Shown here piece by piece: positions 1 through 64,000 of a DNA stretch of 64,000 bases; the first letter of the stretch is position 1, and every line of letters begins with the position of its first letter. The DNA comes from Paramacrobiotus metropolitanus (Eukaryota > Tardigrada > Eutardigrada > Parachela > Macrobiotidae), in the NCBI RefSeq assembly GCF_019649055.1, contig NW_026570250.1:186001-250000 (forward strand). Direction: 5' to 3'. Made by a program: the position numbers and the translations under genes. The notes beneath the pieces were generated by a model that saw only the letters and a program-made list of their open reading frames with translations, was not told the origin of the DNA and did no database searches.

Positions 1-2546
1 TATTACCTAAATTCAAAAAGTGTATTTTTCCAGAAGCTATTACTTAGCTGCCCACAGTGCCCACAAATGAAGCAGCCCAAAAACATTTATGAACTATAAA
101 AGCAATACCACGATGTAAAGATACGCCATGGTATATCCTTTGCTCCGTGGCAATACCATAGAGAACAATTAAACTTCTCGTTATAGTACTCTATGGTAAT
201 GTTATACCATAGTGGAAATATATATCGACGTAAAACGTCCACCCCATCAAACAAAACTACTAGAAATGCTGGAAATCTAAAAAAAAACTTCCGAAAAAAC
301 TGCAAATTATTGCTCAGTCTTCGCCCACTACAACAGGTTACAATCCATCCGCTGCTTCATTTTTTTACATACGACTTACGAGTATCCATTCAGGACCAGT
401 ATAAACCAGTGGCGGATCTACGTATATAAGTTTAGTTTAGTTTTACAACATATAATAATAACGCGATGTTGTTTAAAGACGCTGCCATGGTATAAAATTT
501 GCGGACTAACGTTAACTGTTGCGCATTATTATTATAGCCAGAGGCTCAGAGCAAGTCCACCCTTTCCACCCTGGCCAGAGTTTCAGTTAGCCGATCCATA
601 TTCACGCCTCTAAAATAATACTATATGCAGTCAGTACCGCGATAACTACGATAAGCCGGCCACAAAGATTACAAAAAATGTAGCGAAATAATTTTAGCGC
701 TAGTATATTTGCACATTAAAATTTTATAACAATCACAATAATAACAAAGGCTGTTAAATAAGTTCCACCATAAAGAAAAGCATGTTTCTGCAGCGCTAAT
801 ACTTGCTATCGTAAAACTGGTTCTAAATCTAAAACAGGCTTTTTTGTTTCCTTCTAATAAGACCATTTTTCCATCGGGAAACAGCTTCGTGACTCAAAAA
901 TTAGTTGATCAAAATGCGCAATACCAGTACATAAATTCAGGCGACAAATTGAAGTTGAGTTTTACTTATCTAATTCCGCACTGGAGAGCCATGCGCTTTT
1001 GCAACACTCAATTAAAAATATGATGTGACCAAGAGGGACAGGACAGCACTAGCAGTGGCTCCGGTTCTATGATAAATAAATACCCAAAATCAACCACTAC
1101 ATAATACGTAACTTCTCGCGAAAGATTCACGCCACATCTAAAAGCAATTTACTTTGCATAATCTTGCACTTGCTATTTGAAAGCACCACTAGAAAATCAC
1201 TCTCTTTAAAAAACGATACCATTAACAATTTTTGTGACAGTAGTTCCTGTTAAGTATCAGGCGGATTCTGGGTGTGGCCCACATACCGGCACCGTTTGTG
1301 GTCGCCTCTGCCAACTTAGAGCTTACGCTTTTTTAATTTTCTGTAGCTGTTTAGCGCTTTCAATCTGGAACAGTATGTACAATACAAACAAATTCCCAAA
1401 TAGAATCGAACATCCAAGCATACGCTGAATGCAAATACTGACCGCCAAGATTTGGACGTTTTATTGCTTACGCTTTAATACACCAGTCTTGCAGCTTGTG
1501 CAACGCTATAAACTTTATACGAGTCTTTTATTTTCCCTATACAAACAAGTGACAAAAATACCTTTGTTCAACCAGATAAATTATCTTGCACCTTTCTGTT
1601 CGCGCAGCTGGTCAAGTGATGTAAACCAGCGCGTGGAATTCACGCAGTGGTCATTTTTCCCATGTACATGTACCGCGCATAGACAAGCGTATACGCTAAG
1701 CGGCAAGAATTGTGGCCTGTCTGCCAAAATTTTGAGGAGTTGGTTACTGCGCCAACTACAACTGGAAGGGGCCAGTCGGCAACTGCACTGCACTACACCA
1801 CACTGACCAAATCCAAATCGGCGCCTACAGGCATCTCTTAGGAAAATCTATTCCAGTCTCATATTTCTCATGACAAGACAAAGATATGGATGCAGCCATC
1901 CTTGTATGCCGAGCAGCAAATAACAGATTACAGTCAAGATTGAATTCCACCAGATTAAACGGCTAATTTGTAGACATACTAATTAGGCACCTTGCTGACC
2001 GCAATATTCGTCAACCAAAACAAAAATTTTCAGAACACTTCTGCGCATCAGAATCGATACCACTGTTTTTTACCTTTTGATACGAAATCGACAAAACTAT
2101 CGTTATATCGCATTTTCATTTAACACGAAAATTTCGCCTGCGATTCAATTACGAACAATCTCACAAATAAAAATCCAGATTTGAAAACAAAAAGAAATCT
2201 AACCGATTCGCAATTAAAACCTACGAATCTATACAAATATAGGTCAGCGCATCACCATTTCTGATCACTGTGTAAAGTGAAAATTCAGAATATATTATTC
2301 ACTCTAAATGCCATAACCAGAATACTTTTGATGTAAAAGCAGCTGGATGGTTTTTGATGGCAACGATAAACGACAAGGTTTGTGTGGTATAAAGATCCAT
2401 CTGACACCACACAAACCGACCGTAACAAAGTCAACAACGCTCAGATCAAAGTACAAACAGCTAAGCGAAACCTAAACGATAATAACGTACCGGATCCTCA
2501 GTTTTTACCGAGTTGTAATACACACAGTACATACTCGGATCAGTTA
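1..2546. other. AT-rich stretch without a supported gene
   Basis: I find no exon with family resemblance here. Open frames are short and lack paired splice signals. If the minus-strand signal-peptide exon at about 2,640-2,753 is real, its downstream exons should lie in this stretch or beyond the window start, but I could not place them. One clean inverted repeat is listed separately. Confidence 0.5.
2377..2417. repeat. Short perfect inverted repeat (12-bp arms)
   Basis: GGTTTGTGTGGT at 2377-2388 is exactly complementary to ACCACACAAACC at 2406-2417, with a 17-base loop that contains GATCCATCTG. It could form a cruciform or RNA hairpin, or be a footprint of an excised element. Confidence 0.6.
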
Positions 2547-2639
2547 TCAAGAGAACAGTGAAATACACCACTTGATCAACGATAAAATTGATGTCTTTCT
2601 TTTAAATAAAAGTTCACAGGTGTTACAATCTGCAATACC

Positions 2640-2753
2640 TTTTTCGGGAACAGGCTGCAGTGGCCGTCCTAGAGATTCGCTTCCTTGAACCAACGCCAAG
2701 ACGAACAATGTCTGGAGCGCCATCGTCAATAAGAACGGATAATGCCAATCCAT
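2640..2753 (-). CDS. First coding exon of an unidentified secreted or membrane protein
   Basis: The minus-strand exon starts at the ATG at 2753 and encodes a short N-terminus, then a strongly hydrophobic stretch (about residues 7-22, ending ALVQGSES), as in a signal peptide. A GT follows the codons for PVPEK near 2,639, so the exon probably splices there. A weak TATA-like GATAAAATA lies about 40 bases upstream. Downstream exons were not found and the product is unknown. It could also be a fortuitous open frame, because only one exon supports it. Confidence 0.35.
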
Positions 2754-5399
2754 ATCACGTTTAGCGTAATCTGCTGATCATCAGCTGGCTTATTTTATCC
2801 TTTGATCAGATTGCGTAACGTTATCCAATTTGAAGTGGTCTGTGGACATCGTCCGTTTCGAACGCGCTGGTCTCGCTTTCGCAGTGATATCGATCCGTAC
2901 AGGACGTCCGCAATTCTTCCGTGAGTTCACTCAATTCTTCGCCAAAACGATACTTTTTCCGGACCCTAAAACGATCTAAAATTGCGTAAGGAAATCTAAT
3001 GCATTACTACGCTTTACGAACATCCGCCAGAAGTACAGAATCTTGTCATAATTCATAGGAAATCAACTTTTGCTAAGATGGTATACTGTATTTCCATGAC
3101 AGTTACTGTAAATCAGGCTTACTACGGCGAAGTTGGACTTTAACTACGGCGGTAAACTACGTACTGGGAATAATGCAACAGCAGCAAGCTGGGTAGTACT
3201 TAGGCCTCGTCTCGAATTCAAGGCGAATCTAGATTTGGTATGGTTGCTCAACCGCACGAGGTGGCTGTACGCAGTGGCCACGCCTACAGATACGGTACGC
3301 GAAGCCACCTCGCGAGGTGGAGTTGCTGTATCGCAACAAGATTCGCTTTGAATTCGGGACAAGGCCTTACTTACTAGTAATCTACGTTGGGTGAAAGCAA
3401 TGATTGGACATTTTCTTTGGTCCCGCCCGAAGGCGAGACCACAAGAAGAGTACACCGCACGGCGCACACTGCAGTGACTGCATAGACTCCATAGAGCCTT
3501 TGCTTCGGTTCGCTTTGTTTAGTTTGATATGACTATGGTGAGCGGCTGAACGATGAGATCACAACAGTACGTAACTGACTTACAAGTTGAGTACCGACGT
3601 GTGGTTGAATCTGCTGTCTGCGGAAGTGTTTTTGAAACTTTTTTTCCGCATCTTGGCCTCAAACGATCTGATTTAAAAACTAGTGGTGGTTGTTAACCAC
3701 ATCATGGCACCGAGCGCGAGTGCCGGTCCGCTGGGAATGTTAAACTATGAATCGACATGGCGCACCGCGAACCAGTTCTGATGGCGCTTTTCGGGGATGG
3801 TGTAGCCAGCGTACATGTAATATAAGCTCGCTGGTGCAAGTTTTGCGCTGGCGTGTTCCAGTCTATTGTTACGATCCCGTGATCTACTGTCAATCTGGGA
3901 AACTACATTCAGTAAAACACTACAGAACACTACATTAGGAAAACATTCAAAAAAGATTTCGCTGTAGATAAAAACAAATGGTTTTCATCGAAATTCTGAC
4001 CAGAAAATTTCGTGCTAAAGTATTAACGACACCAAGTATTATTGCGCGCTTCCAGTACCATTAGAAAACGATGTTAATGACATCCTTGAAACAGCGCGTA
4101 CGCTATGAAATACCACTGCCAATGGAAATAAAATTTGTGGAATTGGAAAAGCGTGACTGACACTTTTCGTGGGAGACAGACAAACTCTGCTACGGGAAGC
4201 GCATACTCTGCTATGGAATGCTATGAATGCGTTTATCGCTTGACGAAGGCATAGAGTAGCACCTCGCGCTTCGCGCTCGGTGCAGATTAGCGACGCTTTA
4301 CGAGTTAACTTTATATGCACTGAGAGCATCCAATTTGTGGGTTTTATTAGAACTGACTTGCGATAGAGATCCTTTGGGTGGCCGGGTTGGTAATAACCCC
4401 TTGACCGTTACATTCAGGAACTAGGGCATTTAATTGGGGAGGTGCTTCTACCGGTTTTCTCAAAAAGCGTCTCAGTACGGAAAGGTCTGAGAGGTCACAG
4501 CTCTCGTGATAACTATCATGTCAAATTTAAATTTCCATAGCACGATCACTTGCGGCGCATTTTGCTCGGGAGCAAATCGCACTAGGTACATTTGTTTTTG
4601 TTCGGTACTGATGCACTCACTTTTTATGTACTTATTATGTACAGGTCGGCTTGCCCTTTTTTGCGGCGCCAAAAAGTTGCCTTGTTGTCAATTACGTGAC
4701 ACTTTGATTGTTTTCGTGAAATTTTGAACTGCATGTACCGACGATCTTGAATTGTACCAACCACAGGACAATAAAGGCTGATACACATTTAGCGGGTGCA
4801 GTACTGTACAGTGACACCAGTGCCGCTCTACAACAGTGCAGACTGCAGACTACTGCGCTATAGTAGAGCAGTTATTAATGTAGTGCTTGCTGTATTATTC
4901 CAGATAGTTAACAAACTTATTCAATATTCTACAGAAACGAAAAGATGGTTAATTGTAAAAATCCAAAATCAATGGACTAAAATACCTTACCGAGCATGAT
5001 GACGAAAAATGAACTTCTTGTGCATGACTATCAATTTGAAACTTACCGCGCTCGACAATTTTTACACATCGCATTCGCCGAACATAACTCGTATTATAGA
5101 TTTGCCAGTCGATCAAGATGAGAATTTCTATTTTTGCAAACTTCTCCAAAGGCTACCCAAGACTCTGTGGCGTTTTTCAGTTCAACGCATTTACTCGTTT
5201 CAAAAACAAATCTCGGCAACAAGAATTTCTACCGCATCAACTAATGACTTCTCAAAGCAGTGCGATAAACGCCAGGAATAAAACAAACGGGAATTCAAAG
5301 GGAACAAAACTACAATCCGAAAACATACAGTGGTAAAAATTAACATCAATTCTATCTTTCATAATCTATCACCCAGAAGAAATGCAACGACAATGCCCG
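2754..5399. other. Intergenic region, no supported gene
   Basis: Only short open frames on both strands, with no recognisable domain. It contains the foldback repeat at about 3,199-3,370 and otherwise nothing I can name. Confidence 0.5.
3199..3370. repeat. Foldback (MITE-like) inverted repeat
   Basis: The left arm beginning TAGGCCTCGTCTCGAATTC (from 3199) matches the reverse complement of the right arm ending GAATTCGGGACAAGGCC (to about 3367). Similarity continues inward through a shared CGAGGTGGCT block, so almost the whole segment folds on itself with mismatches. There is no coding content. This is typical of a small non-autonomous foldback element. I cannot define its target duplication with confidence. 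Confidence 0.5.
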
Positions 5400-7909
5400 T
5401 CAAGGCCTAGTGCGCGGCGATCCCGGCTGTCTCAGAGCCCCGTCCCGTGTAATGTTTATGCGAGATGGAGCGCTTCGCTTCTGCAACGAGGCAGAAGTTT
5501 TCAGGTAGCCGGGCGTCGGAAGAGGTTCCATCGAAAACACTCTGATTCCCAGGTAATCTCGGATTTCCAAACAAGTTCTAACAGAGTACACACAAAGATC
5601 CAACGTAGCATGAATCTGTGAAGAAGAAATACTGAATCATAATGAGCAAGTGATCCTGGCATCCTGCTCAATCATCGGTGCACTCACAACACATGCCCAC
5701 AGCAACCAATATTCCGGAATGAACTTCAAAATATTCCAGTAATCGCGAGCAATCATAAGTAATGGAACAGCGTAAACTGTATCGAATAGTCGCATCTCGC
5801 TCTGTGTCATGTGGGCTATCTACAACATCCGAACAATCCGATATCAATAAAACTGCTAAACAAATAATATATTTACTCACAAAACATCTGCGAAAAAGGG
5901 GATTCGAGTTAAAATTACTGCTGCAACTTCCGCCTTCCCCGAAGCAAATACACTAACAAAGCGTTTAATCACCACTGACCGACTGTGTCTGATTTAACAA
6001 ATGCCTACCTGCTTAAACAACCTAGATCATCTATTTATTAAACGCTCAAAAATTATCGCGAAGCTTCAGTACTTCGTACTCATAATGAAAGGAACTCACA
6101 TATCACCGTGTTCTTTGAATTTTACATATTTTCACAACGAGTGCAACAGGAAAACAATCACGGGCTAGCATTTCGGAGTAGCAACACGATTACGAAGCGG
6201 AAATTCTCCCGAGCACACCCAAACTTCCCAGAAAGGGCTTTACCAAACTTAGAATGTCAAACTTACCACTAATCGACATGTCACTTTAGCCAACACCATT
6301 CCAAACGCAAAAATATACACCAACAAATTCTGTTCCACTTCCTCGGAATGGTTAAACAAATAGTACGCTTGCCACAGCACCAAAACCAATGGGAAGAACG
6401 GAGCAATTATACTCATATTCTGTGATAAGAAGAAGTATGATAAGAAACTTCGCATGATATAAAAGGAATCACTCAAGTATCCCACAATTCAACCTACACC
6501 AACCGCCGAGCCATTCCGTCCAGGTCCACCGGCAAGAATAATGCACGCTTTATTCCAGCAGTTTAGCACAACACCAATGGCAAATATCCAATGCGTTATA
6601 TCGCCAAGTACTATTCCTGTGCTGAATATCTGCAAAATAAAAGAAATAAAAAAGGAACTTGTTTCAAAATCACGCCGTCAAGTTAAGTTCATACCTCAGT
6701 TTTCCAGATAGATGTTCCGCCAAAAAAAGTCACAATGTGGAGCATCATACAAACATACTGTATTTCTGTCACATCGAACCTAACAATAAGAAATAATTAT
6801 AACATAATTTACACTGACTGCGACAGCCACCAGAAAAAAATGTGGGTTGAAGATTTTTTTTAATCACTGATCATCTGCTCTTCACAGACCGATAACAGTA
6901 GCAAGCTCAAAATGTCAGCATTGAGATGCTTTCAAAATACTTCTTTCAAAATGTTTTCATGGTATACTTCAAAATAATGAAGTTCAAAATGTTATACATC
7001 ACCGGATAAAAATCGATGAAAACGCAGACTGGGATTAATTTCATAATATTACATAGCCAAAATGGTCTGCGAAGATAAGTTAGAGCGCCGGGAATCGAGA
7101 GTGAGGATTTAGTAAACCAGTTGAAAAGCACTGCGGCTACTTAGTACTCACACTCCAAACTGCAGGCTTCCGGTTACGTAAGTCTGCCAGTGTGCAACGT
7201 AAAAAATGGCAATAGCGGAGAAGACGAAAAAGATGGTCCATAGGGGTTCTTCCCCCAACTTCAGTGTGATGCAAATGCCCACAACCACAAAAACTACCCA
7301 AACATTACAAAGACAAATGAACTACCATGCGCATCAATCTTCCGGAATGTGAGCTGGGCTTACGAGTGGATAATGCGTCACATCCATGATCGAATAATTC
7401 GCCAAGCGGCGAGCTGGTATTTGTTCGTCTTGCATGCTTCCCATCTATCGCATCCAGCGTTTGATAAATAAAAATCCCCGTACAACATAACATATAAGTC
7501 CATGCAGGCGCCTGTAATGCAAAACTTCGTCAGATGTGCTCCACGTTTTTAAAAGACAAAAACAGCTGATAAAATTCTCGTTCATTACTGCTGTGGAGGT
7601 ACACTCCCCGTAATATGGTGAAAACAGTCCGCTGACACTACAGCAAAATGCACGACTACACTGGATGTTTCTTACCGAGATCTTGGCATCCGGACTGTAA
7701 TACACCAGTACGAGTGTGGTAATAAGGTTTACAGCAAGTCCCACCAGCGTTAGCGCGTTCGCATGGATATACACCGGGACTTTCAATTCCACCCATATCC
7801 ACCATGGGTTCAGATATTTGTCCAAAAACGAATTGTTTACACACGAATATTTATGCTCTTTCAACTTAAGCAGCTGCTGGCTGTTCAATACTGGCTGCAA
7901 ACCAGCCAT
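5400..7909 (-). CDS. CEPT1: Choline/ethanolamine phosphotransferase (CDP-alcohol phosphotransferase family)
   Basis: Catalyses the last Kennedy-pathway step, transfer of phosphocholine or phosphoethanolamine from a CDP-alcohol to diacylglycerol, in ER/Golgi membranes. Eight exons join in phase: 7676-7909, 7364-7511, 7152-7293, 6695-6779, 6498-6629, 6267-6419, 5688-5819, 5400-5615. The sum is 1,242 bases, giving 413 residues, close to human CEPT1 (about 416). Exon 2 carries the full catalytic signature DGx2ARx8Gx3Dx3D, with D101, G102, A105, R106, G115, D119 and D123 all present. Several hydrophobic segments follow, as expected for a multipass enzyme. The context [17 protein letters not shown] is of the CEPT1/CHPT1 type rather than the EPT1/selenoprotein I type. 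I used the ATG at 7909 (MAGLQPV); the frame stays open a little further upstream. Head-group preference cannot be read from the sequence. Confidence 0.93.
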
Positions 7910-8587
7910 TCTCAATTAAACCGCATGAATAACTAACAAATCTGAGGGTCCCCAACAAAATACTGCTCCAAACAAAATAATCCAAAAAACATAAGCAGGA
8001 ACATCTAAAAAACTACAATATGGTTATTATTTTGGTTGTGAAATAAAAACAGGTGAGTAACATGATACGGTGAACCTAGGCCATCTTCTCGCCTCAAGTT
8101 GTGTTCACAACTTCGTACCGTGATTCACTGCTTTCACTCTATGGCACACGTACTGTATAAGGATTGTACGATAGTGCGGCCGTACAAGACAAATGCGACC
8201 TTCTGAATGTATGACTCATTCCGCGTAAAGCTGGCAATAATGAGGCCGATTTTATGAATGGGATTCTGTGATCAATCCACTGCAAAAAGCAACCTCCTTA
8301 CTTTTTTGGTCACTTTTTGAGATGTCGCTAAAAATCACAAAATCATAGTAAACCAATGCAAGGCTCTATTAATGCAATATTTAACACTGTATGTAGGCAT
8401 AGCTTGTGCCGCAGATTGCAAAGGTAACAAAGCTTGCGCCTACTATCCTATACGAATCACCGATTGACCATTATACCTACTTCTATAAGTATGTACTTAA
8501 CATGCGTTAATTGTACATGTAACTTAATCGACCGGAGCGTAGCGAAGGTCCTCTATATTCAAAACTAATGCATTAATTGATTTCTGT

Positions 8588-8665
8588 CCGTTACGCAAAC
8601 CCGTTACGGAAGTTCGTTACGGAAGTTCCTTACGAAAGTCTGTTACGGAAGTGCGTTACGGAATT
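8588..8665. repeat. Short tandem repeat, unit about 14 bp
   Basis: About six imperfect copies of CGTTACGGAAGTTC run head to tail, with single-base changes between copies. The CG-containing unit stands out from the AT-rich surroundings. Confidence 0.7.
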
Positions 8666-8983
8666 TGTTTAACGAAGTAACCCTATGAGGTCACGCTGCA
8701 GACCGTTACGACGTCACTTCCGCCAGTGCCTGTAACGTCACTGCTGGCTTTATACAGCGGGCCTGTATTGCTGGATTTATGCCCGTTACGCTGGCAACAC
8801 TCGATGCACAAATAAATCCCATGCTACTGCGTAAATGTACACGAGTGAAAGGCAATAATGGCCTCCGGCAAACGTATCCTCTTGGAATATTTTTCTGCAT
8901 CCCCTCCACCGCCATCGGCAGGATAGTAATGTATTTCTGCAAAAATTAGCCAACGGTTGCGTAGCCCGATGGTACGTATCCAC

Positions 8984-9213
8984 TGATGATTATATTTCAG
9001 CAAAATCAAAGAACCGGTTTTGGAGCCCGCACTTTTGGTTCGGCGATTGCGTCCAACACGGTTCAGTCAACTAAAAGCTCGAAATTTAAATTTTTAGGAG
9101 TACACCAGCTCTTCGACATCTGAACCGTACTCAACGTAACTGCCGACCCGCAGTCAACCGTTACCACTGGTCTCCAAAACCGGTTCTCTAATTCTGCTGA
9201 AATTTGATTATCA
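8984..9213. repeat. MITE-like element with about 42-bp inverted repeats
   Basis: The left arm 8984-9025 and the reverse complement of the right arm 9172-9213 share ATTTCAGCA and GAACCGGTTTTGGAG in the same order. Roughly 35 of 42 positions agree by hand alignment. The 146-base centre has no open frame of note. Family unknown. Confidence 0.5.
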
Positions 9214-11052
9214 ACGGCTACATAACAACTGCTCCATTAGTCACCCTTCATAAGCCCCACCAGCGTTAATCAAAAGCGTTACCAAGATAAAAAGCCAAAC
9301 AGTCACAGTTTCGGCAAACGGTAACCGTGTACAGAAACAATACGAAACTACTACCATCGGAGGTAGTAGATGGCTTTGGTGATTTTTGCCGGTCATGCAC
9401 GCCAAAACACCTGTTTTCTTTTGCATTCTGTCAACCCCGGTCTACGATAAAACATTTCACCTTTAGCGACGCCTTATATACGTTATCTTCGCAAAATTGA
9501 TCCCAGTATAAGACTCGTAGCTTTTTCTGTGAATTCGGAGGTGAAATATGTACAAGTAACTTGGTCTGGTGAGTGTGAAAACTTTATTTTCATCAAAATT
9601 ATTATTAAAAAAGCGCTTCCATAACTACCTCACTTTTTCTCATATTCCGGAAATAAGTGAGAGATTGCTGAATAAGATAGCCACTCACTTACTGCGCATG
9701 CGTACAACTGAGTGACCGGAAGATGAAACCATACATTCAAAGTGACCGGAATACCTATGAGAAATAACGAAGTATAAAAGTCGCTGATCGTTTTTGAACA
9801 ATTCGAACACTAGCTTTTCCGCTCCTCCATCTTCGCAGTTCCCCGTATGCAAATAAAGTATCCCTACCACTACCAGTAGGGTTTAATATTTTACGGTACG
9901 TAGCGTACACGTAAATTATGTCTTAACGCGGAATTGATTTCTCTCCCTTTTTGCCCATATCTTTCAGAACGATACTTTTGAGTGAAATGTAATTTGCAAC
10001 AAATTTTAAAGATAACATTGCAAGAAAATAAACTACTTGTAAGTTGTAGTACACTGTACAGTAACTTTGAAGCATGTATTTATCAGATGTGCTTTTTCCG
10101 TCAGCACATTGTGTGGTACATCTTGTGCAAGGGGGGCTATATAGCCACCGCAGCGGGAATTTCGTTCAAGCTTCGCTCCGGTCTGCCAATGCACGCCAAT
10201 GTGCATTTTTCTAGTTTAAACTTTTTTATTTAAGAGTTCCTACGAGTAGGTTTAATTTATTGCAGTTGAATTACAAATAGTGCGGTAGTATCAAGATAAA
10301 TAAGAACACTGGGAACAAGGTACACTAAGAATTAATCACTCATTTACGTAAGTACAATTATTTTCGTGCTGTGCCTGTATGTGTGCATATTTTTTATCAC
10401 TTCGCCGCGGAAGGAATGAAATTATAAAGCAAGGTTGCAAAACAAATGTAATAAGGTCTCGTTTTTTAGCGACACACCTAACTGAAAGATGGCGTAAATT
10501 TTGATGTCATTTTTTACCTCGCCGAGAAGAGTAAATTACTCGTACAATAGCAGAGAAAATAAAAGTTAAGTTTCGCATCGGAAAAAGATTCCAGGCCTAA
10601 CTGGTAAGTCGCAACGCAAGTGTGGTCTAAAAATTATGCGTCTTTAAGCTTGGAAATTTAACAGGACATAACACGATGAATTCCTTTCGAAATCTTCATT
10701 TTGCATTAATGTGAAACCGGTTTTTCAATGGAATATTTCCAACAGAAGTGAACTTTCAAACAACAAGGCGTGAATAACAACAAACGTGCAAGATAAAAAC
10801 ATTTACAGTTCTATAAAAGGCGCTAAAAACACACAGAAAATTTCAGGCAAAAATGCAATTTGGTATCGGGAAGGAGCTGCTAAAAGTTGTCGTCCACATC
10901 TGGTTTTCGACAACGTGCCAACGAAAAACCCATCAAAAACTTGAAACAGACAAATTCAATATCAAAATCGCTTTCTTAGTTCAAAAAGTAGGAAGACAAA
11001 TTGAGCATGCTCGTGCAGTCATGCTGCAAAACATTTTTTAACAAAAAACTGA

Positions 11053-14000
11053 TCACTTGTCACTTTGCGGGCTCATCCTTTCCGTTTCATACGGATCTGC
11101 ATGCATATCACTGGGTGTCTGGCGTTTGGATAGATCCTCAGGTGTTTTCCTTTTGAAGAAGCCACATTTGTATAGTATGCAGATTAATAGTAGAAGCAAT
11201 AAAATGCCGCCCAGAACAGCTAGCAAAATTATCCACCAAGCCACCATGCTGCTCTCGGAAATGACACTGACGTCCGGTTTGGCATTGGTCTGGATGGTCC
11301 ATTTGTTATTATGCAGAGGATCCTCCACAAAGTAGCCGGTGTCCACTTCAACAACTCCGAACGACTGAATTTCTACCGTATCAATATCACGGTAATCCTA
11401 AAATAAAAACAGTTCTGTCACCACCAGGCCGGCAAAATTCGTATCCCTTTACAAATCCCGCATCATATAAAACTTCAGTAACTTCGCTGTTATATTTCGC
11501 GCATTGCTGTAATAGTTGAATAACGGAGACTGTCGCACACTACACTTAAAGCAACAGTGTTTTCGTGTTTAGTGTGTTGTCTAAAATTAAGCAAGTCTAA
11601 ATATCGTAGTTTTTCAGGTGTACCTCCAAGAACGTGCTATTCCATAGTCGAGCTCGAAGCCGTATCACAACGGGCTGATCTTTGCTGAGCTCTCGTATTT
11701 GGCAAGATATCTTGATACACTTGGCTGTTTCTCTCTCACAACCCTAAAATTGTACCCGCAAGATGTCACATAAACACAGAATAGAAATCTTCCAAGCAGT
11801 CAACAGTTGCATACCATGCGGACAACTTTGATTTTCTTGTTGTCCACTCGACGCTCTTCCGCTTGTACGATCTTTTCACGCTTTTGGCGCATACGAGGTG
11901 CATCCGGTGATGGTGTCCGCGAGAGAACTTCACTAGAACTGACAGCGGAACCGGAAGGTTTCGCGCTACGTAATGCATGGGCGGAAACCGCATTCACGGT
12001 CGCTGTGGTCTGTTAATAAAAGGCGTGTATTAATCTCCAGAACATACAAAGTTTATTTTAGCAGGCACCTGTTCTTACCAATAACGAGATATTTGCCGGG
12101 TTGATATACTTATCATCCATATTACACTCCACAGGACCATCTGTCTATAAATTAAAAAACATGAGCAAATTCAGCGCCGGGAATTGCCAACAAAAACCGA
12201 ATGGTGGTCGGCGGTCGAAATGCACAAGCGCTAGCAGAGCAGCTGTGCAGTAGATCCTAAACCCGCTCAGACACCAGCTAATAAGCATATCGAATTGATA
12301 ACCACTTACAATCGGTTTGTGAAGCAGATACAACAGATATTTTCCATGAGGATACTGCCGGTTTTCCACTTCCAGTGGCCAGTAGATTGTCACTTTGGAT
12401 TGTGATAGTTTGGCCGGTCCACTATTTCGCACCTGTAAAGATTTCAAAATTTGTTCAAAAATTTTGGACTTAAATCATAGTTCAACTCAGTCGTCAAAAC
12501 CATAAGATGGCGACCGGCAAGCATCGATCAAGAAAACACTAAAAAAAACATGAAATCATACGAACATTTACGCACGGCACACAATCCACGCACACAGTTC
12601 GTACAAGTGCAATACATTACTGTGATAGTACTCATTATTATACGATATTATACGTAATACATAATTATTATTAATTTTTGACATTGTGTAAATTTAATCG
12701 CAAGGCAAAAACAACCATTGTCAGGGGTGAAGTACAGTACAAGTATTGCACCTGGTAAGTGTGGTTAACCGTCAATCCAATTTGATCCTCTCTCGTCATA
12801 GCACTGGCCCCAGTGACCACACCACTATAGAAGAGCTCTGATGGATCGGAAGTGCCAATTATCTGAATATCCGCTCTGATGACCACGTTGGCAGTTATAA
12901 CTAGCGGATCGCGCTGGGTGTTGTTGCTGGTTGTATTGGCATACAAAGTAAGGCTCACTTGACGATCTTGTGGTTGCAGATTGGTCGTATTAAAGCGCAT
13001 GCTAATATTCACTTCACCCAACCTGGGAAACGGATTACCAATGTCGCAACGGACATGCAGAGGAAGATCGGTGTCCTTGTCTTTAATCACGACACACGAG
13101 TACGGTTTACTGTCAGCCTGCCGATCCGTGCCAATGTACTCCAACTCCTTGGGGTGCTCAATATACAAAAAGGTCTCGTAGGCCGCTTCGTTCTCGTTGC
13201 GTAAAGTGAAATTCAATACAATCTGGTTGTTCTCGCCTAGCACGAGGCTGTACATATCCTTAGCATCCTTGGGCAAATTTAGTGAACCGGTGATGCGCAA
13301 ATCGCTCTCACACACATCATTGGTGCCACAGTCCTTATAGAACTTGACCTGAAATATTTTTGATGCATTGGTCTGATCGAGAATCGGATAATTGTTAACG
13401 GCAGGCACTGGTTGCCCCTCAGCCGGGAACGTCGGTGGATCTTGAACTAAAGTATACGTCAACTTAAACCACACAGGATTCAGCACATCTCGGGCTCCTT
13501 CTTGTAACAAAACGGTTTCCCGCTCGCACTGTTCTCTAGCCCAGTTATTCCATGTCACGATAACCGTTCGCTTAACCACGTTGGGAGTCTCTTGAAGTCC
13601 GGCCAGAAATTTTACACGGCTGTACTGCGCTTTATTTCCCCGCTGGAATGTTTCCGCCTCTATGCGATATTCAATATGCATAACCCCGGTGAAGCTGTTC
13701 AACGACTGGCTGGACACGGTGAAACATGGACGAAATGTAAAGCATGTTAAATTTTTCCCAGCACTATCGAGACAATACTGTGGCGCTGTAAAAGGATCTG
13801 TCACATATTTGGGCAAATTCTTAACATCTGTTCCAACTTTGATAACAGGCCGTGCACGCAATAATACCGCCGCATCGGACGAATAAGCTCCACTGAGCAC
13901 ATCCGGATAGCCGTTGTCGTCGAGATCCAAGCCGCCAAAAAGGGAATATCCGAATGTGGACAAACTAATGGGGAGATCCCTAGCTCGTATTATCTGTGAC

Positions 14001-17000
14001 GGCTCGTCTTTCACTCCCGATGATGATCCTTGAAAAATATGTACCGAACCGCCGCCTTCATCGTACGGCGCGCCGACGGCCAGGTCTTGGAAGCCATCCA
14101 AATTGAGATCACTGACATTGGCGACGGCCATGCCGAACATCGATTCGGCAACCGGACCAGACAGTTTTTTTGGCTTAACAGATTTCAATCCCAATCCATT
14201 CCCACTGTTCATATAAATGAATACGGCGCCGCCCTTCTGCCCTCCCTGACCGTCAGACTGGAAATAAAACGGTGCACCCACAACCAGATCCGGAAGTGAA
14301 TCACCGTTGAGGTCGACGCTTGTCAATGAGTATCCAAACTGACTAGCCACTTGGTCGCCTGCGTAAACAAAAAATTATTTAATGACAAATCCTGTGCAAA
14401 TTTACTTTTGTTTTTTGTACTAACACATTAATTGAAATACGACACGGAAAAATGTCGTTGTACAAACAGTTATCCAGTGGAGCAGATCATAAACTGTCTA
14501 TAAGCTTGTTCTACTTACAAATACACTACAGTATACAGAATGCTGACTACGGGATGCTCAAAGAGAAAACGTTCTGTTGAAAAGAAAATTGGATAAAGCT
14601 CATATGCATTTTCAGCTGTAGGCAAATGGGTCGAGTTAACATGAGTCAAAATATCGATTTCTCTGATTAAATTTAATCGTCCGTTCATTCATTCTCAATC
14701 CGATAACTATCGCAATTGAGTATCCAGTTTGAATACAAGTCTGGGATGAAGTGAGCGGCTTTCGACTGCGAAAATCGATCGTGCCGGCATATTTTTGTAA
14801 CAACTTTTGCGAGAAAACGGAACCGTTCCGCTCCACATACGCAACAACTGGGAGCACACATAGTCAAGCATTAAGATGTTTGCTAACGCCGTGGTAGTGG
14901 GAAGTACGGTGGAGTGACTAAAATGACTTGTCCCATCAGTGAAAACGATACATAAACAAGAAAAAGCAGTTCGAACCATGTGAAACGCATTAATTTCACA
15001 ACTAAAAATTTAACTTCTCTCTGGAAGGCGAAGAGTCAAACGCAGACAGCAACAGCTAAATCAAAAGCATTCAAGTCTCAAAGGAGATGTAGTATGAGCA
15101 TTATGTAACCAACACATTCCAAATTGCATTTTCGTTTTCATAGTCTCACGTTTTTTTTTGTATGCTCGGATAAAAAAGTTCGTCATACATACCTGCTAAC
15201 TTCTCGATAAATTCCAGTGAACGTTCTTTATTGGGTGCCGGCTTAACTTTGCGAAATATAAAGACCTCTCCAGATAAATTCGAGCGCGGAGCACCAGCAA
15301 TATATACGGGCAACTGATCTTTGCCGTAGAAATAACCACTCGTCACCGCCATGCCCAAATACAGATAACTCGGTGTAGTCACAACCTCCTTATATTCATT
15401 CTTTTCCGACGAATACCAATTGGTATCAATCCCAATTTCCTCCGCAGTCGCAATAGAGTAAATGGCTCCTCTCCAGTTAAGTGCACCGGGCGCTCCCATC
15501 AGCAGCTGATCGTCGCCGGCCACCCATTCCGACGACACTCCCGCTTGACACACTCCGAAATCCAGGTGACCGCCGGTTGTGCGTTTACCGGCACAGGCTT
15601 CCAGTGGGCTGCGATTCAAAGTCAAATCCTGGCCAAAGACATGACACATTCCCTGCCCGTAGATAGCGTCGATCATCTCATTCTCCACTGTTCTGCCTTT
15701 CATCTGCGCTTTACGATAGCGATGCGCACAGGCTGCCACCGGTCCACCTGGGCCACGACTCCGTACACTCACGCCCAGCCAACCTGTTTTCAAAATAAAC
15801 AGTCGATGGAATTATTTACATATTTGGTCAGAGATCGTTACTTGTAAAATGGATGTGTTAGAAAAAGAAGGTCAGCAGCCAGTTCACAAGCCAAGACTAC
15901 AGTAGGAGCACGCGTGCTGCGATGCAGCTGTTAATACATATATGCGGCCCAGCACAAATTCCAGTTCATAATATTATATGACGTCTTGGCTCTGTAGTGT
16001 AAACGCTTCAAGAAATTAAATGAAATCTGAAAGTAAAATATACAACGATGTTTCACTACATGTACAGCACCTGATATCATAAATATGTTTAAAACACATG
16101 AACCGAATAAAGATGAAGCAACAACACTTTCTCAGTTTCTCGAAACTCCCGCAGATATTTCAATTATATCTTGAATAAATGATAAATTAATGCATTAAAT
16201 GAGTAATAAACTTTGAACAGTCTTTCTCCTAACTTCCCAGAGTCAGTTTCATATAATCATTTTAAGCATGTGCGTATTTCAGCTAGTTTTTCCACTTAAA
16301 ACATATGCAGCATTTCCGCAAGATAAACCCACATTCAGATGTGAACCTTTTTTTAAACATCAAGTACTTTTATGAATTTCTAGCTGTGCGCAAGAACATG
16401 AACATCAGGTATGCAGTACGAAAAATTTAATTACAAGTAACATGCACCCATACATAACAGGAAAACCGGAATTCCAACGGCAATCTATTTCTGGTTCAGC
16501 CTAAATTTAGACATTTAAGATAAACTATGCACTGCTATAATTAGTAGTATTCACTCATTTCACTGCTGGCGCAGACTGGAAACTGTAAAACGTCTCACGT
16601 AATTGCAACTCTGCACGTCATATCAAACGACATGATATTTACACAAGGAATAAACAGTTACCATCGTCAGCGATTTCCTGTATTATTGTGTTGTCGTCCG
16701 TGTCCCGTGGAGGCGGCTGATTCTTAGTAAAATAACTAAGATCAATTTGTGTACAGTCCCGCTGCCGTGTGGTAATGGGACACCGATAAACAGTTCCCGG
16801 GCTAACCGTTCCCGGCTGTGTAGTGTTGGCACGAGGAGCGCCCACCAAGATAACACTATCATATGCAGAGCCCGGATTATTGGGCTGCAGTTGGATCTGA
16901 TGCTGCGATACGCTGTAACCGAAGAAAGACTTGGCATCTCCAAACTTAACGATAGGTATCCGAGTGTCTAAATTGAAAGACGAGGCCAGCGCAATAAGGC

Positions 17001-17073
17001 AGGGGAATATGCTACAGATCCTGAGCAACATCGTTGCATGTTTTTTTGTAATCCGATGTTCAGTCCATACCAT
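11053..17073 (-). CDS. ITGA6/7-like: Integrin alpha subunit, laminin-binding class (alpha-PS1/alpha6/alpha7-like)
   Basis: Cell-surface adhesion receptor chain that pairs with an integrin beta. Eight exons join in phase: 16662-17031, 15193-15783, 12752-14358, 12310-12432, 12079-12144, 11815-12009, 11624-11743, 11053-11397, giving 1,138 residues from the ATG at 17031. An ATG at 17073 would add 14 residues, but 17031 puts the signal peptide (LLRICSIFPCLIALASS) at the start. The mature chain begins FNLDTR. The beta-propeller has FG-GAP calcium loops in exon 3 (DLNGDSLPD, DLNLDGFQD, DLDDNGYPD). No inserted I-domain is present. A furin-type site RQKR falls at about residues 960-963, as in cleaved alphas. 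Near the end come WNSTFLE, one transmembrane helix (about 1077-1100) and the cytoplasmic GFFKR motif. The FNLDTR start, the VSVRSRGPGGPVAACAHRY block and the WNSTFLE motif resemble alpha6/alpha7/PS1 more than RGD-binding alphas. The exact vertebrate counterpart is uncertain. Confidence 0.95.
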
Positions 17074-18261
17074 CCCGGTAAAAATGAGTTAAGAGCAAAT
17101 GGTGCGCTAATCCATGAAATACATCCAGTATAACTAACGTAAACAAATTTAAATATGATAATTACGAACCCGTTTATGACTAGCGTCGGTGGCTGATAGC
17201 AGATGTTTGGAGCAGCCGATGCACAATCCGAGTCATCGGAATTATAAATTCATCTGCTTGCATTCATCAAAGCTCGCAAAGCTGCTCGCAACAAGGCCAG
17301 TGGGCGATATTAATTTTCTTATCGAAGTTATCAGAAAAGTTGTAATAAAACCGAAATTTATCAGGATTCACCCAAATGAATGCTGCATGGTGTTCTGCAA
17401 GCCCAAAACGGCCAAAGCTGATAACTCCATTATTATGTGGCAGCTGCACTGTTGCGGCACTGGACTGTCGCAAGACAAAACTCTGCGCATATGTACGATG
17501 CTCTCGTACGATGTAGTTATGAACTTTATGACTGTTCGTACATGCATATGTATGAGTCTGAACGACTGGCTCGAGGCTCACCAGTCAGTGCAAACTGCAA
17601 ACTGCAAGCGAAGACCGATTCATGGTTTCTACTGTACTTGCTACACTGAATTTAATACTGAATTCCTTTTTTTAAATAATTATTGATTGCCTGTCAACGG
17701 CGTCATCGTTCGACGTCGATGATTCACAAAGATCGAATAATAGTTAATTGTCAGCATTAAGTAAAATATAATTATTATTATTATTTGTGTGTACGTCCTA
17801 GTACCCCTACTGGTCCGTAATCCGTAGTACAGTACCGTATCACAATCTCGATGTATTGTACAGACTGTACTGCACTAAAAGTCTCTTGTTGACTTGTCAT
17901 CCCTTGAGTCAAAACCTTAAATTTATAATGTTCTACATTTTTTTTAACATCCTGAGGATTTAAAATCAAATCAATTTTAAACAAATTAGAGTGGTGTGTA
18001 AATTTTCTCACAGCACAAATGTGTATAATTAACCGGCTAATTTACTAACTTTTGCAGCAGCTTATATCTATAGTTGTACTGGACGTGTAAACTTGAATTG
18101 AATTAGTAATAATATTTCAATCACCAATTGAGTACCTAGTACCTACCCAGCAGTAACCCCGCGGTAATACTTTTAACAATAAGTACTGCACAAGGAAATT
18201 CATGCAGCACAAATGCTGCTAATTAACAGCGAAAACCAAATAAGTATATTTAGGGTGGCAC

Positions 18262-18286
18262 TATATATATATATATATATATATAT
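18262..18286. repeat. (AT)n microsatellite
   Basis: A pure AT dinucleotide run of about 12 units, directly readable. Confidence 0.9.
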
Positions 18287-18360
18287 CAAGGTAAAGATCT
18301 ATATTACAACGGAAAACCCCGTACGATCTGGTCAGAACAAACCAAAAAATTAATCGAAAA

Positions 18361-18415
18361 ACTGCTAACGCCATTCGATTCAGCATGTCTGGAAACTGTG
18401 TCACATGCATTTTGC
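18361..18415 (+). repeat. Dispersed repeat fragment, copy 1 (possible coding remnant)
   Basis: It matches 52,838-52,892 over about 50 bases (shared CGCCATT, GATTCAGCATG, AAACTGTGTCACATG). Several differences are synonymous in one frame, which reads NAIRFSM then NCVTCI in both copies. That suggests both derive from a repeat-encoded protein. Family not identified. Confidence 0.5.
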
Positions 18416-18899
18416 TTTGGTAATATCTGCTCCGGCTCCCGTGCACAGACGCCGGTGCCGGTAGAGAAGAAAGCTCAAGGTGACCTTGAAAAAAATTTCA
18501 AAGTCCTGTTGCATGGAGCAAAAAATCAGTAAATTTAAACTGGTACCCTTTTTAGATCAACAAATCAAAAAGGTTTGAACTTTTAATCCTACAAAACTAG
18601 AAAAGCCAATTAGCAGTAGCACAAACGATACTGCAAGTGGATGGCTTCGTTTACAGTTTAAATCGTATAAATGGATGGCTTCGTTTACATTTGAAGGCAG
18701 CTGTAAAAGAAACTGACCATAGTAATCGTTCAAACGGGCAAACCTTTCATTGCAGTCCGAGCAAAACTAAAGACAGTGATTGATAAATGATAATCAGCAT
18801 CTTTAGTCCGTAAATTATTTGGTATAATACGGAATAATAGTACGGTATCTACTGTACATTCTAGATCTTTATTACCACAAAAAATAAAAAGGGATTCAC

Positions 18900-21800
18900 G
18901 AATGACCGAACGACCACTACTATCCAGAGCACGCAGCCCGCTAGGTAAACGAGTGACCGAACTACCACTACTATCCAGAGCACGCAGCCCGCTAGGTAAA
19001 CGAATGACCGAACGACCACTACTATCCAGAGCATGCAGCCCGATAGGTAAACGAGTCACCGAACTACCACTACTATCCAGAGCACACAGCCCGCTAGGTA
19101 AACGAGCACCGAACTACCGCTGCTGTCCAGAGCACACAGCCCGCTAGGTAAACGAGTGACCGAACTACCACTACTATCCATAGCACACAGACCGCTAGGT
19201 AAACGAGTGACCGAACTACCACTACTATCCATAGCACACAGACCGCTAGGTAAACGAGTGACCGAACTACCACTATTATCCAGAGTACACAGCCCAGCTA
19301 GGTAAACGAGTGACCGAACTATCACTACTATCCAGAGCACACAGCCCGCTAGGTAAACGAGCACCGAACTACCGCTGCTGTCCAGAGCACACAGCCCGCT
19401 AGGTAAACGAGTACCGAACTACCGCTGCTGTCTAGAGCACACAGCCCGCTAGGTAAACGAGTGACCGAACTGCCACTACTATCCAGAGCACACAGCCCGC
19501 TAGGTAAACGAGTGACCGAACTACCACTACTATCCAGAGCACGCAGCCCGCTAGGTAAACGAATGACCGAACGACCACTACTATCCAGAGCATGCAGCCC
19601 GATAGGTAAACGAGTCACCGAACTACCACTACTATCCAGAGCACACAGCCCGCTAGGTAAACGAGCACCGAACTACCGCTGCTGTCCATAGCACACAGAC
19701 CGCTAGGTAAACGAGTGACCGAACTACCACTACTATCCATAGCACACAGACCGCTAGGTAAACGAGTGACCGAACTACCACTATTATCCAGAGTACACAG
19801 CCCAGCTAGGTAAACGAGTGACCGAACTATCACTACTATCCAGAGCACACAGCCCGCTAGGTAAACGAGCACCGAACTACCGCTGCTGTCCAGAGCACAC
19901 AGCCCGCTAGGTAAACGAGTACCGAACTACCGCTGCTGTCTAGAGCACACAGCCCGCTAGGTAAACGAGTGACCGAACTGCCACTACTATCCAGAGCACA
20001 CAGCCCGCTAGGTAAACGAGTACCGAACTACCGCTGCTGTCTAGAGCACACAGCCCGCTAGGTAAAGGAGTGACCGAACTGCCACTACTATCCAGAGCAC
20101 ACAGCCCGCTAGGTAAACGAGTGACCGAACTGCCACTACTATCCAGAGCACACAGCCCGCTAGGTAAACGAGTGACCGAACTGCCACTACTATCCAGAGC
20201 ACACAGCCCGCTAGGTAAACGAGTACCGAACTACCGCTGCTGTCTAGAGCACACAGCCCGCTAGGTAAACGAGTGACCGAACTGCCACTACTATCCAGAG
20301 CACACAGCCCGCTAGGTAAACGAGTACCGAACTACCGCTGCTGTCTAGAGCACACAGCCCGCTAGGTAAACGAGTGACCGAACTGCCACTACTATCCAGA
20401 GCACACAGCCCGCTAGGTAAACGAGTACCGAACTACCGCTGCTGTCTAGAGCACACAGCCCGCTAGGTAAAGGAGTGACCGAACTGCCACTACTATCCAG
20501 AGCACACAGCCCGCTAGGTAAACGAGTGACCGAACTGCCACTACTATCCAGAGCACACAGCCCGCTAGGTAAACGAGTGACCGAACTGCCACTACTATCC
20601 AGAGCACACAGCCCGCTAGGTAAACGAGTGACCGAACTGCCACTACTATCCAGAGCACACAGCCCGCTAGGTAAACGAGTACCGAACTACCGCTGCTGTC
20701 TAGAGCACACAGCCCGCTAGGTAAACGAGTGACCGAACTGCCACTACTATCCAGAGCACACAGCCCGCTAGGTAAACGAATACCGAACTACCGCTGCTGT
20801 CTAGAGCACACAGCCCGCTAGGTAAACGAGTACCGAACTACCGCTGCTGTCTAGAGCACACAGCCCGCTAGGTAAACGAGTGACCGAACTGCCACTACTA
20901 TCCAGAGCACACAGCCCGCTAGGTAAACGAGTGACCGAACTGCCACTACTATCCAGAGCACACAGCCCGCTAGGTAAACGAGTGACCGAACTGCCACTAC
21001 TATCCAGAGCACACAGCCCGCTAGGTAAACGAGTGACCGAACTGCCACTACTATCCAGAGCACACAGCCCGCTAGGTAAACGAGTGACCGAACTGCCACT
21101 ACTATCCAGAGCACACAGCCCGCTAGGTAAACGAGTGACCGAACTGCCACTACTATCCAGAGCACACAGCCCGCTAGGTAAACGAGTGACCGAACTGCCA
21201 CTACTATCCAAAGCACACAGCCCGCTAGGTAAACGAGTGACCGAACTGCCACTACTATCCAGAGCACACAGCCCGCTAGGTAAACGAGTACCGAACTACC
21301 GCTGCTGTCTAGAGCACACAGCCCGCTAGGTAAACGAGTGACCGAACTGCCACTACTATCCAGAGCACACAGCCCGCTAGGTAAACGAGTGACCGAACTG
21401 CCACTACTATCCAGAGCACACAGCCCGCTAGGTAAACGAGTGACCGAACTGCCACTACTATCCAGAGCACACAGCCCGCTAGGTAAACGAGTGACCGAAC
21501 TGCCACTACTATCCAGAGCACACAGCCCGCTAGGTAAACGAATACCGAACTACCGCTGCTGTCTAGAGCACACAGCCCGCTAGGTAAACGAGTACCGAAC
21601 TACCGCTGCTGTCTAGAGCACACAGCCCGCTAGGTAAACGAGTGACCGAACTGCCACTACTATCCAGAGCACACAGCCCGCTAGGTAAACGAGTACCGAA
21701 CTACCGCTGCTGTCTAGAGCACACAGCCCGCTAGGTAAACGAGTGACCGAACTGCCACTACTATCCAGAGCACACAGCCCGCTAGGTAAACGAGTGACCG

Positions 21801-24800
21801 AACTGCCACTACTATCCAGAGCACACAGCCCGCTAGGTAAACGAGTGACCGAACTACCACTATTATCCAGAGTACACAGCCCAGCTAGGTAAACGAGTGA
21901 CCGAACTATCACTACTATCCAGAGCACACAGCCCGCTAGGTAAACGAGCACCGAACTACCGCTGCTGTCCAGAGCACACAGCCCGCTAGGTAAACGAGTA
22001 CCGAACTACCGCTGCTGTCTAGAGCACACAGCCCGCTAGGTAAACGAGTGACCGAACTGCCACTACTATCCAGAGCACACAGCCCGCTAGGTAAACGAGT
22101 GACCGAACTACCACTACTATCCAGAGCACGCAGCCCGCTAGGTAAACGAATGACCGAACGACCACTACTATCCAGAGCATGCAGCCCGATAGGTAAACGA
22201 GTCACCGAACTACCACTACTATCCAGAGCACACAGCCCGCTAGGTAAACGAGCACCGAACTACCGCTGCTGTCCATAGCACACAGACCGCTAGGTAAACG
22301 AGTGACCGAACTACCACTACTATCCATAGCACACAGACCGCTAGGTAAACGAGTGACCGAACTATCACTACTATCCAGAGCACACAGCCCGCTAGGTAAA
22401 CGAGCACCGAACTACCGCTGCTGTCCAGAGCACACAGCCCGCTAGGTAAACGAGTACCGAACTACCGCTGCTGTCTAGAGCACACAGCCCGCTAGGTAAA
22501 CGAGTGACCGAACTGCCACTACTATCCAGAGCACACAGCCCGCTAGGTAAACGAGTACCGAACTACCGCTGCTGTCTAGAGCACACAGCTCGCTAGGTAA
22601 ACGAGTGACCGAACTGCCACTACTATCCAGAGCACACAGCCCGCTAGGTAAACGAGTGACCGAACTGCCACTACTATCCAGAGCACACAGCCCGCTAGGT
22701 AAACGAGTGACCGAACTGCCACTACTATCCAGAGCACACAGCCCGCTAGGTAAACGAGTGACCGAACTGCCACTACTATCCAGAGCACACAGCCCGCTAG
22801 GTAAACGAGTACCGAACTACCGCTGCTGTCTAGAGCACACAGCCCGCTAGGTAAACGAGTGACCGAACTGCCACTACTATCCAGAGCACACAGCCCGCTA
22901 GGTAAACGAATACCGAACTACCGCTGCTGTCTAGAGCACACAGCCCGCTAGGTAAACGAGTACCGAACTACCGCTGCTGTCTAGAGCACACAGCCCGCTA
23001 GGTAAACGAGTGACCGAACTGCCACTACTATCCAGAGCACACAACCCGCTAGGTAAACGAGTGACCGAACTGCCACTACTATCCAGAGCACACAGCCCGC
23101 TAGGTAAACGAGTGACCGAACTGCCACTACTATCCAGAGCACACAGCCCGCTAGGTAAACGAGTGACCGAACTGCCACTACTATCCAGAGCACACAGCCC
23201 GCTAGGTAAACGAGTGACCGAACTGCCACTACTATCCAGAGCACACAGCCCGCTAGGTAAACGAGTGACCGAACTGCCACTACTATCCAGAGCACACAGC
23301 CCGCTAGGTAAACGAGTGACCGAACTGCCACTACTATCCAGAGCACACAGCCCGCTAGGTAAACGAGTACCGAACTACCGCTGCTGTCTAGAGCACACAG
23401 CCCGCTAGGTAAACGAGTGACCGAACTGCCACTACTATCCAGAGCACACAGCCCGCTAGATAAACGAGTGACCGAACTGCCACTACTATCCAGAGCACAC
23501 AGCCCGCTAGGTAAACGAGTGACCGAACTGCCACTACTATCCAGAGCACACAGCCCGCTAGGTAAACGAGTACCGAACTACCGCTGCTGTCTAGAGCACA
23601 CAGCTCGCTAGGTAAAGGAGTGACCGAACTGCCACTACTATCCAGAGCACACAGCCCGCTAGGTAAACGAGTGACCGAACTGCCACTACTATCCAGAGCA
23701 CACAGCCCGCTAGGTAAACGAGTGACCGAACTGCCACTACTATCCAGAGCACACAGCCCGCTAGGTAAACGAGTGACCGAACTGCCACTACTATCCAGAG
23801 CACACAGCCCGCTAGGTAAACGAGTACCGAACTACCGCTGCTGTCTAGAGCACACAGCCCGCTAGGTAAACGAGTGACCGAACTGCCACTACTATCCAGA
23901 GCACACAGCCCGCTAGGTAAACGAATACCGAACTACCGCTGCTGTCTAGAGCACACAGCCCGCTAGGTAAACGAGTGACCGAACTACCGCTGCTGTCTAG
24001 AGCACACAGCCCGCTAGGTAAACGAGTGACCGAACTGCCACTACTATCCAGAGCACACAGCCCGCTAGGTAAACGAGTGACCGAACTGCCACTACTATCC
24101 AGAGCACACAGCCCGCTAGGTAAACGAGTGACCGAACTGCCACTACTATCCAGAGCACACAGCCCGCTAAGGTAAACGAGTGACCGAACTGCCACTACTA
24201 TCCAGAGCACACAGCCCGCTAGGTAAACGAGTGACCGAACTGCCACTACTATCCAGAGCACACAGCCCGCTAGGTAAACGAGTGACCGAACTGCCACTAC
24301 TATCCAGAGCACACAGCCCGCTAGGTAAACGAGTGACCGAACTGCCACTACTATCCAGAGCACACAGCCCGCTAGGTAAACGAGTACCGAACTACCGCTG
24401 CTGTCTAGAGCACACAGCCCGCTAGGTAAACGAGTGACCGAACTGCCACTACTATCCAGAGCACACAGCCCGCTAGGTAAACGAGTGACCGAACTGCCAC
24501 TACTATCCAGAGCACACAGCCCGCTAGATAAACGAGTGACCGAACTGCCACTACTATCCAGAGCACACAGCCCGCTAGGTAAACGAGTGACCGAACTGCC
24601 ACTACTATCCAGAGCACACAGCCCGCTAGGTAAACGAGTGACCGAACTGCCACTACTATCCAGAGCACACAGCCCGCTAGGTAAACGAGTGACCGAACTG
24701 CCACTACTATCCAGAGCACACAGCCCGCTAGGTAAACGAGTACCGAACTACCGCTGCTGTCTAGAGCACACAGCCCGCTAGGTAAACGAGTGACCGAACT

Positions 24801-25381
24801 GCCACTACTATCCAGAGCACACAGCCCGCTAGGTAAACGAGTGACCGAACTGCCACTACTATCCAGAGCACACAGCCCGCTAGGTAAACGAGTACCGAAC
24901 TACCGCTGCTGTCTAGAGCACACAGACCGCTAGGTAAACAAGTGACCGAACTACCACTATTATCCAGAGTACACAGCCCAGCTAGGTAAACGAGTGACCG
25001 AACTATCACTACTATCCAGAGCACACAGCCCGCTAGGTAAACGAGCACCGAACTATCGCTACTATCCAGAGCACACAGCCCGCTTGGTAAACGAGTACCG
25101 AACTACCGCTGCTGTCTAGAGCACACAGCCCGCTAGGTATACGAGTGACCGAACTGCCACTACTATCCAGAGCACACAGCCCGCTAGGTAAACGAGTACC
25201 GAACTACCGCTGCTGTCTAGAGCACACAGCCCGCTAGGTAAACGAGTGACCGAACTGCCACTACTATCCATAGCACACAGACCGCTAGGTAAACGAGTGA
25301 CCGAACTACCACTACTATCCATAGCACACAGACCGCTACTACTATCCATAGCACACAGACCGCTAGGTAAACGAGTGACCG
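18900..25381. repeat. Minisatellite array, 51/50-bp units, about 127 copies
   Basis: About 6.5 kb of head-to-tail units. The main 51-bp unit begins GAGTGACCGAACTGCCACTA. A second 50-bp type begins GAGTACCGAACTACCGCTGC and also differs by several transitions and one deletion. The two types are interspersed in runs (often one 50-bp unit followed by two to eight 51-bp units). Minor variants (CCATAGCACACAGACCGC, CATGCAGCCCGATAG) mark the ends and one internal block. Higher-order duplication is visible: the block at 19,349-19,691 recurs at 21,936-22,278 (offset 2,587), and 20,446 onward recurs at 22,576 onward (offset 2,130). A 51-base unit is 17 codons without stops in several frames, so long open frames appear on both strands. 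They are by-products of the repeat, not evidence of a protein. Confidence 0.95.
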
Positions 25382-25579
25382 CTACCAGCATCTATTGCAA
25401 GCATCCTTTAGTGGAAATTTAGTATCTGGTAGACTCGATCAAATTCGGGAGGGAGAAGTTAACAAAAATTCCCTTCTGAGTGAAAGTGAATGCGTCTGCG
25501 TGCACAAAAGCCATAAATTCACTTTTTATTCTATCTGCGTTTTAGCGTATTTTCGGATCATTTTGTTTCGTTGAAGGAA

Positions 25580-25760
25580 TACAGTGAAACCTGGTTACTA
25601 CATACACCTTCGGTTAAAGCAAAACCGTATGTGCTATTCCGGTGTATGTATTACACAGAACTATATTGCAGTCTATGGGACGCGCCGGTTAAAATTTCCG
25701 CGTATGTAATTTCCAGGTGTATGTATTTACCGGTGTATGTAAAAGACAGGTTTCACTGTA
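25580..25760. mobile_element. Pogo/Tc1-mariner-type MITE with TA target duplication
   Basis: Flanked by TA on both sides (25580-25581 and 25759-25760). The ends are inverted repeats beginning CAGTGAAACCTG, followed by inverted copies of ACATACACC. No open frame encodes a transposase. The TA duplication and CAGT start fit pogo-like elements, with mobilisation by a transposase elsewhere. A degenerate relative sits at 45,189-45,310. Confidence 0.75.
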
Positions 25761-25802
25761 AGATGTTAACTAAATAGTTGATCGAAATCATTTGAATAAA
25801 CC

Positions 25803-25853
25803 GGCCGTAGACTGGAGACCACAAGAAAAGCGGAGGCGAAGCCGAGGCTGTTT
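25803..25853. repeat. Repeat with hairpin GACCACAAGAAA...TTTCTTG, copy 1
   Basis: GGCCGTAGACTGGAGACCAC, then CAAGAAAAGCGGAGGCGAAG, then a reverse-complementary TTTCTTG. The reverse complement of 47,766-47,806 matches it closely, with a weaker match at 3,436-3,455 (GAGACCACAAGAAGAG). This looks like a conserved end of a dispersed element family that I cannot name. Confidence 0.4.
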
Positions 25854-25869
25854 CTTGTATATATATATA

Positions 25870-26495
25870 TAGGCACCCCTTTACCGCCGTTACACCCCGT
25901 TTGGCTATAGGCACTCCTTGGACAATAATTAACTACTGCTTCCCGTGTTGTTAAAACGTAGAGGCATCCTTTTTTAAAAGGAAATAAATGTAGTTCGTTG
26001 CTACAGTATATTAATATATCCGGTTATATTTTCGCGATCTTAGAATTTGTATTGTAAGACCGGCTTTTGTATTGTAGATTGTAGAATTCATATGTGAATT
26101 ATGCAGCAAAAAAGTGTCGTATGCAGTAACTAATATTGTTGTCTGACAGTTCCTGATGTACGTATTAATACATCGGAAGATAATGCGCAGTCAGTTGCAA
26201 ATACATAATATGTGTATAACTTATTTACTTACCGACTCGTTATAGTATCCTAACACTCTGAAAAAGTGAACTTCGTCATGAGGTTAAGGACACGGGTAGA
26301 TCAGAAAAAACTTGTTATAATAATCTTCCTTAACATATAATTAGTCGTTCTCGTAGAATAAAATTGCTTTTTTAAGAGATAGTGAGCTGCGCGCATAAAA
26401 CGGATTCAATAATTAATTATAAAAAAAACTGAAAAGGGGTGACTATCATAAAACGGGGTGCGACGGGGGTGTCTGCCTGTCTACTTACAGTAAAC
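25870..26495. mobile_element. Possible non-autonomous element with GC-rich inverted ends
   Basis: The left segment 25,870-25,918 (GGCACCCC, ACACCCCGTTTGGCTATAGG) resembles the reverse complement of 26,436-26,487 (GGCAGACACCCC, GCACCCCGTTTTATGATAG). The imperfect inverted repeats enclose about 600 AT-rich bases without a gene. Target duplications are not clear. Confidence 0.35.
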
Positions 26496-27214
26496 AGCGG
26501 TGCCTGTAGGCTGTAGCCATAATACGTATCCATTTACAATTAATTAATTAATTTGACAAACAACAAAACAAAAAAACATCAACAATAACGTCGAAGAGCA
26601 AAACCGGCGTGATAATAAATTATCGTTTTCGTTTTATACATGGACATACATCAGTATCGATCAATTCTATTACTAATTAATTCGACTATTATAAATTTTG
26701 ATTACAATAATTAATAATATACTATGGTTTATACCATATTGTCTATATAGATATTTTTTTATCTCTTTAAAGTAATTTTCGTATACAGTTACAATTAATT
26801 TAAACGTTGATAAGCTATAGTATCATGATAATAATTGATACAATCGTCGTAAATCATGCATGCCTGGGTGATGTGCAGGGCACCACACTGTTTACAGAAT
26901 TATAAATTGTAAAGATTATTATTATCAGATTTTGATGACGTCTTATACTACGAATCATTGATGATCTCTGCTGCGCTGTGCAGATAAGCTACAATGGTAC
27001 GAGTACGGTCCATTCCGTAGAAGAATGTGAATAATATTAATAATGCATTACGTTAGATAGGTAATTTAGTTTACAACGTATTTTGGTAAAAGATTGTTAG
27101 TCATGAATTTTCTTTTGGTTTCTAGGGCGCCACAAGTATCGCAACTTACCATGATTGCATTTTGATTTGGTTTGTTTTTCCGTTACGTGCTTTGACCGAT
27201 TGTATTCTAGTTGT

Positions 27215-27245
27215 CATATATAGCCGTATAATACGGCTATATATG
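27215..27245. repeat. Perfect palindrome, 15-bp arms
   Basis: CATATATAGCCGTAT at 27215-27229, a single central A, then the exact reverse complement to 27245. It may be a cruciform site or a binding site for a dimeric factor. Confidence 0.8.
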
Positions 27246-28267
27246 TTTTATATAATAAAACTTTTGTCTACATTCTACTATAAAAGTTATTTAGGATTAT
27301 ATTATCTAGCTGACGCTGCATCAGCTCGATCGTTATCAAATAAACACAAAGGTCAACTTGCCGGACAACAAACAAGCAAATTGAAGACGCCCTGATCTAG
27401 TTGACAATTTTTGGTTACAAAAGAATTCACTATAGTCCGTCTTTAGGTTTTCTATCATGCGGCGCAGGATATGCTGCAAAAGCTTCTGCGCTTATGCCTT
27501 AAAAAAGTATAGTATAAATCTAAAAAAAGTAAAAGTAACTTAAAGCATACCCTAGAGATATTACCATACCCATTAACATTAATATGATAGCAGGTTGGTC
27601 GTTGGGTCAGGGTACTGAGGATATTGAATGATCGGAAACCATACAGTTATTATCGATCCAGAAAGCATTAAAGAAAGCTAATTGTAAAACGTTTTCTAAT
27701 TTTAAAACCATTAAAAAAACTAATTTTTCCAATGAAAACACCATGGAGTAACTGATGTCCATGAACACTCGGAGTGAAAGCCTCTATATTGGCAGGCCGC
27801 AGACTGTTGTTTGGGTTTGTAAATAATATTATTTGATACAAACTTATCCTGTTGCGATATCAAGACGCTAATTAATGAGTATTTAGTTTTTACATAATAT
27901 TATTCAAGTGCTGTATTAAACTGCCCGACAATCATATTATTGTAGATGAGTAGGTAGTTTTGACTGCAATCTGGACCGGACCGACCGGCAACTGCTACAA
28001 TGCCTGCATGCTGGCTGTATTAGAAGGGTCACCGGATTCACACACATAAACACCAGAGTCAACAATTTCAAAGACAAATGCAAAATTGTCTCCAAAGAAA
28101 TTAGTCCAGCTAACTGGCTCGAAGTACAATTCTATCACTGCGTTGTAAAGTTTTCATTTGATTTTGCGGGAAATTCTGGATAGCGTTCGTTGGACAAAAG
28201 GATTTCCATAAATAAGCTTTCGACGTCAGTCGCATTTAATCGTTGAGGAGTCAACTGGCGGAAACAA

Positions 28268-30013
28268 TCATGGGAGCGCTGGTTTGATGGAGCCTTTACT
28301 CATTATGGAGCGCACTTCGATGTCCACTCTGGCGCTTTCTTCATCTTTGACCTGAAAGGGCTTTGGCTCGCTTCGCATATCGCAGATTATGTTGCTCAGC
28401 GCCATAATGTAGTTTTTAGCTAAGGTCAGTGTCTCAATTTTCGAAAGATTCTTCTGTCTCTGGACGTGAGGAATCACCTAAAACAAAAATAAAACCATGC
28501 GTAACAATATTGAAGAACGCATAGATTTAACCGTTGGGCAACGTTTACGTTCAAAATTTCCAATGATATAAATTTTTGTGCTTTGGACAATTGGACGCTC
28601 TGACTCATACCATCACGAATGAGTGTCCACAGCATAACAATAGAATAGAATAAAAATAGAATGTCTGAATATCGGAGGTGCTATCAAACCCATGTTAGCA
28701 AAGTTATTTTCAGCATATAAGCAACTCATCTTTACTACTTCATTTTGTGTGTACTGAATTCATCTGACCATGGCGCACGAGGGTGACCTTATCGGTAAAT
28801 GTTTGTGTTGTTTATACTGCACATCGCACGGTAGGTTGCAGCAAGTCTGCATATTTAGTGAATATCTGCAGCTCTACTAAAAAATAATTACTTATTCTGT
28901 ATCTGTACAGTAATATCGCCGGTCTGCTAAAAATATATACATATTGCACAACTGCAAATGTACGAGTCAAGGTAGGGGGATCCTCAGTTACCTTGACTTA
29001 TCTGCTAATTAAGCGTTAAAAAATATTGTACAGTATATGATGTATCCGTACGCTTTACGCCTAGAAGTTGTGGCAATTTATAAAAATTATAAATATGCAG
29101 ATAGCCATAAGTTTCCTTTTTACTGGTGTGGAAAACAACTCAGTGGCTTTCGAGTCCGTTCAGATATGTACTTACGTACAAATTTTTTAAAAAAACTCTT
29201 TTTCCATATAAACCTTTCACTTTTAATAAATTATGTCGTAAGTGTCTGCTTTCTTTTTGCATGGGATACATGGGCCTGCTGACAAAAACGCCTGCTGCAA
29301 CGGTTGTTAGTACTTACGTCCCGGAGGGCAGAAAAAGCGTCATTCAAGGAGTGCATACGGATGCGCTCGCGTTCGTTGCTTTCCAGTCGCTTTAAATTAC
29401 GCTCCCTGGCATTGAGAGTGGTGCGACGGCGTCGGTATGGCTTCTCCGTGAAGCCGTCAGATTTGTTTTGATTATTCTGCACTAACTCGGACTGATCCAG
29501 TGTTGTGGTGGGGCTAGTGCAATCTGTTGCTCCCATGTGTTCCACTGCACTGCCAACAACACGCGGGACCGGGACATGCAACACCGTGCTGCTGCCGTTG
29601 CTAGTGCCTGTAGCCGTTCGCAGTGCCGCATTACAGGACCGTTGCAATGCGGCGGTGCCGCGTTGTGATCGACGGCGAATGTTGTGACAATCGTCATCCG
29701 ATGATCCGCCGCTGACACTGGAAGATTGACCGGTACTGCTCGCCGCCGATTCACTGCAGATCGTTTCCGCTAGTGAACCCGGTGATGAGACGGCCAATTT
29801 CTGTGGCATATTGGTCAGGCTGGTTAAAGCGGTATTAATTAAGGGCAAATTATCGGCTTCCTCCTGCACGGAAAACCCCGCGTCACTCAATTCATCCAGT
29901 TCAATTGCTGACCATAGGGAAGAATCGGCGGGATCTATCGAATTAACATCCAGTTCATCAGCTTTAAACGGAAATAATAGATCAACGCAATGGTCGGTGC
30001 CATCCTCTGCCAT
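28268..30013 (-). CDS. dimm: bHLH transcription factor, Dimmed/MIST1 (BHLHA15) family
   Basis: Two exons, 29318-30013 and 28268-28477, join in phase 0 at the codons for SALRD/VIPHV and give 301 residues. The N-terminal 200 residues are acidic, then Ser/Thr-rich, without a known fold. The bHLH (about 205-260) has a basic region [11 protein letters not shown] then [17 protein letters not shown], helix 1 [13 protein letters not shown], and loop plus helix 2 [16 protein letters not shown]. The ESNERER basic motif and [15 protein letters not shown] are diagnostic of Dimmed/MIST1. Fly Dimmed is a master regulator of neuroendocrine secretory capacity and mammalian MIST1 scales up exocrine secretion, so a secretory-cell role is likely. 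The conserved intron inside helix 1 argues against a retrocopy. The gene stands alone; no promoter motif is evident. Confidence 0.92.
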
Positions 30014-33000
30014 TACGTATTAACCGTCGTGACTATAAGGGTCAAAAAATCTTTTGCCGCTATGTACGAGATCCTCTTCTCGCTTTAACTCGTCCCAATC
30101 CCTAAGGAGCAGTTTTCCAATTTCAACTAAAAAGGAATATAGATATCATTAAAGCACAGCTTTAAACACGCATTAGCTCTTTTCTCGTTTCTGGATCGCA
30201 GAACTACTCTTTGCATGCTATCCTTTCCAATGATATTCAACATATTATTCTTTCAGAGTCAGTTACAAACTATTCATTAGTTTGTATATTACTACTGCGT
30301 CCGAGTGTGTTAGCAACGTTGACACTGCAATTATTTTTTATGGATGTCCGCGCGTACAGTAGGTAGCGAAAGGTACCGGCACACCTACGTCATATTACCA
30401 GAACCATGACCAAATCAACCAAAACTAGCAAGAAAAGCGGTTTTGTAAGGCTTATTGCAGTTTTCCCGCCAAACATGACTACCACAATTTTGCAAAACTA
30501 TTTTTTACCGATTTAGCGCAGAATATCACGACTTTGTAAAATTTCTCTTTTTTACTATCTTCGCATAAATCCCACTGCCGCTGAAAATATGAATAATCGT
30601 GATATTATTAATGTCAGGGTCATTATTTGTATGTCACCATTATGTAACGACAGTGATTTACAGATCGGTATATATATGATTATTGTGATAATCTTTGGTT
30701 AATACAATCTGAAACTCGCACGCTTTTTAACGCAAGAAAATTTGAAAGCACTGGTATTAATGGCTTGTATTAAGTCTTTAAATGCATTTGTTAGTTAGCA
30801 GCTAGAGCAATTTTTAAATGCTGGCAGTAATTTGATGGTTTCATTAATTCACTGGGAAGTTACCCAGTTGCGAATTCTGTTTGGAGTTGGGACATCGTTC
30901 TAACACTATAGACTTCCATTCCCCTAGCCAGATGATAGCAATAAAATTAAACTCAAACTGACAGTAAGTTGGGGGAAGTAAGGTTTTATGACCATGACCA
31001 ACAGTATATTAAAACAGACGTCAATACCACCTACGCGTGAGTTTTTGAAAAGGTATTATTGATAAACATAAACTAAACTTTGCTTAAGTCGACTGCGAGT
31101 AAATTTTAACAAGCACAGCCATTCCTTCGTTAATTTACATTTCCGTTCTTTTATAAATTTTCGGCTTTTCTGACCTATCGTCGTTGTTGTTAAATGTAGC
31201 TAAAAAATTACTGCGGACTTTTCTCCAGTCAGTCTACTGTATCAAACCCTAAACAATAATAAAAATATGTCATTTTGGTAAATTTTAAGCCTAACCGACA
31301 ATTAAAACTCCCTATGCATCCGAAACGGCCGTTAAATGCAACAGTTTGAATGGAAAAAAGGTTTGGATGTCTTCGTAGTGGATTCACTGGATTGTGCGCC
31401 TCTTTTGAGCGACAATTTTGCAACACCATTATTTTACAAAAAACGTGAAGATTTTTGTTTTTAACTGAAATTGCAGACCGATCATTTGGATCAGGGAAAA
31501 ATAATTTTTGTTAATGAGGTATTGATTGATCTGCAAATGCATGCAGCCGCAAATGGCTATATAGCGCGGTCGCAGCATTCAACGCCTCTTGTAATCCTTA
31601 AAAGCCGACAGGTGCACGAAATATATATTAATTGCTTCAAAGAAATACAATCAATATCGCTAAACGAATTACAGAGTACTGGTTCCATAGTGATTAATTA
31701 GAAAGAGCTAGCCAGATACAACTATTTATAGACTTACCATTAGACCTTCAATACGGTAAAACGTCGACGGCGACTAGGAAAACAATAACATGCAAACCGG
31801 GTCAGAAATGGGCACTTGCTGAGCACATAAATATATGTAAGGTCGCTTAGAGCAGCTCCGGGATGATAACTGCCACTTGTTTGATTCCATGTACAGTTAA
31901 AGCTTTAGCGCACAGTGTATAGTCCCCATCCACTCGCGTCTCTGTGAATTGATTCCCATGTAGTACAGGGATGGAAAAAAGTGTTTGAGCAATGAGAGAA
32001 AACTAAATGTAAATGGAATGGAAGCGGCCTAGCCTGTTTTCTGTTCGGTTCCGTGCCGTTGTTGCCGGAGCACAGTCCATCACGACATCGCCAGCTGAAT
32101 GCGAAAATTGGGAATTACATATGGGTTCCGGTCTGGGGTATGGATTGCGTTTTCCCCTGCCAAGAGAGTCATATAAATGACGCGCAGAAGGCAGCAGGCG
32201 TGGGTGTGGACGAGTATACCGGCTGGTGTGCAGTGCGCGCCACCGACTGCTTCGCTGTGCGACCTGATCCGCATAGTCCAGGTTGGCGGCGAAGTGCGTA
32301 CAGTGCCGGGTCCAGACTGCATGGATGCCTGTGTGTGTGTGCTAAAGAAGTGAGTTAAGTATTATGGGAATAATGCTGGTAACCAATTTCCAGATGTGTT
32401 GTGTGTATGTGTGTTTTGCTAAGCTCAGTTTTAGCTCCTGCTCACGTCAATGAGGATATACGTGCCGGCACACCCGGTGCGGGCTGTATAATTGATTTCG
32501 GGATTTACATGAGAAATACTCTGGATTGTCGAGCTATGCATTACTTGTGAGGTTTTCTTTTTTACTTCCTCACTGCATTTTCCTAAAGAAAAGTAATTTC
32601 ACACAGCAGCTTTATTGGATTATGCCTTTTCGTACAAGTTGCTCTAATGGTACTATTCGTGGAATCAACTGCATGCAGTAGCTACAGCTAATTAAGAAAA
32701 CAAATTATAGACAAGTCATGAATAGAACTGATCCAAAAGAAGTAAAACGAAAAATCCTGCAGTTTCAGTTTAGACAACATTGTGTTAAGAGTTTTTTATA
32801 CATTCCTAAGGAAAGGAACAAATTTTTTCCGAAAGTTATATAGAACGCTTTGTTACACATATATTCACGGTTTAGCAAATAATATGGCAAGACATAACAA
32901 AATCATTTATTGTCAGCAGAATCGAAATTTTCTTTGATATGATTTTGAGCATTTTTTTCCACAATCGCTGTCGGAGAGTTTGAAATAGGTACCAATCAAA

Positions 33001-34310
33001 TCAGATACATTCAAAACATCTATGCGTTCTTCTGATAAATAATTATAATTAGTCTTTAAGTTTAAACCTTCATGTGTAATGTTTTACTGTAGAAAATTCT
33101 TGTATCCATTATCCCTTATAGTGCGTCTAGACGCAACTGCTACCAACTTATATCCAATACCGCTTTCATTCATTTGTCAATGCAAACAGTTGGCCGTTGT
33201 AAGAGCGCGCCTGATGACTGCGGTTCCGGAAGTCCGTAATAACAGCAGCCTGAAAAGGTATTATATTTAAACATCCTAATTACGTTCTAACCATATCAAT
33301 ACGTTAAAAATGGATCGTGAGCATGACGCCATGGTGATGTTATTATTATGATTACGTGAATTAACGGAAAGTGGCATTAATTAGTATGAAATGCTCTTTT
33401 GTGCGTTTCGTTGCTGCGAGTATAAATGCATTAAACCGGCCCAAAGCACAAGGAAACGCAGAAACAGCAACACTGGGGCCGCTGCATTGCGTGTGCTGGG
33501 ATCAATGACGTTTGCTGTGTAACTTGCATGTTTTCCTTTCTTGTGGGAGACGACATTAATGTCCGGGCCTTTATACAACTCCTACGCGCTCGTGTGTTAA
33601 TGTGGAGTAATCAGGATCGTTTTTAGGCTCGGTACCTTATCAAACTTGCCTTTCATTATCGTGTATACTGCACTGCTGCAATTGAACCTGGTATTACCGG
33701 AAGCACTGCCTGTTTTCTCACCATACTTGAGTGCACGGCACCGTTGTACACGGGTGACGTTCACTGACAACTCCGCGCTTATTGTATTACGGTACATTAT
33801 TGTCGACATTTGGCCATGGTGTGCTATTGTGGTTGTGCTCTCTTGTAATTTCCCAGCTTTAATGGCATAATCCAGTAAATAAATTTGCACACGATCGACA
33901 GCAGATTTTAGTACTTGTGCAAATAGGTGCCTGTCTTCATAAAGGTGAAAAATCACACTCGATCAATCATAGAGTGGCACAGTCAAACGCAGCAGATCGT
34001 AAACTTTGCCCGTTTTTGATCCTAAACGTAACAGGGCATACAGAAAGTGACGGTGCTGTCGTTTTTCGGTTTAATGGTGCAACAATTCTATTTAGTTGTA
34101 GCTGCACGGTACCATTAACCTAAAAGGTCCACAATTATTCTACAATGCCAGCAATAATATTTAGGCAGCTACAGCCTGTTTGAAATTACGTGTGTTTCTC
34201 TATTTAATTCATACAATACTGCTGTTTGCTACGAGTAGGTATTCAATATCTGCATAATTTTTACGAAGCACATTTTTTACTGACAATATTACAATAAGCG
34301 CTTTCGCCAG
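30014..34310. other. Intergenic region, no supported gene
   Basis: Contains several open frames of 60-120 codons but none with a recognisable domain. A GC-richer patch at about 32,040-32,350 keeps a 101-codon frame open on the plus strand. Neither that patch nor the possible exon at 31,475-31,520 (AG before, GT after) joins to anything convincing. Confidence 0.45.
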
Positions 34311-35770
34311 CTAATAATAAGTTTTTCCTTTGAACGTTCTCTGGATTTTTGAACAGAAAGATCCATCTTTGTATGGCGGAAGATCTCCCAGGTAGCGTCC
34401 ATTGGGATCAGCACAGTAACATGCGCTCTTGAAGCGTCCGCTTTTGACCAGCTGACTCGACCGGCACTGCACGGGACTGTAGCTTCCGTCATCCAGGCAC
34501 GTGGGAACCAATAGACCCGTTTTGCCATCTAGAAGTGTGAATGGTGAAATTTTAGGCAATGTTCGTTTACATTCGTAAACACTTCGTAAGTATAATAGGC
34601 AACAGTTCCGATACTGATCTGATGCAAACGTAGCGCTAGCATAGTACCGATCTAAACTTTTGTTTTTCAACAGTAATTTGAGATAATTATGTTAGTCAGA
34701 TAATTATTGACTTCTACTGACCACTTTGCAATTCACAAAAGAACAATCGCCTTATTTCAAGAATTCCTAAATGCAGTTCGGTAGCTCGGGCAAGAGCAGT
34801 GAATAACTTATATTTGTACTAAATCGGTTTTCACTTCCGCATGAACCATTATCAAAACTAACGTAAATCTTGAATCTATTCGTACTTACGAGTACATAAC
34901 AGTGAGTTTGCGCTAAATGATCACCGTAACAAGACATTCTTCGTAAATCAGAAATCATCAGATTTCTTAACGTTAGATCTAATGATTTAAGTTTTTAAGA
35001 AATATGCTTTTAAAAATTACGAATGAACGTACTTTGTAAAGCCAGTATATCGTAAACATGCACCGGACACTCGCATCGAATGCTGCTGGTACGCGCGCTT
35101 TTCGGTTGGTGAACAAAAAGACCTTTGGGCGTAACACAGAAGGGTCCAGCCGTTAGGCTGCGTTGGTAAATTTTGAAAGATCCATCCGCTTCACATTCTG
35201 GAATCCAGTCCACTTTATCCCCAGATTTTCTGCGGGACCAAATTGAAGTAAAAGCAGCCGAGTCGGGTTTTGCGTTTTCCACAGCCAGGATTTGCTCGCG
35301 AGCAGTAGCGCAGTTTTGTATGGGAGCCAACTGCCGATTATACACATACTGCGCGCCGGCATTAAAGACAGTGAACACAGCAAAAACCTGGAAAGCAAAA
35401 TAACGTTTTACGCTGTACAGTACACATATTTTGTTACTATTTTGTCACTATTTTGGATCAGTGAAACATACAAATGTGTGCAGGGTTAACATATTGTAGG
35501 CTTGGTACGATAGTTTTCCAAAAAGGCACGGTTTTTCACGACAGAAATGGTGAACATAAGCATCAATTATGTCTCACTTGCAATTAAAATAAAAATCAAT
35601 ATTTTTGCTGTTCTGTGTTTTCACTACACTAACTCAAAAGCGAAATCCGGTGATCGAGAAACGTGTTTTTTAAGACTTTAATTTGCTGGAAGGCATAATC
35701 CCGTCTTGATTAGTACTTTTCACATGCTGCACTGGATTAAGTTGCAAAGAATGCTTACCGAGTATAGCAT
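34311..35770 (-). CDS. Secreted protein with two thyroglobulin type-1-like domains (thyropin), paralogue 1
   Basis: Three exons: 35759-35770 (12 bases, MLYS), 35033-35387, 34311-34528, in phases 0 then 1, giving 194 residues. The micro-exon completes a signal peptide (MLYSVFAVFTVFNAG). The first domain runs from NCATAREQ through VDWIPECEADGSFK and PFCVTPKGL to RCECP. The second has PTCLDDGSYSPVQC, SACYCADPNGR and a final SFC, the classical Cx2DGxYxPxQC...CxCxxxxG...C pattern. Thyroglobulin type-1 domains often inhibit cysteine or aspartic proteases or bind matrix and growth factors, so secretion and protease inhibition are plausible. In the first domain the usual CWCV is replaced by PFCVTPKG, so its inhibitory activity is uncertain. 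The next gene, same strand, is a paralogue with identical intron phases. Confidence 0.83.
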
Positions 35771-36716
35771 TGTTTTTTTCTGGTTTATGACTGTACTTAA
35801 TCATACAGCAAAAGTCACACCACAGGAAAATGCCGGCGCTGCGTGAATGTGTTAAAATTAATAGCAAAATTTGTGGCCAAACAGGATCTATAATAATTTA
35901 TTAATCAATATTGTTTGCTGCGGACCTGCCACATGCAGAATTTTGGTGGCGCCCTACGTACTCTAATGGTTACAGTATGCTATAGCATATATTAAACTGA
36001 CTTTTAGAAAAGTAAAACAAAACAAAGCTTCACAGAGGAAATCCAGTGAAAAAGCGCTTTTTTGATCCCTTGTTTGTTGTTTTCGGTAAGTTCGGTGCAT
36101 AGCCATACGTATTGTGCACAACATGATATCATAATATTTGGTGGTACTGTATCGGCTATCGGACAACAGAAACCGGTGCTTATGTATGCTCTGATTATAC
36201 GGCGAAACTGTCTCTTTTGCACCGTACTGCAAATTGTGAGGAACACATATCGGTTATTCCCAAAAGGATACGAGAGTAGTACCACTAAAAATTTGCACAC
36301 CTAAAACAAGTCTGTACAAACGTGCGTCATTTGATGAAGATTTCATTTATGCTATTATTTATGTTCCAAATAAACACACAATCCAAAACTTGCATGCATG
36401 TCTGAACCTGATTAACCAACAACAAGCAAAGCATTAATCAAACTGCGCAAAGATCAGATTACAGTAAATGGCCCTCTAGCTATAACAGTTGAGACTCGAG
36501 TTTATCCAAATTCCGAATAAGCAACCGGCTTAAGTTTAGCATTAACCAACAACACGGAAATCAACCAACAATCTAAGGTCGCTCTAACCTAAAAACCAAG
36601 CATACGGCAGTATTAGCAGTATACTTTCAACGTGATACTTATCAAAGGTTCGCACATCATCTCATGTTAATGGTGAACTGTCGCTAATATTAAAAAAAAA
36701 AAAACAGATAATTACT
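35771..36716. other. Spacer between the two thyropin genes
   Basis: It should hold the promoter of paralogue 1 (read leftward from about 35,800) and the 3-prime end of paralogue 2. No clear TATA box is visible for paralogue 1. The open frames at 35,963-36,304 have no recognisable content. Confidence 0.4.
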
Positions 36717-37656
36717 CTATTGCTTCTTCTTTCGATCTCGTCTCAAATTATCGCAGTATGTGTCATCCGATGCAACGGGCTTGTCCGCCAGTTTCTTTCC
36801 CTTCTCATCAGCGCAGAAACAGCGGGCCAGACGGCCCTCCACTGGGGCATCCTTTGCCGTGCGAGGATTGCCGGGCAGGCACTGCACGGACTTGTATTGT
36901 CCCTCGGGAGTGCAGAACGGAATGTACACGCCCCGATAGCGATCTAAATTAATTAGCCGTAAAGACGTTATGCGTAAAGGGCACTGTTTTTCATAATAGT
37001 CCCAGGTTTGACACCAAAGTGCATCATGTTTTTAAACAGCAACCAAAACTAGTATTATTTTCTGTGATTTCGACTAGGGTAAGCAAACCAGTGCATACTT
37101 ACTCATAGATGTGACTCGTTCATAAAATCGAAGGGGACATTCACATTCCAGGTTCACAGACGGATCAGGCGCGTCGGGCTGATAAGCCAGAATACCCTTT
37201 GACGTGGAGCAGAATGGCATTCCCGATACATTCTTCTGTAAGATTTTAAAGGATCCATCCTTCTCACATTCCGGAATCCAGTCGTTGGGGCGGAGTTTGT
37301 TGTGGACTGTATGTTCCAGAGCGGCGGCACGAGCGGCATTGCAGTCTACAGTTGGCGAACTGCCAAACCCCTTATTGGCGGGAAAAGCATTTGTCAAATG
37401 GAGCAGCACCAAGCTACTAAGAACCTGAAAGATGAAAGTACCATGAGCATTCACAGCCGCTGGCCAGGGTCATCGGAAAATCGAAGCTTTGCATTTCGCA
37501 TGCAGTTACAACAGAGGATGGCTATAAAGTTGCAAAAAAATAACTGTAGCGCGCAATTTGCTAAAAATTTTCCTCCCGTTTTCCACATGATAAAAGGCAA
37601 GCTGATTAAACAAACAAACAAACAATGCATATACTTACAGCAAATGTAACAGACAT
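36717..37656 (-). CDS. Secreted protein with two thyroglobulin type-1-like domains (thyropin), paralogue 2
   Basis: Exons 37639-37656 (18 bases, MSVTFA), 37103-37424 and 36717-36943 join in phases 0 and 1 and encode 188 residues. The signal peptide (MSVTFAVLSSLVLLHLTNA) is split across the micro-exon and exon 2. Domain 1 contains VDCNAARAAALEH, DWIPECEKDGSFK, PFCSTSKGILAYQP and ECECP. Domain 2 has VYIPFCTPEGQYKSVQC, ARCFCADEKGKK and TYC. The tail is very basic (RRDRKKKQ), unlike paralogue 1 (FKGKTYY), and could aid binding to acidic matrix. Order, spacing and splice phases match paralogue 1, so the pair arose by tandem duplication. A TATA box sits 81 bases upstream of the start codon. Confidence 0.85.
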
Positions 37657-37736
37657 TGTGGCTGTTAAACTGCGAACCTTTGGAAGAGAAAAATCGCGAA
37701 AGCTGAAATGATAAAGCACAACCTCGAACGGCCCCA

Positions 37737-37744
37737 TATTTATA
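37737..37744 (-). promoter_or_regulatory. TATA box of thyropin paralogue 2
   Basis: TATAAATA on the minus strand, 81 bases before the ATG at 37656, leaves about 50 bases of 5-prime UTR if transcription starts about 30 bases downstream. It is the best-placed core promoter motif in the window. Confidence 0.6.
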
Positions 37745-38257
37745 CAAAACCGAGGGCAGCAGCATTTTCAAGGTCAGTAGTACCATTCAGTAGCTTCGCA
37801 TCGAAACCTAATTGTCCGTAAAGCAACGCCGCGGTTACGTCGCATCAGCTGACCGTTACAAAGCAGTGTCGAAATATATATTATCGACACACCTAAATGT
37901 TGTGGAGTCCTATTTTCTGGGCGGCAAAGTAGTCATAACTTGCAGTAGACAATTACTATAAGTGAATTTCCGGAGATTCCTTGAGAACGACTAATCAACG
38001 CGTTCCTTATGCAAAATTCGTACACATCGTAAGTACTGTCTAATTAAATACGACATGTCTACGCATTAGCTTGCTATTATTTGAAATGTTCCACTGCGCA
38101 ACCATACGAAACGAAAAAAAAAGCAAGGTGAAGTGGTTAGCATTTACTCGCTATAATACTTCTGAGAAACGTTACGGTAGACAGACGAAATAAAAGATTG
38201 CTGTATCGTATTTGAATACAGAAATTATCGCATTCCGTTCGAATAAAGTGTGTACCA

Positions 38258-40571
38258 TCAACAATTACTGGCAAGAAACCTATATCTAAGGACTACTGCA
38301 AATACAGATATGCATCCAAAATACAGATATTTCCGCACATACCAGATATAAAAAATTACAATGTCCGAAAATGGAGAAACAGCAGAGAACTGCAGTGCGA
38401 CAAAGGATCCGTAGGCAACGGTTTTGCTTTGCCTTCGGTGGCCGCGGCCTCCTCCGTGCCTGTAATTAATCCAGCCATATCCGAATATCTGCTCTTTGCC
38501 CAATCTGCAACCAGTGAAAAATTTTAATTCAGCTATTACAGTACCTGTTTATTTGTACTGTGAACGCATGTGGTTACAAAATTACATAAATCAACATCGC
38601 TTCAGGTCAGTAACCCACACCATAATATAATTTTCCATGAAATAGTCTCATTTTTAAGATAGTGAACAAAAAGGAAAGTGTACCTTTGGCACAGCTTGTC
38701 TTTTTCGACAATTTAGTTAAAGACAGTATTTTCCAGACAGATTTTCCCAGTGCAAGGTTCTGAGTGCGCCAGATAAAATCTAACTCATCTAAAAGGAAAT
38801 CCACCAAGATATACTCCATGAACATGCCGCCGGAAATATCCCCTCCCAAAGGAATCAACAACTGATCCAGAATTTTCCATACGAATTCCAAGTCACCGAA
38901 GGGTTGCTCCAAATCACGCCGAAAATGCATCAGTCCGTAAACCGCCTCTAAAACAGATACGTAACCTAGAATACCAAAGTCCGGGTAAACTGTAAATGCC
39001 AGTCTGCTAAGCGTTAACATCTTAAGTAACCTTTCACGAATCGAAGCAAAACCACAACCGAAGAGACTAATAACTTTACCCTGGACCAGAAAAACAACAA
39101 TAGCAGAGTTAATCACTTCGGTTTGACGAATTTTGACCCGATGAAGAGTAATAATTATCCGGCATCGTACATTACAAAAAAGAGGCGAAAATCCAAGAAA
39201 CATTTTTATAGTGTTCTCGTTAGTTATAACGAGAATTGCTCCAACTGAATTTGCATTTGCAACCCGTGCGGCCAGCAAAAAAAACGCTAATAGTTTCTGC
39301 TTTTCTAATAAATGAAATTCTCATGACAAAAAGTTCTCAGCTAACCGGTCTCCAAGGATTTCACCAGTCGCTCTTTCAGTCGCTCCAATCCGGCATCAAA
39401 TTCATCAATAAACTCCCGAACATATCCAATAAAAAGACGGTTTATATAAGATCGTTTCCCCGAATCGCCAGCGTCGCTAACAGTTGCATTTTTGAGAAAT
39501 CTTCGCGTCCGCTGTGCTTTGGTTGCATATTTACAGAATTCTTGCAGCACGTTCACAACAACATCCTGTCAAAATATGTTTAGTTGCATGTAACCTGTTT
39601 ACAAACTGTTAACAGAAAATTCTTGGGATTTGCTTAATTATTACATCAACATTGAAAACTTTTTCCGAACAAATTTTGTTAGTTATACGGTAATCATGTC
39701 ATACAAATAACATTCTGATTCACTGCATATGCAATTTTAATCTATCGTGCACAGTAGACATAAAATAGGCGACCCCACTATTTAAGTAAGATCAAAATTC
39801 GTAGGAAGAGTAGTTAAGTTTGTTATTAAATACCTGGGAAACTTGAGAAACGTTAGGCCGACAACGTAAAGTGTTAATGGTCCAAACGTCTTCTACATCC
39901 AGAGCAAATAAGGATGAACGAGTCCATCCATGCAGCATCCTAAACATCAAACATCTTGTCACAGTGTTCGGTATGTAAAGCAAGTCAAACAAATAATTAT
40001 GCAGTTAAGTTTTTAAGAATTGAGGGAGTATCGTGCGCGAATCTGCGATGATTAAATACAGTGCTACATATTAGCAAGGGCCCAAACGTTCAACTGTTCA
40101 AACCGTCAACGAAAGCTAGACATTCTACAAATTACGGGGTAACTTTCTACAAGAGATAGAAAAACGGCCATTTAAATTAAATGGTCGTTCTTCTATCTCT
40201 TGTACAAAGCTACCCCGTAATTTCTATCTCTGATTAAATGATTTAATTCTTTGAAAACTTACCACATAATTTCTTGAATGACGATTTGCTCTGGCAGAAC
40301 GCTGGCATTATACGAAGCATTCAAGATGTTCTGTGGACATCTGCAAAGAAGTTAACATTTTAAAATGGCCTCGCAGCAGAGGGATCTGGCATTAGCATGA
40401 ATCCATGAAATTTCGAAAAAGTGGGAGAAAATTCGCATACCCTTCTGCCTTGTTCGCTGGGTGCTTCCCAAACTTGTTGATGTGAACGGTAGTGTGTAGC
40501 CAGTAAGGGGGCACCAGAACATCCCCTATTTGTGATGAATTAACCTTGCTAGTTCCTTGATCAACATCCAT
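38258..40571 (-). CDS. Gamma-tubulin complex component (GCP5-like), N-terminal part only
   Basis: Four 5-prime exons join well: 40441-40571, 40263-40340, 39834-39939, 39346-39565 (phases 2, 2, 0, 1), starting MDVDQG. They encode a PPYWLHTTVH segment, then QIVIQEIMWMLHG and SLFALDV, like the EVLWML...LF block that opens the GRIP1 region of gamma-tubulin complex proteins. A helical stretch with YVREFIDEFDAGLERLKERL follows. Further leftward an open frame at 38,607-39,278 contains ILDQLLIPLGGDISGGMFMEYI, similar in layout to the GCP motif before the linker. A possible last piece at 38,370-38,503 has an acceptor site. The C-terminal GRIP2 domain that binds gamma-tubulin is not visible before the neighbouring thyropin promoter, so the gene may be truncated or a pseudogene. 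Family assignment is moderate; the left boundary is uncertain. Confidence 0.45.
40129..40223. repeat. Long near-perfect hairpin (47-base arms)
   Basis: The left arm (from AAATTACGGGGTAACTTTCT) and the reverse complement of the right arm differ at four of 47 positions, with the centre at about 40,176. It lies inside an intron of the GCP5-like gene (between exons 2 and 3). It could be a small foldback element or a pre-miRNA-like transcript. On the minus strand two mismatches become G-U pairs. Confidence 0.75.
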
Positions 40572-41652
40572 GTTCGAAACTGTTTGGAAACACAAATGTA
40601 TACTTCTATTTAAAAGATGACATATCTATATTAGGGTTTGAAGTTTGAAGTTTCAACAAATTACAATAGCGCAGTATGTGAGACAACCTTCCTCACATGG
40701 CGGTTGTCATGTTGTCATGGACTATGCTCCATAGTCCTGCCTCCCCAAATTCCCACTCAAACATCCCGCTGTAGCTTTATACTACAGTTATGAGTTATCG
40801 CTTTCCCAGTTCTAAATAAGAAAAAAATGGTTTCTATGACCCGTGCACAAAGCTATCCAAAGCTCCTCATTGTTTATCTTCTCGAATTTCCTGGAATCTG
40901 AAAACGACCTGCTCGCAGACAGACACCCGGCGGCGGATGCATTTACCGCAACCAGCCAGTAATGGTACACTCGTTGTGGCTAGCACACTCGTTGTGGCTA
41001 GATGGATAAACCTTCGGGTTTTGAAAGATAGTCTACATCGAGCGCGGTTTGGACTTAGATGGGTGACCACTCTGAGTTCAGGCTGCGAGTGCACGGCCCG
41101 CAAGGCCTGTGTGCGAAGTGCTTGGCTGAGGCAGCAATACCACCACGGAGACGGGCACGGGAGATGGAGGATCACAATACCACCCTGGCTACTCAGTAAC
41201 GGCTTGGACTGAAAGGCCTGTGATGTCCGCAGTACCAATCGTGCCAAATGGAAGGAGACAGGAGATCAGTCGAAGCAGAGGATTGGCGCCTTCCCTAGAG
41301 ATGTGCTTGCTGTCTACCTGTTTAGAATTCTCTTAGTCTGGTTCTGTTGAACGTCTTGCTCTGCCCGAGCCGGTTAGCGCCATTGCGCGTTAAAATAAAG
41401 CTGGCGCTCGCGTTTGCGAGCTGCTGCATACGATCTGTCTGTTGCAGTGTTATAGCCTCCATTGTAACTCTGCGTGAATGAATTACCGTACTTTGCACAA
41501 AATGTTCTGTCTGTCACCTGATTAATGCATTGCTGAACATGTAAACCGAGCCGTTTTCGAAACAACTAGCCGCATAAAGCAATCGCAAAGTACCGGCTGT
41601 GTTTTTTTTGAGTTGCTCCAGTACAGTACTTACTGTAGTGAGACTTGAGACG
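40572..41652. other. Region between the GCP5-like gene and the MULE pair
   Basis: No coding exon is supported. It includes the probable SINE at 40,920-41,330. In particular I searched its plus strand for an N-terminal TOG domain exon of CLASP and saw none. Confidence 0.45.
40920..41330 (+). mobile_element. Probable SINE with 5S rRNA-like promoter segment
   Basis: GGTTTGGACTTAGATGGGTG followed by ACCA at 41,046-41,069 resembles the internal box C of 5S rRNA (GGTTAGTACTTGGATGGGTGACC). The surrounding 400 bases are GC-richer than the neighbourhood, have no stop-free gene of known type, and include a short direct repeat (ACACTCGTTGTGGCTAG, two copies at about 40,968-41,001). It fits a 5S-derived SINE, but no poly-A tail or target duplication is clear. 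Confidence 0.35.
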
Positions 41653-41661
41653 GTTGATTTG
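41653..41661. repeat. 9-bp target site duplication GTTGATTTG, left of element A
   Basis: Direct copy 1 of three (others at 55349-55357 and 58318-58326). A 9-bp duplication is the hallmark length for Mutator-like elements. Confidence 0.9.
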
Positions 41662-41804
41662 ACCTAAACATCACGGCTGATCTAATCCTCCTGGAGGGAT
41701 TGGATGGGTGCTATTCACGCACTTCGGTTCATTTTATGGACTTCAGCGTCGTGCTCAGTGGCAGCGTTTACACATCCAATCTGCCACAAAATCCATTGGA
41801 AGTT
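41662..41804 (+). repeat. Left terminal inverted repeat of element A
   Basis: 141 of 143 bases match the right end. Internal blocks CTGATCTAATCCTCCTGGAG, TTCGGTTCATTTTA and CCATTGGAA are also conserved in the ends of element B, whereas the outer 15 bases are not. The shared blocks are candidate transposase binding sites. Confidence 0.95.
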
Positions 41805-42049
41805 TCAACTAAACGCTTGTGAGCGTACGGAACACATTGCAATAAAACTGTAAAAAATAAAAAAGCGAATGTGGCATCTAATTCATTAATAATTGCGTGG
41901 TGATTGATGATTGCCATAATAGTCAATAATTAATTGTTTGACTTCTTTGCGGTTCTATCTCAATCTTGATATTTTGAACGAATGCTTTCTTGCAATGCCA
42001 GTTGCATATTTTATTGGTGGAATACTGTCGCTGTCGGCTTCCCTTCACT

Positions 42050-45000
42050 ATGTCCTCTAAAGATCTACGCTGCGATCATTGTACTGGAGAAAAATCCTAT
42101 TCGACGAAGTCAAACTTAAACCGTCACGTTAAAAAGCACCACCCAAATTTTTCTGTTCCAAAAATTGGTAGGTTTATTAAAAAATGATTGCAAGATGAAC
42201 TCGTAAAGATTTAGATGTTTGTTTCGTAGCGGGAAAATGTCAAGAGCCGGAATGCCAATTTGTCTTTTATCACCTTGAATCTTTGATTTCACATCTCTGT
42301 GCTTTCCATAATCGGGTTGAATTCAGCGTGAAGGAGAAAACATTTCAAAATTTCGATGAATTTGTGTCTTGGAAAGCTGATTTCGAAGATTTGACTGCCA
42401 GCCAATTCAACCATGCGAATGGAGAGAAAAAAACTGGAGCTGAAAAATCTTTCAGAATGTATTCTTGCTTTCGAAATTTCAAATCTACCGGAGACGGGAG
42501 TTCGAAAAAAGAACGAAAATTTAAATGTACCGCTTTTATTAAGGTATGTCATCAATCATTGTCAGCTAGAGCCTAGATCATTCACCAATTTAGCGTCTAC
42601 AGATAGAACTGAGTGCAATTCTGGGGGTAGTAACAAAGGTCATGCAGAGCAAAGTGCAGAGCATAGTGCAGAGAAGAGTGTAGAGAAGACAAGCGTTTAA
42701 TTAGTGCTAACGTTAGTGCACAACTGCATCTAAAGCGAAGCGGAAAATACGTTTCTGTTATTGATTAAAATTTGACTTATATTTACTGCTAGGTAAAGCG
42801 AAGCACTACTTGGACTTTATGCTTTATACAAATAACCATAATACTATGTGTGGAAAACTGCTATTTGGAAAATTATCGCAACTGCAAAAGGCCGGGTAAA
42901 CGAGTATGTATTTGTACGAACATACTCAAAAGACTTTTGCTACTAGTATGTACTTAGTACTTACAGTACTTATTGTGCTGTTTGTGCCATGCAGGTACAG
43001 TACTAGTATACTTATTAGTAACAACAGCGTATTCACACATAAGGAGAAAGCTCCGTAGTCCGTAAAGTTTTACCACCAAAAGTCGCTGCACACCACATTT
43101 GACCGCCACCAGGCTATGTACACCACTGTCTGCACTACGTTTTGTCTCGGGCCATTTCTGCGACACCATCATGTACATTTTATAAATACCGGCAATATCA
43201 GAACACCACTTTATGTTAATCTGTGGTTTCGAAGTCATACAGTAGTGGGTAGCATAACGATCTACGGTAGATACTTTTATGTACGTATATTGTGACTTGC
43301 CGGAAAGCGGATTACGGCTAGCTGTAAGCCAGTGTAAGGCTGTCAAATCAAAGAAACGGAATCGAGTGTGCCCTTTCGCTTTAGCGTTTTCGCACAAGCG
43401 CTCAATGGAATGAACCAACAAAAGAGCTTATTTTTTAGAAAAACAATGAAAGAGTGGGTAATAACATCATTCTAAGCTAAACGTGTGCAAAAACTCAAAC
43501 ACCAACCTGGCCGGGCGGTCAAGCAAGAAAACCGACAAAATGGCTAGCTATAACGGAGCGGAGGCTACGAGTGTATCAAATTTTTCTTTGCTTTCTACTT
43601 ACAGTTTACTGTTATTTTAAAAACCTTGCTTACTGTTACTGTTAGTAAACACCTCAAACGTTGCTGCTTACCGATTACCGAAGCTTAATATTAGGCTACT
43701 GGGAACTGAGAAAAGACTCGGTACATAGAACCAAATTCATTTACATGCGCAAAAACACGTGCCTATAAGGGTACTTGTATCCATAAATTAAAACACGAAC
43801 TAATAAGTTGATGACGCAGGGTAATACGGATAACTCGGGATATGAACACTGTGTAATAGGAAATACAGTATTTGAAGCGAATAGCTAATATATACATAAT
43901 TCTAATTAATCAACATTCCACGCCCGGATTGTCAGGGCGCATAGCACTAACTTTAACAGTAACATGGCGACAAATTTATTTTTTAGGTTAAAACCACCAG
44001 TAAAAGTGTGGTAGCGTCTTACTGTGAGCAACATTATGGCCACGATGTCAACGCTGACCTTCATTCTCAAAAGATTCCCGAAAAACTTCGGATCGATATC
44101 GGGAGTAGGCTGGCTTTGAGCGCAGACCCACGCGTAATTGTGCGAGATGTGCGAAAAGCCGCATGGGAAAGGCTCCAGAAAGGTTTGTAAAAACCACAGA
44201 AATTTTTTTACGGTGGTCATTTTTACTTGAGTGCAATATTATACGAACCTTGCAGAGGGTGTTCATTCGCGTGCACTATACATCACATTGCAAGATGTAT
44301 ACAACATTCGTCGCGAATTAAAGCTGCACTGGGAGCCACGCAAAGCCTGTGAATACCAGTCCATGGGACTTGAAGCTGCGTACGAAAACACGGTTCCATT
44401 TCAGGAAAGGAATTTGTTATACTTAAAAAAACATCTCGCAAAAATGTATGCAATTCCCGGAATTACCCAAATCCTATTTTATTGCCGTTCTTCAGACGCC
44501 TTTTCAAAGGGCACAGTTTAAAAGACTAAACCGCAAAAGTCTGTGTATTGATGCAACACATGGTGTTTGTGGCCAGCGAGGATTTAAACTTATAACGCTA
44601 ATGGGTATCGATGCTGCAGAACGCGGATTTCCAGTTGCACATTGTATTGCAAATCACGAAGACGAACTAACAGTTTCGGCTTTTTTCAAAATACTGAAAG
44701 AGCAAATCCTAAATTTCCATGCGGAGTGGTTTTTATCTGATGATGCTCCTGCGTTTTTTAACGCTTACCAGCAAGTGATTGGATGCAATGCCAAAAAAAT
44801 ACTATGTACATGGCATGTACGGAAAAATGTGAATCAATGGCTTGACAGACACGCGCGTTCGTTTACCGATGCGAAAAAGCGATTCGGCAATATTATGTAT
44901 GCTCGCGGAATATCTGAAGCGGAAACCGAAAGCGCTGAGCTGATTAGATTGGTCAGCACGGACAAGAAGGTGTATTCTTATTTATCACAGTATCTGGAAC

Positions 45001-46919
45001 GCATAAGCGAGTGGTCACTGCCGTACCGCATCGGCGCTGCCTTTTCGACCAGTGCGTTCATAGAAAGCTTCCACAGGTTAGTACTTAATTTTATAGTACT
45101 TCTTAAAAATGCCAAAGCCGTTTTTCTGGCGCGTGGTCAGTTTGTTACGCACCCGAGAATCTGTCGTTGAAATTTGCTATCGCTTCTGTACAGTAAAACC
45201 TGCCTTTACATACACCTAGTAAACAAATACCACACCCGAAAAGTTAATACGCTGAAATTTTAACCGGCGCGTCCCGGCAAAGGGGGCATCCTGCATAGTG
45301 AATACACCTTAAAATTAGGCTTACGTACACTTTTATTTTTGTCCGGATGCAAAATATCCATGTAAAAGAACCTGTCGGCTACGTACAGTCTAGCCGAAAC
45401 AGACAAAGTTACAACGATACGTCCGCGATTAATGCGTTGTACCTTGTAAGTTATAAGTGCCAGAATTCAGCTACGTTAAGCAGATAAAAAAGTAAGTACA
45501 CTTGTTGGCAGTCTTTGAGTGAATTACCGTAAATGAATCAACCATCATGGGCAAACGAAAGCGTAATGATTTGACTTTGGAATACGAGATTAAAAATATT
45601 GATGCGGTCGTTCACGATAAGCTTAGTTCACGATAAGTTTAGCAATATTTTAACATAATGCACATTTTGCTACATCATCTGGGGTGGGAGAGGCGAAAAT
45701 GTTAAAATTTCAGGAACTTCTATTACTGTTCCCAGAATTAAGACCGTATGAGAACGGGACCGATACCCATGCGGGGCCCGGCCCACTGTTCGCTGTAGTG
45801 CGTGTTTACCAGAACTGTTAAATGTAAAGAACCGCGCGAAGGTCACGCTGTCCGCTTATAACTCAATTGCGGGAACCGTACGTAAACACTGGCGCAATAT
45901 AGAGGGGTTACCGGTATAGACTTTGCGCCTTGATTGCCGGCATTGTTTTGCGCAAGGAATGCCTGGCAAATAGCACTATTCATCATTCTAAATATTTAAT
46001 TAGTCAGGCGTTTCTTTCTGCAGTCTAGGTAGGTGTAATGCAGTTTGTGTTTTATTTCAGAGTTCTTAAGCGCGTACATCTCAATGCAAAAACCGGCCTT
46101 CGAATTGATGAGCTGTACGGCGGCCTACTGGACTTCATCGAGCAGCTTGAAATTAAGCTTTTCACTGATACCGTGACTGCCAGTCCATCGTACCGACAGC
46201 AGCAAATTAAGCGAAATCACCGGGAGGCCGTAAAATCAATTTCAAAGTATTCGTTTGAAAAAGAGGCAGAATCTCGATTTGTTTGCAAGAACTTGATTAC
46301 TCTTAATGAACATGTCATTATCCTTGCTGAGTGCGCTACAAGAAACTGCGAAACCGTTTGCACCGGATGCAATGTTGCGATTTGTATTCACGGTTTTCTT
46401 TGCGACTGTCCTTCTGCAGTAGGAGGGTTTCGGGCTTGTAATCACGTCCATTTGCTCTGTCTATCCGAAAAAGCACAACTGCAGTCGTCTTCTCTTCCTA
46501 AAGATTCCCAACAAACAGTATGAACAACATGTACTTCTAATTTATTACAATTACTAAATTAATTTTTTGATCTGCAGGCTGACTTCTACGGTTTCGAAAA
46601 TGTCGCCCAGGCGAGGTCAGACTTTCTAGTGTCCACGCTACAGAGCGCTTCCATTGTGCCACAACCGTCTGGGTCGAAATATACAATGCAGTTGCAGACA
46701 CTCCGCGATTTTTTAAATGACGCGACGGACAATAAAAGTCCAGAAAACGTGGAGCTGGTGGCGAAGTGTGCTGCGTTAATTCAGAAACACCGGACGAAAG
46801 CTGATTTGTTAAGTCAGATTTCTACAACCGGAATTCGAGAAGCAAAAGCAAGAAATTCAAGACTAAAACGTCAGCCACGCAGATTTAAGAAGTCCAAGAA
46901 AAAGACTAAACAAGTTTAA
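42050..46919 (+). CDS. MULE transposase (C2H2 finger, DDE domain, SWIM finger), frame probably broken
   Basis: Cuts and inserts the element. Exons supported by phase: 42050-42167, 42230-42543, 43987-44182, 44256-about 44470, about 44480-45076, 46061-46517, 46578-46919. The N-terminus has a C2H2 finger (CDHC...HVKKHH); exon 2 has a second Cys/His cluster and a region like Phantom-type MULE fingers, ending KCTAFIK. The catalytic core shows CIDATHG (first Asp at about 44,550), LSDDAPAFF (second Asp at about 44,739), a CTWHVRKN zinc/helix motif and FIESFHR (Glu at about 45,063), so all three acidic residues are present. The SWIM finger CDC...CNHVH follows at about 46,400. The C-terminus is lysine-rich. 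Between YAIPGITQIL and FIAVLQTPFQ the frame shifts and some 15-20 codons typical of relatives seem missing, so this copy may be inactive unless a small intron is misread. Confidence 0.85.
42596..42725 (+). repeat. 12-bp-period tract in the transposase intron
   Basis: AGT recurs every 12 bases (GCAGAGCAAAGT, GCAGAGCATAGT, GCAGAGAAGAGT) and then TGCTAACGTTAGTGC. It lies within intron 2 of the transposase gene and is the most degenerate member of the family described at 54,643. Confidence 0.5.
45189..45310 (+). mobile_element. Degenerate pogo-type MITE copy inside a transposase intron
   Basis: TACAGTAAAACCTGCC, TTACATACACC and TTTTAACCGGCGCGTCCC appear in the same order as in the reverse complement of the intact MITE at 25,580-25,760. 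The far end is missing or mutated. Its position within the long intron 45,077-46,060 means it inserted into the MULE, or an ancestor of it, before the latest transposition or soon after. Confidence 0.65.
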
Positions 46920-48640
46920 CGTTCCAAAAGCGAATAACGTTGGATAACCTTTGTAGTTGTACTAACTCTGTTACTCTGGTTTGGACTATAATGTAACCTC
47001 TGCATTGTGGTAGCTTTATCACTCGGGTTGATACTATGATGTAGACTTCCGTTCGATATACTAATTTTGCTGCTCAGATTTTATTTAGATTTAGCTTGTA
47101 CTGGTAACGTATACATCTAAACCATTGAGCAAAACTGTATTATTCCGTAAACAAGGGTATCTGCGTCAAAGTGTATCAGTATTTGATAACCAAAATTATC
47201 CAGTGTGACCACAACCGACGTCGGTCGGCTTTAACACGCTGAACACGGATGCTACCCGGCTGCTGAACAGCTGGAAATCATTACGGTACTTAGAAGCGCC
47301 GGTGCACTGTTTTGCAAATTGGTTTAATTCTCTTGATGGCCAGCAACCACCTGGAAACTGTTTTTGTGCTGGACGCCGATTATAATATTAATAGGAGTAT
47401 ACTGTAACGAGTATATCCATATACAGTATAAGTATGCACAGTACGAGTATATATAACCTCGAATATATATAATGTTGATACGATACGTTACAGTAATAAT
47501 AATTATATCCTAGCTTAAATATACTGTACCTGACTTGAGATTTTGTGAACCAACGCATTCTGTCACAAAAGCGCTTTTAGAGGCAAGTACCGGCAAGATG
47601 CAACATTGAACATGGTGTTATGATAAATACAAATAGCTGGCTTGTGCATACAGCAAATGTTTCAGTTTATCAAAGCGTTATTTAGGCCGGTTGCCTGGGC
47701 ATAATGCCATTGTATGTACTGTTATTTAGTACTCAAGTAAGTACTCAAGTATTTAGTACTCAAGTAAGAAACTCGCCTCCGCTGTTCTTGTGGTCCACGG
47801 CCACTTCATTTGATTTCGAATGACTATCTAAATTCGAACCTGAATCGGTACATCACAATTGCGCAAAAACACTGAGACTTCTGCTTTAAATCTTTCTGTT
47901 TCAAGCATTGGGATTTTTTAATGGTAGCTCGGTCACCTGCTCACTTACCGGGCTAACTTAATAGCTCTGTGCATTGGACAGTATTGGTAACTCGGCTCAG
48001 TCACTCGTTCACCCAACGAGCCCTGTGCATTTGACAGTAGTAGTAGCTCGGACAATAAAAAACAATAGTAGTGTATCTAATTTAGTGTGAAACGTCATTT
48101 TAATTTACGGGTTAGGTGTTGTACTGTTAGTTAAAAAATGGCTGCAGTTATGTAAATGTAGTATGAAAGGGCATTTTAATTTGTTTTAGTAGAGTTTTGG
48201 AAGTTTTGGAATATGGGCTTTCAGATTGTGGAAACTGTTTTTGCTATTTCTGTTCGACAAAGCTGGGTTAGCTATCCCTTTTTAACTTTTTTGTGGTAAT
48301 AAAGATCTACCTATAGAATCTAATTATTTTAGTACGATACTAGTACTATCCTGCGTTTGGTACATCTTGTACATCTGTAATTACTGCGATAATGTAATCA
48401 TTACAGGTGCAGAATATTAAAATTATTAAAATTAAATAAAATTAATTTTAATAATATTAAAATTATTAAACTTATGCTCGTAATACAGTTGACTTGCAGC
48501 TGCCATGGCGCAATACAAAAGCTGTCGTTACCAAACAATTTTTTTTGTTGCATTCATGCGCAGGAATTTACGTGACAAGCTTGTATGGGATTTACAACAC
48601 GTGATACAAGTACACTCAAAGCTAACAATAAAACGGTACT
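46920..48640. other. Non-coding stretch inside element A
   Basis: No exon seen. It contains two copies of a 33-base repeat (CTGTGCATTGGACAGTA-type, at about 47,967-48,052) and the dispersed-repeat end at 47,766-47,806 that matches 25,803-25,853 in reverse orientation. Confidence 0.45.
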
Positions 48641-49606
48641 TTAATAGCGTACTATAATTTTCTTCACATTATGCCCAGTCAAACTTTCAAACGCAGCAGT
48701 TCCTTTTTCGGACAACTTAATGCCGGACCTTTTTTGTCCCTTAGCACTTTTGTTTCCGCAGTTGAAACCCCCGCTTACGTTGAACCGATTCGACAATCGC
48801 CGGCCAAGGCTTTTTTGAAAGTTCGGCATTGGGACATAATTTTTGCTTGCGCAAAATCTGCAATATTATACAGATCTTTTATTAATGCAACGAGGCTTTG
48901 GTGCCGTTGTACCTCTCAAAGAACTGCCAAATCAGGTCACTTTTGAGTTGTGCTGTCTCGCTAGGCAAGAAATTATCGCTAATCCTGAAAAAATTAGATT
49001 TTTATCATAGCCACAGAGTATCTTGTAAATACTTTACAAATTCAAAGTTGTAGCTACAATACTAGTAAAATAAGTATAAGCAGTCTCCTGTTGCAATGTT
49101 CGCAAATTTATCTACCAGCTGTCCACTTCATCTAGGGGAATAATCCCCTTGTTTCGTCCGGTTGTACTGCCTGACACTTCAGAAATTACATCCTGAAACG
49201 AAAGTAATCATGTATGAACTCAAGCAATTAAATAACAAAATAAGCTTTAGTTATAATAAAACGATCAGTTTTTGTAAAGCAAAGCTGATAAATTAGCTTC
49301 ACTGGTCCTAAATAATAAAACCAGCACAAACTCGGTCTAATGTAAGACAGAGCAGATACCGCAGCTGTCGCCCTATAAATTCCATCCTAAATATCAAGAT
49401 AATAAAATCTCAGTTACTTATCTTAGTTATGATAACAATTTTAGTTTTTGTGGATACGGCTTTGTTTCTATTTGTTTCACCTGTTCAGAAATTGCCGAAA
49501 CTTCGTCGCCGCGGAATGAATAATTGTGCGACAGATCCGGAGTGCTTACTTCAGCGGCCGGCGATATTGTGGCAATAGATAAGGAATCAGTTGCACTGAC
49601 ATTCAT
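48641..49606 (-). CDS. Transposon cargo gene: 163-residue protein with RFX-like winged-helix region
   Basis: Four exons, 49481-49606, 49116-49192, 48913-48984 and 48641-48857, join with matching phases (0, 2, 2) and no internal stop, giving 163 residues from the ATG at 49606. The N-terminal 60 residues are Ser/Thr-rich and acidic. From about residue 65 the order is WISDNFLPSETAQL, LIWQFFERFC, VPMPNFQKSLGRRLSNRF and KRSGIKLSE. That is reminiscent of the RFX-type DNA-binding winged helix (W..N, YxxxC, FGKxIRxxF, YxGI), also found in some viral and phage primase C-termini. This resemblance is by eye and moderate. The intact splicing inside a young element suggests it is, or recently was, functional. 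A role in recognising element ends would be a natural guess, unproven. Confidence 0.5.
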
Positions 49607-49719
49607 AAAAGCTAAAGACACACCAAAAAACGAGATCGAATTTTATTATCTTTATTGTGAGATCATTATTTGTAGCATAGAAAAATTAAGTATAGGAACT
49701 GCTATAGGTGACACTACAC

Positions 49720-49880
49720 AACCTTTCATTACTTTTTACTCCGTGCACAACCCTCTGCAGTACTTTCTTGCCGTGCATAACCGGTACCTTTCACTCGAAC
49801 TTTTTGTGCACGACCTTTTACTCCGTACACAAACATTCGGCACTATCTTTATGTGCGTTGCACTACCTTTTAATCTTTAA
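49720..49880 (+). repeat. Degenerate tandem repeat, period about 35-45
   Basis: Imperfect copies of ACCTTTTACTCCGTGCACAA recur several times. The copies are too irregular for an exact period by eye. Non-coding; inside element A. Confidence 0.4.
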
Positions 49881-50560
49881 ATTTTTTCACAACAAAGTTT
49901 TTTTGGAACTGCCATTTTTTCATTAAGAGCTGTTTTTTCATTAACAGCAAGATTCTTTCGCTTACTCGCAAAGAACACGTTTCGGGCACTCAATAACTTT
50001 CAAAAATGCCCATACGAAGAGATCACTTCTGGAGGTTTTTAAAGGGGCCGTTATAAACCCTTTAAAAATTCCCGCTACCCTCCCTCTTTAAGCTCCACCC
50101 CGCTGCTTACTGACACGTTAAAAGATTCCCACTCCATTTTTGTTGAATCCGCAATGAAAAGTGGCACAAGAAAAGTCTTTAGAGAATATCAAAACAACTT
50201 CCAGAAATAAATCTAAATTTATTTTATGCAACTGCCCACACTTGGCGTGACCACCCTGTATTATATTCCAAACAGTTTGCTGAGATAACGATGTCCGTTC
50301 TTCATTTTTGTTTCTGTCCTTCATTTTTGTTCGCACAGGGATTTTGATTTTTGACTAAAACTTGCTGCTTGTGTGCATTGCAAGCCACGCTACTGCTGAT
50401 CTCAGCGCTTACAGCTAGCTGATATTTGAGAATTCGGCTAATGCTAAGCCAGTGCTTTAGTTGTAAGACAAAGTTGTACAACAAATCGTAGTCTTAAAAC
50501 GGGAACTACAGTTTTCAAGATGTTGTAGTAATATTTCCACGCCCTGTGTTTCCGGCACCT

Positions 50561-50731
50561 TTATCGCTCGCAAAATTCTTTCAAAGCTCGCTTCCACAGT
50601 ATTTCGTGCTTGTGAACGGCTTGCGTCAAATGCATACAGATTTTCTGGTCCGCATTACGACGGGGTTTCTTGGACGTGAACGCTGACGGGCGCACACTTT
50701 TGGCCATTTTGTTAATCGGCTTTACCGTTTC
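50561..50731 (-). CDS. Small open frame in element A, weakly MADF-like
   Basis: The frame starting MAKSVRPSAFTSKKPRR continues with ICMHLTQAVHKHEILWKRAL and stops after EFCER, 49 residues at most. The hydrophobic spacing and HEILW are reminiscent of the first helices of MADF/Myb-like domains (LI..V..HP.LW), and the basic N-terminus could bind DNA. No following exon was joined with confidence. It may be a fragment or a chance frame. Confidence 0.2.
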   Translation of the reverse strand, partial: ETVKPINKMAKSVRPSAFTSKKPRRNADQKICMHLTQAVHKHEILWKRALKEFCER

Positions 50732-51127
50732 TGCAGAGCTGCACACATATACGTACACATATGGTAATTCTGACAAAACTGCCCATTGGCCAGTTTGCCA
50801 CGATTGGTTTAGAAAGGAAGAAAAGCCCCTCCCTCCTACAACATCAATCTACAAAAAATTTTTTCTGCAACTTTCGCGTCCATACTTTCGAGAATTACAA
50901 CAAAAATTGCTACAACAAAAGCGGCTCGCGTACATACTTTTTCTACGATTGTTGCAAGATCTCTATTGTTTTCCGAATTACAACTGAGCTAGCATTACTA
51001 TGAACTAGCATTACTTTTTCTATGATTGTTGTAAGATTTCTAGTGTACTCACAACTGAAATATACGTAGTATAACACCTGTAATCTGCCGCAAAAATAAA
51101 AGTGTTATGGAAAGTGATAAGCGTAGT

Positions 51128-51195
51128 GTATACACAGGTGGTGACCTTAATGCAGACCTTAGTGCAGCTGATAGTAATGGAGTGTACAGTTAACC
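51128..51195 (+). repeat. 12-bp-period tract, short
   Basis: GACCTTAATGCA then GACCTTAGTGCA then GCTGATAGTAAT, read in frame as DLNA DLSA ADSN. Confidence 0.45.
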
Positions 51196-51460
51196 CGAGT
51201 ACAAATCGATTGCTATGCTTTCTACCTGCATCGATTGTATATTTTTTTATTTTTATAGATAACGTTTTATTTTATTTTACCTGGAGTCTGGTTGAGCTCG
51301 GACGCCAGAACTGATTGGGCTTGAGTTTCCCCTTGTACTTGCACAGTGTCAACCACTACATAAAAGAGTGGTACATTAGTTATCTATACAAAAAAAGTGC
51401 ATAACAACCAACAAAGTCATGTACAAAGTATTGCGGATAAGTCCTGCAAAGTCTGTCAAG

Positions 51461-51956
51461 TTAAAAAATGTACCGCATTGTGGAGTCGGAGGCACGACTG
51501 GAGGAGCGACAGTATTCCCGTTTTTTTTTAACGCAGCCAGTTTCACGCATGCCTGCAGCTGCGTGTTGGACAGCTCTCTCATGGACTGATCGCCCACTGT
51601 GAATGGCTCTAGTCCTATCAAGCGTTGCAACATATTTTTCATTGCCTAGCGTTGAAAACTATTCAGCTACATTATTTGACTGCTTTGCAGCTTACCGCCT
51701 TTAGGAACCCAACCGAATTGCCCCGGTTTATCGGTTCCAAAAAATTGCACGTAAACGCCTCGGTTTCTGGCATTCTCCGGTGGCGTTTCAACACACGCCG
51801 GCCAGCGGTTATAACCTGCGTTAATTTTTATAGCTAGTTAATAGTAATACTGACAGCTGAAAACCATGGGGAACCTTCCAGTGCACGCTTATCCGTAGCC
51901 ATACCTTTGATCTTTGCCCAAACGATTTGTCCTACTGGAAAGGGCAACGCTGACAT
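51461..51956 (-). CDS. Transposon cargo gene: 118-residue PWWP-domain protein
   Basis: Three exons, 51905-51956, 51696-51815 and 51461-51645, join in phase 1 twice with canonical GT-AG borders and no stop, giving 118 residues. The PWWP domain fills the first two thirds: FPVGQIVWAKIKGYNRWPA provides the beta-barrel start and WP core, then CVETPPENARNRGVYVQFFG, TDKPGQFGWVPKGG, and helices around RSVHERAVQHAAAGM. PWWP domains read methylated H3K36 in nucleosomes and bind DNA; NPAC/GLYR1 and LEDGF are familiar examples. Here nothing else is attached except a short basic, Ser/Arg-rich tail. The gene lies wholly inside element A, with introns, so it was captured from a host or has long been carried by the family. 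It could steer insertion toward active chromatin, which is my inference. Confidence 0.75.
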
Positions 51957-52422
51957 TTTTGCAGTTAATGCCGAAATTACGTTGCTCAAAATGAGAAAAC
52001 AGAGCAATGTTTCGTGAATTATCAAAAGTTAAAACATGGAGGCGTCAATTCTAAGGATAGTAATAAACACGTCAGAACACCATAACTGCCGAAATTCAGC
52101 AAGAGTAAATAATAACAATGGGAAGAATACTGGATAGCCGTGACTGTCTTGTGTATCTATGTACTTATGCCAGCCACCCCAAGATAGGTAGCAGCTTGGT
52201 ATCCCGACAACGTAAACGAGCGCCCTATACAGCTTACACTAACTACTCGAATGGTCGTTCAAGCAAAACAATATGATTAGTGAATGAGGGATGGTCGTTC
52301 AAATAAAACACCCAAAATATTAGTTTCCTCAAAACCGATTTTCTTTCGTTTTTTCTATATTTAATTAAGCAAGATTTGCCCTTTACAGAGCACTTGAAAT
52401 TTTTAAAGAAGAACTGCATATT

Positions 52423-52562
52423 ACTGACCATGAGTGCATATCTGACCATGAGTACTGACCCGAGTGCATATCTTAAGACTGACCGGAGTGGATACTGTAT
52501 TGTTGCTCTTAGTTTTAACTCAAGTTTTAACCTTAGTGCTCATCTTAGTTTTATCGAGAGCG
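52423..52562 (+). repeat. 12-bp-period tract (Asn/Asp-x-Ser-x coding register)
   Basis: In one frame it reads as four-residue units such as DPSA, DRSG, ALSF, NSSF, NLSA, HLSF. The AGT/TCA serine codon sits at a fixed place in each 12 bases. Confidence 0.6.
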
Positions 52563-52837
52563 GGACCTTAACAGAAACGAACTGCTAGCGCTTAAAGCCA
52601 GAGGGAGAAACAAAGCCAGATACTTCAAAAATATTTTGGAAAAGAGTTCCTCCTCCCCCCCCTGCTGTTCAGTCTTAGATTTTCGCATACGAAAAAATTT
52701 ACGAAGACTGGAAGCAATCTAAGTTTGAACTGGTCGAGGATTTGCGTAGATCGATCATCAAGGAACATGGTCCATAATTTAATTACAAAGAAATCTGGGA
52801 CATCAAGATTTTAAAAAACAATAACATACTAAAGAAA

Positions 52838-52892
52838 CCTGTAAACGCCATTAGATTCAGCATGATCAGAAACTGTGTCACATGTATTTTAT
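52838..52892 (+). repeat. Dispersed repeat fragment, copy 2
   Basis: Pairs with 18,361-18,415. The shared frame reads NAIRFSM and NCVTCI. The upstream 150 bases also keep a partly open frame (ELVEDLRRSIIKEHG), as in a decayed coding repeat. Confidence 0.5.
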
Positions 52893-53400
52893 TTCTTTAA
52901 AAAAATTATTCTAACCCGTCCCTCCGATGCCGGTTCCGTCAAAACTGGCTCCTGTAAAACTTTTATGTAAGTTTGAAAATAATAGCAGTTCCAGTTGCTT
53001 AGAACGCTTAATAAAGTATTAAGTGTGTAGTGTGTACTGTATAATAAGTTTAGTGTACTATAATTATAATATACAGCAATAAACTAAATTCAGAACCATG
53101 TTTGAATTTTGCCAGGCTTCGAAGTTGTGGTTTGTGATTGCTATCAAAATACAGACTGTATATCCCATTGAATTGAAAACCTTCACAAAAGTTAAGTGTC
53201 CGGAGTATTCGATCTTTTGTTTCTTTTTCCCGCCGCGGTCAGTAGAATGCCGCATTTCTTTATAGTAACGAAAAAAACAAATAATAGTAGCATGAGGTAC
53301 AAAAATATACAGTACATAGTTGAGTATCCGTAGTATAAATATAAAAATGAGGAAGTCCGAATTTCTGTTTCTATGATATCCTTTAAAACTACCCAATTTT

Positions 53401-53562
53401 TTAAAAGGGTGTGGCTATTCCTACCACCTCGCACAACCTTTGGCTATTCTCACGATTTTTAACCACCTTTTGGCTATTCGTACCACCTTTTAAGAATTAA
53501 CTCTAACACCACCTTTTGACTATTACCACCGCCTCTGCACACCTCTTTTGGCTATTCTCACC
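53401..53562. repeat. Tandem CCACCTTTTGGCTATTC repeats, left block
   Basis: About five imperfect copies of a motif ending TTTTGGCTATTC lie at irregular 28-45-base intervals. The inverse motif GAATAGCCAAAAGGTGG is repeated at 54,390-54,520, so the two blocks flank the FAR1/Ulp1 remnant as inverted repeats. Confidence 0.65.
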
Positions 53563-53616
53563 TCTTTATTGCATTTTTTACACCGTAAGTTTTATAAAAG
53601 ACTTCATGACAAAAGG

Positions 53617-54210
53617 TCAAAGCTTTGCCGTTAGGGGCGAATTTTTTTTACGGTTGGGGCTGCCGCCGGCCGGAAAAGTATCTAGGCGCATCTTATCCGT
53701 GCTGCAGCTGTTTGCCAAACGTTCTCGCATCTTCTTATTGCTGAGTTTGGCTTTTCCCGGTAGACGCTGGTAAATGATTTCAACTGCAAAAGCAATGGCG
53801 AAAACGCCACAGTCGTATCCATTTTTTTGCTGCTGTACCCGAGAAAGCAGAATGTCGATCGACTGGCCTTCTTGAAAGTTTAGTAGCTTTTTATTCACTC
53901 GCACTCGCACTTTTTTTAATTCACTCGCGATTCTGTCAGTTCACGGACTTCTACAACTTTTTTCGGATCCAACCGTCGATTTTCCAGCACATTTTGCAAA
54001 CCATCCTTGGTAAGAGGATGGTTATGCCGCATACGTATTTTGCTTAGTAATGATGAGGCGGTGTTCTTTCAGCCGTGCCGGCCGCTGCGGTTAGAGTGGC
54101 ATTGCATTCCGCTCGCCGGGTGTGCTGGAATGGTCTTTTCCCAGGTTTTTTAGCGTCATGCACTTTGTGGCGGATGCAGTCATATTTAACTGACTTGTAT
54201 CTCATGATTT
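53617..54210 (-). pseudogene. Decayed FAR1-like / Ulp1 (C48) peptidase remnant
   Basis: Read on the minus strand, 54,210 to about 54,050 starts MRYKSVKYDC and includes PFQHTRRAECNATLTAA, the FAR1-like pattern of SWIM/MULE-type proteins (QHTR.xECxA). After frame changes it continues as LKEHRLIITK and then HNHPLTKDGLQNVLENRRL (the HNHP segment). Next, 53,910-53,617 encodes QKNGYDCGVFAIAFAVEI, the cysteine-box core of Ulp1-type SUMO peptidases found in many transposons, ending with FPAGG. Stops and at least two frameshifts separate the parts and the catalytic His/Asp portion is not seen, so it is not functional. It is a remnant of a second transposon gene, or of another element nested in A. Confidence 0.65.
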
Positions 54211-54389
54211 TGCACTTGCTAGTACTTGTTTATACCGGCAAGTAATATCGGGTTTACATTTCCCGGCTTCTAAAGGTCGTGCGTTTTAACGCATAACGTT
54301 ATACAAATATGATTTTACAATCAGTTTATAAAAGAAAGATCTTCGTAGCAACTTAAAGTATTTATAAACATAATAATATTATTAAAATA

Positions 54390-54520
54390 TGTAAGGAGGT
54401 GGAAATAGTCGAAAGGACATGTAAAAAGGTGGTGACAATAGCCAAACGTGGTGGCAAAAATATTTTTAAAAAGGGGTGCGAATAGCCAAAAGGTGGTGAA
54501 AGGTCGTGAGACCTTTTTAA
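54390..54520. repeat. Tandem GAATAGCCAAAAGGTGG repeats, right block
   Basis: Inverse of the 53,401-53,562 block, with copies at about 54,396, 54,428, 54,450 and 54,480. Together the two blocks bracket about 0.8 kb. Confidence 0.65.
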
Positions 54521-54642
54521 AAATCAATCAGAAAAATTAAACTTTTTTGAATCGTTGTCCTAGAATTAACTATCTAACTAAGTAAGGCTTTAGCCTAACA
54601 ATGGTAAGCCCGTTTCGTCTTGCACTTAATTAGACCAGAGCC

Positions 54643-54740
54643 CTAACCCGAGTGCTAACGTTAGTTCTAACCAAAGTAAAAACCCGAATGCTGACCTTAG
54701 TTTTCACCATAGTATTAACCCGAATGCTCATGCTAGTGTT
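54643..54740 (+). repeat. 12-bp-period tract, best example
   Basis: Eight consecutive 12-base units read as NPSA NVSS NQSK NPNA DLSF HHSI NPNA HASV. A serine or asparagine codon (AGT/AAT) stands at the third place and usually AAC, GAC or CAC at the first. The bases drift while the register holds. Related tracts occur at 42,596, 51,128, 52,423, 55,995, 56,821 and 57,575, on either strand, always inside the two MULEs. Confidence 0.7.
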
Positions 54741-55205
54741 GTCGGAAGGATATCCTTTAGTGGAAGTGGTAATATAGATATTTTAGAATTCTTTGTAAGC
54801 GTGTTTTGGTAGGAGGAAAACGGTCCTTGAATTTTTTATTTTAAACAAAAAACAGTTTTGTAATGCTTCCATTGTCTGAAAGTGTAACATACGGAAAGTT
54901 ATCTGAAAAAAGATTCATTTGTGATTTGGCCAAATAAAACTTAGCACGAATGAGAGAAATTCTTCTATTCTTCTTCATCTACGAGGCATATGTCGATATC
55001 TGGTACTTTTTACAATTCACAAAATGTTCCACACGCTAGTCAGATTAGAACGATAATAACAGAAAATCGGGTATCTGTTATCTGGGTCGATACGTTTTGC
55101 GCTTTGCTTTTTAAGCCCTCCTTTTGACAGAAACTAAAATTTCTAATTTCAAATAATATTAATTATTTTCGTGCTTAGACTTGCGCTTAGGCACTGAAAA
55201 ACAAC

Positions 55206-55348
55206 AACTTCCAATGGATTTTGTAGCAGATTGGATGTGTAAACGCTGCCACTGAGCTCGACGCTGAAGTCCATAAAATGAACCGAAGTGCGTGAATAGC
55301 ACCCATCCAATCCCTCCAGGAGGATTAGATCAGCCGTGATGTTTAGGT
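55206..55348 (-). repeat. Right terminal inverted repeat of element A
   Basis: Reverse complement of 41662-41804 with two substitutions. It ends at GTTTAGGT, directly against the shared target duplication. Confidence 0.95.
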
Positions 55349-55357
55349 GTTGATTTG
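55349..55357. repeat. 9-bp target duplication shared by elements A and B
   Basis: GTTGATTTG, the only bases between the two elements. It serves as the right duplication of A and the left duplication of B. Confidence 0.9.
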
Positions 55358-55994
55358 ACGCGTGCCTGTGCTCTGATCCAATCCTGCTGGAGGGTTGGGA
55401 TCTGAGTTATTCACTTAATTCGGTTCATTTTACGCACTTTGCGTCTCGCGCTCAGTAGCAGTGTTTACAGCTGTACACGTCTCGACATCCATTGGAATTT
55501 GTGGTTTCTTGGTGTGTGTTGCATTCGGTTTTCGCAATCAGGTAATCAATGTTTTAAAAAAGTCATCCAAGTTATCACAATGTTCTTTTTTTGATAAAAT
55601 TTATGTTTACATCCACTGATATCCGAAAGGTTCCAATTTACCACGGGAAAACTAAAATATAATATGAAATACTGGCACCTGCAGCAATATCGTAAAAACA
55701 AGTTCCTTATGAAAATTCAGCGACATGGAAACAGTAGCTTGTGGATCTTGAGCCACAAGGTTTCGTAGTTTTTGTATTTCTTTGCTGAAAACTACATAAG
55801 GAATATTGTTGGACATATTGCTGGAAAGGCTCATTATGATGCTCCCCAGTCCTACAACAGCGGTAGTGAAATCAAGATGATAAAGCACACCTCATTCCAT
55901 TTGTAATATGCTTCGGCTTGCCAGGACACGTTTGCAAATAGCTAAAATTTTAAGCATAAAACACTGTTAAAAAACATATTTTTTGTCAGCAGAA

Positions 55995-56100
55995 ACTTTT
56001 GACAGAACTAAGATGAACACTCGGGTTAAGACTACGCTTAAAACTAAGATCAGTAATTCTGATAATACTCTGATAAAACTAATATTTATACTCAGGTTTT
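55995..56100 (-). repeat. 12-bp-period tract in element B, first minus-strand tract
   Basis: CACTCGGGTTAAGACTACGC and neighbours, the reverse complement of the AACCCGAGT units. More degenerate than the 54,643 tract. Confidence 0.5.
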
Positions 56101-56796
56101 CAAACCTCAGATAGCTTAGTGTTTGCGAACTCTGGTTATTTCTCCCAAAAACTCAAAAATTCCTCCGTCCACAAAATGTTTTAAACCTAATTGAATTTAT
56201 TATTATGTTCACCAGTGAAGTTTATTCAGCCAGAAATACACTATAACAGAAGTTAGGCACTATAACAGAACTTCAAATTTAAAAATTCAAAGAAAATTTA
56301 ATGGTATTATACATTTTATTTTGTAATATCTGTTTTTTGGCAAACCAAAGGAATACTAGAAACTGAAAATGACGAAATGACGTAATTGCAAAAAAATATA
56401 CGACATTACTAATGACGAGGATTTAAAGCCTGAGTTTTGAATTGTTTGCACATTTAATTTTGCGCCGTCATTTTTCACAACAATTTTTCATCCTGCACGT
56501 TTGCTAAATCTGTTGTCTTGAAACAGTAAATATGCGTTGACCAAACAGTTATATTTCAATTGAGAAAGATTATTAGAGAAAAAAAAGCAGAAAATAAAAA
56601 GTTATCTTAGCATACCATTTTTCTGGTTAAATATTTCGAAAAAAATGTATATTTTTTTGTTTTTAGCTGATGTTGGAAGTAAAAGAGGCTAGCGCTACGC
56701 TACTATATACTTCCACTGCCGAGTAGCAGAGCGTTTCAAATGTAATGGAAATTGTTGCAAAATTGTTTTAGAACGCATTATAGGTATTATACGCAA

Positions 56797-57060
56797 TTAT
56801 TCCGTTGGTCTGAAACTTTTGCCAACACTACTATGAGCACTCGGGTTAAGACTATGCTTTGAACTAGTATCACCACTCAAGTTTATACGTTGATCAAAAC
56901 TAGCATTAGTACTCGGGTTAACACTCTCGTTAAAGCTAACACGAACATCTTTATTTGTACACCAAATATCATTCAATAATTCAGGAATCGTTAATGTTTC
57001 GCTACACATAATTATTTTTGCAAAATGCTTATGAAAAACAATTTTTCGCGGACGCTTTGG
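56797..57060 (-). CDS. Open frame in element B with Asn-x-Ser-x repeat tail
   Basis: From the ATG at 57060 the frame reads MPKRPRKIVFHKHF, then IPELLNDIWC, and then ten units such as NPST, NASF, NLSG, NPSA and HSSV before a stop at 56797. That gives about 87 residues: a basic N-terminus with a low-complexity repeat tail. No family recognised. The frame surviving across the period-12 repeat hints at coding, but one copy cannot prove it. Confidence 0.3.
   Translation of the reverse strand, partial: PKRPRKIVFHKHFAKIIMCSETLTIPELLNDIWCTNKDVRVSFNESVNPSTNASFDQRINLSGDTSSKHSLNPSAHSSVGKSFRPTE
56821..56950 (-). repeat. 12-bp-period tract in element B, second minus-strand tract
   Basis: About ten units in the same register as the open frame above. 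Confidence 0.6.
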
Positions 57061-57335
57061 CATGAGAAAAATTTGGTACAAAAACATTTTGCTGAATCGC
57101 TACACAGACATTCGGCATGCTACTGTCTTTTGTTTACGCTCTAATCTATAATCTCATTAGAATGTTTTCCTAAGTTTTTTATATTTTACTTGTTTTTGTT
57201 AGCTTTTCTTGTGTTTTCTGAATATATTTTCGTGGTGTTCATAAGATTATTAGCTTTTTTGGCTGGCTTTAGTTTTTTTTTAATCCAGTATGTTTTTAAC
57301 TTTTCAAGCTTTGTTAAAATTGTTTTTAAGCCAAA

Positions 57336-57608
57336 TTGTGCTATGCTAAAATTGGTATATGCGGAAGAGTTTTATGCCCTTATGTTCTTATTCCGAAATG
57401 TACGTATATCATGCGCCTTCCCTGCGTAGATGTTACTAAAAGCATTTTCAACGAAAAGGTTGATTTCAGTATTCTTAATGAAAAAAAAACGAAAGTTTAT
57501 TTGAGTTATAGTTCCGAAGAAGATTTGCAGAAAAAGATCGAGAGTCAGTTTGTCGAAAGGTTTTTGAGTCTGTTGATAAACCAGAGTTTTAACCAGAGTA
57601 GTTTATAA
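57336..57608 (+). CDS. Open frame in element B, plus strand, unidentified
   Basis: At most 90 residues. The middle reads VDFSILNEKKTKVYLSYS then EEDLQKKIESQF, a charged, probably helical stretch, and the end runs into NQSF NQSS repeat units before the stop. The period-12 pattern continues past the stop to about 57,660. No known domain; it may be a decayed mate of the minus-strand frame. Confidence 0.25.
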   Translation: MCYAKIGICGRVLCPYVLIPKCTYIMRLPCVDVTKSIFNEKVDFSILNEKKTKVYLSYSSEEDLQKKIESQFVERFLSLLINQSFNQSSL

Positions 57609-57660
57609 CCGAGTATAAACCTTAGTAATCTTGTTAGTCCAGATCAAAGTCTTAACCTGC
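57575..57660 (+). repeat. 12-bp-period tract in element B, plus-strand tract
   Basis: NQSF NQSS, a stop, then INLS and PDQS type units, the same register as the other tracts. Confidence 0.5.
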
Positions 57661-58317
57661 ACACATTAGTATCGTCAAAAGTTTTACTTGACTGGAGGTT
57701 GTAAGTTAGATTTGGGTTTTCAAGCTCATTTTGGAATTTCTGACTTTTATTTTGTGCGGGCGCGATTTGCAATGTCCGTTTAATTGGTTTGGAAAAGAAC
57801 CGTCAGGGATAAATTTTGATTGCGTAGCATAACTTTTATAAATACTGTGCGTTAATGTATAAATATAATGGTTGCCTTGTATAAATTGTTTACTCGTGAA
57901 ATATTATAGCACAGTAATGGTAAAATAAACATTCAATAAACATTTATATGAAGTAGTGCAACAGTGTATGCAAATTTGTGGATCAGTGTATAAGTTTCGC
58001 TGTACACATGAAGGTTCCTCACACTTAAATAAGAACTAATCTGAAAATGCGCATTTACAATTATAATTCAAAAATTTGATTAAGCAGTCGGCGATGATAT
58101 TATTTGTTGAGATCCGAAATAAAAAACTTTGATTTTACCTTGTTGCATCACTAACATAGACGCGGCACAGCTACAATTTCCAATGGATTTCATGCGAGAG
58201 TGGAATTGTAATTGCTGTACTGAGCACGAGACGTTAAGTGCACAGAATGAACCGAATTAGGTGAATAACTCAGATCCCAACCCTCCAGCAGGATTGGATC
58301 AGAGCACAGACACGCGT

Positions 58318-58326
58318 GTTGATTTG
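58318..58326. repeat. 9-bp target duplication, right of element B
   Basis: Third copy of GTTGATTTG. Removing both elements restores ...GAGACGGTTGATTTGGGCC... Confidence 0.9.
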
Positions 58327-58600
58327 GGCCAATGAGTCATGCGCATTTATTCATTGGAGCCTCCTCCTTCGCACCAGTCAATGAAGTGCAAGTCTGCCAG
58401 AATCTTGAGAGACTCTTGCGATGCCTGATGCCAGCGATGGTGTGTGACTTGGTGAAACTGAATTCTGTGTTTATGGTTTCCTGACTGATTTATGGCTGGG
58501 AATGATGGTTTTATAATTTTATCTCAACAAAATCGACGTTGTGCTCAACAATAAGGATATTTCCATCAGCGTTTAGGATTTGTGTCGGTGGATCAAAGGA
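58327..58600 (+). promoter_or_regulatory. Putative 5-prime regulatory region of CLASP
   Basis: Directly right of the MULE pair lie GGCCAATGAGTCATG (a CCAAT motif overlapping the AP-1 consensus TGAGTCA) and, within 30 bases, the inverse ATTGG. No TATA box is seen. These motifs are short and could be chance. The position before the first recognised CLASP exon makes them worth noting. Confidence 0.35.
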
Positions 58601-61600
58601 AATGGCGAAACCTGATGCCAAACCAAAAGGTAAGAAAGATCGCAGTGTACGTGGGCACATTATGTTGGGCAATAAAATGTTTTCTTTTTTGTTGAATGCT
58701 TGTTCTCAACGTCGCAGTTTTTATCCATTTCTTCGGAATCAACGGTTGTTGTATCGTTCAATGGCTGGGGTATTCCAGCTTTGAAGGCAATAACATGTTT
58801 GCAGTTGTTATTTAGAGTGGACCAACCTGTCCCGCAGGTTGAATGACACTAATATAAAAATTGGCATGAATTTGTTTTGGTTTAGCGCTATGCCTTTAAG
58901 AGGTTAATGAGTCATCTGGTTAAGTCCCGTATTTGTTTTTTTGTTTCATAGTTTAAATAATTAATAAGCAATCAGTAAGTGCTAAGATGCTATTTAATTT
59001 TCATTCGATGCAAAAGCAGCTAAACCACGGTTACAACTTACAAGTTGAAACTACACTACGGGTTGTGCCGTACGACGTGAATTGTTGAAAATCGGTATAC
59101 GTATAGATATGTTGTGTTTGATATCAGATTCATCTCCCAGCTTGCATTTTGTATTTAAACCTTTATAGTTTATCATTATTTATTGTGCAGGGTTTCCACA
59201 GGAAGCGGTGGACGAAAGTGATTTTATAAAGGTAAATAACTGCCAGAAAATTTATTTATAATGTAGATGGGTGGAATTATCTTAGCCGTTTCAAATCTGT
59301 ATACCGGTATTACTTATGTACTATCTTAACTTATTATACAATACAACTTTAGGTGCATATCTGGAAAATTGTTAAACAGCATTTGTTTGTTTATTTACGT
59401 TTCTTAAGCATTGGATGTCCGTTATTTAGCAATGCGTTTTGTCTTTAAAAGGCAAATGCATTTTACAAAATTTTAACGTAGAGATTGTGTGATTGAAATT
59501 TGGTCATAGCCGAAAACGGAAGGAATAGTCGGTTTTGCTCAACAAAAATACATTCATAGCGAAAAAATATGTTGTATTTTCAGAGTGCGGTTAATAAAAG
59601 TGCCAGTCGTGCTCAGAGCGTTCCCCCAAAGCCCCGAAATGCATTCGGTTTGCCCGCACCGAAATCATCTAGCAGCAACGCCCCTAGTAAATAGTTTTCC
59701 TTGTGTTGACTTACATGCATCGCTTTGTTTGTTTATGCAATTTGTTGCTGTATTTATAGAAGAAGCTGGGGCTGTTGATGAAGAGCAGTTTCGCGAAGCT
59801 TTCACAGAGTGTCCACGGTTGTCCATCTCGTCCGGTGCTGAAGTGGAGTCGGAACTTACAAAAATTAAAGATAGTCTTTCTAATCCTAAAGAAGATTGGG
59901 AGAAAAGGGTCGATCAGGTGAGCCGGTAATGTGCTACCAACCGTTTTGGTGTAACTTTGATGTTGCTATGCCTTGATGGCGAAAGTCTGTCTCTGTTAGA
60001 AGGTTAATTTTTTGAGACTGTCGTTTTGTTTTTGGTTCACATGTTTTTTTTTAGAATACGTCGAGATTAAGTAAAATTTTAATGCATTTGACCACTATTT
60101 TCCTTTTCAAAGTGGCAAAGCAAACTTACATTTAGTTTTTATTTAGCTTAAGCGTTTACGCGGTGTTGTTATCGCTGGAGCGGCCGATTACAAAGAATAC
60201 GCAGCTACAATGAAATTTGTGGATTTAGCCCTGCAAGTTGCCGTCAAAGATCTTCGCTCGCAGGTTGTCCGCGAAGCTTGTGTAACCCTCTCGTAAGTTC
60301 GCCAGACATTCCCAGACAGTGGCGACGCGCTGCTTATTTATTATTGTTCAGTGATTAATGTTATCGTTCGTTTGTGCTGTGTAGGTTTATGGCTGAAAAG
60401 CTGGGAATGCGCTTTGAGCGTACTGCCGAATTAACGCTTCCATCATTAGTCTTACTTATTCCAAATTCAGCGAAAGTTATGTCAACGTCTGGAATTATTG
60501 GAATCCGCTTCATTTTGGGCGTATGTTTATTTTTAACAGTGTACATATGTGAAACTGATCCTTCTAAATTAATTGCACCACATTTTTATAGAATGTGCAT
60601 TCATCTAAACTGGTCCCCATAATTACCAACGAATTTATGACGTCGAAGTCGAAAGACATTAGAAGGTACGGTATGAACATGAGTTATTAACCAAATGGAC
60701 AGTTGTTGTCGTGGGCGTGCATGGATCACTGCACTCGTATTCAGCAGTTTACAGATATATCGTCATATACGAGTATTTTCTAATATCTTTGCAGATATTG
60801 CTGCGAGTTTATTGGTCTTATATTGGCAAAATTTCCTAAACAAGCCTTGGAGAAGCACGTTACTCTTTTACAAGAGGCCATTAAGAAAGGGATGGCTGAC
60901 GCGGATTCGGAAGCGCGAGCGCTAGCCCGCCAGTACGATAATGAACCGTTAGCTCGAAGTAAATGTACTAGCAGCTTTGTAAATTTTCATTTGAATTAGG
61001 GCCTTTTTTGGCTTCAAAAAGCACTTCCGAGCGCAGGCGGATAATTTATTTAAAGATCTGGATCCCATGAAGCAGCGTTATCTTGAGGAAGGAATGTCGC
61101 GGAGTACGAGTCAGAATTCATTGAAATCTGGCGCTGCTCTTTCACTTGCACCCAGCAGCAAGATACCAATTACCGGCAACCTAGGGTAGGTGAACAATGC
61201 GGAAACGTCACAGGGTGTTTGTGTACAGACTGCAGTAAACAGTCAAATATATGCACATTCCGGTGATGCACATGTTGATTTATGGCCCTAGCTTCGCATC
61301 CAATTATGGTGATCACGCTGTGCGTGAGAAAGCTCATGGTTGCTCAGATGATGCGTTAAGTTCAGTGATTAAGTTATGGTGCCATGTTTTCATTACTTCC
61401 TCAAGGCGAGTTACTTATCTCCTTTGATAACTTTTGCGATTGGTTTTGATGAAAAATTTCGTTAAAATTTGAAGACATTTTACTAGTTCTAGTAGTTAAG
61501 TACGAGAATGTTTTAAGTGGAGCCAGTTTGCAGTTATTTGTCATGTTCTTATATCGGTTTTCTAACTGCTCCTTTTTTGCAGCGTGGAATGTGCTTTGCG

Positions 61601-64000
61601 CATGGGAAATGATCAAGGTGAATTTAAAGCTCGGAGGATGAGATGACAACGATAAGCTATTAATTTGGGCACTGTGATATAAAATGTCTGATTGTCTCTG
61701 ACAGTGGAGAGCGTTTCTGCCCCTACCGAATCGAAAGCTCGTTCCAGCAGTGCCATTGATATGGCCGCTGCCCGTCGTGCTAAAGCGAAACTACTTTCGT
61801 CTGGAACACGAACTCTGCGTCCGCCAACACGACCGGCACCACCACCGACATCGCGCGGAAGAAACCAGTCCACTAGCGCTGTATCGCACTCTCAGCGTAG
61901 GCGAAACTGACTTTAACTTATTTTAGTGGCTTATTTTCCAATCGTTATCGTAATTTCCTGCTTCTTTTCTGCACGTTTTTGAAAGCAACCGCCATAAGTA
62001 ATGCTAAAATAATGTGAAAGTGTCTGAACAAATAATTACGTTTGCATCCCCGAATTATCATGGTTGACCTAGTTGTACTTAGATGTTGATGTTGCAGCGG
62101 GAAGCCGATCGACTTCGCCATCAAATGCACGCTACGCGAATACTTTGAAGCGTACTCCAGGGCACGCCAGTAAAGACGTCAGTCGAGATTCCAGTCCTGT
62201 GCGCACAGCTGGAAAGGTTCGCACTAATTCCTCATTTCGCTACGGAACGCAGCGCAAAGCTGCCGGTGGCGATGCGTCTGGACCAAACTCACGACGACCC
62301 AGTCAAAGTCTGGACCAATCCAACTACCATAGCGATGACGAGAGCGAGACATCCAGCTTAGCTTCCGAACATTCTCTGGGATCACACGTGCGATCTCGTC
62401 CAGGCAATCAGTCTGATGTGAGTTTGGCCGTTCCATGTAGAGTATCTTGGTTTGTGCATGTTTATATGGAGTATTGTGGTTTGCCACGGCATTTTGTTTT
62501 TCTTGTGGCCAAATGGATTGAAATTTGTTTTTGGATTCTGAACAGATCAAGGAGACCATTCCAGATATCATTAATCAGCTTAACAGCGGAAATTGGACAA
62601 CCAAACGAGATGGATTAAATGGTTTGCGCCGGTACATTCAAAATGGAGCCAGGCATTTATCGTACGTCCAGATTTTGAAACTTCTTGGTTCAGGCATTGT
62701 CTAATGGGCTGTTGTACCGGCTGATAGGCGTTCGGAGCTGGAATCGATTTGTTCCACTTTCACGAGAATGATGAATGATCCGACTACCAAAGTAATTGGA
62801 TTATTTTTGGACACTTTGCAAGAATTCGTGAATGCCTACAAACTGGAGCTGGGGTCGTGGTCGTACACCTTGATTACCAAACTTTTGACCAAGCAAGGCG
62901 CTGACCTTGTCCCGACGGTGCAGGCGAAAATCGAGAGCCTTTTTGACCTGATCAGGTAACGATTTACTGGTGATTTATTTAAGCCCCCTGGATTTTCCAC
63001 GCGATTTATATGCGGTTTTTTTAAGGTCATCGTTTCCTGCGGAAAGTCAGTTCCAGCATGTCGTGAGGTACATCACCGACCAGACGCAAACTCCCAACGT
63101 CCGCGTTAAAGCCGCTGTGCTAAATTTCCTGACAAAATTGATCCAGAATTGTATGCAATCCAGTGATCTAAAAAATTCCAGTTCCTCTCGTCTCGGTGTA
63201 ACCAGAATAATTAATTGGACGATTGATGGAAAAACACCGGAAATTCGACAGAAGTCACAACAAGTTCTGCATGCCTTGCGACAGTTAAATGAGGATGAAT
63301 TCATGCAGATGGTTAACACGCTGGATGAGTATCTCCGAGTGAGCACAAATGGTAGCGCATGGTTATTTGCGATATTTTTTGCATTGATACTTTGAATTTT
63401 AGGAAGCGGCGATGAAGTTAATTAATGGTTATCCACGGCGTCCGTCGGGTTTGTTGGACGACGTTACTCTTTCACCAGTTGTTCCTCTCAGATCTTCTCC
63501 CATGACGCGAATGTCACCGGCAAGGTTTGTTTAGAAACGTTGCACCATTTATATATAATTTTTGATCATTTACAAATTTTTGAGGCGACTGCCATGGTGG
63601 GGTTTCACTGGTCCCTCAACTATTTGTACTCTTTATTGTCCATTATATGTTGTATTCTTTTTAATTAGGCATGTTCCGGCACCCAAAGGCACAACTCCCG
63701 TTGGATCTCCTTCCCAGCTATCTTCATCAGGGAATGACGAAAATGTCAACCCCGATGTTTCTGTTCCCAGTATTCATCATACGCCGAAGGACCTTCAGAA
63801 ATTTGGAAATAAAAGTGCATCGCCCCGGAGTGTCAGTATTGGATCGACTGAGCGGCGGCGACAGGTTCGTCAACACTCTGAACCCCCGGAACCTGTCACC
63901 CCCAAAACCAAATGGTTTCCTCAGTACGAAAATTATTCCATTGTTCCTGTCTACGCAAGTATAGAGGAACAGAAACTGTATTTGTCAACACTCCCGGAGC
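58577..64000 (+). CDS. CLASP: CLASP microtubule plus-end tracking protein (partial at window end)
   Basis: Stabilises microtubules and promotes rescue through TOG domains. Seventeen exons join in phase: 58602-58629, 59191-59231, 59584-59686, 59760-59917, 60147-60292, 60385-60520, 60592-60665, 60795-60932, 61000-61185, 61583-61617, 61705-61896, 62098-62417, 62546-62661, 62728-62955, 63026-63338, 63403-63524, 63669 to the window end. The TOG2 domain starts GAVDEEQFREAFTECP and contains VVREACVTLS and LIPNSAKVMSTSGIIGIRF. After it come an EB1-binding SKIP (SxIP) motif in SSKIPITGN, a Ser/Arg-rich linker (SQPGSRSTSPSNARY), and TOG3 (FTRMMNDPTTKVIGLFLDTL, DQTQTPNVRVKAAVLNFL). The C-terminal domain lies beyond 64,000. 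No TOG1 is seen, so this resembles short CLASP isoforms. An acceptor site at 58,576 allows a further 5-prime exon in frame (ICVGGSKE before the ATG at 58602). Confidence 0.95.

Follow-up and report, generated by a model that had tools for sequence, protein, structure and literature searches.

Two transposons, termed here A and B, lie back to back in a stretch of 64,000 nucleotides from the tardigrade Paramacrobiotus metropolitanus (the window), and both are bounded by the same 9-bp sequence. This arrangement raises the question of how a single target of nine bases came to be used twice, in which order the two elements arrived and what guided them to the site. Very probably, most insertions of the A and B families are placed a constant 6 bp from an AP-1/bZIP-type heptamer, and the locus records the serial reuse of one such site, with A inserting first.

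Two elements at one target

Three exact copies of GTTGATTTG are present at the locus, and the ends of both elements abut them with zero spare bases (Table 1). Read from left to right, the layout is 9-mer, A, 9-mer, B, 9-mer, GGCCAA and TGAGTCA. The three identical 9-mers with no spare base described in the original prediction were re-verified by coordinates, and its reading that two MULE-type elements had inserted one after the other at the same 9-bp target is judged right. The chance expectation for GTTGATTTG is 0.94 occurrences per window, and a fourth copy is found on the minus strand at 30411-30419, apart from both elements. The boundaries of A and B are judged from sequence comparison to be real transposon boundaries, since other copies of both multi-copy families are likewise flanked by duplications of 9 or 10 bp.

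The reading of the locus rests on one assembly. A misassembly at the junction between A and B is conceivable; such an error would have had to fuse two elements at a 9-mer that is also equal to both outer flanks. No empty allele was found in the assembly: GTTGATTTGGGCC occurs four times, and the three occurrences outside the window have flanks other than those of the locus. The two elements are inserted upstream of a CLASP-like gene, recognized by a profile match below cut-off; the gene setting was examined at this locus only.

Table 1. Coordinates of the features at the double-insertion locus (positions within the window)
Feature	Position	Strand	Remarks
Left outer copy of the duplicated 9-bp target GTTGATTTG	41653..41661	+	
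Element A, MULE, 13,687 bp	41662..55348	+	TIRs 41662-41804 and 55206-55348
Probable first transposase exon of A, C2H2-type zinc finger	42050..42167	+	limits by eye
Probable second transposase exon of A	42232..42544	+	protein P0002 match at 42283-42555
Transposase ORF of A with MULE catalytic domain	44448..45170	+	PF10551
Probable C-terminal transposase exon of A	46038..46523	+	SWIM-like Cys/His run by eye only
Middle copy of GTTGATTTG, boundary common to A and B	55349..55357	+	
Element B, non-autonomous MULE-type, 2,960 bp, young family	55358..58317	+	terminal repeats 84% alike
Outer right copy of GTTGATTTG, adjoins the motif	58318..58326	+	
6-bp spacer GGCCAA, duplication to motif	58327..58332	.	
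TGAGTCA, AP-1/bZIP-type heptamer, inferred targeting site, intact after both insertions	58333..58339	.	

The elements

Element A is a MULE: the catalytic domain, long terminal inverted repeats (TIRs) and a 9-bp duplication are all present. Its TIRs are identical at 141 of 143 positions, so complete inverted ends, as had been claimed for each element, are found here and also, in more divergent form, in B. The transposase gene is spread over several exons. The MULE domain PF10551 covers residues 32-127 of the catalytic ORF (about 44541-44828) and scores 31.6 bits against a cut-off of 27.6. The first exon matches zf-C2H2_4 with an E value of 1.1e-5, its 26.2 bits falling just under the curated cut-off of 27, and inspection of exon 2 by eye shows another pattern of Cys2-His2 type. 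Neither exon 2 nor the C-terminal exon matches a Pfam family significantly (best E 0.04 and 0.06, respectively). A transposase relative is annotated in P. metropolitanus as LOC129602188, whose protein is matched at 92-98% by contig C355. Among the 40 of 184 candidates that were scored, the interior of A between 47000 and 49000 recurs at 88-95% in an A copy on contig 38, and pieces of the interior recur at 79-86% inside the spans of three elements of B-prime, a B-like group with ends ACGTGAG. Because it recurs in other elements of these groups, the 47000-49000 region is largely element DNA.

Element B has terminal repeats of about 147 bp, in which 124 of 147 positions match, and its left end matches that of A at 98 of 130 positions. 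It contains no ORF of at least 100 aa and is therefore classed as non-autonomous; by its ends only, it is filed as a putative MULE-type element. Among the copies scored, 11 B elements, that of the window included, have an identical left end, and in nine, again including the window copy, the right end matches the left at the same 84% (152 bits). The 84% identity between the B ends is thus a trait of the family and not a sign of age. Over 2,957 sites the window copy carries five private changes and eight shared non-consensus changes, and it is young. The diverged ends of B had been taken to mean that B is the older element; this argument fails because the divergence is family-wide.

Copies across the assembly

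The 169.8-Mb assembly was searched for further copies with the ends of A and of B. Each search gave 42 matches, and the resulting lists are lower bounds because 40 of 78 and 40 of 76 candidates, respectively, were scored. The list was completed with a pattern of the shared end core, allowing up to two mismatches, which occurs at 83 places; the same pattern read backwards, used as a control, occurs at one. A decayed end on contig 24 was excluded. The collection comprises at least 43 A/B-type elements: 19 of A, 16 of B, five of B-prime and three of a C group, the last with ends ACGAGAT.

A clear duplication of 9 or 10 bp, whose two copies differ at one position at most, flanks 32 of the 40 two-ended elements. 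Left out were three single-ended elements (A19, B1 and C3) and eight two-ended ones in which no duplication reached k-1 matches (A16, A17, B10, B15, Bp1, Bp2, Bp3 and C2). As A1 shares its site with B7, A1 was omitted from the set of independent sites (n=31), in which the duplication measures 9 bp in 19 cases and 10 bp in 12. The right boundary of A6 was shifted one base outward by hand because its last bases are mutated.

A heptamer at a fixed distance

The table of duplications reveals a target rule. In 23 of 32 insertions the heptamer TGASTCA, with at most one mismatch, is found on one side at a distance of exactly 6 bp from the duplication, and 11 of these are exact; with the shared site counted once the figure is 23 of 31, and by the author's reading it would be 22 of 31 (22 of 30 leaving out A1) had the A6 boundary not been moved. 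At every other offset between 0 and 44 the count is 0-2. The motif is present at 11 of 15 A sites, 11 of 13 B sites, one of two B-prime sites and at the single C-group site not at all (0/1). The local background, drawn from the outer flanking sequence of these loci and from the window, comprised 118,446 positions, among which there were 13 exact and 222 near matches. Measured against it, the counts have binomial tails of 4e-49 for at most one mismatch and 7e-33 for exact matches. The motif was first spotted by eye and then counted on the same rows, a circularity against which a motif-blind search guards: when every observed 7-mer was scored at offsets 0-39, TGAGTCA at offset 6 came top, in 20 of 62 flank stretches, and the runners-up, with 18 and 15, were the same motif shifted by one.

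Further detail comes from 26 oriented sites. These were picked for at most two mismatches, which biases the heptamer information upward: six positions hold 1.25-1.58 bits and the centre 0.29. The base counts are T25 G24 A23 on the left arm, C9/G12/A2/T3 at the centre and T24 C23 A24 on the right arm. A T directly follows the heptamer in 18 of the 26, and the extended consensus is roughly ATGASTCAT. The flanks of the oriented sites all differ, so the enrichment does not derive from one duplicated locus. In the same sites no position of the 9-bp duplication itself exceeds 0.31 bits. Of the three options put forward for this locus, that of a real target preference is borne out, with the signal 6 bp outside the duplication; the preference for sites resembling GTTGATTTG that had been envisaged is not.

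The rule has exceptions: at eight of the 31 sites the sequence at offset 6 departs from the heptamer by at least two bases. The number is exactly two at three of them (B14, B16 and C1), and five have no recognizable motif (A2, A13, A14, A15 and Bp5). Among the eight two-ended elements dropped for want of a duplication, Bp1 differs from the motif by two bases at offset 6 on both sides and the others by at least three. In the B family the motif lies beyond the left end at nine sites and beyond the right end at four, and no meaning is drawn from this distribution.

The rule holds for the A and B families; beyond them it is seen at one B-prime site. PF10551 has 39 matches in the assembly. For the transposases on contigs 63 and 355, no inverted repeats were found between the flanks compared; elements with terminal repeats were recognized on contigs 6 and 34. 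The contig 34 element, a more distant one, has no motif, and its duplication matches at 9 of 10 positions by eye (GAGCCTGACA/GAGCCAGACA), a script for exact 8-10-mer duplications giving none there. At the contig 6 element there is no clear duplication, exact matches occurring only away from the repeat ends.

Order of insertion

The side on which the motif lies bears directly on the order of events in the window. An exact TGAGTCA is situated 6 bp beyond B, whereas A shows seven mismatches at offset 6 on both sides. As the motif adjoins B and not A, A most likely inserted first, and B then entered between A and the motif. Sequence changes were also compared: there are 2 in 286 positions in the ends of A and 5 private ones in 2,957 sites in B. 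This weak comparison agrees in direction with A being first and is not significant (Fisher p 0.12).

The opposite history had been proposed originally, with B inserting first and A following into the left copy of the duplication, drawn by the B end or by GTTGATTTG. Three identical 9-mers, taken alone, permit either order. Under motif guidance, however, the second element would be placed next to the motif, and it is B that is found there; A would have to have chosen a target without a motif on either side. The 9-mer, moreover, carries little preference, and the diverged ends of B, being common to its family, do not speak for greater age. Insertion of B before A is accordingly very improbable.

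A joint move is less probable still and can be regarded as extremely unlikely. In that scenario A and B travelled as a composite, bounded by the left end of A and the right end of B. The core CTGATCYAATCC is present at position 16 in the ends of both elements, and a single transposase might therefore pair an A end with a B end. A composite, however, would duplicate a new 9-mer at its outer borders, with an unrelated 9-mer still between the two elements, whereas the three observed here are the same. Judged by coordinates, no other facing pair in the list of 83 end cores has the spacing of the junction.

The sequence of events favoured here, with A ahead of B, can be put in mechanistic terms. 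The cut nearer to TGASTCA would fall 6 bp away from it, and the other would lie a further 9 bp out, or in some cases 10. As the heptamer is palindromic, insertion would be possible on both of its flanks. Neither heptamer nor spacer is included in the duplication, so that the target would be rebuilt: after each insertion, one 9-bp copy would be just as far from the heptamer as before, and the site could be used again. A would have landed first, 6 bp from TGAGTCA, and B later at the same place, parting A from the motif and giving the arrangement 9bp-A-9bp-B-9bp-6bp-TGAGTCA.

How rare is a repeat hit

With 32 insertions and an estimated ~18,600 exact sites, each used from either side, 0.013 pairs of insertions at one site are expected. 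Compared with random insertion, motif guidance would thus greatly raise the probability of such a coincidence, yet without making it common. Since so few pairs are expected even under the motif rule, some motifs are likely to be favoured, or else the case is luck noticed after the fact.

The junctions between elements were tabulated across the assembly. At three places, in the window, on contig 10 and on contig 3, the end of one element lies, by coordinates, within about 125 bp of the start of another. Among these three close pairs in the list of 83 cores, a shared duplication is confined to the window. A further hint comes from contig 10, where elements A6 and A7 occupy the outer sides of a motif pair, TGACGCA/TGACTCA, whose members are 6 bp apart, and each motif lies 6 bp from the duplication of its own element.

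Reading the motif

Since the offset is exact to the base, a rigid complex of transposase and motif reader would be needed. A protein bound to the heptamer may position the transposase. TGASTCA is the classic AP-1/GCN4-type site, and the heptamer is predicted to be of AP-1/bZIP type from its palindromic form with a central C or G. That a host bZIP protein of AP-1/CNC-like type docks the transposase is given about an even chance and is slightly favoured over a reading by zinc fingers. The fuller scenario, in which such docking sets the position of the cut to the base pair and lets a cut-and-paste MULE repeatedly colonize stress-responsive regulatory sites without damaging them, stacking element upon element, is tentative and falls a little below even.

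A competing explanation produces the same target rule without any host protein: the transposase itself would read TGASTCA through N-terminal zinc fingers. The C2H2-type finger in exon 1 of A, although just under the cut-off, and the finger-like pattern seen by eye in exon 2 are in keeping with this possibility, as is the base-fixed spacing, which is what one rigid complex would be expected to give. Against it, the heptamer, its central preference for C or G and its flanking A/T are those of host AP-1/GCN4-type factors, and by eye the element ends lack TGASTCA at the matching inner offset. Direct reading is a serious candidate whose probability lies somewhat under one half.

The third explanation dispenses with motif guidance and holds that the elements land in open chromatin, in promoters rich in AP-1 sites. 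Maize Mu insertions co-localize with open-chromatin marks, according to the accessible part of the report (PMC2774946), and the window site is upstream of the CLASP-like gene matched below cut-off. Accessibility, however, cannot fix a distance to one base, and 23 insertions have the motif at offset 6 against two at most at any of the other 44 offsets. Open chromatin is refuted as a full explanation by the fixed offset and is highly improbable as the sole cause; it may explain why some motifs are hit twice.

Comparison with known systems

The following comparison draws on those parts of the cited papers that were accessible. Muta1, an active MULE of Aedes aegypti, has 145-bp TIRs and generates 8/9-bp duplications, and an N-terminal zinc finger is present in most MULE transposases (PMC5225508). 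It is, like A, an animal MULE; 60 insertions in yeast and 171 mosquito sites revealed little or no sequence preference (PMC5225508), in contrast with the TGASTCA at a fixed 6-bp offset in A and B. The maize Mutator/MuDR elements share with A and B the 9-bp duplications and long TIRs, in maize of about 215 bp, and insert frequently near transcription starts (PMC2774946). Their target is a weak symmetric pattern at the edges of the duplication, SW::SWNNNNNWS::WS, and, unlike in A and B, an external heptamer was not seen in the accessible text (PMC2774946). Tm1, a Mutator/Foldback element of root-knot nematodes, is another animal Mutator-type transposon with duplications of 8-10 bp, mostly 9 as in A and B; it differs in having composite, repeat-rich TIRs and, as described there, no clear consensus in the duplication (PMC3169594). 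As far as these partial sources go, the MULEs compared (Muta1, maize Mu and Tm1) are nearly sequence-blind in their choice of target. Strict targeting is known from Dada, whose DDE transposase is distantly similar to MuDR and which makes 6-7 bp duplications inside snRNA and tRNA genes (PMC3706591). Dada is thus a target-specific DNA transposon, as A and B appear to be, but it does not aim at a transcription-factor site.

In a 2026 survey devoted to the MULEs of arthropods, the main text gave no hit for insertion preference (PMC13359780). Among the matches listed in the open-access literature, titles and abstract openings disclosed no MULE or other DNA transposon guided by AP-1/bZIP sites. A itself is classed as a MULE and B as a non-autonomous element of MULE type.

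The nearest parallel comes from another class of element. In the manner of a target-guided transposon such as Tf1 of fission yeast, A and B mostly insert at a position fixed relative to a factor-type motif (offset 6 in 23 of 32). Atf1 is a bZIP protein. Integration of Tf1 into promoters is steered by bound Atf1 and Sap1, and deletion of Atf1 changes target choice only modestly, as reported in the accessible portions of the two studies (PMC7175516, PMC5371812). Tf1 is an LTR retrotransposon with an integrase, whereas A and B are MULE-type DNA transposons; its integrase acting with Atf1 and Sap1 is a precedent, in kind, for docking on a host factor. With most of their insertions a fixed 6 bp from an AP-1-type heptamer, the A and B families indicate that the integration of a DNA transposon can be tied to a transcription-factor site to the exact base, while the site is left unharmed and the element's own target is restored. 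From the side on which the motif lies, the order of stacked insertions could be read directly, and the two families lend themselves to experiments on factor-guided transposition in animals.

Features of the window

The window harbours a 6.4-kb tandem array in which a 51-bp unit is repeated approximately 127 times, with 92% matches, and no stop-to-stop frame of at least 500 amino acids was found to overlap window positions 18000–26000 that encompass it. Element A, the transposase-bearing MULE, contains an inverted repeat with arms of 50 nt (86%) separated by 964 nt, perhaps a small nested element. On the 3′ side of the non-autonomous element B, one segment matches CLASP_N at an E-value of 1.4e-4 and a score of 21.9 bits, which falls short of the curated threshold of 27. 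This segment and the neighbouring open reading frames look like a gene for CLASP, a microtubule-binding protein: on that reading, A and B would lie upstream of a CLASP-like gene.

Related elements elsewhere in the assembly

On contig 10, two A elements flank on its outer sides the arrangement TGACGCA-6 bp-TGACTCA, and 6 bp lie between the target duplication of each element and its motif. A C-group element on contig 87 is characterized by a 10-bp duplication. Its right flank resembles by eye the start of a tRNA gene, and on the opposite side TGACGCT is located 6 bp beyond the duplication. Members of another small group, B-prime, are contained in perfect palindromes on contig 3: one has 552-bp arms (100% identity) that extend beyond the element ends, and is immediately adjoined by a second element with perfect arms of 408 bp. 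These palindromes arose by foldback very recently, or else they are an artefact of the assembly.

Coordinates of the features described
Feature	Location	Positions
51-bp tandem array	window	18898–25338
Inverted repeat in A	window	53448–54511
CLASP_N match	window	60784–60996
Paired A elements	contig 10	1748024–1753424
C-group element	contig 87	116405–120015
B-prime palindromes	contig 3	2116196–2119259

More distant MULEs on contigs 34 and 6 carry GACGTCA in all four printed ends, ∼38 bp from the element end. In three of the four it takes the form TGACGTCA, the CRE-type bZIP site. A bZIP site possibly resides within the element itself.
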